Under the pieces are notes generated by a model. That model saw only the letters and a program-made list of their open reading frames with translations, ran no database searches and had not been told where the DNA came from. Below, one piece after another: positions 1 through 58,697 of a stretch of DNA of 58,697 bases. The position numbers and the translations under genes are program-made. The stretch is from NCBI GenBank assembly GCA_016936115.1, contig JAFGPQ010000179.1:1-58697 (forward strand), read 5' to 3'. Position 1 is the stretch's first letter. Each line of letters starts with the position of its first letter. This DNA is from Spirochaetales bacterium. Lineage in GTDB: Bacteria > Spirochaetota > Spirochaetia > DSM-2461.

Positions 1-1
1 A

Positions 2-343
2 GTGAAGGGTGTCCTCTTGAACCGGGAGGAGGGAACAAGCCGCATTCACAACTGGGTAGAGGTCTATTTCGAACGGGTGGGATGGTTTCCCGTCGATCCG
101 GCTATGGGTGACGGGGCGCTTACCCTGGAAGGATACGATCCGGAGTATTTCTGGGGTGGCATTACAAACAGCTATCTGGCTTTTTCCCGGGGCGTTGTCG
201 ATTGCGGCGAACTGGACGACAGGAGTGAGAAGAAAATGATTGGAGACACTTACAGCAATCAGTCCGTTTATGAGGAGAAACTCGGTAATCTTCCCTATTA
301 CCGCAGCCGGTGGGATCTCCCCCTCATTATCAATACCTACTAA
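2..343 (+). CDS. Transglutaminase-like protein, C-terminal fragment
   Basis: The 5' part of this gene lies outside the window; the frame is open from the first base and stops with TAA at 341-343. The visible part carries the second half of a transglutaminase-like core: a His in HNWVEVYFE and, about 15 residues on, an Asp in FPVDPAMGDG, which match the His and Asp of the Cys-His-Asp triad. The Cys should lie upstream. The remaining ~70 residues are a Trp/Tyr-rich tail. Proteins with this core in bacteria are usually exported or membrane-bound and act on protein or peptide amide bonds. The substrate cannot be read here. It is followed by a strong promoter, so it appears to end its own transcription unit. 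The family call is fairly firm and the function is not. Confidence 0.7.
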   Translation: MKGVLLNREEGTSRIHNWVEVYFERVGWFPVDPAMGDGALTLEGYDPEYFWGGITNSYLAFSRGVVDCGELDDRSEKKMIGDTYSNQSVYEEKLGNLPYYRSRWDLPLIINTY

Positions 344-395
344 AGATAATCGGTGGTTTTGTACGTTACGATTCCCCATAATAAAAATCTTACGA

Positions 396-424
396 TTGAC
401 ATGGGGCTTTTCAAAAAATATAAT
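396..424 (+). promoter_or_regulatory. Consensus sigma70 promoter of the cNMP-binding gene
   Basis: TTGACA at 396-401, a 17-nt spacer and TATAAT at 419-424 give a perfect consensus. The expected start is near 431, giving a leader of about 20 nt that contains AGGAG at 441-445 before the TTG start at 453. Confidence 0.8.
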
Positions 425-452
425 AGTGCTAAACGCCAAGAGGAGTGACAGC

Positions 453-1661
453 TTGCAGCTCATGAAATTCAACAAAGGTGCCTATATCGTTGTTGAAGGA
501 AAGATGGCCGATAATCTCTACATTCTCAGGTCCGGGAAGGTTGAGTTACAGCGTGATTTTGCGATTGGCGATGGGGATTCATCCCATGTTATTCTGAACC
601 CGGGTGATCTCTTCGGTGTCGTTTCCGCCTTATCGGAGCATTTGCATATCGATACGGTGATTGCGGTCACCGACTGCGAAATCATCGCCATTAGAAAAAA
701 TGACTACACATCCATCATTCAGAAGCAGAGCGACATAGCCCTGAAAATTATAAACGGCTTTTCCGAGCGGGTCAGAACCCTTGATGAAGCCCTTACCAAA
801 CTTACCTTTAAGAACAGCGCCGAAGTGGATGCCTCCCATCTTGTCAGCGTGGCCGATTATTACGCGAAGCAGAATAAGTACAATCAGGCCTACTACGCCT
901 ATTACCGCTATGTGCAGGCCTGTCCCGACGGGGACGGGGTGACCCATGCCAGAGAGGCTATGGACAGAATCGAACCTTATCAGAAGGCGGTACATCTGGA
1001 TTCGGATAAGAACGAGTTCATCCGGTCCTATCCGGACAATACCATGATTTTCAGCGAAGGCGAGGAAGGGTCGGAACTTTTTATCATTCAGTCGGGAAGC
1101 GTTAAGATTACCAAAATCGTAAATAACAATGAGGTGCTTCTTGCCACGCTCAAGCCGGGGGATATTTTCGGAGAGATGGCCCTGCTGAATAACGCTCCCC
1201 GGAGCGCTTCCGCCATAGCCGGGGGCGAAACCAAAATGATGGTGGTGAACAAACAGAATTTCGAGACAATGGTTCAGAAGGAGCCGAAGATGACCACCAA
1301 GATGACCACTCTTCTCGCCGAACGGATCTGGTCGCTCTACAAACAGCTTGCCAATGCCCTCATAAAGGATCCCTCTGCCAAGATGACCGATACCCTGCTT
1401 ATCGAACTGGAGAAGAACCGGGTTACCTTTGATACAAAGCAGAGCTATACCTTTGCCCTCGGTCCGGAGGATCTGATAAAAATGTCCGGTCTGCAGAATG
1501 CCGAAGGGCGCCCCGCTCTGGAGAAGCTGATGACCGAATGCCATATCAGCATTATTGAAAACCATCTCCATGTGGTCGATGTCATCGAGATCAAAAAGAA
1601 TGCCGATTTCTACCGGAAGATGGCCCTGAGAAAGAAACAGCAGGAATCTTCCCGCCGCTAA
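453..1661 (+). CDS. Double cyclic-nucleotide-binding domain protein
   Basis: This 402-residue cytoplasmic protein has two cNMP-binding folds flanking a TPR-like helical linker. The first (about residues 1-110) has lost the ligand-binding PR(S/T)A signature. The second (about 190-310) keeps a full phosphate-binding cassette, FGEMALLNNAPRSASA, typical of cAMP-binding sites. A C-terminal stretch (about 325-380) resembles a degenerate Crp winged helix, so DNA binding is possible but unproven. I chose TTG at 453 because AGGAG (441-445) lies 7 nt upstream and the cNMP fold begins right there; ATG at 462 is the alternative. An upstream in-frame ATG at 240 would put the promoter inside the gene. The cyclase at 44208-47027 could supply its ligand, which is inference. 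Confidence 0.82.
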   Translation: MQLMKFNKGAYIVVEGKMADNLYILRSGKVELQRDFAIGDGDSSHVILNPGDLFGVVSALSEHLHIDTVIAVTDCEIIAIRKNDYTSIIQKQSDIALKIINGFSERVRTLDEALTKLTFKNSAEVDASHLVSVADYYAKQNKYNQAYYAYYRYVQACPDGDGVTHAREAMDRIEPYQKAVHLDSDKNEFIRSYPDNTMIFSEGEEGSELFIIQSGSVKITKIVNNNEVLLATLKPGDIFGEMALLNNAPRSASAIAGGETKMMVVNKQNFETMVQKEPKMTTKMTTLLAERIWSLYKQLANALIKDPSAKMTDTLLIELEKNRVTFDTKQSYTFALGPEDLIKMSGLQNAEGRPALEKLMTECHISIIENHLHVVDVIEIKKNADFYRKMALRKKQQESSRR

Positions 1662-1669
1662 AATAATTC

Positions 1670-2302
1670 TTAGAAAAGGGGAAAAAGGGACGCCGATTCC
1701 ATAAGGGAGAAGGTTGGGCCCGATGGGGTATTCTCTACCCGGCACCAGCTCTGCTGGCTGTCCTGGGAGATAAGGGGAGAAACCAGAATCCCCTTGAGGG
1801 AGAGCTGTTTGATCAAAGCCGGAGGAATCTCTTCTCTGGCGTTCAGGCAGAAGATGAAATCAAAGGGAGCCATGGAAATCCAGGAGTTAAGGTTATTAAC
1901 GTCTTTCATGAGGGAATAGGCCGATGAGGCGTCCGCGGTGGGATCGATGAGATAGACTTCCATGCCAGCCCGGGAGAGGGCTGCCGCGCAGTAAGACGCC
2001 TCTTCCCCCACAATGAGAATACGGTCCTCCTCCCGAAGGCCGGCTCTGTTCAGAATTCTGATGAGAGTCAGCGGGGAAAGGGCTGTGATCCCCTTGCGCA
2101 GGGGGATATCCACGGGATCGTTGGCAAGGGATCGATACTGCCGGGGAAGATAATCCGCCCGGTCAATCGACCCAAAGCCCTGGATCAGAAAATGGTTCTC
2201 CTCCAGCCCGGTAAGATCCCTGACTTTTGTCATAAGGCTTTCGGTCTGACAGAAAAGCAGGGCCCCGCCTAGAAGCAGCAGAAGGGACAGGAAACGCTTC
2301 AT
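1670..2302 (-). CDS. Exported PCMT-like protein, probably a pseudoenzyme
   Basis: This 210-residue protein starts with a signal peptide (residues 1-19, ending near LLFCQ). The body follows the layout of protein-L-isoaspartate O-methyltransferase: a segment like the 'vpR..F.P...r..AY.d.plp' region (IDRADYLPRQYRSLAND), then a Rossmann-like first strand and helix. The glycine-rich SAM loop of true PCMTs (EIGTGSGY) is replaced by VGEEASYCAA, so SAM binding is doubtful. An exported PCMT would also lack cytosolic SAM. It starts 2 nt after the nitrilase-like gene stops and is the last gene of the dapL unit. It may be a structural or regulatory relic. Fold confidence is moderate and activity is unlikely. 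Confidence 0.6.
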   Translation of the reverse strand: MKRFLSLLLLLGGALLFCQTESLMTKVRDLTGLEENHFLIQGFGSIDRADYLPRQYRSLANDPVDIPLRKGITALSPLTLIRILNRAGLREEDRILIVGEEASYCAAALSRAGMEVYLIDPTADASSAYSLMKDVNNLNSWISMAPFDFIFCLNAREEIPPALIKQLSLKGILVSPLISQDSQQSWCRVENTPSGPTFSLMESASLFPLF

Positions 2303-2304
2303 CC

Positions 2305-3147
2305 CTACTCCAGGGTAAAGAGAAAGGCATCTCCCCCGTCGTAACGGGATGTGGCCCTGAGCTCGTTCATATCGTTTCTGAGAGTGGAGAAGCCTTCGAA
2401 CTGATAACCGCCGATGGATCCGGTAAGAGAAACGGTCAGGCCCAGATCGGCCTTGCTCCGGGGCAGGCGGGAGGGAAGAGCCTGGGCATAGTATTCATCG
2501 GTATAGGGCAGTTCATTGGCCTTGATGTCGATCCACAGATCAACCGGGGGGACGATGGATTCCCACTCCTCATTGTAGGTGTCCCGGCAGATGGTCAGGA
2601 AAAAGGTTTTTCCTTCGATGGTAAAGGGTACCGCGTTATCCAGATCACCCTGGTCCAGTCCTATAACCTCTTTCTCTATGTCCCCGAGGAACACTTTGTC
2701 CTGATAGTGGAACAGGGCGCCCTCCGGTCCGTAGATGAGAGCCCGGTTATAGATCTTTCCCTCTTCCACGGCGTAGTAGGTTCCTGCCAGAATATACTTA
2801 TGATATTTCCTCGCGAGTCGGCCCCATTCCTGATCAAGAAACTCTTTGACCCGGGGGGCGGTTCTCTTTATCTCTTCCCTGTTCAGACTGTTGACAAAGA
2901 GATAACCGGCGTATACTGAGGTATATTCGGGGAATATAATGAAATCCGCCGCCTCAAGGGCGATGACTTTCTCTTCCACCGCATTTCGGAAGGACTCCCC
3001 CGTTTCATAAACCGCCGGGGACACCTCAAACTGAACCGCACCGATTACCAGAGGATCGGCGGAATAGTCCGCCTCGGCCATGGAAAAAAGGGGGACCGCT
3101 GCGAAAAGCAGTCCCCACCATAAAAGAAACAGCTTAGGAAAGGGCAA
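2305..3147 (-). CDS. Exported carbon-nitrogen hydrolase (nitrilase superfamily)
   Basis: This 280-residue protein has an N-terminal signal peptide or anchor (LLWWGLLFAAVPLFSMAEA) followed by a nitrilase-fold domain. The catalytic Glu is in FPEY, the Lys in YQDKVFLGD and the Cys in TICRDTYNEE, so the Glu-Lys-Cys triad is complete. Family members hydrolyse amides or nitriles or transfer acyl groups. The substrate here is unknown, and a periplasmic or lipid-linked location is unusual outside the Lnt branch, which this does not resemble. The start is TTG, overlapping the end of dapL by 14 bp, with GGAG 10 nt upstream inside dapL, so translation is probably coupled. An alternative start at the Met in FSMAEA would remove the signal peptide. 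Confidence 0.78.
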   Translation of the reverse strand: MPFPKLFLLWWGLLFAAVPLFSMAEADYSADPLVIGAVQFEVSPAVYETGESFRNAVEEKVIALEAADFIIFPEYTSVYAGYLFVNSLNREEIKRTAPRVKEFLDQEWGRLARKYHKYILAGTYYAVEEGKIYNRALIYGPEGALFHYQDKVFLGDIEKEVIGLDQGDLDNAVPFTIEGKTFFLTICRDTYNEEWESIVPPVDLWIDIKANELPYTDEYYAQALPSRLPRSKADLGLTVSLTGSIGGYQFEGFSTLRNDMNELRATSRYDGGDAFLFTLE

Positions 3148-4360
3148 GTTTTATTTTCTCCATTGCCTTGATAACCTTCTCCCTGTCGTTGAAGGCGCTG
3201 ATGCGGAAGTAGCCCTCTCCGCACTTCCCGAAACCGCTGCCCGGGGTGATAACCACACCGGCCTTGTTCAGGAGCAAGTCAAAGGCTTCCCAGGAATCCA
3301 TACCGCTCTTTACCCAGATGTAGGGGGAATTGTCCCCGCCTACGCAGTCGTAACCCAGGGCGGCCACCCCCTCCCTAATAATCTTGGCATTTTCCAGGTA
3401 GTAATCGGTCAGCTCCCGAACCTGTTTCTGTCCTTCCGGCGTATAAACGGCGGCGGCGGCTTTCTGTACCGGATAGGAGGTCCCGTTGAATTTCGTGGTG
3501 TGGCGGCGGTTCCAGAGGGGCTTGAGGGGACAGGGCTGTCCCTCCTCATCATAAACGGTACATTCGTCGGTGAGGACTACGTAGCCGCAGCGGGTTCCGG
3601 TGAATCCGGCGTTCTTGGAGAAACTGCGGAATTCCACGCAGCACTTACGGGCGCCCTCGATCTCGAAGATGGAGTGGGGCAGCTCTTCGTCCCTGATGAA
3701 GGAGACATAGGCCGCATCGAAGAGGATGAGCGCTTTGTTCTCCAGGGCCCAGTCGACCCAGCTCTTAAGCTGCGCCTTGGTAGCAGTGGCCCCGGTGGGG
3801 TTGTTGGGAAAGCAGAGGTAAACCAGATCCGCCTTCAGTTCCGCAGAGGGCATGGGAACGTAGCCGTTCTTCTCGGTACTCTCCAGGTAGATGATCCCCT
3901 GGTAACGGCCGTTCTCGGCCTGACCCGTCCGGCCGGCCATAACGTTGGTATCCACGTAAACCGGGTATACCGGATCGGGCACGGCGATAACCGCGTCATC
4001 GGCGAAGAGCTCCTGAAAGTTTCCCGTGTCGCATTTGGCTCCGTCGCTGACGAAAACGTCACCCGCCGTGATATTACAGCCCCGGCTCTGGAAATCTCCC
4101 GCCGCGATGGCTTCCCGCAAAAAGGCGTATCCCTGCTCCGGACCGTAACCCTTGAAGGAGTTCTCATCGGCCATGTCGTCAACCCCCGAATGAAAAGCGT
4201 CGATGACGGTGGAAGGGAGGGGTTTGGTAACATCGCCGATACCCAGTTTAATCAATTCCCTGTCCGGATTCTCTTCCTGGAATTTCGCGACCCTTTTGGC
4301 AATATTGCTGAACAGGTAGGAGGCCTGCAGCTTGCTGTAGTTCTTGTTAACTCTGATCAT
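3134..4360 (-). CDS. dapL: LL-diaminopimelate aminotransferase
   Basis: This 408-residue fold-type I PLP aminotransferase matches the DapL family over its length: start MIRVNKNYSKLQASYLFSNI, the segment KLGIGDVTKPLP, and the Schiff-base lysine in SFSKNAGFTGTRCGY. DapL converts tetrahydrodipicolinate directly to LL-diaminopimelate in lysine and peptidoglycan synthesis, bypassing DapC/D/E; the route is known from plants, chlamydiae and Leptospira. It is the first gene of a three-gene minus-strand unit. No Shine-Dalgarno precedes the ATG; instead a -10 box ends 9 nt upstream, suggesting a leaderless mRNA. Confidence 0.95.
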   Translation of the reverse strand: MIRVNKNYSKLQASYLFSNIAKRVAKFQEENPDRELIKLGIGDVTKPLPSTVIDAFHSGVDDMADENSFKGYGPEQGYAFLREAIAAGDFQSRGCNITAGDVFVSDGAKCDTGNFQELFADDAVIAVPDPVYPVYVDTNVMAGRTGQAENGRYQGIIYLESTEKNGYVPMPSAELKADLVYLCFPNNPTGATATKAQLKSWVDWALENKALILFDAAYVSFIRDEELPHSIFEIEGARKCCVEFRSFSKNAGFTGTRCGYVVLTDECTVYDEEGQPCPLKPLWNRRHTTKFNGTSYPVQKAAAAVYTPEGQKQVRELTDYYLENAKIIREGVAALGYDCVGGDNSPYIWVKSGMDSWEAFDLLLNKAGVVITPGSGFGKCGEGYFRISAFNDREKVIKAMEKIKLALS

Positions 4361-4369
4361 AGTAAAATT

Positions 4370-4398
4370 ATTTTAGTTAATTTCCCTTTCCATGGCAA
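4370..4398 (-). promoter_or_regulatory. dapL promoter, leaderless geometry
   Basis: On the minus strand TTGCCA (4393-4398) is separated by 17 nt from TAAAAT (4370-4375), and only 9 nt remain to the dapL ATG at 4360. The predicted start site is within 2-4 nt of the start codon and there is no Shine-Dalgarno. Confidence 0.55.
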
Positions 4399-4510
4399 GT
4401 TTCCATACATATCTTTATATGCTTTTTAATTACAAAACTGTAACTTAACAAGCTTTCCGATCTTTGTTATCCTTGAAATCCGAAAAGACTTACTCACAGA
4501 AGAGGTTGAC

Positions 4511-5494
4511 ATGGAAAGGTTAAGCGAGGCGGAATTATCCGGATACAGTGACATTCTGGTACGTATCAAAAAGGAGATGGACAAGGTCATCATCGGTCAG
4601 GAAGCTCTGATCGACCGGCTTCTCATCTCACTCGTCTGTAATCAGCATGTTTTGATCGAAGGTGTTCCCGGTCTGGCCAAGACCTTGACCGTCAATACGC
4701 TGGCCGGTGTCATTTCAGGCGATTTCAAACGGGTTCAGTTCACCCCGGATCTTCTTCCCGCCGACCTGCTCGGTACTCTGATCTTTAATCCCCGGGAAGG
4801 GGATTTTACCACGAAGAAGGGTCCCCTTTTCGCCAATATCATTCTGGCGGACGAGATAAACCGGGCCCCCGCGAAGGTTCAGAGCGCCCTTCTCGAAGCC
4901 ATGCAGGAGCGGCAGATTACCATCGGCGATTCAACCTATCCCCTGCCCGACCCCTTTATGGTCATGGCAACCCAGAATCCCATAGAGCAGGAGGGCACCT
5001 ATCCGCTCCCCGAAGCTCAGGTGGACCGTTTCATGATGAAAGTGAAAATCGGATATCCCGGCAGGGACGAGGAGCTGGCCATCCTGCGGGCCCAGGGAAA
5101 AAACCGGGTGGATAACCGGGTGGATTCGGTGGTCAAGCCCGAGGATATCCTCATGCTCCGGGACGGGGTGGACCGTATCTATCTGGACGGCCGGGTCGAG
5201 GAGTATATCGTCGATCTGGTGCAGGCCACCAGGGATCCCGCAGCCTACGGTATGGGGGAACTGACCGATCTCATCCGCTGCGGCGCCTCTCCCCGGGCTG
5301 CCATCTATCTGACCCTGGCGGCTAAGGGTTACGCCCTGATTCAGGGCCGGTCCTATGTGACTCCCCAGGATGTGAAATCCATCGGAATGGATGTGCTTCG
5401 TCACCGTGTCATCATCAGCTATGAGGCGGAGGCGGAAGAGAAGAGCTCCGAGGAGATCGTGGGCGCCCTGTTCGACCATCTCGAGGTTCCCTAG
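4511..5494 (+). CDS. MoxR-family AAA+ ATPase
   Basis: This 327-residue cytoplasmic AAA+ protein has Walker A GVPGLAKT (residues 51-58), Walker B IILADEINRAP (about 110-120), the sensor segment ATQNP and the MoxR hallmark QVDRFMMK. MoxR ATPases act as chaperone-like partners of VWA proteins and are nearly always encoded next to DUF58 and VWA genes, as here. An AGAAGAGG ribosome-binding site lies about 6 nt before the ATG. It leads a seven-gene operon in which the next gene follows after 11 nt. The promoter is not clear in the 150-bp divergent region shared with dapL. Confidence 0.93.
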   Translation: MERLSEAELSGYSDILVRIKKEMDKVIIGQEALIDRLLISLVCNQHVLIEGVPGLAKTLTVNTLAGVISGDFKRVQFTPDLLPADLLGTLIFNPREGDFTTKKGPLFANIILADEINRAPAKVQSALLEAMQERQITIGDSTYPLPDPFMVMATQNPIEQEGTYPLPEAQVDRFMMKVKIGYPGRDEELAILRAQGKNRVDNRVDSVVKPEDILMLRDGVDRIYLDGRVEEYIVDLVQATRDPAAYGMGELTDLIRCGASPRAAIYLTLAAKGYALIQGRSYVTPQDVKSIGMDVLRHRVIISYEAEAEEKSSEEIVGALFDHLEVP

Positions 5495-5505
5495 GGAGTC
5501 TGGGT

Positions 5506-6381
5506 ATGGACAGGGAACTGATCAAAAAACTGCGCCGCATCGAAATCGTCACGGGGAGGCGGGTCAACTCCACCTTCGCCGGTGAGTATCAGAGCGCTTT
5601 CAAGGGAAAGGGCATCGAGTTCGAAGAGGTGCGCCTCTACCAGCCCGGCGACGATATCCGGGACATAGATTGGAATGTCACCGCCCGTTCGGGGGAGCCC
5701 CACATCAAGCGGTTCCGCGAGGAGCGGGAACTGACGGTCTATCTCATGGTGGATTTTTCCGAATCGGGACTCTTCGGTTCGGCGGGAAAGGACAAACGGG
5801 ATACGGCTGCGGAACTGGCGGCTGTACTGGCTTTCTCCGCCATCCGGAACAACGACCGGGTCGGTCTGATAGGCTATACGGACCGGGTAGAGCTATTCGT
5901 GCCAGCCGGCAAGGGTTCCCGCCATGCCCTGCGGATTATCCGTGATGTGCTGAGTTATCAGCCCCAAAGGAAGGGAACAGCCCTGAACTGCGCCCTGGAG
6001 TATCTGGGAAAAGTTCAGCAGAAGCGTGCCGTGGTGTTTATGATTTCCGACTTTTATGACAAAGATTACGATAAGCGCCTCTCCCCTCTGGCCATGAAGC
6101 ACGATATGACCGCTCTCCTTTTAACGGACCGACGGGAACGGGAGCTTCCCCGGGCGGGGCTTCTCTCCCTTCTGGAACGGGAATCGGGACGCCGCCGGAT
6201 TGTGGACAGCCGATCGGAGAAGGTGAGAGTCCGCTGGGCCGCTGTGGCCCGGGAGAGAATCGAGCTTCTGACCCGTTCCCTGGCGAAGCGGGGCATCCCC
6301 CTGGTGAATCTGGACAGTTCCGGCGACTGGATAAAAGAGCTGAGCCTCTACTTTCTTAAGAAACAGGCGGCGGGACTGTGA
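5506..6381 (+). CDS. DUF58 domain protein of the Bat operon
   Basis: This 291-residue soluble protein has the DUF58 signature YQPGDDIRDIDWNVTAR followed by a VWA-like half starting at YLMVDFSESG. DUF58 proteins are the constant neighbours of MoxR ATPases and are thought to be their VWA-type clients; no biochemical activity is established. GGGAG lies 8 nt before the ATG. The next gene starts at a GTG overlapping its TGA stop (GTGA), so the two are translationally coupled. Confidence 0.9.
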   Translation: MDRELIKKLRRIEIVTGRRVNSTFAGEYQSAFKGKGIEFEEVRLYQPGDDIRDIDWNVTARSGEPHIKRFREERELTVYLMVDFSESGLFGSAGKDKRDTAAELAAVLAFSAIRNNDRVGLIGYTDRVELFVPAGKGSRHALRIIRDVLSYQPQRKGTALNCALEYLGKVQQKRAVVFMISDFYDKDYDKRLSPLAMKHDMTALLLTDRRERELPRAGLLSLLERESGRRRIVDSRSEKVRVRWAAVARERIELLTRSLAKRGIPLVNLDSSGDWIKELSLYFLKKQAAGL

Positions 6382-7313
6382 CGAGAAGACTTCCCCTTTT
6401 TCTGTTATTTCTGGTGACTCTGTTCTCCTGTGCCGGGAAACAGGACTCCTCCCTGACCCAGAAAATCCGGGGAGAGGGCAACCGCAGCCTTATCCTCACT
6501 GCCGGGCCGGAAGAGGTCTGGGTCGGCGTACCCTTCAGCCTTAGCCTTGATATGAAAGGGGAGAAGGACGATGATGTGCTCTTTCCGAAAATCGATCAGG
6601 AGTTTCTGCCGGAAGGGCTGATTCTTAAATCCTTTAAGGCGGACGACAACCGGCTGACCCTGAGCGTGACCGCGGAAAAGTCCGGGGACTTTACGATTCC
6701 CCCGATTAGTGTTCTCTTCGATAATGGCGGTGATAGTGTGGAACTGCTTACCCGGCCGGTGGATTTCTCCGTGGTTTCCCTCCTTGACGGGGAAGATCAG
6801 ACCATGGCCGATATCTCTCCCTCCCTGCGTATCGGCTTTATGACTCTTCCCTGGGTTCTGGGCTTGTCGGGGGGTGCTCTGGCGGCAGTGCTGATTGCCG
6901 CCTGGCTGATTATGCGCTATCGGAGAAAACACAATGTTCCCCCCGAGCCGGTCTGGGTAGGGCTTGAAAGGGACAGGGACGCCCTTTCCCGGGACAACTC
7001 CCTGATGGAAGGGGATATGGGGCGCTTCTACGACCTCTCCACATCCCTGGTTCGCCGGGCTCTGGACGGGGTTTACGGGGAATCCACCGGGGAGAAAACC
7101 CGGGAGGAGTTCATCGGTTCCCTGCTGACATCATCTCAGTACGCTTCGGAAGTAAAGGCCTGGTTCGTCCGCTTTTTCGAGCGGGCCGATCTGGTGCGCT
7201 TCGCCCGCATGGCTATCGAAAAGGATACGATCGTGAGGGACCTTGATGAGACCCTTCGCTTCACCGGGCAGGCCGTGGAAGAGGCGAAGAGAAAAGAGGA
7301 GGAAGAGCCGTGA
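6378..7313 (+). CDS. Bat-operon lipoprotein with one membrane segment
   Basis: This 311-residue protein has a lipoprotein signal ending at Cys18 (VTLFSCAG), a periplasmic beta-rich region of about 130 residues resembling the repeat unit of BatD, a single membrane segment at about 155-175, and a cytoplasmic helical tail rich in Arg, Glu and Lys. It occupies the slot where many Bat operons encode a DUF4381-like membrane protein. The GTG start overlaps the DUF58 stop, and its own stop overlaps the batA GTG (GTGA at both ends). A lipobox in a protein that then re-crosses the membrane is unusual; Cys18 may be chance and the segment a plain signal anchor. No family was recognised with certainty. 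Confidence 0.7.
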   Translation: MTRRLPLFLLFLVTLFSCAGKQDSSLTQKIRGEGNRSLILTAGPEEVWVGVPFSLSLDMKGEKDDDVLFPKIDQEFLPEGLILKSFKADDNRLTLSVTAEKSGDFTIPPISVLFDNGGDSVELLTRPVDFSVVSLLDGEDQTMADISPSLRIGFMTLPWVLGLSGGALAAVLIAAWLIMRYRRKHNVPPEPVWVGLERDRDALSRDNSLMEGDMGRFYDLSTSLVRRALDGVYGESTGEKTREEFIGSLLTSSQYASEVKAWFVRFFERADLVRFARMAIEKDTIVRDLDETLRFTGQAVEEAKRKEEEEP

Positions 7314-8287
7314 CATTTCAGTTCCCCTTTGCCTTTCTTCTATTGCTCCTTCTCCCCCTTCTCGTCTATTTGAAACTGAAAAGCAGGGGTCGGGGACACT
7401 TCTATCCCTCCTTTTCGGCACTCCCTTCTGAGAGAACCCTGCGGGAAAGACTGGTCTACCTGCCCGAGGTTTTCTTTCTGGCCGCCCTGGTCTTTCTCAT
7501 CATCGCTCTCTCCCGCCCCCAGAAGGGGTTTTCCGAAGTCCGCAAGGTGACCAACGGTATCGCTGTGGAGATTGTGATAGACCGATCGGGGAGTATGGGG
7601 GCCCAGGTGAATCAGAGCCAGAACCGGCTGGACGTGGTGAAGGAGCTCTTCTCGGAATTCGTGAAGGGACGGCCGGATGATATGATCGGCCTTATCTCCT
7701 TCGCCCGCTATGCGGACACCAACGCCCCCCTGACCCTGGCCCATGACGTGCTTCCCGGCTTCATAAAGAGTATCAATCTGGTGACGACCGAGGCAGAGGA
7801 CGGTACGGCTATCGGCGACGCTCTGGCATTGGCCGCCGCCCGGCTTCATACGGCGGGGGAGGAGGAGGGCTACTCCATCAAAAGCCGGGTGGTCATTCTC
7901 CTGACCGACGGGGTCAACAACGTGGGGCAGCGCACTCCGGAAGAGGCTGCCGATCTGGCGAAGGAGTGGGGGATCAAGGTCTACACCATAGGCTTTACGG
8001 ATCAGTCCGTCCTGGGACAGCTTTTCGGCACCGGCGGCTATGCCGTGGATGAGGAGACCCTGCGGAGTATCGCCGATCGGACCGGAGGCAGTTCCTATAC
8101 GGCCACCGACGGAAAGAGCCTTCAGGCCGTTTTCGATCAGATCGACAGTATGGAGAAAACAGAGGTGGAATCCTACTCCTTCAGGCAGTACCGGGAGTTC
8201 TATCTCCCCTTTGCTCTGGCAGGGTTTATCAGTCTGTTCCTTTACATCCTCCTTTCGGCTACCCTGTTCAGGAGGTTGGAGGTATGA
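7310..8287 (+). CDS. batA: BatA, VWA-domain membrane protein
   Basis: This 325-residue protein has two N-terminal membrane segments (about 3-22 and 50-67), a von Willebrand A domain and a C-terminal membrane segment (about 295-318). The MIDAS metal site begins with DRSGS at 91-95, with LLTDGVNN supplying the later Asp. In this family the VWA domain is expected in the periplasm between the membrane segments. BatA is named for aerotolerance in Bacteroides; in spirochaetes its exact role is not settled. It is coupled to both neighbours by 4-bp overlaps. Confidence 0.9.
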   Translation: MTFQFPFAFLLLLLLPLLVYLKLKSRGRGHFYPSFSALPSERTLRERLVYLPEVFFLAALVFLIIALSRPQKGFSEVRKVTNGIAVEIVIDRSGSMGAQVNQSQNRLDVVKELFSEFVKGRPDDMIGLISFARYADTNAPLTLAHDVLPGFIKSINLVTTEAEDGTAIGDALALAAARLHTAGEEEGYSIKSRVVILLTDGVNNVGQRTPEEAADLAKEWGIKVYTIGFTDQSVLGQLFGTGGYAVDEETLRSIADRTGGSSYTATDGKSLQAVFDQIDSMEKTEVESYSFRQYREFYLPFALAGFISLFLYILLSATLFRRLEV

Positions 8288-10020
8288 TATTTTTCAAGAA
8301 CCAGCATCTGCTGCCCCTGCTGTGGTTTGTGGTTGCTTTGATCCCCCTTTTCATGGGGGAATACGCCCTGCGCAGGAAGCAGAAAATCCTTTTCTCGGGA
8401 AATCTTTTACCCGCCGATCCGGTGGGAAAGGATCAGCTGAGACGCTCCCTGTACCTTTTCTCGGCGGCCCTGTTCATTCTGGCGGCCCTGCTCAGGCCTT
8501 CCTGGAATCCCACCGTACGGATCGTGGAGAAAAAGGGCCGTGACGTGGTTTTCCTGCTGGATGTGAGCCGCAGTATGAGCGCCGGCGATGTGGCACCGAG
8601 CCGGCTGGAGAGGGCCAAACTTGAAATCGCAGAAACGGTGCAGTCCATCGAAGGGGACCGGGTCGGTCTGGTGGTGTTCGCCGGCAACAGCGTGGTGAAA
8701 TGTCCCCTGACCCTGGACTATGGGTTCTTCAGCTTCGCCCTGAAGGATGTGACAGTAAACAGTGTCTCCCGGGGGGGGACACAGCTCGGAGATGCCCTGC
8801 GCATGGTGGAAAGTCAGGTTCTTGACGATCAGACCCGTGAAGAGCGGGATATTATTCTGATCACCGACGGGGAGGATCAGGACTCCTATCCGGTGGAAGC
8901 GGCCAAGGCTCTGGGGAGTCAGGGGGTTAGGCTGATTGTCATCGGACTGGGTGATGATATACAGGGCGCCCGTCTCCAGGACAGTCAGGGGAACTTTTTA
9001 ACCTACGATGGCAAAGAGGTCTGGTCTAAAATGGACGGGGAAACCCTTCGGCTGATGGCTGCGGCCACACCGGGGGGGAGCTATGTACCCGCGGGACAAG
9101 CCAACTTTTCCCTGCCCCGGATCTACCGCAGTCTGATCAGCGAAAACAGCCGCCAGTCCACCGGGGAGGAGGAAACCCTGGTATATGAAGAGAAATTCCA
9201 GTTTTTCATCGCCCTTTCTTTGATTCTGCTTCTTCTGGAAGCCTTTCGTATCATCGGACCGGTGGAAAGGAAGAATCTCTTTCCCTTCCTCTCCGGATCC
9301 CGAACGGGTCTGTATCTCATACTCATTCTGGTTTCATTCTCCCTACCTTCCCGACTTGCCGCCGAGGGACGGGCCGATTTGTATCAGAAGGGAGAGAAAG
9401 CTCTGGAAGCAAACAACTGGGATTCCTATTCGCAGATCTATGACAAACTGACGGACAAGGGTGTTTCCGACGGGAAAATTGCCTACAACCGGGGACGTTC
9501 CCAGTACAAACAGGAGGACTATGCCGGGGCGGCGGGTTCCTTCGGTGAAGCCGCATCCGATCTGGAAGGTAAGAAAGCGGCCCGGGCTCTTTTCAATCGG
9601 GGGAATGCCCTCATGAAACAGGCCGAAGCGGATCAGGAAACCGCGGGGGAATCCCTTGCCCAGGCTCGCCAGGCCTATGAAAAGGCTCTGGAGCTGAACC
9701 CGGCCTACAAGGAAGCCGCCCGCAATCTGGAGCTGCTCCTGAATCAGCAGCAGAAACAGCAGAATGATCAGCAGCAGAAAGATGATAAGCAGAGTGATAA
9801 ATCTGAAGGGAATGACTCCTCCGGCGATGGTCAGAACGGTTCTTCCGATGAACAGCAGCAGGGAGATCAGGGCAAACCGCAGCAGACCCAGCCGGGGCAG
9901 GATGAGGAATCGGACAGCCGGGCACAGGATATTCTGAATCAGGAAGAGGATAACCGGGACAAGAGAGAGTCCGCCTTCGCCACGGGAGGGGGAATCTATC
10001 AGGTGGAGAAGGATTGGTAA
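8284..10020 (+). CDS. batB: BatB-BatC fusion: VWA domain plus TPR
   Basis: This 578-residue protein joins two normally separate Bat proteins. Residues 1-330 are BatB: two N-terminal membrane segments, a VWA domain with MIDAS DVSRS at 93-97 and LITDGEDQDS, then a membrane segment near 310. Residues 340-357 form a second hydrophobic stretch that reads like the signal peptide of a former BatC. Residues 360-470 carry TPR-like repeats, and the tail is Gln/Asp/Ser-rich. The frame is continuous, so this is a true fusion in this sequence. ATG overlaps the batA stop (ATGA). The fusion implies that BatB and BatC are stoichiometric partners. Confidence 0.88.
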   Translation: MIFFKNQHLLPLLWFVVALIPLFMGEYALRRKQKILFSGNLLPADPVGKDQLRRSLYLFSAALFILAALLRPSWNPTVRIVEKKGRDVVFLLDVSRSMSAGDVAPSRLERAKLEIAETVQSIEGDRVGLVVFAGNSVVKCPLTLDYGFFSFALKDVTVNSVSRGGTQLGDALRMVESQVLDDQTREERDIILITDGEDQDSYPVEAAKALGSQGVRLIVIGLGDDIQGARLQDSQGNFLTYDGKEVWSKMDGETLRLMAAATPGGSYVPAGQANFSLPRIYRSLISENSRQSTGEEETLVYEEKFQFFIALSLILLLLEAFRIIGPVERKNLFPFLSGSRTGLYLILILVSFSLPSRLAAEGRADLYQKGEKALEANNWDSYSQIYDKLTDKGVSDGKIAYNRGRSQYKQEDYAGAAGSFGEAASDLEGKKAARALFNRGNALMKQAEADQETAGESLAQARQAYEKALELNPAYKEAARNLELLLNQQQKQQNDQQQKDDKQSDKSEGNDSSGDGQNGSSDEQQQGDQGKPQQTQPGQDEESDSRAQDILNQEEDNRDKRESAFATGGGIYQVEKDW

Positions 10021-10024
10021 GTTC

Positions 10025-11752
10025 ATGAGAAAGAGAATCGTACCGGCGCTTTTACTGTGCCTGACTACGTTGATCCCCCTTATCGCACAGGATGTGCGCG
10101 TTTCCATCAGCAGCCGGGAAGGCTATGTGGGGCTTCCCCTGGATTACCAGATCACCGTTACCGGATCGAAACAGGCGGATGTCCCCGATCTCTCCGGTTT
10201 TGACGGATTTTCGGTAAAGTACAATGGTCAGACCCAATCCTCCCAGACTTCAATTATCAACGGCCAGCGGTCCTCTTCTGTTACGGTGAGGTTCAGCTGG
10301 CAGCTGACCCCCCTGAGAGAGGGCACCCTGACTATTCCCAGCATCACGGTTAATGTGGATGGGGATTCCTATAAAACGCCCCGGGGGACCGTGACCATAA
10401 CGCCTCCCCGGGAGCTGGAAGGTTTCAAACTCGTCCTTCGGCCGGAATCGGAAAAGGTCTTTATTGATCAGGCTGTCACCGTGGATCTGGATTTTTACGT
10501 GAGCAGCGAAGTGGGAAATCTCACCTTCACCCTGCCCGGGCAGGGCAGCGGCAGCAGGGAAGGAACCGATTTCCTTATATTGGACAGCACCGCTCCGGAC
10601 CAGGCTTCCCATGACATACGGCAGATACCGATCGGGGACAGAACCTTTTACGGTTATGTCTCATCCCGTTATGAAGAGGGTCAGCAGTTCACCGTACTTA
10701 CTATCCCCCTGAGCCTTGTTCCACTCAAATCGGGACAACTGAGCCTGAAGGGGGCCTCGGTCGCCTTTTCCACCCAGGAAGGCACCTGGCCCCGAACTGT
10801 GACCCAGAACCATGTCATACCCTCCGGGGAATGCACCATTACCGCAGCCCCACTTCCCGGTGAAATCAGCGGAAGCCCCAACGGGGTTCTTCTGACGAAG
10901 GGGGACCTGAAAATCCGGGCCGATCTATCCGCGGACAAGGCCCGCCCCGGGGATCCCCTGACCCTGACCCTGACCCTCTCCGGCCTGATCCATCCGGAAC
11001 TCTGTGACATTCCCCCTCTGCGGGATTTCTCCTCCCTGGCTCAGGATTTCTCCCTGCCCTCGGAACGAAGCAAGCCCAAGGTGTCCGGGAATGATCTGGT
11101 CCTTGTACAGACTATCCGTCCCGATAGTGTGAAAACCCGGGGTGTTCCCCCCATCTCCTTTACTTATTTTGATCTGGAGAAGGAAGAAGTAAGAACCGTC
11201 AGCTCCGAAGCGATTCCCCTGGTCATGAGCTCCGCCGGCGACCTAACCCTGTCCGATGTGGAGAATTTTCAGGGAAAGGAAACCCTTTCACCACTGAGGG
11301 AGAATGATAAGGGGATACGGCAGAATAAATCCCTTCAGGAGCTAACCGCCGGTGACAGGAGGGGAACTACCCTTACGGGGAAGCCTTACTATCTGGCGGC
11401 CCTGTTGGCTCCCCCTCTGCTGTTTCTTATCTTCCTGGTCTCTCTGGGAGTCGGTACTCTTCTACAGCGCCGGAATCATCGCCGGGGACAGAATCCCCGG
11501 TATCAGCTGGAAAAGGCCCTGGAAGGGGGAGAGGAAGGATTCGCCTCCTTCGAAAAGTATCTGAGAGACCGGCTTTTTTCGGGGAAGTCCTTTCACCGCT
11601 CTAATCTCGCCGAACGATGCGCCGCTCCCGAAAGCAAAGGGCTGTTTGCTCTCTATGAAAAACTGGAGAGGGAACGATACGGAGGCGGAAACGCCGATTC
11701 GGACAGGCAGGAGATTCTCGCCCGGGTCCGCGAATGGGAGGATTCCCTGTGA
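10025..11752 (+). CDS. batD: BatD, large periplasmic Bat protein
   Basis: This 575-residue protein has a signal peptide (residues 1-22, ending LIAQ), about 420 residues of beta-rich periplasmic repeats typical of BatD, one membrane segment at about 455-480 (LLAPPLLFLIFLVSLGVG), and a short cytoplasmic helical domain. BatD is the large oxygen-tolerance/Bat family protein thought to scaffold the VWA partners in the periplasm. It follows batBC by 4 nt, and its stop overlaps the batE GTG start. Confidence 0.9.
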   Translation: MRKRIVPALLLCLTTLIPLIAQDVRVSISSREGYVGLPLDYQITVTGSKQADVPDLSGFDGFSVKYNGQTQSSQTSIINGQRSSSVTVRFSWQLTPLREGTLTIPSITVNVDGDSYKTPRGTVTITPPRELEGFKLVLRPESEKVFIDQAVTVDLDFYVSSEVGNLTFTLPGQGSGSREGTDFLILDSTAPDQASHDIRQIPIGDRTFYGYVSSRYEEGQQFTVLTIPLSLVPLKSGQLSLKGASVAFSTQEGTWPRTVTQNHVIPSGECTITAAPLPGEISGSPNGVLLTKGDLKIRADLSADKARPGDPLTLTLTLSGLIHPELCDIPPLRDFSSLAQDFSLPSERSKPKVSGNDLVLVQTIRPDSVKTRGVPPISFTYFDLEKEEVRTVSSEAIPLVMSSAGDLTLSDVENFQGKETLSPLRENDKGIRQNKSLQELTAGDRRGTTLTGKPYYLAALLAPPLLFLIFLVSLGVGTLLQRRNHRRGQNPRYQLEKALEGGEEGFASFEKYLRDRLFSGKSFHRSNLAERCAAPESKGLFALYEKLERERYGGGNADSDRQEILARVREWEDSL

Positions 11753-12516
11753 AACGATTTTTCTTTCTTCTAATTCTTATGGCTCTTAACGGACTTCTTG
11801 CGGCTCAGAGTGCCGGTGAAGATCTCCTCAAGTCCGCCGAGACGGCTTTCCGCGAAGAACGTTATGGGGAAGCGGCCAATCTCTACCAGGAAGCCGCCGT
11901 CAGGGGAGCCGTCAACAGCTCTGTCTATTATAATCAGGGAAACAGCTGGTTTATGGCGGGGGAGTTGAATCTGGCCCATCTCTCCTATCTGAAAGCGGAA
12001 GCCCTGAAACCGGGGGACGGGGATATTAAGCGAAATCTCAGCTATGTCCGTGCTCTGAAAGCAGAGGAGAATGGCACAGACGGAAAAGGGGAACTGCTCA
12101 GAGTCCTGTTTTTCTGGCATTTTGATCTGTCCCAGCGCCTTAGAAGTTATCTTCTTCTCGCCGTGAATCTTCTCTTCTGGCTTATACTTTTCCTTTTTCT
12201 GTTTCTCCGTAGAAGGAAAAGAAAACTCCCTCTCTGGCCGGTTCTTTTATCGGCTTTCCTTCTTATCGCAATGGGCAGTTCCGTTCTTATCAGCCGCTCC
12301 CGGGCGGCCCGTTATCCCCGGGGGCTTCTCATGGAAGAGACCTCCCCCCGCAAGGGGGACGGGGAGTCCTTTGATGCGGCCTTTAACAGACCCCTGCCGG
12401 GGGGAACGGAGTTTCAGCTCAGGGAGATCCGATCGGACTGGTATAAAATACGCCTGAACGACGGCTCCGAGGGGTGGGTGAAAGAGGAAAGCGCCGAACT
12501 GGTCACCTTCCCCTGA
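11749..12516 (+). CDS. batE: BatE, TPR and SH3-like protein
   Basis: This 255-residue protein has a signal peptide (ending LLAAQ), two to three TPR-like repeats in the periplasm (about 20-105), two membrane segments (about 130-152 and 160-178), and a C-terminal SH3b-like domain (about 195-250, with DWYKIRL and GWVKEE). I chose GTG at 11749 because GGGAGGA sits 6 nt upstream and the GTGA overlap with batD copies the pattern used through the operon; ATG at 11734 has no ribosome-binding site. It closes the operon. Its last 14 bp overlap the convergent dsbD gene, so there is no intergenic terminator. Confidence 0.88.
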   Translation: MKRFFFLLILMALNGLLAAQSAGEDLLKSAETAFREERYGEAANLYQEAAVRGAVNSSVYYNQGNSWFMAGELNLAHLSYLKAEALKPGDGDIKRNLSYVRALKAEENGTDGKGELLRVLFFWHFDLSQRLRSYLLLAVNLLFWLILFLFLFLRRRKRKLPLWPVLLSAFLLIAMGSSVLISRSRAARYPRGLLMEETSPRKGDGESFDAAFNRPLPGGTEFQLREIRSDWYKIRLNDGSEGWVKEESAELVTFP

Positions 12517-14158
12517 TACTCTCCTCCAGTATCTTTCTCGTAAGGATTTCCGGCAGAATCCGGGGATCTTCTCCCGGCGGGTAGTACACGTAAAGGGGTA
12601 CGCCGGCCCGGTCGAATTGCGTGAGCCAGCTGCCGATGACATCGTCGTTCAAAGTATAATCGCCCACCATGTAGACAATACCCTCTTCCTCGAAGAGAGC
12701 CTTTCTGAAACCCCTGTCCAGAACTGTCAGGTGATTCGTCCTGCAGGTGGCGCACCAGTCGGCGGTGAATTCCAGAAACAGAGGCCGGTCCTCGGCACGG
12801 AGAGCTTCCACTTGCTCCGGTGAAAAGGGTACGGTTTCCTCCGATTTTTCCAATTGTGCAGATTGAGGGGGGGCCTCGCTCAAATCTCCCACAAAAAACA
12901 TACCCCCCCCCAGGAGAATCAGGGCGGCTGCGTAATGAGCGTAGCCTGTCTTGCGGGCGGATCGTTGTCCCCGACCGTAGAGCCAGGAAGCGGCAGCCAA
13001 TACCAGCATAAACCAGAGCACACCCGAAAAGCGGCTCCCCGTCTGACTGTGCAGAACAGTGAGCAGATAGACCGCCGTTCCCGCCAGCAGAAACCCCATT
13101 ATTTCACGGAACCGGTTCATCCACTCACCCGGTTTGGGGAGTTTATTGACCAGGGAGGGAGAGAATCCCAGAAGGATAAAGGGCAGGGCCAATCCCAGGC
13201 CGATGAGGAAGAAGAAAATCAGAATCACTCCTCCGGGCTGAACAAAGGCAAATCCCAGAGCGGAACCCAGCAGGGGCGCCGTACAGGGCGTAGCCAGAAG
13301 AACGGCCATGATACCCGTAAGAAAGGAACCGCCGTATCCCCCTTTCTGTTTGGAAGCAGCCTCGCCGGCACGGCGGGGGGGATTTATGAAAAATACTTCG
13401 AAGAGACTAAGGGAGAAAAGAAATACCAGGGAAGTAAGTATCAGAACGAAAAGGGGATTCTGGAACTGGAAACCCCATCCCAGGGCCGTTCCTGATGCCT
13501 TAACGGCTATAACAATAAGACCCAGGATCAGGAGGGAAACAATGATTCCCCCCGTATAGGAGAGACTGTTAAGCAGTATTTTCTTGCGACTGTCCCCGCT
13601 CTGGCCGACAAGGTGAAGGGCCTTCAGGGAAAGAACCGGCAGAACGCAGGGCATGATATTCAGGATGATGCCTCCCAGAAAGGCAAAAAGCAGAAAGAGG
13701 GGCAGAGAACGGCTGGTGGCGGCCTTTTCGATAGGGGCAATGGTTCCCTGTGAAATCATGCTCTCTTTCACGGGGCGAAAGCAGGTCCCCTGCTCGTCGC
13801 AGAGCTGGTACCCCGCGAAGAGTGAGACCGGTTCCGCTTCGGTTAATATCTTTGGTCCCCGAAGAGGAGCGGTAAGCTCAACCTTACCCTCCCACCCTTC
13901 GAAAGAGCCGTAGTTCCGGGCGGGTGGATAGACAATTTCACCCAGTTCAAAACCGTTGTTATCATCAAGAGCAAAATAGAAGAGAGCCCTGTTATCTATC
14001 TGATGGTATCCTTCGGGAATATCATAGATGACACTGACCGTTCCCTCTCCCCGGCTGTTCACGGTATAATGGGAGGATAAGCCGGCCTGTTGGGAAAAAA
14101 GTAGTGTTGAGAAGAGTGCTAATCCCAATATCGCTATATATGGTTTTCTAATATGCAT
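12503..14158 (-). CDS. dsbD: Thiol:disulfide interchange protein DsbD
   Basis: This 551-residue protein has a signal peptide, a periplasmic DsbD-alpha domain with the redox pair in YQLCDEQGTCF (about 120), an eight-segment membrane domain with the second pair in IMPCVLPVLSLKAL and LLATPCTAPLLG, and a C-terminal thioredoxin domain with DWCATCR. All six working cysteines are present. DsbD carries electrons from cytosolic thioredoxin to periplasmic thiol proteins. The ATG at 14158 has no Shine-Dalgarno and lies 6 nt downstream of a -10 box, so it is a good leaderless candidate. Its 3' end overlaps batE by 14 bp. Confidence 0.93.
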   Translation of the reverse strand: MHIRKPYIAILGLALFSTLLFSQQAGLSSHYTVNSRGEGTVSVIYDIPEGYHQIDNRALFYFALDDNNGFELGEIVYPPARNYGSFEGWEGKVELTAPLRGPKILTEAEPVSLFAGYQLCDEQGTCFRPVKESMISQGTIAPIEKAATSRSLPLFLLFAFLGGIILNIMPCVLPVLSLKALHLVGQSGDSRKKILLNSLSYTGGIIVSLLILGLIVIAVKASGTALGWGFQFQNPLFVLILTSLVFLFSLSLFEVFFINPPRRAGEAASKQKGGYGGSFLTGIMAVLLATPCTAPLLGSALGFAFVQPGGVILIFFFLIGLGLALPFILLGFSPSLVNKLPKPGEWMNRFREIMGFLLAGTAVYLLTVLHSQTGSRFSGVLWFMLVLAAASWLYGRGQRSARKTGYAHYAAALILLGGGMFFVGDLSEAPPQSAQLEKSEETVPFSPEQVEALRAEDRPLFLEFTADWCATCRTNHLTVLDRGFRKALFEEEGIVYMVGDYTLNDDVIGSWLTQFDRAGVPLYVYYPPGEDPRILPEILTRKILEESIRGR

Positions 14159-14164
14159 ACGATG

Positions 14165-14193
14165 AATATACAGGGGCAGAACTTTTTTTTCAA
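14165..14193 (-). promoter_or_regulatory. dsbD promoter, leaderless geometry
   Basis: On the minus strand TTGAAA (14188-14193), a 17-nt spacer and TATATT (14165-14170) are followed after only 6 nt by the dsbD ATG at 14158. Transcription should begin at or next to the A of the start codon. Confidence 0.65.
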
Positions 14194-14211
14194 GTTTTTT
14201 TTCAGGTTCTA

Positions 14212-14240
14212 TTGACGAAAAAAAAGGCCTATGCTATATT
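14212..14240 (+). promoter_or_regulatory. tRNA-Val promoter
   Basis: TTGACG (14212-14217), a 17-nt spacer and TATATT (14235-14240) preceded by TGC give a strong extended -10 promoter, 19 nt before the mature tRNA. It is back to back with the dsbD promoter. Confidence 0.8.
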
Positions 14241-14259
14241 CCTGATCAGCAATTAGCAA

Positions 14260-14332
<73 letters not shown>

Positions 14333-14375
14333 AATCCTATTTTCTTTAATATAAGAAGATAGATTCATATATAAG

Positions 14376-14409
14376 AAAGCCGGATGGTTCAGATCATCCG
14401 GCTTTTTTT
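14376..14409 (+). terminator. Intrinsic terminator after tRNA-Val
   Basis: An 11-bp stem, AAAGCCGGATG (14376-14386) with CATCCGGCTTT (14395-14405), encloses an 8-nt loop and is followed by a T run to 14409. It lies 43 nt after the tRNA. Because the arms start with A residues it may also serve the chemoreceptor gene converging from the other strand, whose stop is at 14413. Confidence 0.85.
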
Positions 14410-14412
14410 ATG

Positions 14413-16191
14413 TCAGGAGCCCAGCTTTCCGATCTCTTCTCTCAGTTCATGGCCCGCCCTGTGATTGTCGGCACTCAAATCCTTGAGCCTTTTCGTTCCT
14501 CCCATAAACTGTTCTATACCCCTGTTCATTTCATCGGATTCGTTTAGGATCTCCTTCTGGCTCTGCTCCAGCTGCTTCATGTGCGCCATTACGGCCAGGC
14601 TGCCCGTTTTTACCTGCTCCGTATTCCCATACATGTCCGATGACTCCTCACTGACTCCGTTCAGTATTCCGAAAAACCTGTCAAGAACGGTTCCGATATT
14701 CTCTCCCGATTTTTTAAGATCGACGATAGCCCTTTCCGCTATTTCATTCTGACCGGTAAGTCTTTGCACGGAGAGACGGTTCTTCTTCTCCTCATCGGAA
14801 ATGAGAGTCATTCTTTCATTCAGTTCTTCAAGCAGCACCGCCACGTGGTCCGTATTTTTCCTGACCAGAGAGGAGAGAAGGCGCATCTCGTCGGCCACAA
14901 CGGAAAATCCCTTTCCATAGGTTCCCGAATGGGCTGCTTCGATGGAAGCATTAATCGCCAGAAGGTCGGTCCGGTCCGCCAGATCCTGTATGGACGCCAT
15001 GGATACGGAGATCCCGGCGGATTGATCCAGAATCTCATGGATGAGGGTTTTCTGAAGCTCCATACTTTTCTGATTCTCCCGGGTCCCCTCATGAACCTGA
15101 CGGGTCAAATCCGCCTGATGATTAAGAGCTTCCTGCTGGGAATCCAGATTCAGCCGGATATGCTCGCCCTGGGAAACCATGGCCAGAACTTTTTCATCCA
15201 GACGGCGCGCCAGAGACTCCAGGGAGTGGAGAGACTCGTCGATGAGGCTGATTTCCCCATGGGACGAACGGACCATCTCAGATACACGGGTCGTCAGAGT
15301 ATTGAGATTTCTCAGACTCTCTCCTATCTGGACCGCAGCGGCGGAGTGCTCCATGGCCAGAATACTCAAGTCTTCTCCGGACCTGACCCTTCCTTCGGCT
15401 ATCCCGTTAAGGGTGGTATGACGGTCCTGCAGATTTGTCATGAATCTGTTGAAATTCCTCCGCAGGTAGGAAATCTCGTCCTTTCCCCTTTCCGGCATTG
15501 TTTCGTTCAGGTGAAGTGTTCCTTCCGAAAGGCCGCCCAGAAAGCGGCGGGTCCTGTTGATATGCCTGAGGGTGCGCCAGGTAATCAAAAGAGAAAGTCC
15601 CATGAGCAGTGTCAGCAGGGATGCCGCCACGGGAAGATATACCCCGGTGAACCGGCGCTGCTGACTCTCCTGCCGGACCCGGTCAAGGCGTATTTTATCG
15701 TCCAGTCCTTTTCTTATTCCGTTTATATCCGTTGTTATCCTGTCCAGTTCGCTGTAGATAAGCTTTTCGATAATTCCCTCTTCAAGAGTTTCATGGGAAT
15801 AGAGTGGGGCGAGGAGGTTTGACTGGCACAGGTCTGAAAGGACCTGGCCATCCTGCCCGAGTTTCTCAAGATCCGGTTTCATATCGCCAGACTGTCCGGT
15901 CAATTGGGAAAGGTTCTGTATCGACCTCTTAAATCCGGTTTCCGCCATACGGTAAGCGACGATTCTTTCACCGGATATGTCACCGGTTCTGACCAGGTCG
16001 ACACTCATAAGGATCAGTCTGGTCGCGGATACCTGAAAATCATTCAGCTGCAGCAGGGCTTCCTGATGCTGTTCCATCTCCGTAGCGATATCCTCACCGT
16101 TAAGCAGCTGCTTATGCATCATCCATCCCAGATAGGCTATGATGAGAACGCTCATAAGTGTCAGAATCAGAGATTGGGTTTTTATCTTCAT
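14413..16191 (-). CDS. Methyl-accepting chemotaxis protein
   Basis: This 592-residue chemoreceptor has an N-terminal membrane segment (about 6-23), a helical periplasmic sensor of about 165 residues, a second membrane segment near 195-213, a HAMP linker, and a long coiled-coil signalling domain. The hairpin tip that binds CheA and CheW is recognisable in DLADRTDLLAINASIEAAHS and GKGFSVVADEMR. The ligand is unknown; the sensor looks like a four-helix bundle. I chose ATG at 16191 because GGAG (16198-16201) lies 6 nt upstream; the ATG at 16212, seven codons earlier, has no ribosome-binding site. It is monocistronic. Confidence 0.93.
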   Translation of the reverse strand: MKIKTQSLILTLMSVLIIAYLGWMMHKQLLNGEDIATEMEQHQEALLQLNDFQVSATRLILMSVDLVRTGDISGERIVAYRMAETGFKRSIQNLSQLTGQSGDMKPDLEKLGQDGQVLSDLCQSNLLAPLYSHETLEEGIIEKLIYSELDRITTDINGIRKGLDDKIRLDRVRQESQQRRFTGVYLPVAASLLTLLMGLSLLITWRTLRHINRTRRFLGGLSEGTLHLNETMPERGKDEISYLRRNFNRFMTNLQDRHTTLNGIAEGRVRSGEDLSILAMEHSAAAVQIGESLRNLNTLTTRVSEMVRSSHGEISLIDESLHSLESLARRLDEKVLAMVSQGEHIRLNLDSQQEALNHQADLTRQVHEGTRENQKSMELQKTLIHEILDQSAGISVSMASIQDLADRTDLLAINASIEAAHSGTYGKGFSVVADEMRLLSSLVRKNTDHVAVLLEELNERMTLISDEEKKNRLSVQRLTGQNEIAERAIVDLKKSGENIGTVLDRFFGILNGVSEESSDMYGNTEQVKTGSLAVMAHMKQLEQSQKEILNESDEMNRGIEQFMGGTKRLKDLSADNHRAGHELREEIGKLGS

Positions 16192-16280
16192 TTTTAACTC
16201 CGTCTTTCTCATGGGAGAATATTTGTTTTCTGTTATCCATTGGTTAATTATTTATGAGAATAGTATGAGAAACCCTTTTC

Positions 16281-16308
16281 TTGACAAGATGACGGAGTAT
16301 GGTAAAAT
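16281..16308 (+). promoter_or_regulatory. Promoter of the acyl-CoA ligase gene
   Basis: TTGACA (16281-16286), a 16-nt spacer and TAAAAT (16303-16308) lie 20 nt before the ATG, with a G-rich ribosome-binding site in between. Confidence 0.7.
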
Positions 16309-16327
16309 GTCAAAATAGGGGGGATTC

Positions 16328-18259
16328 ATGAAAGAGACAGTTATCAATATGCTTACCCAGGCAAGGGAAAAATACTGCGACATGCCCTATGTCTGCCAGA
16401 AACTCGGTCCCGGAGAGGGGATGTGGAAGGAGTGGAGTTTCGGCGAAGTGGACAGGGAGTCGGACCTCTTTGCCGCGGCCCTCATCAAAAAGGGATTCCG
16501 TCCGGGGGAATCGATAGCTCTCCTTTCCGAAGGGCGTTATAACTGGGTGATCGCCGAATTCGGAATCCTCAAAGCCCGCTGCTGTTCGGTGCCCCTCTCT
16601 TCCAAGCTGAAGGAGGGGGAGATTCCCTTCAGGCTGAATCATTCCGAATCTAAGGGGGTCATCGTTTCTGAGTATACCTTCGAACAGGTCCTCCTGATGA
16701 AAGAGAAGCTGGATAGGACCCCCTTTTACATCGTACTGAGCGATGATACGGATCTGACCGATCAGCTTGGTGCCAGATTCGGCCTGACCGAAGGGGAGGA
16801 TTTCATCCGCTATGCCGATTTCATAACTGCGGGAGAGGACTGTTTCCGGGAAGTGGAAGGGGAACTGCTCTCCCGCATAGAGAGCATCGACGAGAAGGAT
16901 ACGGTCACCATCTCCTATACCTCGGGAACCACAGGCAACCCTAAGGGGATTATGCTCACTCACAGAAACTACTGGGTGAACAGCCATGATGCGGTTAAGG
17001 TGGTACAGATCCCCGAGGGCGTAGGCTCTCTGATCATCCTACCCCTGGATCACTCCTTCGCCCACACCGTGGGAATCTACATAAGCCTGCTGCGGGGGCT
17101 CTCCATGAGCTTCATTGATAACAGGGGAGGGGGGATGGCCGCTCTGAGGAACCTGACCGGCAACCTGAGGGAGAGAAATCCCTACTTCCTGCTCACCGTG
17201 CCCGCCCTTTCGGGGAATTTCATGAAAAAAATGAAAGAGGGGATCGCTTCCCAGAGCCCCTTCGTGCAGAAAATATTCGAAAGCGGTCTCAAATGGGGCA
17301 TCAGGATAAACGGGAACGGCTTCAATCGCACCCCCCTGTCCGACCGGATTCTCGGCTTTTTCCCCTATAAGCTGGCGTCTCTTCTGATCTTTCCGAAACT
17401 CCGTCAGGTCTTCGGTGATTCTCTCCAGTTCTGCGTGGGAGGCGGAGCCCTGCTTGAGATTAAGCAGCAGGAGTTCTACCGGGCCATCGGATTACCCGTT
17501 TATCAGGGATACGGTCTGACCGAAGCGGCTCCCATCATCTGCGCCAACTCCCCCGAGAAGGCGAAGTTCGGCTCCTCCGGGGTGATTTTGCCCTCTATTG
17601 AGTGCCGTATCATGGAAGATGAGAACGGGGAGTGCCCTCCGGGAAAGGCCGGTGAAATCGTGATACGGGGCGGGAACGTGATGAAGGGCTATTTTAAAAA
17701 CCCGGAAGCCACGGCGGAGGTCCTGAAGGGGGAGTGGCTCTGGACGGGAGATCTGGGATACCGGGACCAAGACGGATTCCTGGTTGTCACAGGGCGGGCC
17801 AAGGCGCTGCTCATTTCGGCGGACGGGGAAAAGTACTCCCCCGAGGAGATAGAGGAAGCGGTTATGAATGCCAGCGATCTGGTAGATCAGATCATGGTAT
17901 ACAATGATATGAGAAAATACACCGTGGGCCTGATCGTCCTGAACGGCGGGAGTGTGGCAAAGCTCGTGAAAGAGAAGGGTATCGCCAACGCAGGAGAGTT
18001 GCTCAAAGCCGTCCATGATTCGATCTACTCCTTCAAGGGGGAAGGAAGAATCTCCCCGCTCTGGGTGCCCTCCACCTTCGCCCTGATAGAAGAGCCCTTT
18101 TCGGAAGATCAGGGACTTATCAATTCCACCCTGAAGCTCGTACGGCACAGGGTGGTAGATTATTATAAAGAGAGAATTGAGGGTATGTACGGCGGCGATG
18201 AGGGGACCGATTTCTTTAATGAAAAGAATCTGAACGCCGTAGAGAAATTCCTGAAGTAG
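16328..18259 (+). CDS. AMP-forming acyl-CoA ligase (long-chain type)
   Basis: This 643-residue member of the ANL adenylating superfamily has the P-loop-like motif YTSGTTGNPKGIMLTH (about 196-211), the A5 motif YQGYGLTEAAP (about 391) and the A7/A8 region TGDLGYRDQDGFLVVTGRAK (about 472). These enzymes activate a carboxylate as acyl-AMP and pass it to CoA. Length and motifs suit long-chain fatty acids, but the substrate is inferred. The A10 region that carries the catalytic Lys is not easy to place by eye. It starts at ATG after AGGGGGG and a clear promoter, and stands alone; the next genes are on the other strand. Confidence 0.88.
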   Translation: MKETVINMLTQAREKYCDMPYVCQKLGPGEGMWKEWSFGEVDRESDLFAAALIKKGFRPGESIALLSEGRYNWVIAEFGILKARCCSVPLSSKLKEGEIPFRLNHSESKGVIVSEYTFEQVLLMKEKLDRTPFYIVLSDDTDLTDQLGARFGLTEGEDFIRYADFITAGEDCFREVEGELLSRIESIDEKDTVTISYTSGTTGNPKGIMLTHRNYWVNSHDAVKVVQIPEGVGSLIILPLDHSFAHTVGIYISLLRGLSMSFIDNRGGGMAALRNLTGNLRERNPYFLLTVPALSGNFMKKMKEGIASQSPFVQKIFESGLKWGIRINGNGFNRTPLSDRILGFFPYKLASLLIFPKLRQVFGDSLQFCVGGGALLEIKQQEFYRAIGLPVYQGYGLTEAAPIICANSPEKAKFGSSGVILPSIECRIMEDENGECPPGKAGEIVIRGGNVMKGYFKNPEATAEVLKGEWLWTGDLGYRDQDGFLVVTGRAKALLISADGEKYSPEEIEEAVMNASDLVDQIMVYNDMRKYTVGLIVLNGGSVAKLVKEKGIANAGELLKAVHDSIYSFKGEGRISPLWVPSTFALIEEPFSEDQGLINSTLKLVRHRVVDYYKERIEGMYGGDEGTDFFNEKNLNAVEKFLK

Positions 18260-18271
18260 GAGGTCCGGGGG

Positions 18272-18595
18272 TCAGCGCCAGGTGCGGATGAGTTTTTTCA
18301 GGGGCAGGACCGCGGACATATTGGCTCCGTCCGAGTACTGGAGTCCGAAATTGACCAGATTGTCCTCCCGACGGACCCACCTGACCGTCCCCCGCACGTA
18401 GAACGGCTTCAGCCCGAGCATATCGTCGGGTATGATTTTCACATTGACCTGTTCCCCCCCGGCGATTTCCGGCCGGCCGAACAGGGATATCTTCATTCCC
18501 TTCCCATTGATATCCCTGATCTGGCCGCTGTGCCCGTTGGCAAAGGCCCGGATGAAGCACCGGTCCCTTCTGGCTGCTCTGGTTAGTTCATTCAT
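18272..18595 (-). CDS. Small PilZ-like domain protein
   Basis: This 107-residue protein is almost entirely one PilZ-type beta barrel. The second c-di-GMP motif appears as RDINGKGMKIS, with Asn in place of the usual Ser, and an Arg-rich stretch (RAARRDR) precedes it where the RxxxR motif belongs. Ligand binding is therefore plausible but uncertain. The protein is predicted cytosolic. It overlaps the upstream HATPase gene by 8 bp, so the two proteins are likely made together and may act together. Confidence 0.75.
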   Translation of the reverse strand: MNELTRAARRDRCFIRAFANGHSGQIRDINGKGMKISLFGRPEIAGGEQVNVKIIPDDMLGLKPFYVRGTVRWVRREDNLVNFGLQYSDGANMSAVLPLKKLIRTWR

Positions 18596-19112
18596 TCCAT
18601 CTTATTCCCATGGTGACGATAGTGCCGTCCGTTTCCCCTTCCCGGTAGGTATCCGATTTTTCACCGTTCCTGTGAAACAGGAGGGAGAACGTGTCCGCCA
18701 GCTGACGGGCTGTCAGAAGGCCCATACCGAATCGGCGGTATTCGTATTTCTCCCGGTACCGCTGAAAGGAGAAATCCTCCGTATTCACTTTTTCCGGAGG
18801 CAGAAGATAGTTATAGGGCAGTTCCGCCGTATTGAACCCGCCGCCGTAATCGAGTATCTCTATGCTCAGCAGCTCATCACCGGCGGATACCTTCACCCTC
18901 ACCGGCCGGGAGCTGATCCCCTTTTCCCGATGGGCTCTCAGGGAGTTGTTGACCAGTTCCATGGTGGAGTAATAGATGTGCTCCTCCAGCTCGTGGGAAA
19001 TCCCGGAATCCACCAGATTAATGCATTTTAATATTGCATTAAGAGGCGCTTTATCCGATATATTAAAAATGAGGCTCCGGTACATTTCGTCTTTGTATTT
19101 CAAATAACGCAT
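18588..19112 (-). CDS. HATPase domain protein, anti-sigma-kinase-like
   Basis: This 174-residue protein is a stand-alone GHKL ATPase domain. The N box is ELVNNSLRAH, the G1 box DYGGGF and the G2 box RFGMGLL. There is no histidine phosphoacceptor and no membrane segment, so it resembles RsbW/SpoIIAB-type anti-sigma kinases or the HATPase part of a split kinase. A TATAAT lies about 15 nt before the ATG on the minus strand. It overlaps the downstream PilZ gene by 8 bp. A sigma factor or anti-sigma antagonist partner is not visible nearby. Confidence 0.82.
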   Translation of the reverse strand: MRYLKYKDEMYRSLIFNISDKAPLNAILKCINLVDSGISHELEEHIYYSTMELVNNSLRAHREKGISSRPVRVKVSAGDELLSIEILDYGGGFNTAELPYNYLLPPEKVNTEDFSFQRYREKYEYRRFGMGLLTARQLADTFSLLFHRNGEKSDTYREGETDGTIVTMGIRWNE

Positions 19113-19157
19113 AATCGGTCACTCACTATTATATCCTAGATTTTAAGGAAATCCACA

Positions 19158-22031
19158 ATGTTTTATCTTTATGTCCGAATATATTCCCGTTCACAGCTCA
19201 TGCAGCTGGAACCGGAGTTGATGAAAGACTTGAACGTCAGACTGAGGAAATTCAATGCCAACCGGGGGGGGATCCCCTATCCCGGCGTGGAAGGGCTTTT
19301 CCGTTATGCGGCGCTCTATCACGAAACATTGATCAAAGCCATAGAAGCGGCAACCCTGTGCCATGATTATCTCTGGGAAAAAAGGGAAGCCCTTGACGGA
19401 TTCAACATCATACTCACGAAAATGGATCGAAGAGACTACGATCTTCCCAAGGCTATGGAATATCTGGTCTATCAGATTATCGAGGACGGAGGAATCTGGG
19501 TCGATCCGGACTGTGTCGATGAAATCAGTGAGATCCTTTTCCTTGAAAAGGAGACTTGCCTGTACAGAATGACGGGACACAAACAGAGCGAACCCACCCC
19601 TTCGGAACGTTACGCCCGCATTCTAAGCAATTCCCCTGTACAGAACAGGATCACACGATGGATAGACGGGAATGATAATACCCTGCTGCTCCTGCGGGGC
19701 GAAGAGGGATCCGGGAGAAGGCTGAATCTGGAGCAGGCTCTGAATCTTTATCTGGGTAAGGAGAGTCAGTCCGTCATCCGTCTGCGGCTCAACGGGGAGA
19801 GAGACTACATATACGATCCCTTTATGGACAGTCTGTTCGCAGAGAGGGGAGAGGGGTTTTCCGATGGGGAAAACGGTTTTCTTGATGATCTGCTGCAGGG
19901 CAAGATGCTGGGGCGCTGCTCCGATTTCTTTGCGGATGATTTTGAAGAAGCCTATATTCAGTTCCTGAAAGAAAAGAAAAAGCGGGCGGATTTTCAGTCC
20001 CAGCCCCTGTATCTCATAATCGAGGACGGTGAGAAATTCTCTATTCAGAGTAAACGTTTCCTTGACCGCATACTCCGTATGGAAGAGTTCCGCATCATTA
20101 TCATTACCTCGGAAGAGAATCCCAGTTTCGTTCCGGAAAGAAAGGAATTAAGTGAAATCACTTTTCCCGCTTTGACAGGTGAAGAAGCTGCCGCCCGGTT
20201 GAGACTGGCCTTTCCCCAGGTCGAATGGGACAGAGAAAAAAGGGAACAGCTCGAAAAGCTCAGCCGCTCAAATCCGGAACAGCTCTTTTTCGCCGCCTGG
20301 CTCCTTTCGGGAGGGGAGTGCCCTGAAAGCGGGGGGGATATGCGGCTGCAGCTCATCGACAGACTGGATGATGAGGAGAGGAGGCTCTTCTATTTCATAC
20401 TCATCGGGCAGGGGCTGATCCGTCAGGATATCCTCATAAGGCTTTTCTCTTCCGTGGATGAGGAGTTTCTCGTCACCGAGAGAATCCGCCGGCTGCTTTC
20501 CCTTCAGCTGGTACGGTGTAACAGCCGGGATGAACTCTATGCGGCGGTAACCGATTACCCGGTGGAAGGGGAATTGAAGAAGAGTATTGTAAAGCAGGTC
20601 ATAGGACAGCTGAGCGAAGAAGAGACCATACATCCCTTCCGGTATTTTGAATTTCTGGAAAAGCAGAGCGTCCTGGACGAAGCCCTTCATTATCTCAAAA
20701 GTATCATGACCTGGCTGATCAATAACGGATTTCACAATAAGGCGCAGAGTCTCATTAAGATCCCCCCCTTCTCCGGTAGGGATATAGACAGGGAATCCCG
20801 GGACACCCTGCAGAATCTCCTGGTGTCGAACCGGCTCCGTCTGGCTCTTCAGGACCGGGAAGGTTCGGAATTGGCCGAGCTGGTCTCCGGGGGGCTGCTC
20901 TCCCTTGTCTCGGAAAGAGGGGAATTCGCAGAGGATTTCTTCATACAGCTATCCCGTTATTTCTACTGCCGGGGCAATACGGAACAGACCGTGAATTATG
21001 CGAAAAACGCCCTCTATCTCTTCCAGAAACAGGGAAACCATCTGGGGGAAGGGCTGGCCAATATGGAGCTTGCCTTTGCCTATCTGGGGCAGAAAAAAAT
21101 TCAGATGGCCATGGATTACTTTGAAATCGCCAGGCGTATCAGTTACCAGATCGAGGATAACTACACCCTTATCACCGCCCAGACATTCAGTGCCCTGACC
21201 GCATTCCTGTTCGGAAACATATCCAAATCGGAGGATATCATCACCCAGACACTGGTGCTGTCCGAGCTGAACGGATGCCGGCGGAGGACTTTCTTTCTGA
21301 ATTTCCTGGCCGGCAGGATTCAGTTCGAATACGGCCATTACAAAGAGGGGGCGGAGCTGTTCGAAAAGTGCTGGAGGGAGAGTGAAAATATTGATATGAA
21401 CGGGGGAAGGGAAACGGCCCGAAGGTGGATCGGCCGCTGCCTGCTCTACCAGGAAAAGAGGCGGGATGCCTTCAGGTGGCTGGATTCGGAGGACCAATCC
21501 CGGGAGGGATTGTTTATTCTGGCGGAAGCGGATTTCATGGTCTCCCTGTATGAATCGGCCCTGAAACGTCTTGAGCAGGCTCTGGATACTCCCCATGACA
21601 GAACTCTCAGCTATACTGAACGGGACATCTGGTGTGACGGTTTCATGCCCATTGAGGGAAGACTCTCTTCGGAGGAGCAGGAAGAGGATGTGCTGACCCG
21701 TCAGATTGAAACGCTCTACAGTTATATTCTGGCCCTATCCGGGAGACATGAAGAGGGGGCCCGGTTCTTCCCCAAAGGTCTGAACCAGGACGACTATCCC
21801 TTCAAACCCTACTCCTATCAGTACAGCTACATCTATTTCACCATACTTAATGTGGGTGAGATAACAGCTAACAGCGATGATCACCGGCTGGCGGCCCTGA
21901 GCAAGGCCATCGAACGGCTTCATTCCCGGGGCGGCCGTTTTGATAATCAGCATAAGAAGCTGGATTTTCTCAATAAGAACTGGTGGAATAAGAAGATAAT
22001 GGACGAAGCCCACAAGAAGAAATTCTTTTGA
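19158..22031 (+). CDS. Large STAND-like NTPase with degenerate P-loop and TPRs
   Basis: This 957-residue protein has no signal peptide. Residues 1-150 form a helical domain. Residues 165-370 look like a STAND/AAA-type NTPase core: a hydrophobic strand with LLLLRGEEGSGRR where Walker A should be, and LYLIIEDGEKFS as Walker B. The Walker A Lys-Thr/Ser pair is replaced by Arg-Arg, so ATP hydrolysis is doubtful. About 560-800 is a run of TPR-like helical repeats (for example LANMELAFAYLGQKK). This layout suits a signalling scaffold. AAGGA lies 8 nt before the ATG. It is followed directly by the tRNA-Met promoter. No exact family was recognised. Confidence 0.72.
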   Translation: MFYLYVRIYSRSQLMQLEPELMKDLNVRLRKFNANRGGIPYPGVEGLFRYAALYHETLIKAIEAATLCHDYLWEKREALDGFNIILTKMDRRDYDLPKAMEYLVYQIIEDGGIWVDPDCVDEISEILFLEKETCLYRMTGHKQSEPTPSERYARILSNSPVQNRITRWIDGNDNTLLLLRGEEGSGRRLNLEQALNLYLGKESQSVIRLRLNGERDYIYDPFMDSLFAERGEGFSDGENGFLDDLLQGKMLGRCSDFFADDFEEAYIQFLKEKKKRADFQSQPLYLIIEDGEKFSIQSKRFLDRILRMEEFRIIIITSEENPSFVPERKELSEITFPALTGEEAAARLRLAFPQVEWDREKREQLEKLSRSNPEQLFFAAWLLSGGECPESGGDMRLQLIDRLDDEERRLFYFILIGQGLIRQDILIRLFSSVDEEFLVTERIRRLLSLQLVRCNSRDELYAAVTDYPVEGELKKSIVKQVIGQLSEEETIHPFRYFEFLEKQSVLDEALHYLKSIMTWLINNGFHNKAQSLIKIPPFSGRDIDRESRDTLQNLLVSNRLRLALQDREGSELAELVSGGLLSLVSERGEFAEDFFIQLSRYFYCRGNTEQTVNYAKNALYLFQKQGNHLGEGLANMELAFAYLGQKKIQMAMDYFEIARRISYQIEDNYTLITAQTFSALTAFLFGNISKSEDIITQTLVLSELNGCRRRTFFLNFLAGRIQFEYGHYKEGAELFEKCWRESENIDMNGGRETARRWIGRCLLYQEKRRDAFRWLDSEDQSREGLFILAEADFMVSLYESALKRLEQALDTPHDRTLSYTERDIWCDGFMPIEGRLSSEEQEEDVLTRQIETLYSYILALSGRHEEGARFFPKGLNQDDYPFKPYSYQYSYIYFTILNVGEITANSDDHRLAALSKAIERLHSRGGRFDNQHKKLDFLNKNWWNKKIMDEAHKKKFF

Positions 22032-22062
22032 GGGAAAAAAAGAAAAAGTTTTTAACAGGTTG

Positions 22063-22091
22063 TTGACAGAAAAGTAGATTATCGCTATATT
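22063..22091 (+). promoter_or_regulatory. tRNA-Met promoter
   Basis: TTGACA (22063-22068), a 17-nt spacer and TATATT (22086-22091) lie 15 nt before the tRNA. The GCTATATT core is the same as in the tRNA-Val promoter. Confidence 0.82.
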
Positions 22092-22106
22092 AGGGAAGCT
22101 TTTTTT

Positions 22107-22179
22107 GGTGGCGTAGCTCAGTCGGTAGAGCAAACGGCTCATATCCGTTCGGTCAGGGGTTCAAATCCCTTCGCCACTA
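22107..22179 (+). tRNA. tRNA-Met (anticodon CAT)
   Basis: This is a 73-nt cloverleaf. The acceptor stem GGTGGCG/CGCCACT has a G-T pair at the end, the D stem is GCTC/GAGC, the anticodon stem AACGG/CCGTT has loop CTCATAT giving CAT, and the T stem AGGGG/CCCTT has loop TTCAAAT. The initiator marks (C1-A72 mismatch, GGG/CCC anticodon stem) are absent, and the GTAGCTCAGT start resembles elongator Met. A tRNA-Ile with modified CAT cannot be excluded. No CCA is encoded. Confidence 0.93.
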
Positions 22180-22185
22180 TATTTT

Positions 22186-22211
22186 ACCGTCCCTTCGGGG
22201 ACGGTTTTTTT
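22186..22211 (+). terminator. Intrinsic terminator after tRNA-Met
   Basis: An 8-bp stem, ACCGTCCC (22186-22193) with GGGACGGT (22198-22205), is closed by a TTCG tetraloop and followed by seven T residues. It ends just before the SET-domain gene. Confidence 0.92.
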
Positions 22212-22241
22212 ATGGATGTCCCCATGAGTCAGGAAAAGGTA

Positions 22242-22841
22242 ATGATAAGGACCGGAGAGGCGGAGTCCCTCTTTCGGAGCCTTGCGGTAAATTTCATCTC
22301 CCGATCCCGCCATTCAGTCCGTTTATCCCCCCGCTTCCATTACGGTAACTCGCCCTATTACAGGAACAACCGCAGGGAATTCGACGATCTGACTCTCCGC
22401 TATTCCCGGGAGATCCTTCATGAGACTTTTGCCACCGCTACCATAAGAAAACTGGGTGATACCCTGGGACGGGGGCTTTTTGCCGAATCACCTCTGCAAC
22501 CGGGGGATTTTATCGGCGAGTATGCCGGCCTGATAAACTACGCCTCCCGCTGCCGTCCCGTAAGGGATGACCGGGGAGGCTTTGCCACGGATTATGCCTG
22601 GACCTATCCCGAGAAAAGGGGATGGAGGGCTCTTGAAGTGAACGGCAGGGATTGGGGAAATGAATCCCGATTCGTCAATCACAGTTTTACTCCCAACTGC
22701 CGTATGGAACATACCCTGGTGGAAGGTCTCTGGGTCCTTTTCTTTGTGGCGGACAGGGTGATCGCGGCGGGGGAGCAGCTGACAGTGGACTACGGTGAGG
22801 AGTACTGGACCGGAGGATTCCGGGAATTAATGATCATTTGA
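22242..22841 (+). CDS. SET-domain protein (putative lysine methyltransferase)
   Basis: This 199-residue protein has a clear SET domain: GRGLFAESPL then GDFIGEYAG (N-SET), NESRFVNHSFTPNC (the NHS/pseudoknot core that binds SAM), and GEQLTVDYGEEYW (C-SET with the catalytic Tyr). SET domains transfer methyl groups from SAM to protein lysines. In bacteria they are scattered and often ascribed to horizontal transfer. I chose ATG at 22242 (AGGA with a 7-nt spacer); ATGs at 22212 and 22224 sit at the edge of the tRNA terminator with no ribosome-binding site. Immediately downstream of a tRNA gene is a common insertion position. The target is unknown. Confidence 0.88.
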   Translation: MIRTGEAESLFRSLAVNFISRSRHSVRLSPRFHYGNSPYYRNNRREFDDLTLRYSREILHETFATATIRKLGDTLGRGLFAESPLQPGDFIGEYAGLINYASRCRPVRDDRGGFATDYAWTYPEKRGWRALEVNGRDWGNESRFVNHSFTPNCRMEHTLVEGLWVLFFVADRVIAAGEQLTVDYGEEYWTGGFRELMII

Positions 22842-22914
22842 GCGATTAAGTCTCATTTTCCCGTCGGTAATGACGAAGATATAACAGAGAACCAGGAATT
22901 TTCGGGAGTTATTC

Positions 22915-23376
22915 ATGTCAAGATATATCCTTTCTGCTATACTGTTCTGTGTGTCCCTGACCCTCTTTGGGGGAACCGTTATGGTGGAGACCGTGGACAA
23001 TGGTTTTCTGGGAGACCTGGAACAGGAAAAGCAGGATGCCATAGTTCAGATGGAGACGGGAGTAATGGAGGCCCTTTTTGACGGGGGACATCTGTTTTTC
23101 AATATGTATACTTCCAATGGGGAATTGGATGCTGCAAAAAGTCGGAATTCTCTGGATCAGGCGAAGCGTGCGGGTGCCGAATGGTTTATCCGGCTTCAAT
23201 TGGGGGATGAGGAGCTTTTCTACTGGTTCTATCAGCTCAGGGACTTTGACTTGAAAAGCGAAGGTTCGATCAAAAGGGATGAGATCGATCCGGATAGGGA
23301 TATGTCCCTGGAGGAGTTCTTTTTCGCTGCGGGTAACAGCGCGGCAAAGGGAATCCTCACATACATGGACCGGTAA
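22915..23376 (+). CDS. Small exported protein of unknown function
   Basis: This 153-residue protein begins with a signal peptide (about residues 1-19, SAILFCVSLTLFG) and GGGAG lies 6 nt before the ATG. The mature part is acidic and mixed alpha/beta, with an ARG-free run of Phe/Tyr residues around FYWFYQLRDFD. The C-terminal helix (LEEFFFAAGNSAAKGILTYMD) resembles the end of small periplasmic or outer-membrane assembly proteins, but no family was recognised. It is followed after 12 nt by the SPOR-domain gene on the same strand, so the two may share a transcript. Confidence 0.6.
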   Translation: MSRYILSAILFCVSLTLFGGTVMVETVDNGFLGDLEQEKQDAIVQMETGVMEALFDGGHLFFNMYTSNGELDAAKSRNSLDQAKRAGAEWFIRLQLGDEELFYWFYQLRDFDLKSEGSIKRDEIDPDRDMSLEEFFFAAGNSAAKGILTYMDR

Positions 23377-23388
23377 GCAGGAGAGTTT

Positions 23389-24834
23389 ATGAGAAAGTTA
23401 TGTATTAGTCTGTGCTTGTTCGCAGTCGTCACGTCGTTCAGTTTCGCGCAGAATGCCCTGTGGGCGGGAAATGCGGCCCGGGGGAACGATGATTCCTTTC
23501 CCGCTTCCATAAGAACTTCCGGCAAAAGCGCCGGTATTTCCCTCGCCCTGCCCGAAGGAACCCTGGTTCAGGTGAAAAACCAGAAAAACGGACTGACCCG
23601 GGATATCACTATAGTAAAGGGGCAGGGGAAGCCGGGAATCTTTATCCTTCTCAATTCAGCTGCCTCGGATGCTCTGGATATCCATTCGGGCGAAGTCATT
23701 ATGGTGGAAATTGAAGAGAAGAAAGCGGTCAGCAATCCCTTTCTCGACTATTCCGCCGATCCCGATTCCTTTAAAAAGAATCTCAATGAGGAATTCGTCG
23801 CCTCCCCGTCGGAAGATCCGGACAATACGGCCTCCGTTGATGTGACTGGCGAAATGGACCGCTTAGGATACGGTCCCGAAGAAGTGGCAGCTGATGAGGA
23901 ACCGGCTTCTGAGCCCGATACAGCAGTAGAACCTGCCCCTGCGGTGGAAACGGCATCGGATGTAACGGAAGAACCTCCTGTCGCTGCGGTAGAAGAACCG
24001 GTTATTGAGGCTCCCCCCGTTACCGACGACAGGGCATATGAAGACATTGTCATTGCGGACGGTTCCGAGACTTACGATGCGGAACTTGACTATACACCGG
24101 AAGAAGCGGTGCCCGAAGAGGAGCCGGTGGAAACATTTCTTTCCGACAGCATAAGCATACCCGCGGATACAACCGAAGAGCCGGCAGTTGCGGAAGAGCC
24201 CGCTGCTGTGGAAGAACCGGCAGAGGTGGCCGCCGCCGCGGAAGAGCCGGCAATAGACCCAATAGTCACGGAAGTTCCCCCTGAGGAAGCGGTGACGGAA
24301 GCTCCGGCGGAGACGGTTATCGACCCGGGCCGGGTTATTTACTTTCTGGCACCCGCCGAACTGAGACCTCCCGAACCGGTAGAAGAAACCCCCGTTCTCA
24401 CAACCTGGGATGAAAATAGTGTAGAAACGGACACTGCGGTGAATGATACCGCCGAAACCGTAAACGCAGAAGAAAATACCCCATCGGAAGATGTCTTGGT
24501 TCTTAACGGGACAACTCCTGCCGAAGAGGACATCACCTTTGTGCCCCAGTATGTGGCTTCGGATGATCTTAAAGCCTTTATGAAGGAGACTCTGGATGCG
24601 GGTTCCCGCTATGTTCAGGTGGCAAGCTTCGGGAGGGAATCTCTGGGTGATATCTATAACAACATGGTTTCCCTACAGGAAGCCTTCCCCTATCTGCCTC
24701 TGCTTCTTCTACCCGGGAATGACGGGAAAACATTCAAGCTGATGGTGGGACCCGTCTCCAGAGATGAAGTGGGAATCCTTATCTATGCGATGAAGGCCCG
24801 CGGGTTCAGTCAGGCCTTTCTTTCAAGGGAGTAG
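23389..24834 (+). CDS. Exported SPOR-domain protein, RlpA-like layout
   Basis: This 481-residue protein has a signal peptide (ending SFAQ), an N-terminal double-psi-barrel-like domain (about 25-110, with LPEGTLVQVKNQKNGL), a Glu/Pro/Ala-rich linker of about 260 residues made of irregular EEP units, and a C-terminal SPOR domain (about 405-481, RYVQVASFGRE and FKLMVGPVSRDE). DPBB plus SPOR is the layout of RlpA, a septal peptidoglycan lytic transglycosylase. Here the ASYYG and DRGP motifs of active RlpA are absent, so this is probably a non-enzymatic relative that binds denuded septal glycan. AGGAG precedes the ATG. The acidic linker should span the periplasm. Confidence 0.78.
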   Translation: MRKLCISLCLFAVVTSFSFAQNALWAGNAARGNDDSFPASIRTSGKSAGISLALPEGTLVQVKNQKNGLTRDITIVKGQGKPGIFILLNSAASDALDIHSGEVIMVEIEEKKAVSNPFLDYSADPDSFKKNLNEEFVASPSEDPDNTASVDVTGEMDRLGYGPEEVAADEEPASEPDTAVEPAPAVETASDVTEEPPVAAVEEPVIEAPPVTDDRAYEDIVIADGSETYDAELDYTPEEAVPEEEPVETFLSDSISIPADTTEEPAVAEEPAAVEEPAEVAAAAEEPAIDPIVTEVPPEEAVTEAPAETVIDPGRVIYFLAPAELRPPEPVEETPVLTTWDENSVETDTAVNDTAETVNAEENTPSEDVLVLNGTTPAEEDITFVPQYVASDDLKAFMKETLDAGSRYVQVASFGRESLGDIYNNMVSLQEAFPYLPLLLLPGNDGKTFKLMVGPVSRDEVGILIYAMKARGFSQAFLSRE

Positions 24835-24841
24835 GTCTATT

Positions 24842-25570
24842 TTGACAGAAGAAGCGGCAGCGGCCTTTCTCCGGGAAAGGGGATGGGGCCTTATCACGCC
24901 CCAGACCTACCTTATTGACATGGAAGTGGACTTCAAGACCCTCTGGCGGGAGGTGTCCCCCTATACGATGATATCTCCGGAAAGGGGATATGCCATATTC
25001 CAGTCCCTGGATTATCTGGAGAGAAATGAAATTGCCGGAGATATCGTGGAATGCGGTGTCTGGAAGGGCGGATCCTGTATGCTGGCAGCGGGCATTATCA
25101 GAAAAGGGAATCTCTCACCCCGCAAGATCTGGCTTTACGATACATTTGAAGGTATGACAAAGCCCACCGGTGAGGATGTCATAGCTGCCAGCGGCCAGCC
25201 CGTATCCGAGCGGTCCCCCGAAGGCTGGTGGGCCGTTTCGGAGGATGAGGTGAACCGGAATATGGGCCTTACCGGATATGATCGGGCACTATGGGAAACG
25301 GTTAAGGGTGATGTCTGTCAGACTTTGGACGAAACCCTGCCTTCCGGGGCAATCGCCCTACTTCGTCTGGATACGGACTGGTACGAATCGACCCGCAAGG
25401 AGATGGAGACACTGTTTCCCCTGATATCGCCGGGAGGGATTCTGCTTCTTGACGATTACGGCCATTTTAAAGGGGCAGCCAAGGGGGTGGATGACTATTT
25501 CAGAAGTCTTTCCCTGGAACCGCTACTTCAGCGTGTTGATTATACCGGGCGCCTTTATATCAAGAAGTAA
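24842..25570 (+). CDS. TylF/MycF-like O-methyltransferase
   Basis: This 242-residue SAM-dependent methyltransferase of the TylF (macrocin O-methyltransferase) family has GDIVECGVWKGGSCM as the SAM loop, LYDTFEGM at strand 2, RLDTDWYEST with the metal-binding Asp, and GGILLLDDYGHFKGA with the second acidic pair. Family members methylate sugar hydroxyls in a metal-dependent way; here a cell-surface or lipid-linked sugar is a reasonable guess. The start is TTG, 7 nt after the SPOR gene stop, with GGGAG upstream inside that gene, so translation is probably coupled. The 3' end overlaps the opposite-strand gene by 48 bp. Confidence 0.85.
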   Translation: MTEEAAAAFLRERGWGLITPQTYLIDMEVDFKTLWREVSPYTMISPERGYAIFQSLDYLERNEIAGDIVECGVWKGGSCMLAAGIIRKGNLSPRKIWLYDTFEGMTKPTGEDVIAASGQPVSERSPEGWWAVSEDEVNRNMGLTGYDRALWETVKGDVCQTLDETLPSGAIALLRLDTDWYESTRKEMETLFPLISPGGILLLDDYGHFKGAAKGVDDYFRSLSLEPLLQRVDYTGRLYIKK

Positions 25571-26062
25571 ATCGTCAATAACTTTCCTGAAGTCTTCTCC
25601 CCCGAAATCGGGATAGATGCCCTCTGCGGAGGCACGCAGGCGAAAGTTATGATCTGTCAGCAGGAATGTGGGATAGTTGATAACTCCCCATTTTTTCCCG
25701 CAGCGGCCTTCCCGGTCTTTATAATCTTCTCTATTGTCGGAAATTATCACAACGTGAAAAGGGCTCTCACCATAAATCGCCGAGAGATCTGTAAGCCCCT
25801 TTCTCATCTCCTCATTAAAGGGATCCCGGGCTCCTAGAAAAGCTATGAGCAGAACCGTTTCACTGCTCCCGTCTATGAGCAGGCCCTCGCCTTCGGAATC
25901 GAAAAGCTTCCCCGGTGATACAAAAAGGGGTATAGGGAAATAATGGAATCCCAATAGTTCGATACGGGATATATCATCTTTATAAAAGTCCCCGGTCTCC
26001 TGAGCAAATGCAAGAGAGAAAAGGCAAAGTGCTGTTATCAAGGGAAGAGCTTTTCTGTTCAT
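25523..26062 (-). CDS. Exported thioredoxin-fold protein without CxxC
   Basis: This 179-residue protein has a signal peptide (residues 1-21, ITALCLFSLAFAQ) and then a thioredoxin-like fold: a strand with TVLLIAFLGARDP, a helix (EEMRKGLTDLSAIY), FHVVIISDN, and the cis-Pro loop YPTFLLTDHNFRL. Where TlpA/ResA proteins have WCxxC this protein has ARDPFN, so it cannot run dithiol chemistry. I chose ATG at 26062 because the signal peptide begins there; GTG or ATG starts further upstream add only a few residues. A -10 box lies 7 nt upstream with no Shine-Dalgarno. The 3' end overlaps the methyltransferase gene by 48 bp. Confidence 0.7.
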   Translation of the reverse strand: MNRKALPLITALCLFSLAFAQETGDFYKDDISRIELLGFHYFPIPLFVSPGKLFDSEGEGLLIDGSSETVLLIAFLGARDPFNEEMRKGLTDLSAIYGESPFHVVIISDNREDYKDREGRCGKKWGVINYPTFLLTDHNFRLRASAEGIYPDFGGEDFRKVIDDLLLDIKAPGIINTLK

Positions 26063-26069
26063 GGCTAAC

Positions 26070-26098
26070 ATAATATCAAAAAAAAAGGAAATTTGCAA
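26070..26098 (-). promoter_or_regulatory. Promoter of the thioredoxin-fold gene, leaderless geometry
   Basis: On the minus strand TTGCAA (26093-26098), a 17-nt spacer and TATTAT (26070-26075) are followed by 7 nt and the ATG at 26062. No ribosome-binding site is seen. Confidence 0.5.
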
Positions 26099-26129
26099 AA
26101 AAAGTATTTTATTATTTTTTAGGGGAAGG

Positions 26130-26135
26130 TATAAT
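26130..26135 (+). promoter_or_regulatory. -10 box close to the start of the PilZ gene
   Basis: TATAAT lies 13 nt before the ATG at 26149. The -35 region at 17-nt spacing (TTTTAT) is poor. The only ribosome-binding-like sequence, AGGGGAAGG, is upstream of the -10 box, so it would not be in the transcript. Confidence 0.4.
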
Positions 26136-26148
26136 TCATCAAACTGAT

Positions 26149-27258
26149 ATGTGGATATTAATCGTTTTATTAATCATCGGTTCATCTCTGTTTCTATTGA
26201 ACATGACCTCCGGGAAAATGAGTCGCTTCCAGATAATCAGTTTTTATTCCAAGGGTAAGGATGCCGGGTTTAAATGGAAAGAGATTAATCTTCTCTGGAG
26301 AGCGGCTGTCCTCGCCGATACGGATGTCCCCTCTAAAATCTATTTTTCCCTCGATGAACTTGATAACTGCATTAATGTGATAAATCAGAAATACGGCATT
26401 CTGGATAGCAAGAACAAGAGTGATCCCGCTATTAAGGATCTGGTGAAGAAACTTTTCGAATACCGCAAAAAAGTGGAATTCAGCAAACCCCGCTACAAAC
26501 GGGGCCTGAAAACGACCAGGGACATAGCCCTGAATCAGATTATGAAAATCAGAACATCGGAAGCGGGTATACATACGACCCAGGTCTGCGGTAATACGGA
26601 TACCTATATTGTCATCAGTTATCCCAAGGGGGATCCCGTCCCGAACGGCTTTACCTGGAGGGGGCGTGTTCTCAATGTTTACTTCTGGCGGGATAACGAC
26701 GCGGGATATTTTTTCCAGACACGGCTTATCGATTCCTATCATGATAATGAAAACCGCTTTTTCCGAATGGCCCATACGGATCACATATTAAGGAGTCAGA
26801 AGAGGAAATCCGTCAGGGCGGAAGCCCAGTTCGCCGCACAGATGTACCGATTCAAATCGGCGTCCTCCTTTAATAACAACATAGAGACTAATCCCGGTCT
26901 CTTCTGCGTCGTCACAGATATTTCCGAAGACGGTACTGCTGTTAGGGTCGGGGGGCGCGGGAAAAGGGGGATGGCCCTTAAGCTTCAGTTCAAAATCAGA
27001 GAGAACCTGATTGTGATGAACGGTGTTGTCAGAAGTGTGGATTACAATCTTGAAAAGGACCAGTCCATACTGCATATTGAGCTGATTCCCCTCGAAGAGG
27101 CTGCCCGATTCATCCTTCTTTCCTATGTCTATGATGTTGACAGGAGCAGGAAAAGGAAAAAGGCTGCCATGGAAGAGAGTATGAGAACCCGTCAGGAAAA
27201 AATCGCCGGTGATATGGTCGAACTGGAGGAGATTTCCGCCGCAGACGATTCGGAATAG
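26149..27258 (+). CDS. Membrane-anchored YcgR-like PilZ protein
   Basis: This 369-residue protein has an N-terminal membrane anchor (residues 1-19), a middle domain of about 130 residues, a region resembling the YcgR-type N-terminal domain (about 130-215) and a PilZ domain (about 215-330). Both c-di-GMP motifs are intact: RKSVR (RxxxR) and DISEDG (D-x-S-x-x-G). Such proteins couple c-di-GMP to flagellar or surface functions; a motility role fits a spirochaete but is inference. The C-terminus is Lys/Arg- then Glu-rich. It has its own -10 box just upstream and is followed by the YD-repeat lipoprotein gene. Confidence 0.82.
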   Translation: MWILIVLLIIGSSLFLLNMTSGKMSRFQIISFYSKGKDAGFKWKEINLLWRAAVLADTDVPSKIYFSLDELDNCINVINQKYGILDSKNKSDPAIKDLVKKLFEYRKKVEFSKPRYKRGLKTTRDIALNQIMKIRTSEAGIHTTQVCGNTDTYIVISYPKGDPVPNGFTWRGRVLNVYFWRDNDAGYFFQTRLIDSYHDNENRFFRMAHTDHILRSQKRKSVRAEAQFAAQMYRFKSASSFNNNIETNPGLFCVVTDISEDGTAVRVGGRGKRGMALKLQFKIRENLIVMNGVVRSVDYNLEKDQSILHIELIPLEEAARFILLSYVYDVDRSRKRKKAAMEESMRTRQEKIAGDMVELEEISAADDSE

Positions 27259-27316
27259 AAGGTTGTTTTTTCCGTTTGCATTCGTTAAACTTAAAGAAAT
27301 AGAAAAAGGAGTCGAA

Positions 27317-28207
27317 ATGAACTTATCAAAGAAGATTCTCCCCATACTGACCGGCCTGCTTGCTGCGGGCATCTTTTATTCCTGTGCCGGAGGCCCCGAA
27401 GCGACGGCTGTGCCTGGGGGAAGTGATGTAAAAGTAACCGAAGAGAAGAGTGCCGCAGAAGATAAATACGAAATTCAGAATATCGATGTTTATAAAATTT
27501 CCCGGGAGCATTACTTTCTGGATGACGGTTCTGAGAACGGTTATAAAGAGTATTCCTATGATGAAAAGGGCAACCGAACCGGTATGATAAATTACCGCAG
27601 TTCCGGTGAAATCCTTTTTGAGGAGAAGTACACCCTTGATTCTCAGGGGAGAACCGTAAAATCGGAGCTCTTTGACGGGGACGGACGTACATCCTATACC
27701 CTGTATACTTACAACGGTCAGGGGCTTCTCGCCACGGAAGATTATTACAATGATCAGGACGTGTATCTCTCCGGCTCCCGGTACACCTATGACAACGGAA
27801 ACCGCAAAGTACTCTGGGAATCCTTTGACGACAGCAGGACTCTGGTACTTAAATCCGACTATATCTATAAGGGCGATGATCTTATCAAAGTGGAATTCCG
27901 CACCCCCATGGATAAGGAAGACGGTTCCCTTGATTATAGCTATGAACAGGGTAAGATGACCAAGGAAGTAAGTATCAACAGCCTGGGCAAGGAGGAACGG
28001 CGTACCGAATATGAGTATAGCGATGACGCCGTGGCCAAGGAGAAGCTCTTTCAGCTGGGACGTCTGTCCCGGGTCAATGAGAATGAGTATGATCCGGCGG
28101 GAAATCTTATCCGGGTCACTTCCTATAACCGGTCGCAGAAGCTCCTCGGTCATACGGAATACGAATATATTATGTTTAAGGAAGAGAAGAAGGTTCTCAT
28201 AAAATAG
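27317..28207 (+). CDS. Lipoprotein with YD/RHS-like repeats
   Basis: This 296-residue lipoprotein has a lipobox (IFYSCAGG) that places Cys at about 23. After a short acidic linker the mature protein consists of about seven beta repeats of the type YTYDxxGNxxxxxxY, for example EYSYDEKGNRTGM, YTYNGQGLL and NEYDPAGNLIR. These resemble YD/RHS or MORN-like repeats, but there is no toxin domain or RHS core. AAAGGAG lies 6 nt before the ATG at 27317; the frame stays open further upstream but only this start gives a lipobox. Location is probably the outer membrane or periplasm. It is followed 8 nt later by the helical-repeat gene. Function is unknown. Confidence 0.75.
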   Translation: MNLSKKILPILTGLLAAGIFYSCAGGPEATAVPGGSDVKVTEEKSAAEDKYEIQNIDVYKISREHYFLDDGSENGYKEYSYDEKGNRTGMINYRSSGEILFEEKYTLDSQGRTVKSELFDGDGRTSYTLYTYNGQGLLATEDYYNDQDVYLSGSRYTYDNGNRKVLWESFDDSRTLVLKSDYIYKGDDLIKVEFRTPMDKEDGSLDYSYEQGKMTKEVSINSLGKEERRTEYEYSDDAVAKEKLFQLGRLSRVNENEYDPAGNLIRVTSYNRSQKLLGHTEYEYIMFKEEKKVLIK

Positions 28208-28215
28208 GAGGGATG

Positions 28216-29379
28216 ATGAAGAAATTTGTTTTAGCCGCGGTTGTGTCTCTTCTGGCTTTGTCCTTATATGCCGGGGATACGGCGGAAATGTGGTCCCGGG
28301 TCTATCTGAGATCGACCTCGCTCGATCAGAAGACTACCGCCATGGAGAAAATGGTTCAGCTTGATGATCCGGCGCTTGAAATCACCATGACTCTTGCCCT
28401 GGATGAGCTGATCAACGGTGCTCTGGCCACTCAGGCAGTGGGACCGAACAGCTATGTCTGGGAAAATCTGGTGAGAATGGTCATGAATGAGCTGGCCCAG
28501 TATCAGGCTGTGGATTCGGCTTATCTCATTAATCAGGTAGTAGAAGAGCGTTCCGGTATAATCAAAGCAGACGCGATTATGGCTCTGGGGGATATGCGCG
28601 CCATGGTTTATGCTCCGGGTATTGCCACGATGCTGCGGAATCTGAATATGAATTCCTCCGGTAACAAAAGCGCTTCCGAGCTTATCGCATACAGTTCCGT
28701 ATACGCTCTGGGTAAAATGAAGGCCGTGGAGGGATTTTCTCCGGTCTTTTATGCCCAGGTAGGATGGTATACCCGCAGGACGAGACTGATGGCCGAGAAA
28801 GTCCTGAGTGAAATGCTTGAAGATCCTTCCGATGAATTTCTTAAAATCATCAAGGATGCGGATTACAAAAACAAATTGATAGCCCTGAACGGAGAACTTC
28901 AGTCAACCGCCCCTGCTGAGGGGAAGGAAAAGGTCGTCATCGAGGCCCTTAAACAGGGGATTGAAACCTTCTCTTCCGATCCCACGGAACTTTCCGATCT
29001 CTATCAGTTGAGAATCGCTGCTCTCACCGCTTGCTACCAGTTGGGAATTTCTAATGGGGACACGCTTGGCTATTTTCTTAAGGCCTATAAGGATGCGGAT
29101 AAGCTTGAAGAGAAGATTCTTGTGGTACAGGCTGTAGGTACGAACGGCAGTGATGAGGCCGTAAAAATGATGGGTGAATGGCTTAATGACTTTCATGAAA
29201 GAATGCTGAGCCATCTGAATCCCAGTAACGATGAGATCACCCTTATCACACAGCTTATCTATGGGCTCGAGCTTTCCGGAAATCCCCTGGCTAAACCTTT
29301 GCTCAGCGAAATAGAGGTCTACGGATATTCCAATAAAATCAATAGGGCCGCTGCGGCCGCACTGAAGAAAATGGAATAG
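28216..29379 (+). CDS. Exported HEAT-like helical repeat protein
   Basis: This 387-residue protein has a signal peptide (residues 1-20, VSLLALSLYAG). The rest is predicted almost all helical, with about eight paired helices that read like HEAT/armadillo repeats (for example IKADAIMALGDM, SSVYALGKM and LRIAALTACYQLG). It is probably a periplasmic scaffold; no catalytic motif is seen. AGGAGG sits very close to two successive ATGs. I took the second (28216, 4-nt spacer); the first at 28213 is only 1 nt away from the ribosome-binding site. It is in an operon with the preceding lipoprotein gene and is followed by a terminator hairpin. Confidence 0.7.
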   Translation: MKKFVLAAVVSLLALSLYAGDTAEMWSRVYLRSTSLDQKTTAMEKMVQLDDPALEITMTLALDELINGALATQAVGPNSYVWENLVRMVMNELAQYQAVDSAYLINQVVEERSGIIKADAIMALGDMRAMVYAPGIATMLRNLNMNSSGNKSASELIAYSSVYALGKMKAVEGFSPVFYAQVGWYTRRTRLMAEKVLSEMLEDPSDEFLKIIKDADYKNKLIALNGELQSTAPAEGKEKVVIEALKQGIETFSSDPTELSDLYQLRIAALTACYQLGISNGDTLGYFLKAYKDADKLEEKILVVQAVGTNGSDEAVKMMGEWLNDFHERMLSHLNPSNDEITLITQLIYGLELSGNPLAKPLLSEIEVYGYSNKINRAAAAALKKME

Positions 29380-29403
29380 ATATCCCCTTACCGGGGTAAC
29401 GGG

Positions 29404-29441
29404 AAAAAAGCCTCATCCCTCAGGGTATGAGGCTTTTTTTT
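29404..29441 (+). terminator. Terminator hairpin overlapping the comEC start codon
   Basis: AAAAAAGCCTCAT (29404-29416) pairs with ATGAGGCTTTTTT (29427-29439). The loop contains a smaller CCC/GGG stem, and the hairpin ends in a T run. The second arm starts with the ATG of the next gene, so the ribosome-binding region and start codon are inside the structure. Confidence 0.8.
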
Positions 29442-30785
29442 ATTTTTCTGATTCCTCTCTTTTTCTCAGGGAATCTTCATGCGGCCCCGTTTTATCTCCC
29501 CATTGACGACATTGATGAGGGCATTGCCTATCTGGAGGAGGATTTGAATTCCGGTCGGGAGGGGACTCTTGTGAAATTCAAAGAGTTCCATAGCCGGAAT
29601 GGCGCTGCCGCTGGTGTTTCTCTGGAGTGTCGTCTGAATCTGCTATCCCCTTCGAAGCCTCGGTTCAGGGGAGAGATAATTCAATGCAGGATAAACCGCA
29701 AAGGGAGTGGGGGGTATATCCTGGACGAGTATCACTTTACGGGAAACTATATCTCAAATACTCTGGCTTTCCGGGGACAGTTCATCGGGGGGATTGAAGA
29801 GCTTCTTCTGCCATTGGGAGAGGCGGGTTCTTTTCTTAGTGCTCTGCTCTTAGGGCGAACGGACAAAGCGGAAAAGATCAAGGACCAGTTCCGCAGGGCC
29901 GGAGTCAGCCATCTTCTGGCCTTGTCCGGACTGCATCGCGGCATTGTAACAGCCCTGATCCTCCTTATAATCAAGCCAATGATTCCAAGGCGTTTCATAG
30001 GATACTTTCTCATTCTATTTCTCTGTCTCTATTCCTGGATCATCGGTTTGAATTTCTCGTTTCTGAGAGCTGTCATAATGTTCAGCCTCATGAATTTCTG
30101 TTTCACCGTTCGGATCAAGCCCGTTTTAGGGAAAATCCTGATTCTATCTGCCATGGTACAGATGTTCGCCTGGCCCGATTGTCTCTATTCCTGGTCGTTT
30201 CTGCTCTCCTATTCCGCCATGGGAGGTATCCTGTTTTTGTCTGAAACCTGGATATTCTGGCTCAAGAGGATTCTGCCTGTACCTGTCGCCATAGCTTTTG
30301 GGGTTTCTTTGGCCGCCCAGGCCGCCGTCATTCCCCTCATTCTGCCCGGATTCGGAAACGTTCAGACCATGGGGTTTCTTGTGGGAATCATACTGACGCC
30401 ATTCATTACGATCTACCTCTGGGCTGGCATCATCTTTATTCTGCTTATGGCCTTATCTCCGGTATTCCTGATTCCGGCCCGGTATATTTTCGGAGGTCTC
30501 TACAGGATCATTGGGGATACCCTGAATATTTTCACCGGAATTCCCCCTGTCGAATGGGGGAGCAGGGCGGGAAAGCTCTTATTTTTCCTTTCCCTTTCTG
30601 CTATACTGTCTACAGGAGTATATCTTGTCATCAAGGAAAGAAGATTTGTCTGGTCGCGTTCTCAATTTAAACTACGATTCCCCTTCGGAGATAAGGGCTC
30701 TGCTCGAGATGATGGGGTTGGGGCCTCGAAAACGGTGGGGTCAGAACTTTCTAATAAACAGCGGAGCCAGGGAGCGGATCGTTAA
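29427..30785 (+). CDS. ComEC/Rec2-like competence membrane protein, short form
   Basis: This 452-residue protein has a signal-like N-terminus, a small beta domain (about 20-110) and the ComEC membrane core with about eight segments. The diagnostic motif is present: SALLLGRTDKA, then GVSHLLALSGLHRGIV (usually SGLHvgi). ComEC forms the inner-membrane channel for single-stranded DNA uptake in transformation. The C-terminal metallo-beta-lactamase domain of full ComEC is absent, and the protein ends in a polar tail that overlaps rsmA by 161 bp. The ATG is inside the terminator hairpin of the preceding gene, and no other ATG gives the hydrophobic N-terminus. No other competence gene is visible nearby. 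Confidence 0.8.
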   Translation: MRLFFIFLIPLFFSGNLHAAPFYLPIDDIDEGIAYLEEDLNSGREGTLVKFKEFHSRNGAAAGVSLECRLNLLSPSKPRFRGEIIQCRINRKGSGGYILDEYHFTGNYISNTLAFRGQFIGGIEELLLPLGEAGSFLSALLLGRTDKAEKIKDQFRRAGVSHLLALSGLHRGIVTALILLIIKPMIPRRFIGYFLILFLCLYSWIIGLNFSFLRAVIMFSLMNFCFTVRIKPVLGKILILSAMVQMFAWPDCLYSWSFLLSYSAMGGILFLSETWIFWLKRILPVPVAIAFGVSLAAQAAVIPLILPGFGNVQTMGFLVGIILTPFITIYLWAGIIFILLMALSPVFLIPARYIFGGLYRIIGDTLNIFTGIPPVEWGSRAGKLLFFLSLSAILSTGVYLVIKERRFVWSRSQFKLRFPFGDKGSARDDGVGASKTVGSELSNKQRSQGADR

Positions 30786-31515
30786 TCTGCTGGATGTGAA
30801 GCCGGATCAGCTGGTATGGGAAATCGGTCCGGGCCTGGGGTCACTGACCTCTCTGCTCATGGATAAAACCTCCCGGATGACCCTTTTTGAAATCGATCCG
30901 GGATACTGCGAATATCTTCAAATGGCCTTTGACGGAAAGGGACCGGACATAGTGGAGGGGGATGTCATGAAAACATGGCAGGCCCGCTACGCCGTGGAAG
31001 AGCCGGATCGGCTTATAGGGAATCTCCCTTATAACGCCGCATCCGCCATAATATCCGATTTCATCGAAAATGATAAAATGGCCGAAAAGATGCTCTTTAC
31101 GGTTCAGCACGAGATGGGTGACCGGATGAAAGCCTCGCCCGGAAGCAAGAACTACTCATCCTTTTCCATACTCTGCCAGTTCGGATGCCGAGTTATTGAC
31201 CGGGGTGTACTCAGTGCGGGTTCCTTTTATCCCGCCCCCCGGGTATCTTCGAAGATAATGGAAATGATTCCCCTTAACCGCAGTAATACGGTTGTCGACC
31301 GGGAGCTGTTTTTTCGCCTGGTCAGGGATATGTTCATCTCCCGAAGAAAGACCCTTAAGAACAATATTGCCGCCGCCGGTTCCGCCCGCTTCCAGCACAT
31401 TGGCAAAGAGAAAATGTTCCAGGCCTTTACCGATGAGGGGATAAAGCTCGAAAGCAGGCCCGAACGAATTTCTGTGGATGAATTCATCGCCGTTGCCAAC
31501 CGTCTGGCCCAATAA
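30625..31515 (+). CDS. rsmA: 16S rRNA (adenine(1518)-N6/adenine(1519)-N6)-dimethyltransferase
   Basis: This 296-residue KsgA/RsmA enzyme dimethylates two adjacent adenines near the 3' end of 16S rRNA. It has the family N-terminus RKRWGQNFLIN, SAM motif VWEIGPGLGSLT, the acidic strand FEID and the catalytic NLPYNAASAII (NLPY). The start is TTG at 30625, with AGGAG (30614-30618) exactly 6 nt upstream; the conserved segment NYDSPSEIRALL lies between this start and the NFLIN motif, and no later start would keep it. The first 161 bp therefore overlap the end of comEC in another frame. The next gene follows after about 60 nt with its own promoter. Confidence 0.95.
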   Translation: MSSRKEDLSGRVLNLNYDSPSEIRALLEMMGLGPRKRWGQNFLINSGARERIVNLLDVKPDQLVWEIGPGLGSLTSLLMDKTSRMTLFEIDPGYCEYLQMAFDGKGPDIVEGDVMKTWQARYAVEEPDRLIGNLPYNAASAIISDFIENDKMAEKMLFTVQHEMGDRMKASPGSKNYSSFSILCQFGCRVIDRGVLSAGSFYPAPRVSSKIMEMIPLNRSNTVVDRELFFRLVRDMFISRRKTLKNNIAAAGSARFQHIGKEKMFQAFTDEGIKLESRPERISVDEFIAVANRLAQ

Positions 31516-31539
31516 GCATCCCTAATCTGGGGGGGCGGG

Positions 31540-31568
31540 TTGTTAATTTTCACGAAATCGGATATTTT
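31540..31568 (+). promoter_or_regulatory. Promoter of the membrane-protein gene, leaderless geometry
   Basis: TTGTTA (31540-31545), a 17-nt spacer and TATTTT (31563-31568) are followed by six nucleotides and the ATG at 31575. There is no ribosome-binding site. Confidence 0.55.
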
Positions 31569-31574
31569 CTTTTT

Positions 31575-32285
31575 ATGGTTATTTTCCTTCTTTTATCCGT
31601 ACCCCTGTGGTTCTTCTATCTGAATTCTTTTTTTCTGAATGAGGGAATAAGAAGAAGAGATTTTCTCATACCCCTGGGAAAGGGATCCGTCCTTTATGTG
31701 GGTTCCCTTTTGCTGACCTGGCTCTTTTCTAACAGGCAGGTTCTGGGCGATGTCACCTTTCTTCATGTTTATCTCTATGATTTTAAATTCTATAACGGTC
31801 TTACCTCTTCCCTATGGATTATTCTTTTTTTCCTAACCAATTCCCTGAACGGCCGAAGGGAGAAGGGGTATCCCCTGCGTGAAACGATGATCTTTCTTTG
31901 TGCCCTTTATATGGGGGATTCCCTTTACCGGATTCTCACGCGTGAAAGCTGGTACGGGATATATGAGCTCTTCATACTTCCCCTTGATAACCTGGGGCTG
32001 ATTAATCTTATTACTCTGCTTCTTGTCAGAATGCACGGTTCTGCCCTGTTGAAGCGTCTCCTTCTCCTTCTTCTCTCTCTGGCGGCGATTCTCATTTACA
32101 ATGTGATTCCCACTCTTTTTACTCTGAATTACCCTCTTCCCGCGGTACTGGGAGCGGTTATTCTGTTCGTTGTGACATTTTTCCTATTTTTCAGGGAAAT
32201 CAGGGGTGACCTGTCCGGATCCACCCTGAAGTTCATAGAGAGGCCGGTGCCGGAAAACGAAAAAAAAACTTTTCCAGATGAGTAA
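31575..32285 (+). CDS. Multi-pass membrane protein of unknown function
   Basis: This 236-residue protein has about seven hydrophobic segments (near 1-20, 35-52, 75-92, 104-118, 130-150, 160-180 and 187-207) and a charged cytoplasmic tail. Basic loops such as RRRDF and NGRREK suggest that the N-terminus faces outside. No transport or enzyme motif is seen and I do not recognise the family. The gene lies between rsmA and the flaA pair but has its own promoter whose -10 box is 6 nt before the ATG, while flaA has a separate consensus promoter. It therefore looks monocistronic and leaderless. Confidence 0.65.
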   Translation: MVIFLLLSVPLWFFYLNSFFLNEGIRRRDFLIPLGKGSVLYVGSLLLTWLFSNRQVLGDVTFLHVYLYDFKFYNGLTSSLWIILFFLTNSLNGRREKGYPLRETMIFLCALYMGDSLYRILTRESWYGIYELFILPLDNLGLINLITLLLVRMHGSALLKRLLLLLLSLAAILIYNVIPTLFTLNYPLPAVLGAVILFVVTFFLFFREIRGDLSGSTLKFIERPVPENEKKTFPDE

Positions 32286-32299
32286 TTAGAAAAAAACGT

Positions 32300-32328
32300 T
32301 TGACACTCTCTGTCCTGAGAAATATAAT
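32300..32328 (+). promoter_or_regulatory. Consensus sigma70 promoter of the flaA pair
   Basis: TTGACA (32300-32305), a 17-nt spacer and TATAAT (32323-32328) give a perfect consensus. The leader is about 45 nt and contains AGGAG (32368-32372) 6 nt before the ATG. No sigma28-type element is seen. Confidence 0.85.
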
Positions 32329-32378
32329 TCAACGTAAAGAGAGTTATGTTTTCTTTTTTATAAGTGAAGGAGTTCAGA

Positions 32379-33203
32379 ATGAAACGACGCTATCGGCTGT
32401 TTGCGGCTATATTTTGCCTCATAATATTAGCAGCGGGCTTTACCTTTGCAGACGAAACTGTTCTTAGATATGAGTCGGTTGTAATTGATTCTTTCGACGG
32501 AGCGGGTTCTGCTACATATGCAGATAACGGGTCACCCATTGTTTGGAAGATCTTCGGGAGTAAGTTTTCGACAAGACCCGTGCCCGATAATATCGACGAT
32601 CCCGCCAATTTTCCCAAAATGGCCTATGCTATGGATACCTGGCCTACCGATCTGTTTGGTGCCTATCCCGAGAACAGGGAAGAACTGGGAGTTCTGGGTA
32701 TCTGGTCTCGTTTCGACAGAATGGGATATAACCAGTATGAAATCGTTCCCGGCGAAGATGCAAGCGGGACCTGGACACAAAAGCCCATCGAGCTTCCCGG
32801 CCGCGTTAAGACCATCGACTGGTGGCTCTGGGGATCCGCTTTCAATTACTATGTTGAAATCTATGTTATGGATTATCGGGGATTCGAGTTTAAACTCGCT
32901 CCTATCAGGGTGGAGAAGCTCACCGGTAAGAAAATCGTTTCGAATCTGAACTATTCAGGCTGGAGAAACTTCTACATTGATATACCCAATTATATCGATC
33001 AGGATGTCCCCTATCAGCCCCGTAATGCCAATATGAAGATAACCAAATTCGTCATCTACACCGACCCCAGAGAGAAGGTTACCGATTGCTACCTCTATAT
33101 GGATCATCTTAAGATTCTGACCGATGTTCAGGAGAGCACCTTCGACGGTTATTTGATGAAAGAAAAGACTTTCGTTGAGAAAGTCTGGGGAACTCAGGAG
33201 TGA
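32379..33203 (+). CDS. flaA: Flagellar filament sheath protein, FlaA family (first copy)
   Basis: This 274-residue exported protein has a signal peptide (about 1-25, LAAGFTFA). The body matches the spirochaete FlaA family: an early VVIDSFDGAG, WPTDLFGAYPENREELGVLGI, the Trp-rich IDWWLWGSAFNYYVEIYV, and the C-terminal CYLYMDHLKILTD. FlaA forms the outer layer of periplasmic flagellar filaments, so export is by Sec rather than through the flagellum. ATG at 32379 has AGGAG 6 nt upstream; GTG at 32364 is less likely. It is directly followed by a second flaA-type gene, as in Treponema, where two flaA-like genes are adjacent. Confidence 0.92.
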   Translation: MKRRYRLFAAIFCLIILAAGFTFADETVLRYESVVIDSFDGAGSATYADNGSPIVWKIFGSKFSTRPVPDNIDDPANFPKMAYAMDTWPTDLFGAYPENREELGVLGIWSRFDRMGYNQYEIVPGEDASGTWTQKPIELPGRVKTIDWWLWGSAFNYYVEIYVMDYRGFEFKLAPIRVEKLTGKKIVSNLNYSGWRNFYIDIPNYIDQDVPYQPRNANMKITKFVIYTDPREKVTDCYLYMDHLKILTDVQESTFDGYLMKEKTFVEKVWGTQE

Positions 33204-33214
33204 GGAGTAGAATG

Positions 33215-33946
33215 ATGAATAGAAAAATTCTTGTAACCGCTGTTATTTTGTTGCTGGCTTTCACCTTCGTCAATGCTCAGACCAGCGGACCCGATCCTGC
33301 CAGGACAGGTATTACATCTGCCCAGCAGGACCTGAAGGAAGTTTCCGTAAGCAAGTTTGAGAATGCCGGTTTCTGGTATGGCGTATTCCCCCGTGACGAC
33401 GGTCTTCTTTTCCTTCGTTCATTCCCGGGAAATCCCCTTGATAAGAAGCCCATTCAGGAAGATGTGGATGCGGGTATCGTAACCCTGGACCAGGATGGTC
33501 TGATCATGGAAGGTGACAACTTTGTACTCGGCGCCAAGGTCTATTTCTTCAGACGGGGTGTGATCAATTTCGCCATTAAACCTGTAAGACCTCTTCCTAT
33601 CGAAGGAATCACTAAGACCGTATCCCTCTGGGTCTGCGGAAGAAATACCAACCATAGACTGGAACTGGTCATAACGGACCAGTTCGGCCATGACGCCATT
33701 ATCGATATGGGTAAACTTAACTTCCTGGGCTGGAAGAAACTCACCGTTGCGATTCCTCCCAATATTGTTCAGAGAGATTATCACTACAACAATAAAATGG
33801 GTGTAAGCGTCAGCGCCCTGAATATTAAATGTGATCTTGATGAAACATACGGTAACTACTATCTCTACTTCGATGATCTTCGGGCCATAACGGACCTGTT
33901 CGCCGAGGCGAACAGAGACGAAGACGACATGGTGGACAGCTGGTAA
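33215..33946 (+). CDS. Flagellar filament sheath protein, FlaA family (second copy)
   Basis: This 243-residue exported protein has a signal peptide (about 1-19, LLAFTFVNAQ). It shares the family's SLWVCGRNTNHRLELVITD segment, GWKKLTVAIP and the C-terminal NYYLYFDDLRAITDLF, but is shorter and clearly diverged from the upstream copy. It should join the same periplasmic sheath. The start is ATG at 33215 (AGGAG with a 7-nt spacer), with ATG at 33212 also possible; both lie about 10 nt after the first flaA stop. A strong terminator closes the pair. Confidence 0.9.
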   Translation: MNRKILVTAVILLLAFTFVNAQTSGPDPARTGITSAQQDLKEVSVSKFENAGFWYGVFPRDDGLLFLRSFPGNPLDKKPIQEDVDAGIVTLDQDGLIMEGDNFVLGAKVYFFRRGVINFAIKPVRPLPIEGITKTVSLWVCGRNTNHRLELVITDQFGHDAIIDMGKLNFLGWKKLTVAIPPNIVQRDYHYNNKMGVSVSALNIKCDLDETYGNYYLYFDDLRAITDLFAEANRDEDDMVDSW

Positions 33947-33954
33947 AAAGAAAG

Positions 33955-33979
33955 CCCGTCTTAAGACGGGTTTTTTTTT
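33955..33979 (+). terminator. Terminator of the flaA pair
   Basis: CCCGTC (33955-33960) pairs with GACGGG (33965-33970) around a TTAA loop, followed by nine T residues. Confidence 0.9.
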
Positions 33980-33993
33980 GTCCACCTAGAACT

Positions 33994-35169
33994 ATGAATA
34001 AGAAAATCAGGGAACTTTCTGAATTTGAGCTATTCAGCGGTCTTTCACGGGAAGATCTGGCTTCCCTTTCAGAGTATTGCCTGCCCAGAGAATTCCGTAA
34101 GGGGCAGGTTCTCTTCTATGAGGGGGAAGAAGCGGACTGCCTCTATGTTATCGTAGGCGGTGAGGTAGAAGTCTGGTCAGATTTCAGGGCCAAGGAGAGG
34201 GATCTGCTTGCCATCAACAAGGACAAATGCATCGTCGGGGAAATGGCCCTTATCGATAGTCTTCCCCGAAGCGCCACTCTTATCGCATCCACCGATGTAA
34301 GCACCTATGTTATTAATAGGGACGACTTTGAAAAGCTTCTTATACGCTTCCCCAGTATCGCCGTCATTATTATGAAATCTCTTTCCAAGATTGTCAGAAA
34401 CAGTAATCAAAGCTATGTCACCACTCTTCGGGAGCAGAATCGAAAAATCGAGAAAACCTACAAGGAACTGATTGCCACACAGGAAAAACTTCACCGGGAG
34501 GAGAAGCTTGCTACCGTGGGCCAGTTCTCTTCCATGATACTTCATGATATAAGAAATCCTGTCTCGGTCATAAAAAGCTATGCCGAACTGGCTTTGAAAA
34601 AGATGGGTGATACCATGGATGATGGTCTCAAAAAATACTTCACCCGTATCATTGGAGAAACGGGCAAACTCAACTTTCTGGCGGCGGATCTTCTCGATTT
34701 TTCCAAGGGCGAGATCACCCTTAATTATACCATTATCGAATTAACCTCATTTATCAGGCGCATAGTGAAGGAACAGTACGCTCCCTTTGCCGCCAAAGAT
34801 GTGAAGATAGCCCTGAGCTGTAAGTATAAAGGAGCTGTTCTGCTTGATGCGGACCGTTTTGAAAGAGTTATCATCAACTTGCTGACAAATGCCCGTAAAG
34901 CGGTAGACCGGGGCGGGAGAATAAGAATCAGAACATGGGAAGAGAGAGAAATCCTGAATATAACCATAAGCGATGACGGCTGCGGTATGTCACAGGAGAC
35001 CCTGGACCATCTATACGAGCCCTTCTACAGCCGTTCAGGACCGGGCGGAACCGGTCTGGGAATGGTCATAATTAAAAACATTGTCGAAGTGCATGACGGA
35101 TCGATGAAGGTGACGAGTCAGCTTGATAAGGGATCCGAAGTTCATATCACCCTTCCCCTGAATCGTTAA
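33994..35169 (+). CDS. Histidine kinase with N-terminal cNMP-binding domain
   Basis: This 391-residue soluble kinase has a cNMP-binding domain (about 10-125; cassette GEMALIDSLPRSAT is intact), a coiled-coil linker (about 140-172), an H box (MILHDIRNPVSVIKS, His near 184), and an HATPase domain with N box NLLTNARKAV, G1 DDGCGM and G2 GTGLGM. It should autophosphorylate in response to cyclic-nucleotide binding and pass phosphate to a response regulator, which is not encoded next to it. It starts 15 nt after the flaA terminator with no clear ribosome-binding site or promoter, so expression may depend on read-through. A cAMP-gated kinase next to flagellar genes is suggestive. Confidence 0.9.
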   Translation: MNKKIRELSEFELFSGLSREDLASLSEYCLPREFRKGQVLFYEGEEADCLYVIVGGEVEVWSDFRAKERDLLAINKDKCIVGEMALIDSLPRSATLIASTDVSTYVINRDDFEKLLIRFPSIAVIIMKSLSKIVRNSNQSYVTTLREQNRKIEKTYKELIATQEKLHREEKLATVGQFSSMILHDIRNPVSVIKSYAELALKKMGDTMDDGLKKYFTRIIGETGKLNFLAADLLDFSKGEITLNYTIIELTSFIRRIVKEQYAPFAAKDVKIALSCKYKGAVLLDADRFERVIINLLTNARKAVDRGGRIRIRTWEEREILNITISDDGCGMSQETLDHLYEPFYSRSGPGGTGLGMVIIKNIVEVHDGSMKVTSQLDKGSEVHITLPLNR

Positions 35170-35176
35170 TCCGATT

Positions 35177-35986
35177 CTATTCTCCGAATAAGAATAGACT
35201 CCTGAAATTTCTCCGGCAGTCATTTATGAGTTGTTCTGTATTCTCATGACGCAGATTACTGAGAAAATCAATCGTATAGCCCAGATGACCCGGATGATTA
35301 GGTCTTCCCCTTCTTTCATTGGGTGATAGATAGGGGGCATCCGTTTCTATGAGAATGCGGTCCCGGGGAATATAGGCGGCGGCTTCCTGAATATCAAGGG
35401 CGTTCTTATAGGTAACATTCCCGGCAAAGGAAATGTAGAAATCAAGATCCAATACTTTACGGGCAAAATCCTTTGTGGAGGAAAAACAGTGCATCACACC
35501 GCCTCGGGGTAACCCTGCGCTTGAGATAAGTTCAAGACAGTCATCATCTGCTTCTCTATTATGAATAATCACCGGGAGATTCGTTTCCGCCGCTAGTGTA
35601 AGCTGAGCCGCAAAGAGCTCTTTCTGCAGCAACGGATCCCGGTCTTTCCAGTAATAATCCAGTCCGATTTCACCAACGGCGATAAGGGAACTGTTTTTCA
35701 GCTGCTCCTTAATCACCTCAACGCGGGCCCGGATATCTCCTTCTGCGCCCTCGGGATGAATCCCGGCGGAGAAGAACAGGTCAGGATAATGCTCTTTCAG
35801 GGCAACCCGGTTTTCGAAGTCATTCTCGTGAACACCCGCATCCAGAATATAGGAAAACTCTTCCCTTTTCAGATGCTCAAGGAGTGATTTCACATCAATT
35901 CCCTTTCTCTCCATATGCAGGAGGTGGGTGTGAGAGTCAATCGTTCCGGGATAAATATGATAGGGGGGATATTTCTTTTTACTCAT
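35177..35986 (-). CDS. TatD-family metal-dependent hydrolase
   Basis: This 269-residue TIM-barrel hydrolase has the TatD metal ligands: IDSHTHL, AVGEIGLDYYW, PVIIHNREAD, GGVMHCFSS, and RILIETDAPYLSP. TatD proteins are 3'-5' DNA/RNA exonucleases or amidohydrolase-like enzymes. ATG at 35986 is chosen; a GTG seven codons upstream is possible, and neither has a good ribosome-binding site. Upstream lies a 250-bp gap with the phased repeats. The 3' end is 7 bp from the end of the convergent kinase gene. Confidence 0.9.
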   Translation of the reverse strand: MSKKKYPPYHIYPGTIDSHTHLLHMERKGIDVKSLLEHLKREEFSYILDAGVHENDFENRVALKEHYPDLFFSAGIHPEGAEGDIRARVEVIKEQLKNSSLIAVGEIGLDYYWKDRDPLLQKELFAAQLTLAAETNLPVIIHNREADDDCLELISSAGLPRGGVMHCFSSTKDFARKVLDLDFYISFAGNVTYKNALDIQEAAAYIPRDRILIETDAPYLSPNERRGRPNHPGHLGYTIDFLSNLRHENTEQLINDCRRNFRSLFLFGE

Positions 35987-36057
35987 GAAGATAATGGATG
36001 ATAACACAGAAGGAAGAGTCGGGTAAACCTTTCCCTGTGATTTGAAAAAAAGAGTGG

Positions 36058-36213
36058 CTCTTTTAATCTAAAAGAGGTAATTGTTTCAACAAAAGCAGTC
36101 GCTCTTTTAGTCTTAAAGAGGTAATAGAAAAGAGATTTTCCAGTCTAAAAAAGGATAATATTCAGTCTTAAAAATCTGATTATTCAGGCTGAAAAATGAG
36201 AATATTCAGCCTG
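36058..36213. repeat. Six-copy helically phased repeat between fba and tatD
   Basis: Six diverged copies of a motif close to YYAGTCTNAAARA occur on the plus strand, with the AGTCT-like core starting at 36065, 36109, 36142, 36164, 36186 and 36208. The steps are 44, 33, 22, 22 and 22, all multiples of 11, so every copy faces the same side of the helix. The first two copies are hairpins (CTCTTTTA/TAAAAGAG around ATC, and a near copy), the fifth contains TTCAGGCTGAA, and each of the first five copies has an A tract. The array lies between the fba terminator and the tatD start. It could be a regulator-binding array or a bent-DNA element. Confidence 0.75.
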
Positions 36214-36245
36214 TGTACGGGGATGGCACCACCGTTGCGGCTCCA

Positions 36246-36283
36246 TAACAAAAAGGATCCGATGGAACGGACCCTTTTTGTTA
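36246..36283 (-). terminator. Terminator of fba
   Basis: TAACAAAAAGG (36246-36256) pairs with CCTTTTTGTTA (36273-36283), with an inner TCCG/CGGA stem around ATGGAA. It lies 12 nt after the fba stop on the minus strand. The symmetry means it could work in both directions. Confidence 0.85.
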
Positions 36284-36295
36284 TTTATGTTTAAC

Positions 36296-37288
36296 TCAGG
36301 CTTTGCCGGCTGAACCGAGAACATTCTTGTTCTTTTCCATGTAAAGAGCCTTCAGAACATCCCGTGCGGGGCCGAGGTACTTTCTGGGGTCGAACTCACC
36401 GGGATTCTCAGCAAAGGTCTTGCGGATAGAAGCTGTCATGGCAAGACGGCCGTCGGAGTCGATGTTGATCTTGCAAACGGCGGACTGGGCAGCCTTTCTG
36501 AGCTGTTCCTCGGGGATTCCCACGGAATCCTTAAGAGCTCCGCCGAACTTGTTGATCATATCAACGTGCTCCTGGGGAACGGAGGAAGACCCGTGCAGAA
36601 CGATGGGGAATCCGGGGATTCTCTTTTCGATCTCCTCAAGGATGTCGAACCGCAGGGGAGGGGGAATCAGAACGCCGTCGGCGTTTCTGGTACACTGGGC
36701 GGGGGTGAACTTATTGGCGCCGTGGCTGGTTCCGATGGAAATGGCCAGGGAGTCAACCCCGGTCTTCTTAACAAAGTCTTCCACTTCCTCGGGCCGGGTA
36801 TAGGTGGACTTTTCAGCTACCACGTCATCTTCAACACCGGCGAGAACACCCAGTTCGCCTTCAACGGTTACACCGTGGGCATGGGCGTAGTCGCAGACCT
36901 TCTTGGTCAGGGCCACGTTCTCATCGTAGGAGTGGTGGGATCCGTCGATCATGACGGAGGAGAAACCGTTGTCGATACAATCCTTGCAGAGCTCGAAGGT
37001 ATCGCCGTGGTCAAGATGGAGAACAACGGGAATCTCGTAACCCAGCTCTTTCACGTACTCGGTGGCGCCCTTTGCCATGTTTCTCAGAAGAGTGGCGTTG
37101 GCGTACTTTCTGGCACCGGAGGAAACCTGAAGGATTACGGGGGATTTGGTCTCTACACAGGCCTGAAGAATAGCCTGGAGCTGTTCCATGTTGTTAAAGT
37201 TGTAAGCGGGAACGGCGTACTTGCCGTCGACGGCCTTGGCAAAGATTTCCTTGCTGTTAACCAGTCCCAGATCTTTATAACTAGTCAT
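36296..37288 (-). CDS. fba: Class II fructose-bisphosphate aldolase
   Basis: This 330-residue zinc-dependent aldolase cleaves fructose 1,6-bisphosphate to DHAP and glyceraldehyde 3-phosphate in glycolysis. Visible motifs are VPAYNFNN, the zinc-ligand region VVLHLDHGDTFELC, VMIDGSHHSYDEN, GVTVEGELG, SIGTSHGANK and PIVLHGSSS (as FPIVLHGSSSVPQ). Length is usual for the longer class II group. GGAG lies 6 nt before the ATG. It has its own promoter, a hairpin in its leader and a terminator, so it is monocistronic. Confidence 0.96.
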   Translation of the reverse strand: MTSYKDLGLVNSKEIFAKAVDGKYAVPAYNFNNMEQLQAILQACVETKSPVILQVSSGARKYANATLLRNMAKGATEYVKELGYEIPVVLHLDHGDTFELCKDCIDNGFSSVMIDGSHHSYDENVALTKKVCDYAHAHGVTVEGELGVLAGVEDDVVAEKSTYTRPEEVEDFVKKTGVDSLAISIGTSHGANKFTPAQCTRNADGVLIPPPLRFDILEEIEKRIPGFPIVLHGSSSVPQEHVDMINKFGGALKDSVGIPEEQLRKAAQSAVCKINIDSDGRLAMTASIRKTFAENPGEFDPRKYLGPARDVLKALYMEKNKNVLGSAGKA

Positions 37289-37349
37289 TTATATCTCCTT
37301 TCAGCCGATAGGTCTACCGGCTTTTAATTAACGAGTTCTATCTGGTATA

Positions 37350-37378
37350 ACTATAGTCTACCCGATGCTCTTGGTCAA
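37350..37378 (-). promoter_or_regulatory. fba promoter
   Basis: On the minus strand TTGACC (37373-37378), a 17-nt spacer and TATAGT (37350-37355) lie about 60 nt before the ATG. The leader holds an inverted repeat at 37304-37323 (AGCCG/CGGCT arms around GGTC) just upstream of the ribosome-binding site. Confidence 0.75.
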
Positions 37379-37453
37379 TATTGGGAAAGATAATTAGGAT
37401 AATAATTTACTGATTGGGGGATTTTGTCTGAATAAGGGGAGTTTCAATAGGAA

Positions 37454-38644
37454 TCAGGGTCTTGTATAGGAATTTGTCGTATATGAGTACATACTGCTAT
37501 GGCTGTCCAACCTTGAGTTATCCCTTACTATCAGATTCAGATAAAAAGTATTCGTTGCGTAGGATATCATTTCATTCTGGAATATAGCCGGGAGTTGATC
37601 AAATGTTTTCGAAATGGGGCTGACGTAGGAAAACCATTCCTTCCCATCCACAGGAATGAAGTAGGGCGAGTAATACATCGTGTTCAGATTTGAAACATAG
37701 GAAGTTCCCCCAAGATATGTTGTACTGTAGCATAATTTATATTGTAGTGAAGCTGTTGGAGTCAAATCATCGGTCGCATTGATGTAACTGACAGCAAGAA
37801 TAAAAGCAGGAAGACTGGCAGGAGTCCAGTTTCCAGCAGGGGTTAATGTCAGTGTTCCATTGCTTATCGTCGGACTTGCAAGGTCTACGGCAAAGGTATA
37901 GGTATTGGATGCGCTGTTCGAATATCCTGCTGAAGTTGCGTTACAACTATCACTGTTAAGCTTTATTGAATAATTTCCTACGGCAAGCGCTGCCCCCGCC
38001 GGAGCAATCTGATATTCGTATGTTGAGAGGGGCGTGATTGTTGATGAAAGAGAATAACTGGCTGTGAAATCTGTATCGGAGAGAGAGCCGGCATTAACCG
38101 CATCGTTGAATGACACTTTCATTAAGGGGTTATTGGTGAAGAGATAATTATACGGATAAACGGAGCTATAAGAATCAGTGAGTATCGCTTCAATCGATGC
38201 TAAAAGCTCCTTTTTTATATTAATATCATATTCCAGATCATAATAGGTTTCTTCATCGCCATAATAGTTCACAAGCTCTTTCGTCAATTTCATTTTTTGC
38301 GAGGATTTCCATGTTGAATCGAAAATCTCGAACCAATAATAGGTTGAATCATTGCCCATACCGATATTTTCTGCTCCCGCTGAAGCGGTCAGTATGGTTG
38401 AGGAGAAATTAAATGAGGGGGGAAGAGTTAATGAGACCTCTCTTTTATCCCTGTCAATCATTCCATATGAATCAATCTTAAGTACATTGGAATTATTACT
38501 GGCCGACCACTGATAGAAACTGAAATCCTTCAGTTCGAAAACATATCCGCTCTCTTCCACCGGATCATAGCGCCCGAAGAAATCCTCGCAGGAAAGGAGA
38601 AGGAGAAGAGAAATCAGGATGGGAACGGCTCTGATATTTTTCAT
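37454..38644 (-). CDS. Ser/Thr/Asn/Tyr-rich lipoprotein of unknown function
   Basis: This 396-residue lipoprotein has lipobox LLLLSCED with Cys19. The mature part is beta-rich and unusually rich in Ser, Thr, Asn and Tyr, with a segment resembling bacterial Ig-like domains (PTISNGTLTLTPAG). There is no catalytic motif. The gene is visibly richer in A and T than its neighbours and prefers codons such as AAT, TAT and ATA, which suggests later acquisition or relaxed selection. It lies 71 nt after the barrel-protein gene on the same strand and may be the tail of that cluster, though the gap allows separate expression. No terminator is obvious, and the 165 bp up to fba hold the fba promoter. Confidence 0.7.
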   Translation of the reverse strand: MKNIRAVPILISLLLLLSCEDFFGRYDPVEESGYVFELKDFSFYQWSASNNSNVLKIDSYGMIDRDKREVSLTLPPSFNFSSTILTASAGAENIGMGNDSTYYWFEIFDSTWKSSQKMKLTKELVNYYGDEETYYDLEYDINIKKELLASIEAILTDSYSSVYPYNYLFTNNPLMKVSFNDAVNAGSLSDTDFTASYSLSSTITPLSTYEYQIAPAGAALAVGNYSIKLNSDSCNATSAGYSNSASNTYTFAVDLASPTISNGTLTLTPAGNWTPASLPAFILAVSYINATDDLTPTASLQYKLCYSTTYLGGTSYVSNLNTMYYSPYFIPVDGKEWFSYVSPISKTFDQLPAIFQNEMISYATNTFYLNLIVRDNSRLDSHSSMYSYTTNSYTRP

Positions 38645-38715
38645 AGTTTATTCAATCACCCGTGCTTATAATAACATAGCCCGTTTCGATTGGGAATTAC
38701 ATTAAATTTTTTCTA

Positions 38716-40092
38716 TCAGAAACGGTAACCCATTCGCAGGGAGAGCTGGGTCAGGTTTACCGTGTCCCGGGACATGAGCCAGGTGTCCCGCCGACCGCTC
38801 AATTCTATGAGGTATCTGTCGTAATTCAACGTCATCCCCAGCCCCCAGGAAAGAAGGGTACCGTCCCCGTCCTGCATTTCCCCCTCTATTTCAAGGCGCA
38901 TGTTACGATAGCCCATGTTTGCTTCGGCAAAAAGATTTAGGGGGAATACATAGCGGGTTCTTCCGTAAAAGCCCATTGTGATGGTGTTGAAACGTACACC
39001 CTTGTCATTGGGGGGGAAAACCGCAATCCGTCCCTGCCAGCCGAAATACTGAAGCAGTGGGCTGTTTCCGTTCAGATCAGATTTGATGATGAGTTCAATT
39101 TCGGGGAAAGGGGAGAAAAGGCCGGAATTGTCTTCAAAGGTGTAATTAAATACGGATGTATCAAGAATAACATCGGGAAGGGGAAATCCGATAAGCAGAT
39201 CCGTCCCGGTCTTGAGACTCTCGTAAAAAGCGGTGTCACGTATTTCCCGGGGATCCACGATGGTGAAAGCCCCCGCAACGGAAGTTTCTTCCAGGGGGGG
39301 ATTTATCAGCACGAGATCATATACGCCTGCCTTCAGTCCTTCCAGGTTGAACCACAGGGAGAGCTCATTTTCATTGATATATTCGTTCAGGGGCATGCGG
39401 TACCGCTTTCCGTTCTGTTGCAGAAAGGCGACCATATCGGGGGCCAGATTTTCACCGTAGATGCGAACGTCCGGCAACTGGGTTCCCAGTTCGGCGGTAT
39501 GGGGATTCATATCGCCGATACGGGGATTCCGTTTCTCCCGGAGTTGAATGCCCTTCTCTGCAACTGTTCCGCTTCCGGAGGGGTTCAGAATATGAAGATC
39601 GTAGAAACCCGCTTCCATATTTTTGGTTTCCAGGGTTAATTCCAGGGTATTACCGCCGGTCATTCTGTATTCGGGATAGGTAGAGACCCCGTCTTTCTCC
39701 AGCCAGATCTCGGCTCCTTCCATGATATCCGCGGTCCGTACTTCCACCCGTTGTCGTTTATCACCCGCAAAGACCCGGTGTTCCGGAATGTCAAGAACGA
39801 CAGGGGTGAGATCCTTTAGAACGGTCAGGATGATCCAGTCCGTCTGAGCATCCGGTTTATCGAATTTATTGAAGAAGGTGATGCGGTAGCTGTATTCCCC
39901 CGGGGTCAGATCCAGGGTTACCGCCGGTTCGCTTAATCTTTCCACAAAAAGGGGAGTTCCGTCTTTTTGAAGCTCAATCTGATATGTATGATCGGCGTTC
40001 CCTTCCCACTGTAAATTTATGCCTTCCTTCCCGTATAAGGCGGAAAGAATAATGAGTGTAAACAGTGTGACTGGAAGTGCGCGGTTTTTCAT
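38716..40092 (-). CDS. Exported Fn3/IPT-like protein with outer-membrane barrel (B)
   Basis: This 458-residue protein has a signal peptide (ending SALYG) and an N-terminal Fn3-like module (about 25-95: LQWEGNADHTYQIEL, PGEYSYRITFFNKFDK). One or two IPT/TIG-like beta domains follow (about 185-280, IRGE-like 'VRIYGENLAPDM'). The C-terminal ~160 residues form amphipathic strands ending in Arg-Phe (LRMGYRF), typical of outer-membrane barrels. It is a paralogue of the upstream gene and abuts it with no gap (TAG then ATG). The protein should sit in the outer membrane with periplasmic or surface beta domains. The ligand is unknown. Confidence 0.75.
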   Translation of the reverse strand: MKNRALPVTLFTLIILSALYGKEGINLQWEGNADHTYQIELQKDGTPLFVERLSEPAVTLDLTPGEYSYRITFFNKFDKPDAQTDWIILTVLKDLTPVVLDIPEHRVFAGDKRQRVEVRTADIMEGAEIWLEKDGVSTYPEYRMTGGNTLELTLETKNMEAGFYDLHILNPSGSGTVAEKGIQLREKRNPRIGDMNPHTAELGTQLPDVRIYGENLAPDMVAFLQQNGKRYRMPLNEYINENELSLWFNLEGLKAGVYDLVLINPPLEETSVAGAFTIVDPREIRDTAFYESLKTGTDLLIGFPLPDVILDTSVFNYTFEDNSGLFSPFPEIELIIKSDLNGNSPLLQYFGWQGRIAVFPPNDKGVRFNTITMGFYGRTRYVFPLNLFAEANMGYRNMRLEIEGEMQDGDGTLLSWGLGMTLNYDRYLIELSGRRDTWLMSRDTVNLTQLSLRMGYRF

Positions 40093-41496
40093 CTATTTCT
40101 GCCAGCCTACCATGATATAGGGATTGATTACACTGGATGATTCCACCTGGTAATGGGTAATTAGAATGGCATAGCCCAGTTCGTATACCAGACTATTCCT
40201 TTTATACTGTATCCCCGTTTCTATGCGGTCGGAGAAATCCAGAGAGTGCTCTATGCGGTCATCCTTGAAGAAATAGAGTGAATAGGAGGCTCCGAATCCA
40301 AGGGAGACATAGAGATTCACCGGGAAATCCCAGTCGGAGAGATAGTAAATTCCCCCGTCCAGCTGAAAACGCGACAGGGTCAGGTAATCGGCAATGGCAT
40401 CGCTGTACCAGGTGTAATGCAATCCCGAGGCAAGGCCGCACTGGCGCAGTACGGGGAGCCGGTAAATTCCCGAATTTATGAATTTCTTTCTGAAACGAAG
40501 AGAAAAACCAAGGGGGGAATTCTTGAATATCTCCGCTTCCCGGTTCATGGGAAAGGAGGCGTGATAATCAAGGCCCAGGAACAGGGGCGTTTTCTCTCTC
40601 CTTTTTTTAATCCTTTCCTCTAGGCTCTCCTCTCTGTGGGTGAGGGTAAAACCGATAGGTTCCGATGACAATCCGCCCTCATTGACCACGCTGACAGTGT
40701 AAGTTCCTTCTTCCATGGTTTCCGGATCCAGGTAGAAGGAAATATCAGCGCCGTAATAGATTTCGGGATAACGGTATACTGCCTCGGAGGGGCCTTCGAA
40801 GGAGAGATCCGCCCGGGAGGAGAAATTTTTCCCCTTAAGGGAGATCTTACCGGGATTTTCCCCTTTGTATATGGTATCCGGCTTAATGCTGTCAATTTCA
40901 GGACGGGAGCGGGGTATGGAACGGATTACCGATTCCAGGGAGAAACTTCGCCCGGAGGGATTTTTAACGGAAAGATCCCAGATCCCGATTTCAGGCAGGA
41001 GGGCACCGCTGAATGAGACTTCGCAGCTGATATTTTCGCCGTTCCGACTTCTGCTCAATTCCCTTCCTTCTATCAAGTCCGAACCGTTGACCAGGTTGAA
41101 AAGGCAGGCTTCATCAAAATCCTTCCCTTTTATTGTGATTATAAGTTCCGTCTCGTCGTCAAAGAAAAAGGACGGGGAGTAATCTTCGATGAGCGGCTGG
41201 GGACTGGGGAATACGGTCAGGGGAGCCCAGTCGCTCCGGGAGGAGAGCTTCTCAAATTTGTTGAAGACGGAAATACGCACTTTATACTCACCGGGTGTAA
41301 GAAACAGGGGGAGAAAGGGCTCCTCCGTCTTCAGGGAGTAAAGTATAACCCCTTCCGTTTCTATTTCCACCAGATAGAAAGAGGCACCCTCCACGGCCTG
41401 CCATTCCAGTTTTTTCTCTTTCTTCTCCCCATCCTGTCCGAAAAGGGCAAGGGGCAGTAACAAAAGGAGAAGGGGAAGTATTCTTCTAATCTGCAT
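40093..41496 (-). CDS. Exported Fn3/IPT-like protein with outer-membrane barrel (A)
   Basis: This 467-residue protein has a signal peptide (ending LALFGQ) and the same layout as its downstream paralogue: an N-terminal Fn3-like module (LEWQAVEGASFYLVEIE, PGEYKVRISVFNKFEK), two IPT/TIG-like domains (IKGKDFDEACLF and LKGKNFSSRADL), and a C-terminal run of alternating strands (from about 310) ending VGWQK. The start overlaps the FecR/Fn3 gene by 11 bp. The paralogues keep the FNKF-K-DW motif but differ in most other positions, so the duplication is old. Confidence 0.75.
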   Translation of the reverse strand: MQIRRILPLLLLLLPLALFGQDGEKKEKKLEWQAVEGASFYLVEIETEGVILYSLKTEEPFLPLFLTPGEYKVRISVFNKFEKLSSRSDWAPLTVFPSPQPLIEDYSPSFFFDDETELIITIKGKDFDEACLFNLVNGSDLIEGRELSRSRNGENISCEVSFSGALLPEIGIWDLSVKNPSGRSFSLESVIRSIPRSRPEIDSIKPDTIYKGENPGKISLKGKNFSSRADLSFEGPSEAVYRYPEIYYGADISFYLDPETMEEGTYTVSVVNEGGLSSEPIGFTLTHREESLEERIKKRREKTPLFLGLDYHASFPMNREAEIFKNSPLGFSLRFRKKFINSGIYRLPVLRQCGLASGLHYTWYSDAIADYLTLSRFQLDGGIYYLSDWDFPVNLYVSLGFGASYSLYFFKDDRIEHSLDFSDRIETGIQYKRNSLVYELGYAILITHYQVESSSVINPYIMVGWQK

Positions 41497-44224
41497 ACTG
41501 TATGTCCGGCGAAAGAATGACCGGTGCTGCTCCTATAGACTTAATCGTAATGGAAAAATCCGTTCGGCTTTCCGGTGAAGTACGGACAATTCCGATGTCA
41601 TTATACTCTTTTCTCGCTTTGACGGTAAACTGAAAATTTCCTATATCCAGTTTGGAAAGGTCTGAGAAAGTGTAGCTGGTATCCCTGTAATTGTCCACGC
41701 TGAATATCCGGGAACCGGTGCTGTCATACAGGGCGATCGTATAAATCTCTCCCGCTTCGCCCTGACGCCAGCTGAACTGAATATCGTTACGATCCGACAT
41801 ATCGATCGTCTCCCCACTTAAGGGCGCTCTCATGGGGACAGGGGAGAGGGGAGCTACTGCGGTGACGGTCATTTCCGTGGCGCCTACCGGGGAGTACCTG
41901 TTTTTCTGATCGATACCCCGTACTTCTATCCTGTAGGTGTCCGGATAAAGTTCGTCCAGGGTGTAGGCTGTCCCTCTGGTAACACGGCGCAGCAGAACCG
42001 TATCGGACTCCTTCTGTTTAAGAACCAGTTCGTAGGAGGGAAAATCAAAGGCTGACTGCCAGCGTACTTCTAAACCGTTCTGCAGAATCGTCAGCCGGTT
42101 CTGCGAGCTGCCCGCTTCGGGAGAGGTGATGCGGGGTGCCTGATAGGTTATGATATCTCTGATTGTGAAGGTGGATCGGGATGTGACGCTAACCGTGGGA
42201 AAGCCCTTACCCTCATCCTCACGCAGGGACTGGAGTTCCATAGTGTAATTCCCTTCATTGAGGAGGGCGATATCCACATCGGTATAGGTCTTTTCCTGAG
42301 GAGGCATGGTAAAAATCGGATCCGATGAGCCATCCCTGTACAGAACCCCGGCATAAGCGCTGCTGTTGCTCACTTCGGACCAGGCCAGGGGCAGTTTCTC
42401 TTCACCGATCAGTGAGAGAACGCTGTCCGGTTCAGGTGAAATGAGACGGGGCGGGAGGATCGGCGTTTTTACGGAAAAAGACCGGCGCGTTCCCTCGAGA
42501 AGAACCTTGCCGTCCTTATCGAGCAGATCCACCTGCCACAGATAATCCCCCTCTTCCCCGATGTACTGGGCGTTTTCCAGGCGGTCCACCCGGCTGTTGG
42601 CCACGATCCTCTCCGTACCTCCCGTGGATTTCCAGAGCCGGAACCGGAAGTTTTCCCTTTCCGAGGAGTCCCAGATGAACACCAGACTCTCGCCCTTTTC
42701 CAGAGTGACGGGCTCATCCGGCCGGGGAGAGAGCATTTCCAGATTCCGTACCTTTTCCCGGCACAGGAGAGGACGGATTTCCGAATCCTCCACGGGGATA
42801 TTTCCATCGGTCAGAGGCGCGATCTGCCAGTAGTACTGTCCCGGGGAAAGATTATCGTTCAGGATAAAGAAATTCTTTGAGCTGTTTTCCCTCACCAGGG
42901 GTGAAGCCATATCACTGTTTTCCGAGAGCATGAACTGGTACAGGGGTATCTCCGGGTCACCCTTCCAACTGAAGCGGATACCATCGGTAAACTCCTCCGG
43001 GGTTACCACAGCTTTCGAATCCGGTGCGATAAGACGGGGAGGCTGGAATTCGATCTGCCGGGTGATTTTCAAACTGTCTTCGGGTGTCGGCTCTGTACGG
43101 GTCACATTCTCAATACCGTCGTATCGGGCGGAGACACGCCACCAGTATTCACCTTCCTCCAGTCCATCAACCTTAATCTGATTATAGTTCGTCCTTTCCG
43201 TTCTCAGGACACGGTTCCTGTCCGAGGCGGAACCGATCTCCAATTCCCAGTACTCCGCATCCTCCGCCCCCTGCCACATAAAAGTCTGGCTGGGAGGGGT
43301 GTCCCGGTAGGTGAATTCCGAACGGTCCCGGGGGGAGAGTGTTTTCAAAGGTAGATTGTCAATGATACGGATCTTTCCGGTGGAGCTGTAACTGTCCTTA
43401 CTCTCATTGCCCACACGCCAGAAGTAGTCACCCGGGACCAGATCCAGCTCATAGGAGAGCGTTCCGATATCATCGGCCCGGTAGACAATCCTCTCGAAAT
43501 CCGTATCAAGGGCAACCCACAGGGTTCTCGTCGGTTCCGGTTCCGGTTCTTCCCAGGCAAAGCGAATCTTCTGGGTTTCCCCGAATGTCAGCCAGCTGCT
43601 GTTGTTGGGGGGGGAGGTCTGTATAAAGCTCATCGTATTGACGCTGGTTTCACCGGTGGGCTGAATCTGGAACTGTTCGTTCTGTGCGATCCGGTCATTT
43701 CCCCGGGTGACTTCACCGTTCAGGACATCCATCTTAAAGATGCCCTTCTCGTCGGTGGCTATGGTGATTTCCGAAGAGTTGGAAAGTATGATGGGGAGAG
43801 GATTCTCCTCATTCATGTTTATAAGCTGCAGCGGCTCGGGGCGGACCTGGGTGGAGAGGGCGCTGATGGTTCCCGCAAAGTAGATGGTGTTCTCCTTCAG
43901 TCTCAGAATAATTCGGGATCCGTTTTCCAGAGAGATCTCCGTTCCGTCGATAAGGTTCAGAAGAATGGAAGAGAAGGAGTCCGAGGTTATCAGATCCCCT
44001 TCGAAAAGCTCATCCTGTTTGGTCAGGTTGTAGGTGTAATCGTCACCGGTCAGCTGTCTTTTCGGATAATAGGCCACGTCGGAAACAAGGCCGATCGGTT
44101 CCCCGGCTCCCCGGATCTTCTGGGATACCATGGACATATAGTTCTTACCGGCAAAGTAGAAAACCGTGAGGAGCAGAGCCGCGGCGGTAAGATCTTTGAG
44201 AAGTGTCCTAATCCAGAATTTCAT
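41486..44224 (-). CDS. FecR-domain protein with about seven Fn3-like repeats
   Basis: This 912-residue protein has an N-terminal membrane anchor (about 9-26) and a FecR domain (about 45-165: ELFEGDLITSDSFSSILLNL, DGTEISLENGSRIIL). A long periplasmic stretch of Fn3-like repeats follows (about 210-890), each closing with a motif like GxYxWxV: PGDYFWRVGN, EGEYWWRVSA, PGQYYWQIAP, EGDYLWQVDL, EGNYTMELQS and PDTYRIEVRG. FecR domains are periplasmic signal or structural modules. The repeats give a reach that could cross a periplasm. It overlaps the cyclase gene by 17 bp and the next gene by 11 bp, so all are coupled. It probably physically links the inner-membrane sensor with the two barrel proteins, but that is inference. 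Confidence 0.78.
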   Translation of the reverse strand: MKFWIRTLLKDLTAAALLLTVFYFAGKNYMSMVSQKIRGAGEPIGLVSDVAYYPKRQLTGDDYTYNLTKQDELFEGDLITSDSFSSILLNLIDGTEISLENGSRIILRLKENTIYFAGTISALSTQVRPEPLQLINMNEENPLPIILSNSSEITIATDEKGIFKMDVLNGEVTRGNDRIAQNEQFQIQPTGETSVNTMSFIQTSPPNNSSWLTFGETQKIRFAWEEPEPEPTRTLWVALDTDFERIVYRADDIGTLSYELDLVPGDYFWRVGNESKDSYSSTGKIRIIDNLPLKTLSPRDRSEFTYRDTPPSQTFMWQGAEDAEYWELEIGSASDRNRVLRTERTNYNQIKVDGLEEGEYWWRVSARYDGIENVTRTEPTPEDSLKITRQIEFQPPRLIAPDSKAVVTPEEFTDGIRFSWKGDPEIPLYQFMLSENSDMASPLVRENSSKNFFILNDNLSPGQYYWQIAPLTDGNIPVEDSEIRPLLCREKVRNLEMLSPRPDEPVTLEKGESLVFIWDSSERENFRFRLWKSTGGTERIVANSRVDRLENAQYIGEEGDYLWQVDLLDKDGKVLLEGTRRSFSVKTPILPPRLISPEPDSVLSLIGEEKLPLAWSEVSNSSAYAGVLYRDGSSDPIFTMPPQEKTYTDVDIALLNEGNYTMELQSLREDEGKGFPTVSVTSRSTFTIRDIITYQAPRITSPEAGSSQNRLTILQNGLEVRWQSAFDFPSYELVLKQKESDTVLLRRVTRGTAYTLDELYPDTYRIEVRGIDQKNRYSPVGATEMTVTAVAPLSPVPMRAPLSGETIDMSDRNDIQFSWRQGEAGEIYTIALYDSTGSRIFSVDNYRDTSYTFSDLSKLDIGNFQFTVKARKEYNDIGIVRTSPESRTDFSITIKSIGAAPVILSPDIQYAD

Positions 44225-47027
44225 ACTTCACTTCTTTCTCATCCACACCCTTCTCCAGAACACCGGAGAAATCCCCCTCAATGCCCACGTAGGAGCGCAT
44301 CTCATCAAGATTTTTCGGCCTGTCCGGATTGTCCATACGTCCCAGAACAGCATAGATCTGCTGGGGCTCGCTTTTTCCCTTAACCTTAATCTTGTTCATG
44401 GGCACCACGTGAAAGATCCCCTTGACCATGTTGTGTGTGTCCGTGCTGATCAGAATGTCCGTTCCCATGGGTTTGTTCAGCGGTTCGATGCGGGACGCCA
44501 GGTTCACCGCGTCTCCGATCACCGTGTACTCCATTCTATCCATGGAACCGATCTGGCCGGATACGACGGGGCCCGAATTGATGCCGCAGCCGATTTTGAT
44601 GATGGGCTTCTTATCGCTGCCCCGGCCGCGGTTGAAGCGAATCAGCGATTCCCGCATGGCCAGTGCGCAGTTGATGCAGTTCTCCGGATCGTTCCCCCGT
44701 GATTTGGGAACTCCCCAGAGTCCCATGATGGCGTCGCCGATGTACTTGTCCACATGGCCCATATTGTCGTTGACGCATTTGACCATCTCCGTCATATACT
44801 CGTTGAGGAACTCCACCACTTCGCCCGGCTCCAGCTTCTCCGAAATGGCTGTGAAGGAACGGATATCGGAGAAAAAGACCGTGGCGTCCTTCGTCTCTCC
44901 CCCCAGCTTCAGCTCCCCCTTCGCCGCCATCTCGGCCACTTCCTTGTTTACAAAACGGCCGAAGGCGTCCTTCATTCTCTCCCTTTCCTGCAGTCCCAGG
45001 CCCATGTCAATGAAGGCCTGTGTCAGTACGCCCGTTTCGTCACGGTTGCGGACCTTCAGTTTCAGCTCGTACTGGCCCTTCTCAATCAGTTTGGTAGCCA
45101 CCATGAGCCGTGCCAGAGGCAGGGATATGGTTTTAGAGAAGAAATATATCATGAGTATGGTAAGGGAGAGTATCATGACCATAAGATAGATGTTCTGTTT
45201 GAGAATATCGTTAATCGGACCGAAAAGGGCTGCCCGCTTCACCTCGGATACGAAGAAAAGATCCCAGTCCTTTATATAGGTGAAAGCGCCCAGCATGGTT
45301 TCCGCCGGAAGGCCTTCGGTTTCCCTGCTCGCGAATATGGTCTGATCGTAGGTAAGCTGCTGATTCGCCGTGGAGCCCGACTCTCTGACATGCACAAGGA
45401 CGGGATGATTCTCATAATCCCCGGGCTGGCAGGCGGTAACGAGACCCTGTTCCGGATGGCCGATCAGCTCGCCCCTGCCGTTCAGGACGAATATGGTCCG
45501 GCTTCCCGTGCTGTTGATGATATCATTCAGCAGTTCCGAAGTCTTCACAATAATAATGAGGGGTTTCTGACGGTTATCGTCCTCGTCCCAATAGGTCATG
45601 ACAATGCCCGTGACCGGATCGGTGTTTCTCGTATCGGTCAGGTAAAAGGAGGGATTGAAGGTTTTTCGATAATTCTGGTCACCCTGCCAGGCTTCATCTA
45701 TCATGTCGCTGAAATTCTCTTCCAGCACTGTCTGTATGTAATCGAAACTGAAATATCCCGGTGAACTGTACTGGATATCGCTGGAGATAAGCTGAAAGTA
45801 GAGTACGAAGGGGTAGTCGTTTATGAGGGTTTCTTCCAGGGTCACCCGGTTGTTGTTCAGGAGTACTCTCAAGGTCTCCCGCAGTCCATTGAAGCTGTTC
45901 TTCGTATTCGTGGAGAGTAAGTCCGCCACGGTAAGGCTGTTCTGCTCAATCTCCCGGGAAAGGGTGCTTTCGAAAAGGGAGAAGGAGATGACCGACATGG
46001 TACTCATGGCCAGGACGATAACGAGGGAAATGATAAGGATCAGTTTGAAGCCGATGGAGAATCTAACCCCCAGCTTCCGGCTTTTCGGCTTTTTCAGATC
46101 CAGCTCTTCGGGCAGGGCCTCCTCTTCCCGGGTCTGTTCGGCAATGAGATTGATTTTCTCCATGAGTTCAGGAGGCATGAAGGGGACTTCCCGGATAATC
46201 TCCCGAACCGGATTCTCCCGGGCGGGCGGATTTATCTCCTTTTTCTGTTCCGGCAGGACCTCCGGCTCCTTCAGTATTTTGAAAATTCTGCCTTTGATGT
46301 TTTCCCGGTTAAGAAGGGTGGTAACGTTTTCCTTACCCTTATAAAGAAAATAGAAGGGAAGTTTGACATGGCCTTCCTGAAAATAGTCATAGGGGAGCTC
46401 CAGAGGGCCCATCTGGGCGACTAAACCTCTCTGTACGAGGCTGTCCAGCTGATCAATTGTGCCGTAAAGGTCATCCTGCTGGTTCAGATCCATGAAGACC
46501 AGCACCCGCCAACTGTCATTCTCCGGTACGGTCAGATATTTGCGGGGAATCTTCATGGCATGGCTGAAATCATTATCCTTACCTATGGACAGGGGACGAA
46601 GATCCCACCGGGACTCTCCGGTGATGAGCCGTTTCCTGAAGGATGCCTCCAGGCCTGAGGTATCGAAATCGACAGGTGTCTCCGTTATGACCGCTTCCGC
46701 CCCGTTAACGAATAGGCCGTCCTTTTTATTTTCCTCGAGCATTCTCAGAAGTTTTACCATCTGCTCTATCAGTCTTGTCGCAAGCTTAAAATCTTCCGGC
46801 GGAAGAGTTTTCCCCTGGCGGCTCTTGATAAGGGCAATACCCAGTCCCGCCATGAGATTCAGGGGGGCGAGACCCATAAAGGCTCCCAGATAGGAGATTA
46901 TCCGGAACTCCTTGAGCAGGTTTCCCGAATCTCCCGAGGGTGAGGCTTTTATTTTTTTCTGTTCAACCAGGAGCGCTCTTACGTGCCTGCCGGCTTCTCT
47001 CTTCAGATCCAGCTGTAACTCCGTCAT
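44208..47027 (-). CDS. Membrane adenylate cyclase with Cache-like sensor and HAMP
   Basis: This is a 939-residue class III cyclase. Residues 1-320 are an unusual cytoplasmic region of unknown function. A membrane segment follows (about 323-345), then an extracytoplasmic Cache-like sensor (about 345-605), a second membrane segment (about 610-630), HAMP (about 632-690) and a cyclase domain (about 715-900). Key residues are present: metal Asp in VFFSDIRSFT, Lys and metal Asp in VDKYIGDAIMG, base-specifying Asp in YTVIGDAVN, and Arg in VNLASRIE. ATP is the expected substrate. I use ATG at 47027; a GTG five codons earlier is possible. It is the first gene of the envelope cluster. The ligand sensed is unknown. 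Confidence 0.9.
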   Translation of the reverse strand: MTELQLDLKREAGRHVRALLVEQKKIKASPSGDSGNLLKEFRIISYLGAFMGLAPLNLMAGLGIALIKSRQGKTLPPEDFKLATRLIEQMVKLLRMLEENKKDGLFVNGAEAVITETPVDFDTSGLEASFRKRLITGESRWDLRPLSIGKDNDFSHAMKIPRKYLTVPENDSWRVLVFMDLNQQDDLYGTIDQLDSLVQRGLVAQMGPLELPYDYFQEGHVKLPFYFLYKGKENVTTLLNRENIKGRIFKILKEPEVLPEQKKEINPPARENPVREIIREVPFMPPELMEKINLIAEQTREEEALPEELDLKKPKSRKLGVRFSIGFKLILIISLVIVLAMSTMSVISFSLFESTLSREIEQNSLTVADLLSTNTKNSFNGLRETLRVLLNNNRVTLEETLINDYPFVLYFQLISSDIQYSSPGYFSFDYIQTVLEENFSDMIDEAWQGDQNYRKTFNPSFYLTDTRNTDPVTGIVMTYWDEDDNRQKPLIIIVKTSELLNDIINSTGSRTIFVLNGRGELIGHPEQGLVTACQPGDYENHPVLVHVRESGSTANQQLTYDQTIFASRETEGLPAETMLGAFTYIKDWDLFFVSEVKRAALFGPINDILKQNIYLMVMILSLTILMIYFFSKTISLPLARLMVATKLIEKGQYELKLKVRNRDETGVLTQAFIDMGLGLQERERMKDAFGRFVNKEVAEMAAKGELKLGGETKDATVFFSDIRSFTAISEKLEPGEVVEFLNEYMTEMVKCVNDNMGHVDKYIGDAIMGLWGVPKSRGNDPENCINCALAMRESLIRFNRGRGSDKKPIIKIGCGINSGPVVSGQIGSMDRMEYTVIGDAVNLASRIEPLNKPMGTDILISTDTHNMVKGIFHVVPMNKIKVKGKSEPQQIYAVLGRMDNPDRPKNLDEMRSYVGIEGDFSGVLEKGVDEKEVKYEILD

Positions 47028-47199
47028 ACTCTTCTTTTCCACTTTTTCACCAGATAGGGCAGGATAATCCCTTACCCTTTTTATTATTAAGTATCGGCAG
47101 GGTTCCCTAAAAAATCCATGATCACTCCCGGTTAAGCAAAGAAAAATAGCAATTAGTCAGATTGTTCGGTAAACTTGCACCGGTGATGTGCCCCTTCTC

Positions 47200-47227
47200 T
47201 TGCCTAGGGATGCGCACTTGATATATT
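47200..47227 (+). promoter_or_regulatory. alaS promoter, leaderless geometry
   Basis: TTGCCT (47200-47205), a 16-nt spacer and TATATT (47222-47227) are followed by 8 nt and the alaS ATG at 47236. The predicted transcript would start 1-3 nt before the ATG; no ribosome-binding site is present. Confidence 0.55.
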
Positions 47228-47235
47228 ATGGCTTC

Positions 47236-49023
47236 ATGAAAGCCAAAGAACTGAGAGAAAAGTACATAAAGTTTTTTACCGAAAGGGGACATGCGGAGAT
47301 TTCCGGTAAGTCCCTGATTCCCGAGAACGATCCCACCGTCCTTTTTACCACGGCCGGTATGCATCCTCTCGTTCCCTATCTGCTCGGTCAGCCCCATCCC
47401 GCGGGAAAGAGACTGGTGGATTACCAGAAATGTATCCGTACTCAGGATATCGATTCCGTAGGAGATCCTTCCCATCTGACATTTTTCGAAATGCTGGGAA
47501 ACTGGTCCCTGGGAGATTATTTCAAGAAGGATTCCATCGCCATGAGCTATGAATTCCTGACTTCTCCCGAATATCTGGGAGCGGATCCGGAAAAGCTCTC
47601 CGTAACCGTATTCGAGGGGGACGACGAAGTTCCCGCCGACGAAGAGTCCATCGGTTACTGGAAGGAGTGCGGCATTCCCGATGAGAAGATTTACCGTCTG
47701 CCCCGGGAAGACAACTGGTGGGGTCCTGCGGGAACCACCGGCCCCTGCGGACCGGACTCGGAAATGTTCCTGGACACGGGGCTCGACGCCTGCGGACCGG
47801 ACTGCAAACCGGGATGCCATTGCGGAAAGTATTTCGAAGTCTGGAATAACGTTTTCATGCAGTACAACAAGATGGAAGACGGGAGCTATCAGAAGCTGGA
47901 GGCTCCCTGTGTCGATACGGGTATGGGACTGGAAAGAACGGTCACCATGCTGCTCGGCAAGAAATCGGTATACGAAACGGAATTTTTCCTTCCCATCATC
48001 GCGAAAGTGGAAGAGCTGACCGGAAAAAAATACGGCGAGACGGAAGAGACCGATATGTCCATCCGTATTATCTCTGACCATATTAAAGCCTCCTGCATGA
48101 TAATGGGAGACGAAAAGGGTGTGAGTCCCTCCAATGTGGGCCAGGGCTATGTCCTTCGCAGACTGCTGAGGCGGGCTATCCGTCACGGCCGCAAATTGGG
48201 GCTGGAGAAGAACTTCCTTGTAGACCTTTCCGAAGTGGTTCTGACCATGTATCAGGATGTGTATGCCGAACTCCGGGCTAACGAGAGCCGCATCAAGGAG
48301 GAGCTGGAACGGGAAGAGAACCAGTTCAGCACCACTCTGGCCAAGGGGGAGAAGGAGTTCGAGAAACTGCTTCCCAACCTTATGAAGAATCCGAAAAAGA
48401 TCGTCAGCGGTAAAGTAGCCTTTCGGCTTTACGATACCTACGGTTTTCCCGTAGAGCTGACCGAGGATCTGGCTGCGGAGCAGGGTATGACCGTGGACCG
48501 GGACGGGTTTGAGGAAGCCTTCAAGAAGCATCAGGAAGCCTCCAAAAAGGGAGCCGATAAAGCTTTTAAGGGGGGATTGGCCGACCATTCTGTCATGACT
48601 ACCCGGTACCATACGGCGACCCATCTTCTGCATGAAGCCCTGAGACTTGTTCTGGGGGATCATGTGGCTCAGAAAGGGTCCAACCTGAATGCGGAAAGGC
48701 TGCGCTTTGACTTTTCCCATCCCGATCCCATGACTCCCGAAGAGATCAGCCGGGTGGAAGATCTGGTTAACGAGAAGATCAAGGCAGCACTGCCTGTAAC
48801 CATGAAAGTCATGACCCTGGAAGAGGCAAAGAACAATCATGCCCGGGCTCTGTTTGCGGGAAAATACGACGAACAGGTCAAGGTCTATTTCATGGGAGAT
48901 TTTTCCATCGAAGTATGCGGCGGCCCCCATGTGGAGAATACCTCCGAGCTGGGCAGTTTTAAGATTCAGAAGGAGCAGTCCTCTTCGCGGGGCGTTCGGA
49001 GAATCCGGGCTGTCTTGAGCTAA
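47236..49023 (+). CDS. alaS: Alanyl-tRNA synthetase, short spirochaete form
   Basis: This 595-residue enzyme charges tRNA-Ala. The class II catalytic core (about 1-245) shows FFTERGHAEISGKSLIP, FTTAGMHPLVPYL and the WWGPAGTTGPCGPDSE motif. The tRNA-recognition region follows, then the editing domain with its zinc site HTATH (about 458-462) and CGGPH (about 559-563). Usual bacterial AlaRS is about 875 residues; the C-terminal oligomerisation/C-Ala (DHHA1) domain is missing here. The frame ends cleanly at TAA before a terminator, so this is not a frameshift, and Borrelia AlaRS is similarly short. ATG at 47236 is the natural start (family start KAKELREKYIKFF). Confidence 0.96.
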   Translation: MKAKELREKYIKFFTERGHAEISGKSLIPENDPTVLFTTAGMHPLVPYLLGQPHPAGKRLVDYQKCIRTQDIDSVGDPSHLTFFEMLGNWSLGDYFKKDSIAMSYEFLTSPEYLGADPEKLSVTVFEGDDEVPADEESIGYWKECGIPDEKIYRLPREDNWWGPAGTTGPCGPDSEMFLDTGLDACGPDCKPGCHCGKYFEVWNNVFMQYNKMEDGSYQKLEAPCVDTGMGLERTVTMLLGKKSVYETEFFLPIIAKVEELTGKKYGETEETDMSIRIISDHIKASCMIMGDEKGVSPSNVGQGYVLRRLLRRAIRHGRKLGLEKNFLVDLSEVVLTMYQDVYAELRANESRIKEELEREENQFSTTLAKGEKEFEKLLPNLMKNPKKIVSGKVAFRLYDTYGFPVELTEDLAAEQGMTVDRDGFEEAFKKHQEASKKGADKAFKGGLADHSVMTTRYHTATHLLHEALRLVLGDHVAQKGSNLNAERLRFDFSHPDPMTPEEISRVEDLVNEKIKAALPVTMKVMTLEEAKNNHARALFAGKYDEQVKVYFMGDFSIEVCGGPHVENTSELGSFKIQKEQSSSRGVRRIRAVLS

Positions 49024-49036
49024 AAGATTAGGGCTG

Positions 49037-49070
49037 AAAAAAAGGCTGACCTTCGGGCCAGCCTTTTTTT
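49037..49070 (+). terminator. Bidirectional terminator between alaS and the TPR gene
   Basis: A stem GGCTG-A-CC / GG-C-CAGCC (49044-49063, one mismatch) is closed by a TTCG loop and flanked by seven A and seven T residues. It can end alaS on the plus strand and the TPR gene (stop at 49083) on the minus strand. Confidence 0.9.
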
Positions 49071-49082
49071 ATATCCTGTAAA

Positions 49083-50222
49083 TCAGGCACCCGCTTTCAG
49101 GCGGTCGATTTCACTAATAATCTTTGTATTTCTGACGCCGTGCTTAAGATAATTGGATAGTATCTTAATCGCCTTATCCTTTTCCCCGATCTGACCGTAG
49201 CAATTGGCGCACTCCATGGAGAAGCGGCTGTTCTTGGGATCGGAATGGATCAGCTTTGTCAGAGAGGCGATGGCCTCATCATAATAGCCCCTGTCCCTGT
49301 TGATCAGGGCAAGGCCCATGACGGCGTAATGATCATATTCGATATTCAGGGCGTAATTATAGTATTTCTCCGCCCTTTCCAGATCGCCCATATGCCTGTA
49401 GGCATCTCCGGCCCTGGTCAGGATAACCTTATTTCTTTTGTCATTGTCAAGAATCTTGTTCCAGTAGATAAGAGATTTGCTCTGCTGGTTCATCCCCCGG
49501 TAACAGTCGGCCAGGCCGAAAAGGGCGTAAAAGTTGTTCGGCTGTATATCAAGGGCCTGCTGAAAGTAGGGAACACCCTTCTCAAAGGTCTTCATCTTTC
49601 TATGGCAGTTGCCAATGGATGTGAGGACCCGGATATCAACCCTTTTTGTGGAAAGACTGAGCATCCTGGTCCAGTAGTTGAGAGCCCCTTCGTACTCCTT
49701 GAAGTCGTAGTGAAGATGTCCCAGACCTATGAGAGCGTAGGAGTTGTTCTCTTCCATTTCCAGAACTTTAAGATAAAGTTCCTTGCTCCTGTTAAAATCG
49801 CGGACTTTGCGGTAGGCGTCGGCGATTCTCGTCAGTACGGTGATATTCCTGTCATCGTGGTGGAGGTACTCCTCCCAGATGTCTATGGCACGATTAAACT
49901 GTTTGAGCGCTTTATAACAATCGGCAAGACCGAAAAGAGCGTAATTGTTGCCCCTGTGATAATTCAGGCACCTCTGGTAGTGATTGATCGCCTCATGGTA
50001 GCGTCTCTCTTTCCGATAGACATCTCCCAATCCGACAAGGGCGTAGTTATTGCTCGGTTCAAAATCCAGGATTTCGTTAAAACACTGGGCCGCTCTTTCC
50101 GTAAGATTTTCCTTGAGGAGCTGATACCCTTTCTGGGAAAGTTCCGTGATCCGGTTATGATTTTCCTGGTTGTCCAGATCCTCGGTGAGGACCTCGCTTT
50201 CTTTTTCAAGTTCATCTTTCAT
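49083..50222 (-). CDS. TPR protein, nine or more repeats
   Basis: This 379-residue protein has no signal peptide and a charged N-terminus (KDELEKESE). The rest is a nearly unbroken row of about nine 34-residue TPR units, recognised by repeated NNYALxGLxxCY motifs (NNYALVGLGDVYRKERRYHEA, in part; NNYALFGLADCYK; NSYALIGLGHLHY; NFYALFGLADCYR). It should be a cytosolic protein-protein scaffold. ATG at 50222 has GGGAG with an 8-nt spacer; the upstream ATG at 50228 and GTG at 50231 are too close to it. It follows the small protein gene by 28 nt on the same strand. Confidence 0.85.
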   Translation of the reverse strand: MKDELEKESEVLTEDLDNQENHNRITELSQKGYQLLKENLTERAAQCFNEILDFEPSNNYALVGLGDVYRKERRYHEAINHYQRCLNYHRGNNYALFGLADCYKALKQFNRAIDIWEEYLHHDDRNITVLTRIADAYRKVRDFNRSKELYLKVLEMEENNSYALIGLGHLHYDFKEYEGALNYWTRMLSLSTKRVDIRVLTSIGNCHRKMKTFEKGVPYFQQALDIQPNNFYALFGLADCYRGMNQQSKSLIYWNKILDNDKRNKVILTRAGDAYRHMGDLERAEKYYNYALNIEYDHYAVMGLALINRDRGYYDEAIASLTKLIHSDPKNSRFSMECANCYGQIGEKDKAIKILSNYLKHGVRNTKIISEIDRLKAGA

Positions 50223-50250
50223 AAACATCACTCCCGTATATCATTACATT

Positions 50251-50568
50251 CTATTCAAGCCACTTTTTTATTACCTGGGCCATTCGCATGATCATTTCAT
50301 CGGATTTGACGCGGTTATTCGCCTCGCGGTACATTTTCAGTGCCTCGAGGGGTTTCCCGCGCTCGTAATAGAAGTCTCCCAATCTGGTAATACCGTCACG
50401 GTATCCCAGGGTCAGGAAGATTTTACGGGCCATCTCCACATTACCGTCATTGAAGAATTCATTACCCCGGCGGATGAGCTGAATCCTCTGTTGGGAGTTC
50501 AGGTCTTCCCTTTTTTCCACCGTGGTTTTTAGAAATCCCTCTTTGGGAATTTTTGATAAAATATCCAT
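50251..50568 (-). CDS. Small helical repeat protein next to the TPR gene
   Basis: This 105-residue cytosolic protein contains two or three helix pairs that read like TPR or similar repeats (ELIRRGNEFF-type 'LIRRGNEFFNDGNVEMARKI' and 'LGDFYYERGKPLEALKMY'). It starts at ATG 50568, where the sequence changes from unlike-coding to a regular protein. The frame stays open up to 50661, but that part overlaps hisB and has no good start. An AAAGG ribosome-binding-like sequence is only 1 nt from the ATG, which is tight. It precedes the larger TPR gene by 28 nt, so the two probably share a transcript. Function is unknown. Confidence 0.65.
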   Translation of the reverse strand: MDILSKIPKEGFLKTTVEKREDLNSQQRIQLIRRGNEFFNDGNVEMARKIFLTLGYRDGITRLGDFYYERGKPLEALKMYREANNRVKSDEMIMRMAQVIKKWLE

Positions 50569-50608
50569 GCCTTTGAATGTCCGATTCCGACTGATCAGAA
50601 TCTTATAT

Positions 50609-51199
50609 TTATAATAACCCTTTTGTTGACAAATTTCCACTTTCCGGTGAAATTCGTGCAAAAGAGAGACTCAGGGTACGGCCGAAAGCTTTGAAAAGAG
50701 CTTCCGATATATGATGGGAATTTTCCCCATAGGGGCAATCAAGATGCAGATTGATCCGGCTGTTGGAGGTAAAGGCCTGGAAAAACTCTCTCAGGAGAAA
50801 CATATCGAAATCACCGGACCTCTCCTGGGGGTAGGATACCCGGTAAACCAGATAGGGCCTGTTGCAGGCGTCTATGGTCACATCGGCCAGGGCATCATCC
50901 ATGGGAATGCGGAAATGGCCGTAGCGGGCAAGGGGACTGAACTTATCAAAATATCGGGAGAAGGCTGTTCCCAGTACGAGACCGGTATCTTCCACCAGGT
51001 GATGGGGATCCACATCCGTATCCCCCGATGCTTTGATTGTCAGAGAGAAACCGCCGTGAAAAGCCATGGCATAGAGCATATGGTCAAAAAAGGGGAGAGT
51101 CGTATCAATGGCAATATCCCCTCTCCTGCTCAGATCAAGGTCTACCTGAATAGATGTCTCTTTTGTTTCCCTTTTTACAGAAATGATGTCATCACTCAT
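50609..51199 (-). CDS. hisB: Imidazoleglycerol-phosphate dehydratase
   Basis: This 196-residue monofunctional HisB converts imidazole-glycerol phosphate to imidazole-acetol phosphate, the sixth histidine step, using two Mn ions. The family motifs are clear: DTTLPFFDHMLYA, DVDPHHLVEDTG, and GENSHHISEALFKAFGRTL. The phosphatase domain found in enterobacterial HisB is absent, as is normal outside that group. ATG overlaps the hisG stop (ATGA). It is the third gene of the hisZ-hisG-hisB unit; the rest of the pathway is not in the window. Confidence 0.96.
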   Translation of the reverse strand: MSDDIISVKRETKETSIQVDLDLSRRGDIAIDTTLPFFDHMLYAMAFHGGFSLTIKASGDTDVDPHHLVEDTGLVLGTAFSRYFDKFSPLARYGHFRIPMDDALADVTIDACNRPYLVYRVSYPQERSGDFDMFLLREFFQAFTSNSRINLHLDCPYGENSHHISEALFKAFGRTLSLSFARISPESGNLSTKGLL

Positions 51200-51831
51200 G
51201 ATTTATTCTCTCCTATTCTCTCAAGAAGGTTCTGAATCCTGTCATAATTGAGTTTGAAATAGGCCCGATTGGATATCATCCGCACCTTGATCGTCATCAG
51301 ATCCTGAATCACCTCAAGGCCGTTTGCCTTAAGTGTGCTGCCTGTCTCGACAAGATCTACAATATAAGGGGCCAGTCCCAGAGAGGGGGCCAGTTCCACA
51401 CTGCCGTTCAATCTGATGATATTCACGGGAATACCCTTACTGTGAAAGTAGTCCCGGGTCATCGCCGTATAGGATGTGGCAATGGTCAGTTCCTTCTGGT
51501 CGCTCTTTTCATCCCGGTTTTCTAAAGCAGCCATGGACAGGCGGGTGCCGCCGAAATTAAAGGTTCGTATTTTATAAAAATCCAGACCCGATTCGTAAAC
51601 CACATCATCGCCGCAGATACCCAGACCGGCAATCCCCGAATTGACATAGGCAGGCAGGTCGCTGTTTTTCACAAGATAGATCTTCAGAAGTCCCTCATCA
51701 TCAAAGGAGACGAGTTTTCTCTTTTCAAACTGAAAATTCAGCCCTTTCTGTGAGAAAAAATCCTGTACCTGTTCAAATAATCGTCCCTTGGGAAGGGCAA
51801 TTGTTAAAGGCTCTTTTGTCATGATATTCAT
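51196..51831 (-). CDS. hisG: ATP phosphoribosyltransferase, short catalytic subunit
   Basis: This 211-residue HisG is the short form, which needs HisZ as regulatory partner. It catalyses the first histidine step, joining PRPP and ATP. Recognisable segments are LTIALPKGRLFE, GIAGLGICGDD, and the PRPP loop region APYIVDLVETGSTLKANGL. It abuts the hisZ stop with no gap (TAG then ATG) and overlaps hisB by 4 bp. A second ATG lies three codons downstream; the first fits the junction. Confidence 0.96.
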   Translation of the reverse strand: MNIMTKEPLTIALPKGRLFEQVQDFFSQKGLNFQFEKRKLVSFDDEGLLKIYLVKNSDLPAYVNSGIAGLGICGDDVVYESGLDFYKIRTFNFGGTRLSMAALENRDEKSDQKELTIATSYTAMTRDYFHSKGIPVNIIRLNGSVELAPSLGLAPYIVDLVETGSTLKANGLEVIQDLMTIKVRMISNRAYFKLNYDRIQNLLERIGENKS

Positions 51832-52896
51832 CTATCCTATACTTACCGGCTCTCCCCGGCCCCTGCGCTCTGTTGCTTCCCTGTATTGTTCCGCAAAATC
51901 CTTATCCCTACCATCCGTGCGGCCCGGTTTCGCCGCGGAAGGATGGTCGAGCAGCTTCTCAATTTTCCTCAGGAGAAGGGAAAAGCCGACGGAGGTCACA
52001 TCCCTGCCGAAGCGTCCGAACAGATCATCATATCTGCCGCCGGAGGCGATGGCGCGGTCCGCTCCTTCCATATAGGCCTGAAAGACAAACCCCGTGTAGT
52101 AGGGCTGTCCGCCGATCTCCGAAATGTCTATGCGGAAATTATCTTCCCTGCCCGTTTTCACAAGCTGTTCTGCCAGCTGTTTGAAGAGTACCAGTTCATC
52201 CTTCAGGCCTTCTTTCAGTTCAGGAGTAAGGGATTCCGTCGTTTTTTCGAACTCCCCGATCGTTCCGATGAAAAACAGCAGGTCCGCCGCTTTTGCGGGA
52301 AGGTATTCGCAAAGACCGTCGTAATCGCGCATATCCAGGAGTCGGGCCAATTCCATCTCCTTATCAACTTTGCCGTAAAGGGAGAGAAGTCTGCGGAACA
52401 GGGAGCGGGAGCCGATATGGATGCGGAACGCGGGAAGCTTCAGAGCCGAGAGCTGATCGTGCAGAAGCATGATGATCTCCAGGTCTCCGGAGATCCCCTT
52501 GCGGCCGATTAGTTCGCAGCCGGTTTGGAAAAATTCGTTATGGGAGATATCCTCATGGTTCTGATAGCGCAGGATGCTGTCCGAATAGAACACGCGTACG
52601 GGCAGATGTTCTTCTTCCAGAATCAGGGCCATCTGCCTGGCGAGAAAGAGGGTGATATCCGACCTCAGGATGAGAAGGTCACCCTCCCGGCTGATCATTC
52701 TGTAGCTTTCATCCTGCCTTTTCTTGTCGAGAAGTTCGCTGTAGCTGTCAAAGAAATCCACCATGGGGGTCTGGACGGGCATGTAGCCCCACAATCGGTA
52801 AAGGTTTTCCAGCTGTCCCAATATATCCTTATGTCTTACCGCTTCTTCAAGGAAAAAGCTCTCCGTTCCCTGGGGAACCCGTAACTGCTGACTCAA
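51832..52896 (-). CDS. hisZ: ATP phosphoribosyltransferase regulatory subunit
   Basis: This 354-residue HisRS-like protein without aminoacylation function allows histidine feedback control of short HisG. Class II synthetase traits are present: VQTPMVDFFDSYSEL, LILRSDITLFLARQMA, and SGGRYDDLFGRFGRD. Its pairing with short-form hisG supports HisZ over HisS. The start is TTG at 52896, with AAGGAG 6 nt upstream; the frame runs further up but crosses the promoter. It is the first gene of the his unit. Confidence 0.93.
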   Translation of the reverse strand: MSQQLRVPQGTESFFLEEAVRHKDILGQLENLYRLWGYMPVQTPMVDFFDSYSELLDKKRQDESYRMISREGDLLILRSDITLFLARQMALILEEEHLPVRVFYSDSILRYQNHEDISHNEFFQTGCELIGRKGISGDLEIIMLLHDQLSALKLPAFRIHIGSRSLFRRLLSLYGKVDKEMELARLLDMRDYDGLCEYLPAKAADLLFFIGTIGEFEKTTESLTPELKEGLKDELVLFKQLAEQLVKTGREDNFRIDISEIGGQPYYTGFVFQAYMEGADRAIASGGRYDDLFGRFGRDVTSVGFSLLLRKIEKLLDHPSAAKPGRTDGRDKDFAEQYREATERRGRGEPVSIG

Positions 52897-52920
52897 AATT
52901 ATCTCCTTAGTTAGGCTTAC

Positions 52921-52949
52921 TTTATAGTGTAATCGAAGTAAAAAATCAA
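52921..52949 (-). promoter_or_regulatory. hisZGB promoter
   Basis: On the minus strand TTGATT (52944-52949), a 17-nt spacer and TATAAA (52921-52926) lie 24 nt before the hisZ TTG. The -35 box overlaps the stop of the amidase gene. Confidence 0.7.
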
Positions 52950-54406
52950 TATGTACTAACGAAATGGAGCAGGGAATCAACGATTTTAGCGGCATCCTGA
53001 TCCCTCAGATCCTCGTTACGCAGAGCCCAGGAGTTATTGTCGTAATTTATGTTTCTGATTTCAATCAGAGCCGCTCCGTCGCCGGCGGGATTTCCGTTGA
53101 GAACGTGCAGGTTCTGTTCTTTGATCTCCAGACCGGCGGGAAAGGAGTCCTCAAAGGCCTCTGCCAGTTTGCGTGATCTTTCCAGTTCCCGATCATCCTT
53201 ACCCCAAATGAGAATCCCGCTCTGGGGGAATCCCCCCGGTGTGTTATCGCAGTGTATGCTTATAAAGAGGGAGTGCCGGTTGCTTTCCCGGTCTATGATC
53301 TTTCGAGCCGTATCGAGACGCCGTTCCAATCCACGGCTCCCTCCCGCAGGCCATTCAGACCAGGCACCGGTCCGGTTTTCGCTCTCATCGTTGAATACCT
53401 CGTTCTTCTCGTTCACAAAGGTTACCGAGGCGTCCGGAGTATGGCGGATATGATGATTCGGGCTGATGACGGTCAGATCCGCATCGGCCCCGTGCTGACG
53501 AAGCAGGGCGTAAACCCTCAGGGAAATATCGTAGGCGTATTCATCTTCAACCACAAAGGCGGAGTTCCCGTTACCGTCCACCGTCTCCACCACGGCTCCC
53601 GGATCAAGTCCGCCATGTCCCGGATCAATCACGATGGTCCAGCCCTTAAGATCCCGGGACAGAATGCCGGCTCTGTCGATTTCACGGTTCAGTTTTCCCA
53701 GAACCTCCCGAGCCAGCCGGTAACTCTCCGTGGTGGAGTATTCCGGGAGTTCTCCGTAATCCAGAGAAGGCTGGGTACGCCGCTTCGGCTCCCCGTTGAA
53801 CCAGGGCCCTTCTTCCGGTTCCTCCCGGCTGTTGAGCATGGCTTTCAGAACGCTTATGCCCCGGCTGATCTGTTTGAAGAGCGGCAGTTTGAGAACCAGA
53901 CCGGGCTGGATGTTTTCCGAACTCAATCCGTTCAATCTGACTAGGGCTTCTACAGAAGTCTGATTCTTGTCGGCTATCTTCCAGAGGGAATCCCCTTTTA
54001 TGACCGTGTAGTTCTTCTCTTCCGACCCGCCCGCGGGGAGAATCAGTTTCTGTCCGATTAGTATTTTCTCATCATCCATCCCATTGGCGGCCTTAATTTC
54101 ATCAACGGATATGCCTGTTCTCTGAGCAATCAGGGAGAGGGAATCCCCCGGTTTAACAAGCCAGAAATCATCTCCCGCTCCTAAAGGAATTGTCAGAGTA
54201 TCACCTTCTTTGATAAAACTGCCTTCCAGTCTGTTGGCCGCCATGAGATCATCCACGCTGATTTGGTAACGGGACGCAATGGAATAGAGGGTTTCATCCT
54301 TTTCGACTATATAGGGCTGCTCATCGGAAAAGAGTAAAGATGAGCCGATCAGGAGGAGAAAACATAGGATAGATGCTTTGTAGTTCACACTACTCTTATC
54401 GATCAT
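52946..54406 (-). CDS. N-acetylmuramoyl-L-alanine amidase with three LysM domains
   Basis: This 486-residue exported enzyme has a signal peptide (about 1-27), three LysM peptidoglycan-binding domains (about 31-75, 83-126 and 133-177; for example YIVEKDETLYSIASRYQIS), a linker, and an Amidase_3 domain (about 255-485). Zinc and catalytic residues are present: VIDPGHGGLDPG (His), VEDEYAYD (Glu), SIHCDN (His) and ALIEIRNINYDNN (catalytic Glu). It cleaves the bond between MurNAc and the stem peptide, mainly in cell separation. It lies upstream of the his unit on the same strand, but hisZ has its own promoter. Confidence 0.93.
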   Translation of the reverse strand: MIDKSSVNYKASILCFLLLIGSSLLFSDEQPYIVEKDETLYSIASRYQISVDDLMAANRLEGSFIKEGDTLTIPLGAGDDFWLVKPGDSLSLIAQRTGISVDEIKAANGMDDEKILIGQKLILPAGGSEEKNYTVIKGDSLWKIADKNQTSVEALVRLNGLSSENIQPGLVLKLPLFKQISRGISVLKAMLNSREEPEEGPWFNGEPKRRTQPSLDYGELPEYSTTESYRLAREVLGKLNREIDRAGILSRDLKGWTIVIDPGHGGLDPGAVVETVDGNGNSAFVVEDEYAYDISLRVYALLRQHGADADLTVISPNHHIRHTPDASVTFVNEKNEVFNDESENRTGAWSEWPAGGSRGLERRLDTARKIIDRESNRHSLFISIHCDNTPGGFPQSGILIWGKDDRELERSRKLAEAFEDSFPAGLEIKEQNLHVLNGNPAGDGAALIEIRNINYDNNSWALRNEDLRDQDAAKIVDSLLHFVSTY

Positions 54407-54484
54407 TTTTCAGGCTCTTTTAAGGGAAAGTTGACAAAGGGGATTCCATTTATTAAGTTTGAATCTCAGTCAAGGAGGCTATTC

Positions 54485-55006
54485 ATGGATTTTCAGAACC
54501 TGATACTGTCCCGCAGAAGCATACGTAAATATACGGACGCCCCCATTGGGCGGGATAAACTTAAAATCATGCTGGAGGCAGCTATGGCGGCGCCTTCCGC
54601 TGTGGCCAAGGATCCCTGGGCCTTCTATGCGGTTCGGAAAAGATCCGTGCTCAACAGTATGACCGAAGTGCTTCCCCACGGAAAAATGCTATCCCGGGCT
54701 GCCGCCGCAGTGCTTATCTGCGGATTTCCCGCAAAAGCCCACCTGGGCGAGACGGGTGAGCCCGGGTATATGCTGCAGGATTGTTCCGCCGCCGTGGAAA
54801 ATCTGATCCTCTCCGCCCAGGGGATGGGAATCGGTTCTGTCTGGCTGGGTGTTTATCCCAACCGGGATCGGATGGAGGGGTTGCGGGATCTTTTCGAAAT
54901 TCCCGAGAATCAGACTCCTTTGGCTGTAGTCTCCCTGGGATATCCCGGGGAATCACTCACGCCCCGGACACGTTACCGGGAAGACCGGGTTGTCTGGGTG
55001 GATTGA
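54485..55006 (+). CDS. Nitroreductase-family FMN oxidoreductase
   Basis: This 173-residue protein matches the small nitroreductase group: FMN-binding RRSIRKYTDAPI at 10-21, AAMAAPSAVAKDPWAFYAV, and GMGIGSVWLGVYPNRDRM near the C-terminus. Such enzymes reduce nitro or quinone compounds with NAD(P)H; the natural substrate is unknown. AAGGAGG precedes the ATG by 7 nt. TTGACA at 54431-54436 with TAAGTT 17 nt on may be the promoter. The next gene begins 1 nt after its stop. Confidence 0.9.
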   Translation: MDFQNLILSRRSIRKYTDAPIGRDKLKIMLEAAMAAPSAVAKDPWAFYAVRKRSVLNSMTEVLPHGKMLSRAAAAVLICGFPAKAHLGETGEPGYMLQDCSAAVENLILSAQGMGIGSVWLGVYPNRDRMEGLRDLFEIPENQTPLAVVSLGYPGESLTPRTRYREDRVVWVD

Positions 55007-55007
55007 A

Positions 55008-56222
55008 TTGAATGATGTAAAAAAAAGAGCTGTTATTATTGGAGCCGGGCCGGCGGGTTTGTTCGCTGCGTGGCTTCTCCTGGAAAAAGGATTAGCGGTC
55101 GATCTCTACGATAGCAATACACGTCCCGGTAGAAAATTTCTGCTGGCGGGTCAATCGGGTCTGAATATCACCAATGAAGAGCCTCCTGCCCTTATGGCAG
55201 AGAGATACGGAAGGGGACGGGATCTTTTTCTTTCCCTGCTGCGGGATTTCTCTCCTGACAGTCTCAGGACCTGGTTGGGAAATCTGGGAGTATCCCTTAT
55301 CAAAGGTAACGGAGGAAAAATTTTCCCCGAAAGGGCTTCCGCCGGTGAAATCCTTGATCTCTGGCTGGCACGGCTTAATGGGAATAGGCATTTTCATTTT
55401 ATCGGGAATGCCCGCATTGTCCAATGGGATGGGGAGGGGCTGCATCTTAATAACGGTGATAGGGACTTGCTCATCAAGGAAAGGCCGGTTCTCTATGCCC
55501 TGGGGGGAGCTTCATGGCCGGGAACGGGATCGAACGGCAGCTGGAGCGGCATTTTTCGTGATCGCGGTATAGATGTGATTCCCTTCAAGCCCATGAACTG
55601 CGCCTTTTCGGTGGCCTGGTCATCCCGTTTCAGGGAATCGCGGACTGATAAACCGCTTAAGAATATCTCGATGTTTTACGGGGGAGAATCCCGCAGAGGA
55701 GAGCTGACCCTAACCGATACGGGACTGGAAGGGGGACCGGTTTACTGGTTCAGTCTGCCCCTGCGAGAGGAGATTGAAAGGAATGGCTTTGCCCCGATTC
55801 ATCTGGATCTCACTCCTGATAAAACAGTGGAGCAGTTGGAACGGGACCTGAAAAAGCGTTCTCCCAGGAAAAGTCTCTCCTCCTTTTTAAAAGGAACACT
55901 GCGGTTCTCCCCCCAGAAGGCGGCCCTGGTTCATGAAGCCTTTCGAAAGGCCGGAGAAATGCCTCCTTCTGAGCTGGCGCGGGGAATCAAAAAACTGCCC
56001 CTGACCCTCACCGGAACCGGTCCCCTTGAACGGGCTATCTCCGTATCAGGGGGGATCGCTCTGACGGAGCTGGATGATTTCCTTATGCTGAAGAAGACAC
56101 CGGGCTATTTTGCTGCCGGGGAGATGATCGACTGGGAATCCCCCACGGGGGGCTATCTGCTGCAGGGGTGCTTCTCCACAGCCTATCGGGCTGTGGAAGG
56201 GATGGAGGCCTTTCTGTCATGA
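55008..56222 (+). CDS. HI0933-family flavoprotein (TIGR03862/PP_4765-like branch)
   Basis: This 404-residue FAD protein has the dinucleotide fold AVIIGAGPAGLFAAWLLL, GRKFLLAGQSGLNITNEE (this branch; other HI0933 members have GRCNvTN), and the C-terminal FLMLKKTPGYFAAGEMIDW followed by PTGGYLLQG. The family includes bile-acid and other reductases, but this branch has no known substrate. The start is TTG; I take 55008, 1 nt after the nitroreductase stop, with GGGTGG upstream. TTG at 54990 is the alternative. The end overlaps the next gene by 4 bp (ATGA). Confidence 0.85.
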   Translation: MNDVKKRAVIIGAGPAGLFAAWLLLEKGLAVDLYDSNTRPGRKFLLAGQSGLNITNEEPPALMAERYGRGRDLFLSLLRDFSPDSLRTWLGNLGVSLIKGNGGKIFPERASAGEILDLWLARLNGNRHFHFIGNARIVQWDGEGLHLNNGDRDLLIKERPVLYALGGASWPGTGSNGSWSGIFRDRGIDVIPFKPMNCAFSVAWSSRFRESRTDKPLKNISMFYGGESRRGELTLTDTGLEGGPVYWFSLPLREEIERNGFAPIHLDLTPDKTVEQLERDLKKRSPRKSLSSFLKGTLRFSPQKAALVHEAFRKAGEMPPSELARGIKKLPLTLTGTGPLERAISVSGGIALTELDDFLMLKKTPGYFAAGEMIDWESPTGGYLLQGCFSTAYRAVEGMEAFLS

Positions 56223-57658
56223 GGAGAATTTCGATTATCTGTTTTTTCCTTCTCTCCCTTATCCTGTCCGCCGATGATGTGAGGGTGGAACCCCTGGAAT
56301 TCTGGCAGTCCGCCTCCCAATGGCCGGAGAGTCTTACCGTGGATCAGTTAATTACCGCCTCTCTGGCCGCATCGGGAGCACAGGGAGGAACCCTGGATCG
56401 TTATGTTCAGGATCTGACAGGGCAGGTTGATGATTTCACTTCTTCGGTACTTCCCTCCTGGAGTGATATGTCCGATGCACAGAAAGGGGAGGAGCTGCTT
56501 CTCTGGCTGCACGGTGAGGTTTTAATCGGCAATTACCACACAGATCAGACCCGCATGGATATTCTTTTGAACCGGGGAGATTATAACTGCGTCTCCTCGG
56601 CTGTTCTCTATCTCATCTTCTCCCGGGCGGCCCATCTGCAATCGGCGGGTGAGGAAACGACCGATCACGCCTTCTGCACCGTTACCACTCAGGAAGGGGA
56701 TAAGATTGATGTGGAAACGACCACCGCTGCGGGTTTCGATCCGGGAACCAAAAAAGAGTTCACCCAGGCTTTTACGGGAAGGACCGGTTTCACTTATGTG
56801 GCCCCGGGCAATTACCGACAGAGGAAGCCCGCGTCGGATAAGGATATGATCACCCTGATCCTGCAGAACCGTATCGCCCTGTATCAGCGGCGGAACGACT
56901 TTGTGAACGCCGTGGGGCCGGCAGTCGACCGCTGGTTCTTCTCGCCCACGGACATAAACCGCCGGGATATGAATGACGCCTTTCGAAACTATACTTCCCG
57001 GTTGAACGGGCAGGGACGGTTTCAGGAAGCCATGGACTTTCTCGTTCCCCTGTCCCGGGAACTGGATCTTTTGGATGAAAACCGAGATCTGGTAGGTATA
57101 CTTGTTGAAAATCAGCTTATAACCTTTCTGAATAGAGATGATCCGGACGGTGCGGAATCCTTTTTGAATGAGTGGGAAACCTCCCTGGATGAGGGTAAGC
57201 TTCATACTCTAATGACACAGATTGTCCTAAAAAAGGCGGAAATGGCCCTGACGGAGCTTTCCTATCCCGATGCACTGGCTCTCATACGCGGTTACCGGGA
57301 CGAAGGTTCCCTGCCGCGGTCCCGGGCCGATGAGATGATCTCCTGGCTGCACCAGGAGAGGGGAATGACCCTTTTCAAGGAGACCGGCGCCGATGATGAA
57401 GCCTCCTACTGGAATGTGATAGCCTTTTTTGATGCCCTTCCGGCCGGTGAAAAGGAGCTTCCCGGCATCAGGGATCATCGGGAGAAGTACCGGCAGAACT
57501 GGGCTGTTATGATTCACAACCGTTTCGCCTCCCTGGTCAATAGAAAGGAGTATGACCGGGCCGGAGAAGTTCTGGATCAGGCCCTGTTAAGGGACGGCAG
57601 CAACACAACACTTCTTAAGGATCAAACCTTTCTGGATCGTATAAGGAATTCCCGATGA
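56219..57658 (+). CDS. Exported transglutaminase-like protein with helical repeats
   Basis: This 479-residue protein has a signal peptide (about 1-18, LLSLILSA). About residues 90-200 form a transglutaminase-like (SirB1/core2 type) domain: Cys in RGDYNCVSSAVLYLI, His in TDHAFCTVTT and Asp in KIDVETT, giving a complete Cys-His-Asp set. The remaining ~270 residues are helical, TPR-like repeats. It could act as a periplasmic peptidase or amidase. It overlaps the flavoprotein gene (ATGA) and ends the three-gene unit. It is a second transglutaminase-like protein besides the fragment at the window start. The function is not known. Confidence 0.78.
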   Translation: MRRISIICFFLLSLILSADDVRVEPLEFWQSASQWPESLTVDQLITASLAASGAQGGTLDRYVQDLTGQVDDFTSSVLPSWSDMSDAQKGEELLLWLHGEVLIGNYHTDQTRMDILLNRGDYNCVSSAVLYLIFSRAAHLQSAGEETTDHAFCTVTTQEGDKIDVETTTAAGFDPGTKKEFTQAFTGRTGFTYVAPGNYRQRKPASDKDMITLILQNRIALYQRRNDFVNAVGPAVDRWFFSPTDINRRDMNDAFRNYTSRLNGQGRFQEAMDFLVPLSRELDLLDENRDLVGILVENQLITFLNRDDPDGAESFLNEWETSLDEGKLHTLMTQIVLKKAEMALTELSYPDALALIRGYRDEGSLPRSRADEMISWLHQERGMTLFKETGADDEASYWNVIAFFDALPAGEKELPGIRDHREKYRQNWAVMIHNRFASLVNRKEYDRAGEVLDQALLRDGSNTTLLKDQTFLDRIRNSR

Positions 57659-57700
57659 TGTGCCTTTTTCCGGGAATCTACTGTGTTTTTTTATCCGCCG

Positions 57701-57709
57701 TGCTATAGT
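57701..57709 (+). promoter_or_regulatory. Extended -10 promoter of rfbC
   Basis: TGC then TATAGT (57704-57709) forms an extended -10 element about 36 nt before the rfbC GTG. No good -35 is seen at 17 nt, as is usual with extended -10 promoters. Confidence 0.5.
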
Positions 57710-57745
57710 ACTTCATAGAAAAAACAAATAGCAGGAGCTCAAAAA

Positions 57746-58303
57746 GTGCCTTTCCAGTTTACTAAGGTGGAAAATATCATCGGTCTCGTCATCATTGACC
57801 CCGCCGTATTTCCCGATCCCCGGGGATATTTTCTGGAATCCTTCCGGCAGGATCAATTCGCCGAAAACGGTATTGGGGAAATTTTCGTTCAGGACAATCA
57901 CTCCCTATCCTGCAAAGGAACACTGCGGGGGCTTCATTTTCAGAAGGATCCCGCAGCCCAGGGAAAACTGGTTACGGTCATATCCGGAGCTGTCTGGGAT
58001 GTTGCAGTGGACCTAAGAAAGGGCTCTCCAAGCTTCGGGAAGTGGTTCGGCGTGGAGCTGACCGGAGATAATCATCGTCTCTTCTACATTCCCCCAGGTT
58101 TCGCCCACGGATTTCTGACCCTGGAGGACAATACCCACTTCGTATATAAGTGCACCCAATATTACTCCCCGGAAAACGACGGCGGTCTGCGCTGGGACGA
58201 TCCGGAACTGGCTGTGCAGTGGCCCATAAAGGATCCTCTGGTTTCAGCAAAAGATGAAAGCCTCCCCCATATGGCGGATTGGCTTAAAGGAGTGAAGGAG
58301 TGA
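57746..58303 (+). CDS. rfbC: dTDP-4-dehydrorhamnose 3,5-epimerase
   Basis: This 185-residue cupin epimerase of the dTDP-L-rhamnose pathway has FPDPRGYFLESFRQDQF, TLRGLHFQ with the catalytic His, VWDVAVDLRKGSPSFG with the Asp, and FYIPPGFAHGFLTLED. It epimerises carbons 3 and 5 of dTDP-4-keto-6-deoxyglucose. The start is GTG at 57746 with AGGAG 8 nt upstream. It overlaps rfbD by 4 bp, as the next step in the pathway. Confidence 0.96.
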   Translation: MPFQFTKVENIIGLVIIDPAVFPDPRGYFLESFRQDQFAENGIGEIFVQDNHSLSCKGTLRGLHFQKDPAAQGKLVTVISGAVWDVAVDLRKGSPSFGKWFGVELTGDNHRLFYIPPGFAHGFLTLEDNTHFVYKCTQYYSPENDGGLRWDDPELAVQWPIKDPLVSAKDESLPHMADWLKGVKE

Positions 58304-58697
58304 TCTGGCTTATCGGCTCAAAGGGAATGCTGGGGCAGGAGATTGCCGGCCTGCTTAAAGAAAACAGTATGGATTACTGCGGAACGGACAGGGAAACGGA
58401 TATCACCGATCTTGAGGTTCTGCGGGCTTTCATAAAGGATAAGGATTTCGGTTGGATCATCAACTGTTCCGCCTATACGGCTGTGGAAAAGGCCGAAGAG
58501 GAGCAGAAATCGGCCTACCTCATTAATGAGACCGGGGTGATGAATATCGGCCAAGTGGCAGCAGAGAAGGATATTCCCGTTATTCATCTTTCTACGGATT
58601 ATGTCTTCAATGGGAAAAAGGACCTTCCCCTGACCGAAGAGGAGCCCACCGATCCCGTCTCGGTTTACGGCGCCAGCAAGCTGGCCGGCGAGAAGGC
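58300..58697 (+). CDS. rfbD: dTDP-4-dehydrorhamnose reductase, N-terminal part
   Basis: The gene starts with GTG overlapping the rfbC stop (GTGA) and runs off the window after 132 codons; full-length RfbD is about 280-300 residues. The NAD(P)-binding Rossmann start (WLIGSKGMLGQEI), the WIINCSAYTAVEKAE segment, the STDYVF strand and the catalytic YGASK (Tyr-x-x-x-Lys) are all present. RfbD makes dTDP-L-rhamnose in the last step. A complete pathway would need rfbA and rfbB nearby outside the window. Confidence 0.95.
   Translation, partial: MIWLIGSKGMLGQEIAGLLKENSMDYCGTDRETDITDLEVLRAFIKDKDFGWIINCSAYTAVEKAEEEQKSAYLINETGVMNIGQVAAEKDIPVIHLSTDYVFNGKKDLPLTEEEPTDPVSVYGASKLAGEK

What the first reader, a model, noticed from the sequence alone, without database searches (positions are those of the whole stretch)
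38716..47027. Cyclase, FecR/Fn3 and twin outer-membrane-like proteins as one envelope unit
Seen: four minus-strand genes overlap or abut (17 bp, 11 bp, 0 bp). They encode a Cache-HAMP adenylate cyclase, an anchored FecR protein with a long row of Fn3-like repeats, and two paralogous exported proteins that share an N-terminal Fn3-like module with each other and end in barrel-like strands. Inference: a trans-envelope assembly that senses a signal at the surface and feeds a cAMP pathway, with the Fn3-like repeats spanning the periplasm. I know no described system with this composition.
Basis: partly seen in the sequence, partly recalled or inferred. Interest (0 to 1): 0.75.

Follow-up and report, generated by a model that had tools for sequence, protein, structure and literature searches.

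The report
Spirochaete surface-to-cAMP trans-envelope signalling operon
Spirochaetes, including the syphilis bacterium, share a small gene set that appears to link an outer-surface protein, through a long rod crossing the cell wall space, to an enzyme that makes the signal molecule cAMP inside the cell; no paper we could search describes it as one system.

Summary
The four minus-strand genes have the reported 17, 11 and 0 bp junctions and encode: a Cache-HAMP class III cyclase with the adenylate-type catalytic residues (CYC), a membrane-anchored FecR-domain protein with seven Fn3-like repeats (FEC), and two paralogous exported proteins of an outer-membrane-barrel type (OM1, OM2). This is not a local accident. 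A FEC profile hits 137 of 296 sampled genomes of the phylum. In 148 of 152 FEC loci the cyclase lies directly upstream on the same strand, usually overlapping; one of the other four is a clear exception. An OM-family gene follows directly in 113 of those 148. In 20 genomes checked without regard to neighbours, full-length cyclases of this type occur only beside FEC. One complete genome has CYC and FEC as one open frame. The syphilis spirochaete carries the set as TP0485-TP0484-TP0483; TP0483 is the reported fibronectin- and laminin-binding protein. A downstream lipoprotein is enriched about five-fold. Best reading: a trans-envelope receptor passing an outer-surface or envelope signal along an Fn3 rod to an adenylate cyclase. 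Contact, signal and cAMP output are inferred, not shown. The nearest known kinds are FecR/CHASE2-cyclase gene clusters and S. meliloti NsrA-CHASE2 signalling, so it is a new variant.

The parts
44208..47027 (-). CYC: class III adenylate cyclase (cytoplasmic N-terminal region, TM, Cache-like sensor, TM, HAMP, catalytic domain); alternative GTG start at 47042
   Evidence: Pfam Guanylate_cyc 94 bits, HAMP 25.5, dCache_1 weak; 71% identical orthologue in a same-genus genome; full-length profile match only next to FEC
46076..47027 (-). cytoplasmic N-terminal region of CYC, about 320 aa, unknown, found in the window's family only
   Evidence: no Pfam match; conserved in family f1 homologues L079, L080-L086, L090; absent from the 600-700 aa cyclases of other loci
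45120..46076 (-). TM1, extracytoplasmic Cache-like domain, TM2 of CYC
   Evidence: hydropathy peaks at 318-354 and 608-636 of the 939-aa form; dCache_1 in 11 of 20 members
44352..45143 (-). HAMP and catalytic domain of CYC; metal Asp 721 and 765, Lys 761 and Thr 835 (adenine), Asn 842, Arg 846 (939-aa numbering)
   Evidence: Pfam; residues kept in 141-146 of 149 aligned sequences; best solved relatives are adenylate cyclases
41486..44224 (-). FEC: inner-membrane-anchored FecR-domain protein with seven Fn3-like repeats
   Evidence: family members match Pfam FecR 24 of 25; AF2 model pLDDT 81; 7 repeats; 17-bp overlap with CYC
43664..44188 (-). TM helix 13-38 and FecR domain of FEC
   Evidence: AF2 helix 13-38; alignment to FecR-positive members
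41534..43618 (-). seven Fn3-like repeats of FEC (residues 203-897)
   Evidence: repeat HMM hits 203-292, 296-392, 399-491, 498-589, 595-693, 700-792, 799-897; Foldseek hits to Ig/Fn3 chains
41489..41533 (-). C-terminal tail of FEC ending SPDIQYAD, a conserved hydrophobic-Tyr-small end motif
   Evidence: motif present in 101 of 118 FEC with an OM gene downstream and 9 of 29 without
40093..41496 (-). OM1: exported protein, Fn3-like N-module (28-107), Ig/TIG-like middle, probable C-terminal outer-membrane barrel
   Evidence: NCBIfam LIC11435_fam N-part 78.7 bits (below the 380-bit cut-off); PagL 26.4 and TIG 21.2 bits; AF2 N-module pLDDT above 90, long C-terminal strands
38716..40092 (-). OM2: paralogue of OM1, ends GYRF
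   Evidence: 26% identity with OM1 over about 280 aa, E 8e-25; LIC11435_fam N-part 60 bits; 48% identical orthologue in G296
37454..38644 (-). LIP: probable lipoprotein (lipobox LLSC), likely fifth member of the operon
   Evidence: 71 bp downstream on the same strand; kept in the same place in G296; lipoprotein directly downstream in 38% of loci vs 7.5% background

Best explanation
The operon encodes a trans-envelope signalling receptor of spirochaetes. The OM protein sits in the outer membrane by a C-terminal barrel and binds or reports something at the surface or in the outer membrane (in Treponema pallidum its homologue TP0483 binds fibronectin and laminin in vitro). Its periplasmic Fn3-like module meets the C-terminal end of FEC. 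FEC is a rod of 5-7 Fn3-like beads, anchored in the inner membrane, whose FecR domain lies next to the membrane and beside the Cache sensor domain of CYC. A change at the outer membrane is passed along the rod and through FecR to Cache-HAMP, which sets adenylate cyclase activity; cAMP then acts on cyclic-nucleotide-binding proteins. In the window's genus two OM paralogues and a lipoprotein are added. Shown here: gene content, domains, topology signals, catalytic residues, conserved linkage and co-occurrence. Inferred: physical contact, direction of signalling, ligand and cAMP output.
For: CYC directly upstream of FEC in 148 of 152 loci, most junctions overlapping by 4-53 nt; OM-profile gene directly downstream in 113 of 148. 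In 20 genomes all 11 full-length CYC matches adjoin FEC, and 9 genomes without FEC have none. CYC and FEC form a single 1596-aa open frame in a single-contig genome, L202. 83 of 114 of the strongest LIC11435-type N-module matches in the phylum lie within 1.5 kb of FEC. OM family ends 85% in F/W/Y against 9.4%. The conserved FEC C-terminal motif tracks the presence of an OM gene. Rod model and repeats. Adenylate-type catalytic residues conserved. Lipoprotein enrichment downstream. T. pallidum homologues TP0483-TP0485 and the binding literature. The window genome has 12 cNMP-binding matches over cut-off, so cAMP readers exist.
Against: No interaction, localisation or activity data. The OM1 model is weak in the barrel (mean pLDDT 69) and no barrel structure was matched; OM1 itself lacks the terminal aromatic. 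The OM location of TP0483 is disputed. Some loci have CYC-FEC but no OM gene beside it, including a clade whose FEC C-terminus is a PQQ-type propeller. FEC relatives without CYC are very rare but exist (L050). Gene linkage alone does not prove a complex. The CYC-FEC single frame could be a sequencing error.
Confidence: 0.6

Rival explanations
1. Envelope-tension or spacing sensor: the FEC rod tethers inner to outer membrane, and its stretch or loss of contact, not a ligand, sets the cyclase. The OM protein is an anchor only.
For: Rod has mostly 7 or 5 repeats, as if its length were fixed; a C-terminal end motif that could dock; OM proteins vary far more in sequence than CYC; a propeller or other end replaces OM in some clades.
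Against: Repeat number differs between clades; the OM barrel regions diverge strongly, as surface receptors do; TP0483 binds host proteins in vitro.
Confidence: 0.2
2. Adhesin operon with a housekeeping cyclase: OM proteins and lipoprotein are surface adhesins, FEC is a structural periplasmic scaffold, and the cyclase only regulates their production; no signal passes through the envelope.
For: TP0483 adhesin data; downstream lipoprotein enrichment.
Against: The tightest linkage is CYC with FEC, not CYC with OM (148 of 152 vs 113 of 148); the cyclase has its own extracytoplasmic sensor; the full-length cyclase type is never found without FEC in the checked genomes; CYC-FEC single frame.
Confidence: 0.12
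3. FecIRA-type cell-surface signalling to a sigma factor, with the cyclase as bystander.
For: FecR domain, inner-membrane anchor and an outer-membrane partner.
Against: No TonB-dependent receptor or ECF sigma factor seen in the operon or directly beside it; FEC has only about 12 residues before its TM helix, too short for an anti-sigma domain.
Confidence: 0.03

Closest known systems
CHASE2 adenylate cyclase + FecR-domain protein gene clusters (Campylobacterota, PMC9239204)
   Same: Adenylate cyclase with an extracytoplasmic sensor next to a FecR-domain envelope protein; read by those authors as one cAMP pathway. The window's own genome has such a locus too: CHASE2 cyclase and, divergently, FecR, an exported protein and lipoproteins (L198).
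   Different: Here the sensor is Cache-HAMP, FecR is fused to a 5-7 bead Fn3 rod, a dedicated OM-barrel family follows, and gene order and overlaps are nearly fixed across a phylum.
Sinorhizobium meliloti NsrA-CyaD1/CyaD2/CyaK-Clr
   Same: An outer-membrane beta-barrel relays an outside protein signal to inner-membrane adenylate cyclases.
   Different: CHASE2 cyclases, no FecR/Fn3 rod described in that relay (FecR protein SMc02177 was not needed for perception), no shared OM family.
FecA-FecR-FecI cell-surface signalling
   Same: FecR domain between an outer-membrane protein and a cytoplasmic output.
   Different: Output is a cyclase, not a sigma factor; no TonB-dependent receptor; FecR carries an Fn3 rod.
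LysM-FecR protein + CHASE2 histidine kinase operon (Burkholderia, PMC5192318)
   Same: FecR-domain exported protein beside an extracytoplasmic-sensor signalling enzyme, start codon inside the preceding gene.
   Different: Histidine kinase output; LysM instead of Fn3; no OM barrel.
Treponema pallidum TP0483, TP0484, TP0485
   Same: Direct homologues in the same order: OM (fibronectin/laminin binder), FecR-Fn3 protein, cyclase.
   Different: Shorter rod and no N-terminal cyclase extension; single OM gene; in the papers searched the three are not treated as one system.
LIC11435 family (NCBIfam NF047756, Leptospira)
   Same: N-terminal about 150 residues of OM1 and OM2 match it.
   Different: Far below the family's equivalog cut-off; C-terminal half not matched; function unknown.

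Membership tests
Class III adenylate cyclase | Catalytic domain with two metal Asp, adenine-specifying Lys plus Asp/Thr/Ser, transition-state Asn and Arg | tested here: met
   All six present in the window protein and in 141-146 of 149 aligned sequences; Pfam 94 bits. Residue roles are from general knowledge of class III cyclases.
Class III adenylate cyclase | Makes cAMP | not testable with these tools
   Needs an enzyme assay.
FecR-domain protein | Pfam FecR domain after a TM anchor | tested here: met
   24 of 25 family members match PF04773; the window member does not by itself but aligns throughout.
FecIRA cell-surface signalling | Adjacent ECF sigma factor and TonB-dependent receptor | tested here: not met
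   None in the operon or next to it.
CHASE2 cyclase-FecR cluster | CHASE2 sensor domain in the cyclase | tested here: not met
   No CHASE2 match in any of 20 CYC members; dCache_1 in 11. The same genome has a separate true CHASE2 cyclase.
CHASE2 cyclase-FecR cluster | FecR-domain envelope protein encoded beside an adenylate cyclase | tested here: met
Outer-membrane beta-barrel protein (OM1/OM2) | Signal peptide and C-terminal aromatic beta-signal | tested here: met
   Family 93 of 109 end in F/W/Y vs 9.4%; OM1 itself ends in K, OM2 in F.
Outer-membrane beta-barrel protein (OM1/OM2) | Barrel fold | tested here: inconclusive
   Long C-terminal strands but low confidence; Foldseek found only Fn3/Ig matches; weak OmpX/Ail sequence matches E 0.003-0.014.
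LIC11435 family (NF047756) | Score above the 380-bit cut-off | tested here: not met
   78.7 and 60.2 bits, N-terminal half only.

The most novel reading that the evidence does not exclude
A spirochaete-specific class of trans-envelope receptor in which a surface-exposed, host-protein-binding barrel is mechanically coupled by an Fn3 rod through the periplasm to an adenylate cyclase, so that adhesion itself is read out as cAMP; in the syphilis spirochaete this would be TP0483-TP0484-TP0485.
Probability: 0.35. Interest if true: 0.9.

Novelty: new variant of a known kind. Interest (0 to 1): 0.7.

Why it matters
It puts three separately listed T. pallidum genes, one of them a disputed fibronectin-binding protein, into a single testable signalling pathway shared by much of a phylum. 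It offers a concrete answer to how spirochaetes, whose periplasm holds the flagella, might read their surface from the inner membrane, and gives a reason why TP0483-type proteins have both an outer-membrane barrel and periplasmic Fn3-like modules. It also extends FecR-linked signalling from sigma factors and CHASE2 enzymes to a rod-coupled cyclase.

Tried and rejected
A search of viral contigs with FEC found nothing. FecIRA membership was rejected: no sigma factor or TonB receptor. Pycsar (PADLOC PycC hits) was rejected: only the shared catalytic domain matches, and there is no effector gene. The PagL hit of OM1 (26 bits) was not taken as lipid A deacylase: it covers 94 residues, occurs in 1 of 14 members, and is read as generic barrel similarity. 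The FEC-OM single frame in L170 was set aside because an internal signal peptide remains. The structural match of OM1 to glucan-binding and antibody folds is only Fn3/Ig similarity. Mirror-tree tests were not run, because linked genes co-inherit anyway.
Full report
WHAT IS THERE. Four minus-strand genes lie at 38716-47027, with junctions of 17 bp and 11 bp overlap and 0 bp. CYC is a class III nucleotidyl cyclase with HAMP and a weakly scoring double-Cache sensor. It has hydropathy peaks flanking the sensor, and a cytoplasmic N-terminal region of about 320 residues that matches nothing in Pfam. All six catalytic positions are of the adenylate type (Lys761 and Thr835 for adenine) and are kept in 141-146 of 149 homologues. 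FEC has one membrane helix and then only beta structure (AF2 mean pLDDT 81). Its family carries a FecR domain (24 of 25 members), and the window protein has seven Fn3-like repeats. Foldseek places the model among Ig/Fn3 rods such as contactin, titin and Robo2. OM1 and OM2 are paralogues over about 280 residues. The FEC repeat profile weakly recognises their N-terminal modules, and their N-terminal halves match the Leptospira LIC11435 family.

THE BARREL. Domain models alone are weak here (PagL 26 bits, OMP_b-brl E 0.08; OmpX/Ail E 0.003-0.014), and the AF2 model is poor in that part. The better evidence is the C-terminal beta-signal: 93 of 109 family members end in F, W or Y, typically GWQF or GxRF, against 9.4% of other genes in the same loci. 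OM2 fits this; OM1 ends in K.

CONSERVATION. FEC was found by sequence in 133 of 296 sampled genomes of the phylum, and by profile at E below 1e-15 in 137 of 296, in 75 of 139 genera. I fetched loci by FEC similarity only and then looked at the neighbours. CYC lies directly upstream on the same strand in 148 of 152; the commonest overlap is 35 nt. An OM-profile gene is directly downstream in 113 of those 148. The four loci without CYC are: L185, where my gene caller missed a CYC that searches place beside FEC; L138, cut by a contig end; L189, where FEC is broken by stops and CYC is gone; and L050, a genuine exception. The loci come from 19 family labels of the phylum, though Treponema is heavily represented. 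Because neighbours were not used for selection, the linkage is not circular.

CO-OCCURRENCE. In 20 genomes searched independently with CYC and FEC profiles, 11 full-length CYC matches all adjoin FEC. Nine genomes without FEC have only catalytic-domain matches or none. In G146, a single-contig genome, CYC and FEC form one 1596-residue open frame joined at the point where the genes normally overlap. This is a suggestive fusion, but a sequencing error cannot be excluded.

CLOSE RELATIVES. A same-genus genome (L090) has the identical order aldolase, lipoprotein, OM2, OM1, FEC, CYC at 91, 23, 48, 47, 55 and 71% identity. Another genus of the family also has tandem OM genes (L081, L084, L092); a third has one OM gene plus a small exported protein. 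The twin OM genes are therefore a local elaboration of a one-OM core.

A FIFTH PART. Genes directly downstream of the core encode lipoproteins in 50 of 132 cases, against 7.5% in the background and 5% upstream. The window gene at 37454-38644 is one of these.

THE END OF THE ROD. FEC proteins of 700-950 residues end in a short conserved motif (a hydrophobic residue, Tyr, then Gly/Val/Thr and 1-3 residues). Of 118 FEC with an OM gene nearby, 101 have it; of 29 without, 9 do. Where FEC ends in a PQQ-type propeller instead, neither motif nor OM gene is seen. This fits a docking site for the OM protein but is an inference.

SYPHILIS SPIROCHAETE. G056 is a single contig of 1,139,633 bp, the length I recall for T. 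pallidum Nichols. Its CYC, FEC and OM homologues lie in the same order downstream of the P83/100 antigen gene. Position and content identify them as TP0485, TP0484 and TP0483; a paper independently predicts TPASS_0484 to be a FecR protein. TP0483 binds fibronectin and, through residues 179-374, laminin; its outer-membrane location is disputed (PMC10118025). No paper found treats the three as one system.

MECHANISM. The simplest reading of topology and order is OM barrel - OM Fn3 module - FEC rod - FecR - Cache-HAMP - cyclase. Repeat number is mostly 7 or 5; at roughly 3.5-4 nm per bead (general knowledge) this is a rod of some 20-30 nm, a length suited to crossing a wide periplasm. Cyclic-nucleotide-binding proteins are plentiful in the genome (12 matches over cut-off), including a cNMP-binding histidine kinase at 33994-35169, also present near the operon in G296. 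Contact, ligand and output remain untested.

KNOWN KINDS. CHASE2 adenylate cyclases cluster with FecR-domain proteins in Campylobacterota (PMC9239204), and the window's own genome has such a locus (L198). In S. meliloti the outer-membrane barrel NsrA acts on CHASE2 cyclases (PMC13001267). The spirochaete unit works like these but is not a CHASE2 member, and FecIRA membership fails on tested features. I call it a new variant of a known kind.

Noticed in passing
L198 (G000:C89:12500-24500), 831-7941: A second, CHASE2-type system in the same genome: CHASE2 adenylate cyclase divergent from a FecR protein, an exported 425-aa protein and two lipoproteins.
   Followed up: partly
window 33994-35169 (+): Cyclic-nucleotide-binding domain fused to a histidine kinase, 1.1 kb beyond the aldolase gene; the same neighbour is present in same-genus locus L090. 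A candidate cAMP reader.
   Followed up: partly
window 240-1661 (+): 473-aa protein with two cyclic-nucleotide-binding domains.
   Followed up: no
window 46076-47027 (-): About 320-residue cytoplasmic N-terminal region of the cyclase, conserved only in the window's family, no Pfam match.
   Followed up: partly
L061, L062, L066, L070, L074: In one group of loci FEC ends in a PQQ/BamB-like beta-propeller instead of the Tyr motif, and no OM gene follows.
   Followed up: partly
L202:3701-8491 (+): CYC and FEC as one 1596-aa open frame in a single-contig genome.
   Followed up: partly
L189 (G252:C56): FEC broken by stop codons while the cyclase is absent: loss of both together.
   Followed up: partly
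L044, L103, L112, L120, L132: Large downstream Treponema lipoproteins share a motif near the start (EPVKEFFxEYTNTAAIE-like) and have no Pfam family where scanned; probably one unnamed lipoprotein family tied to this operon.
   Followed up: no
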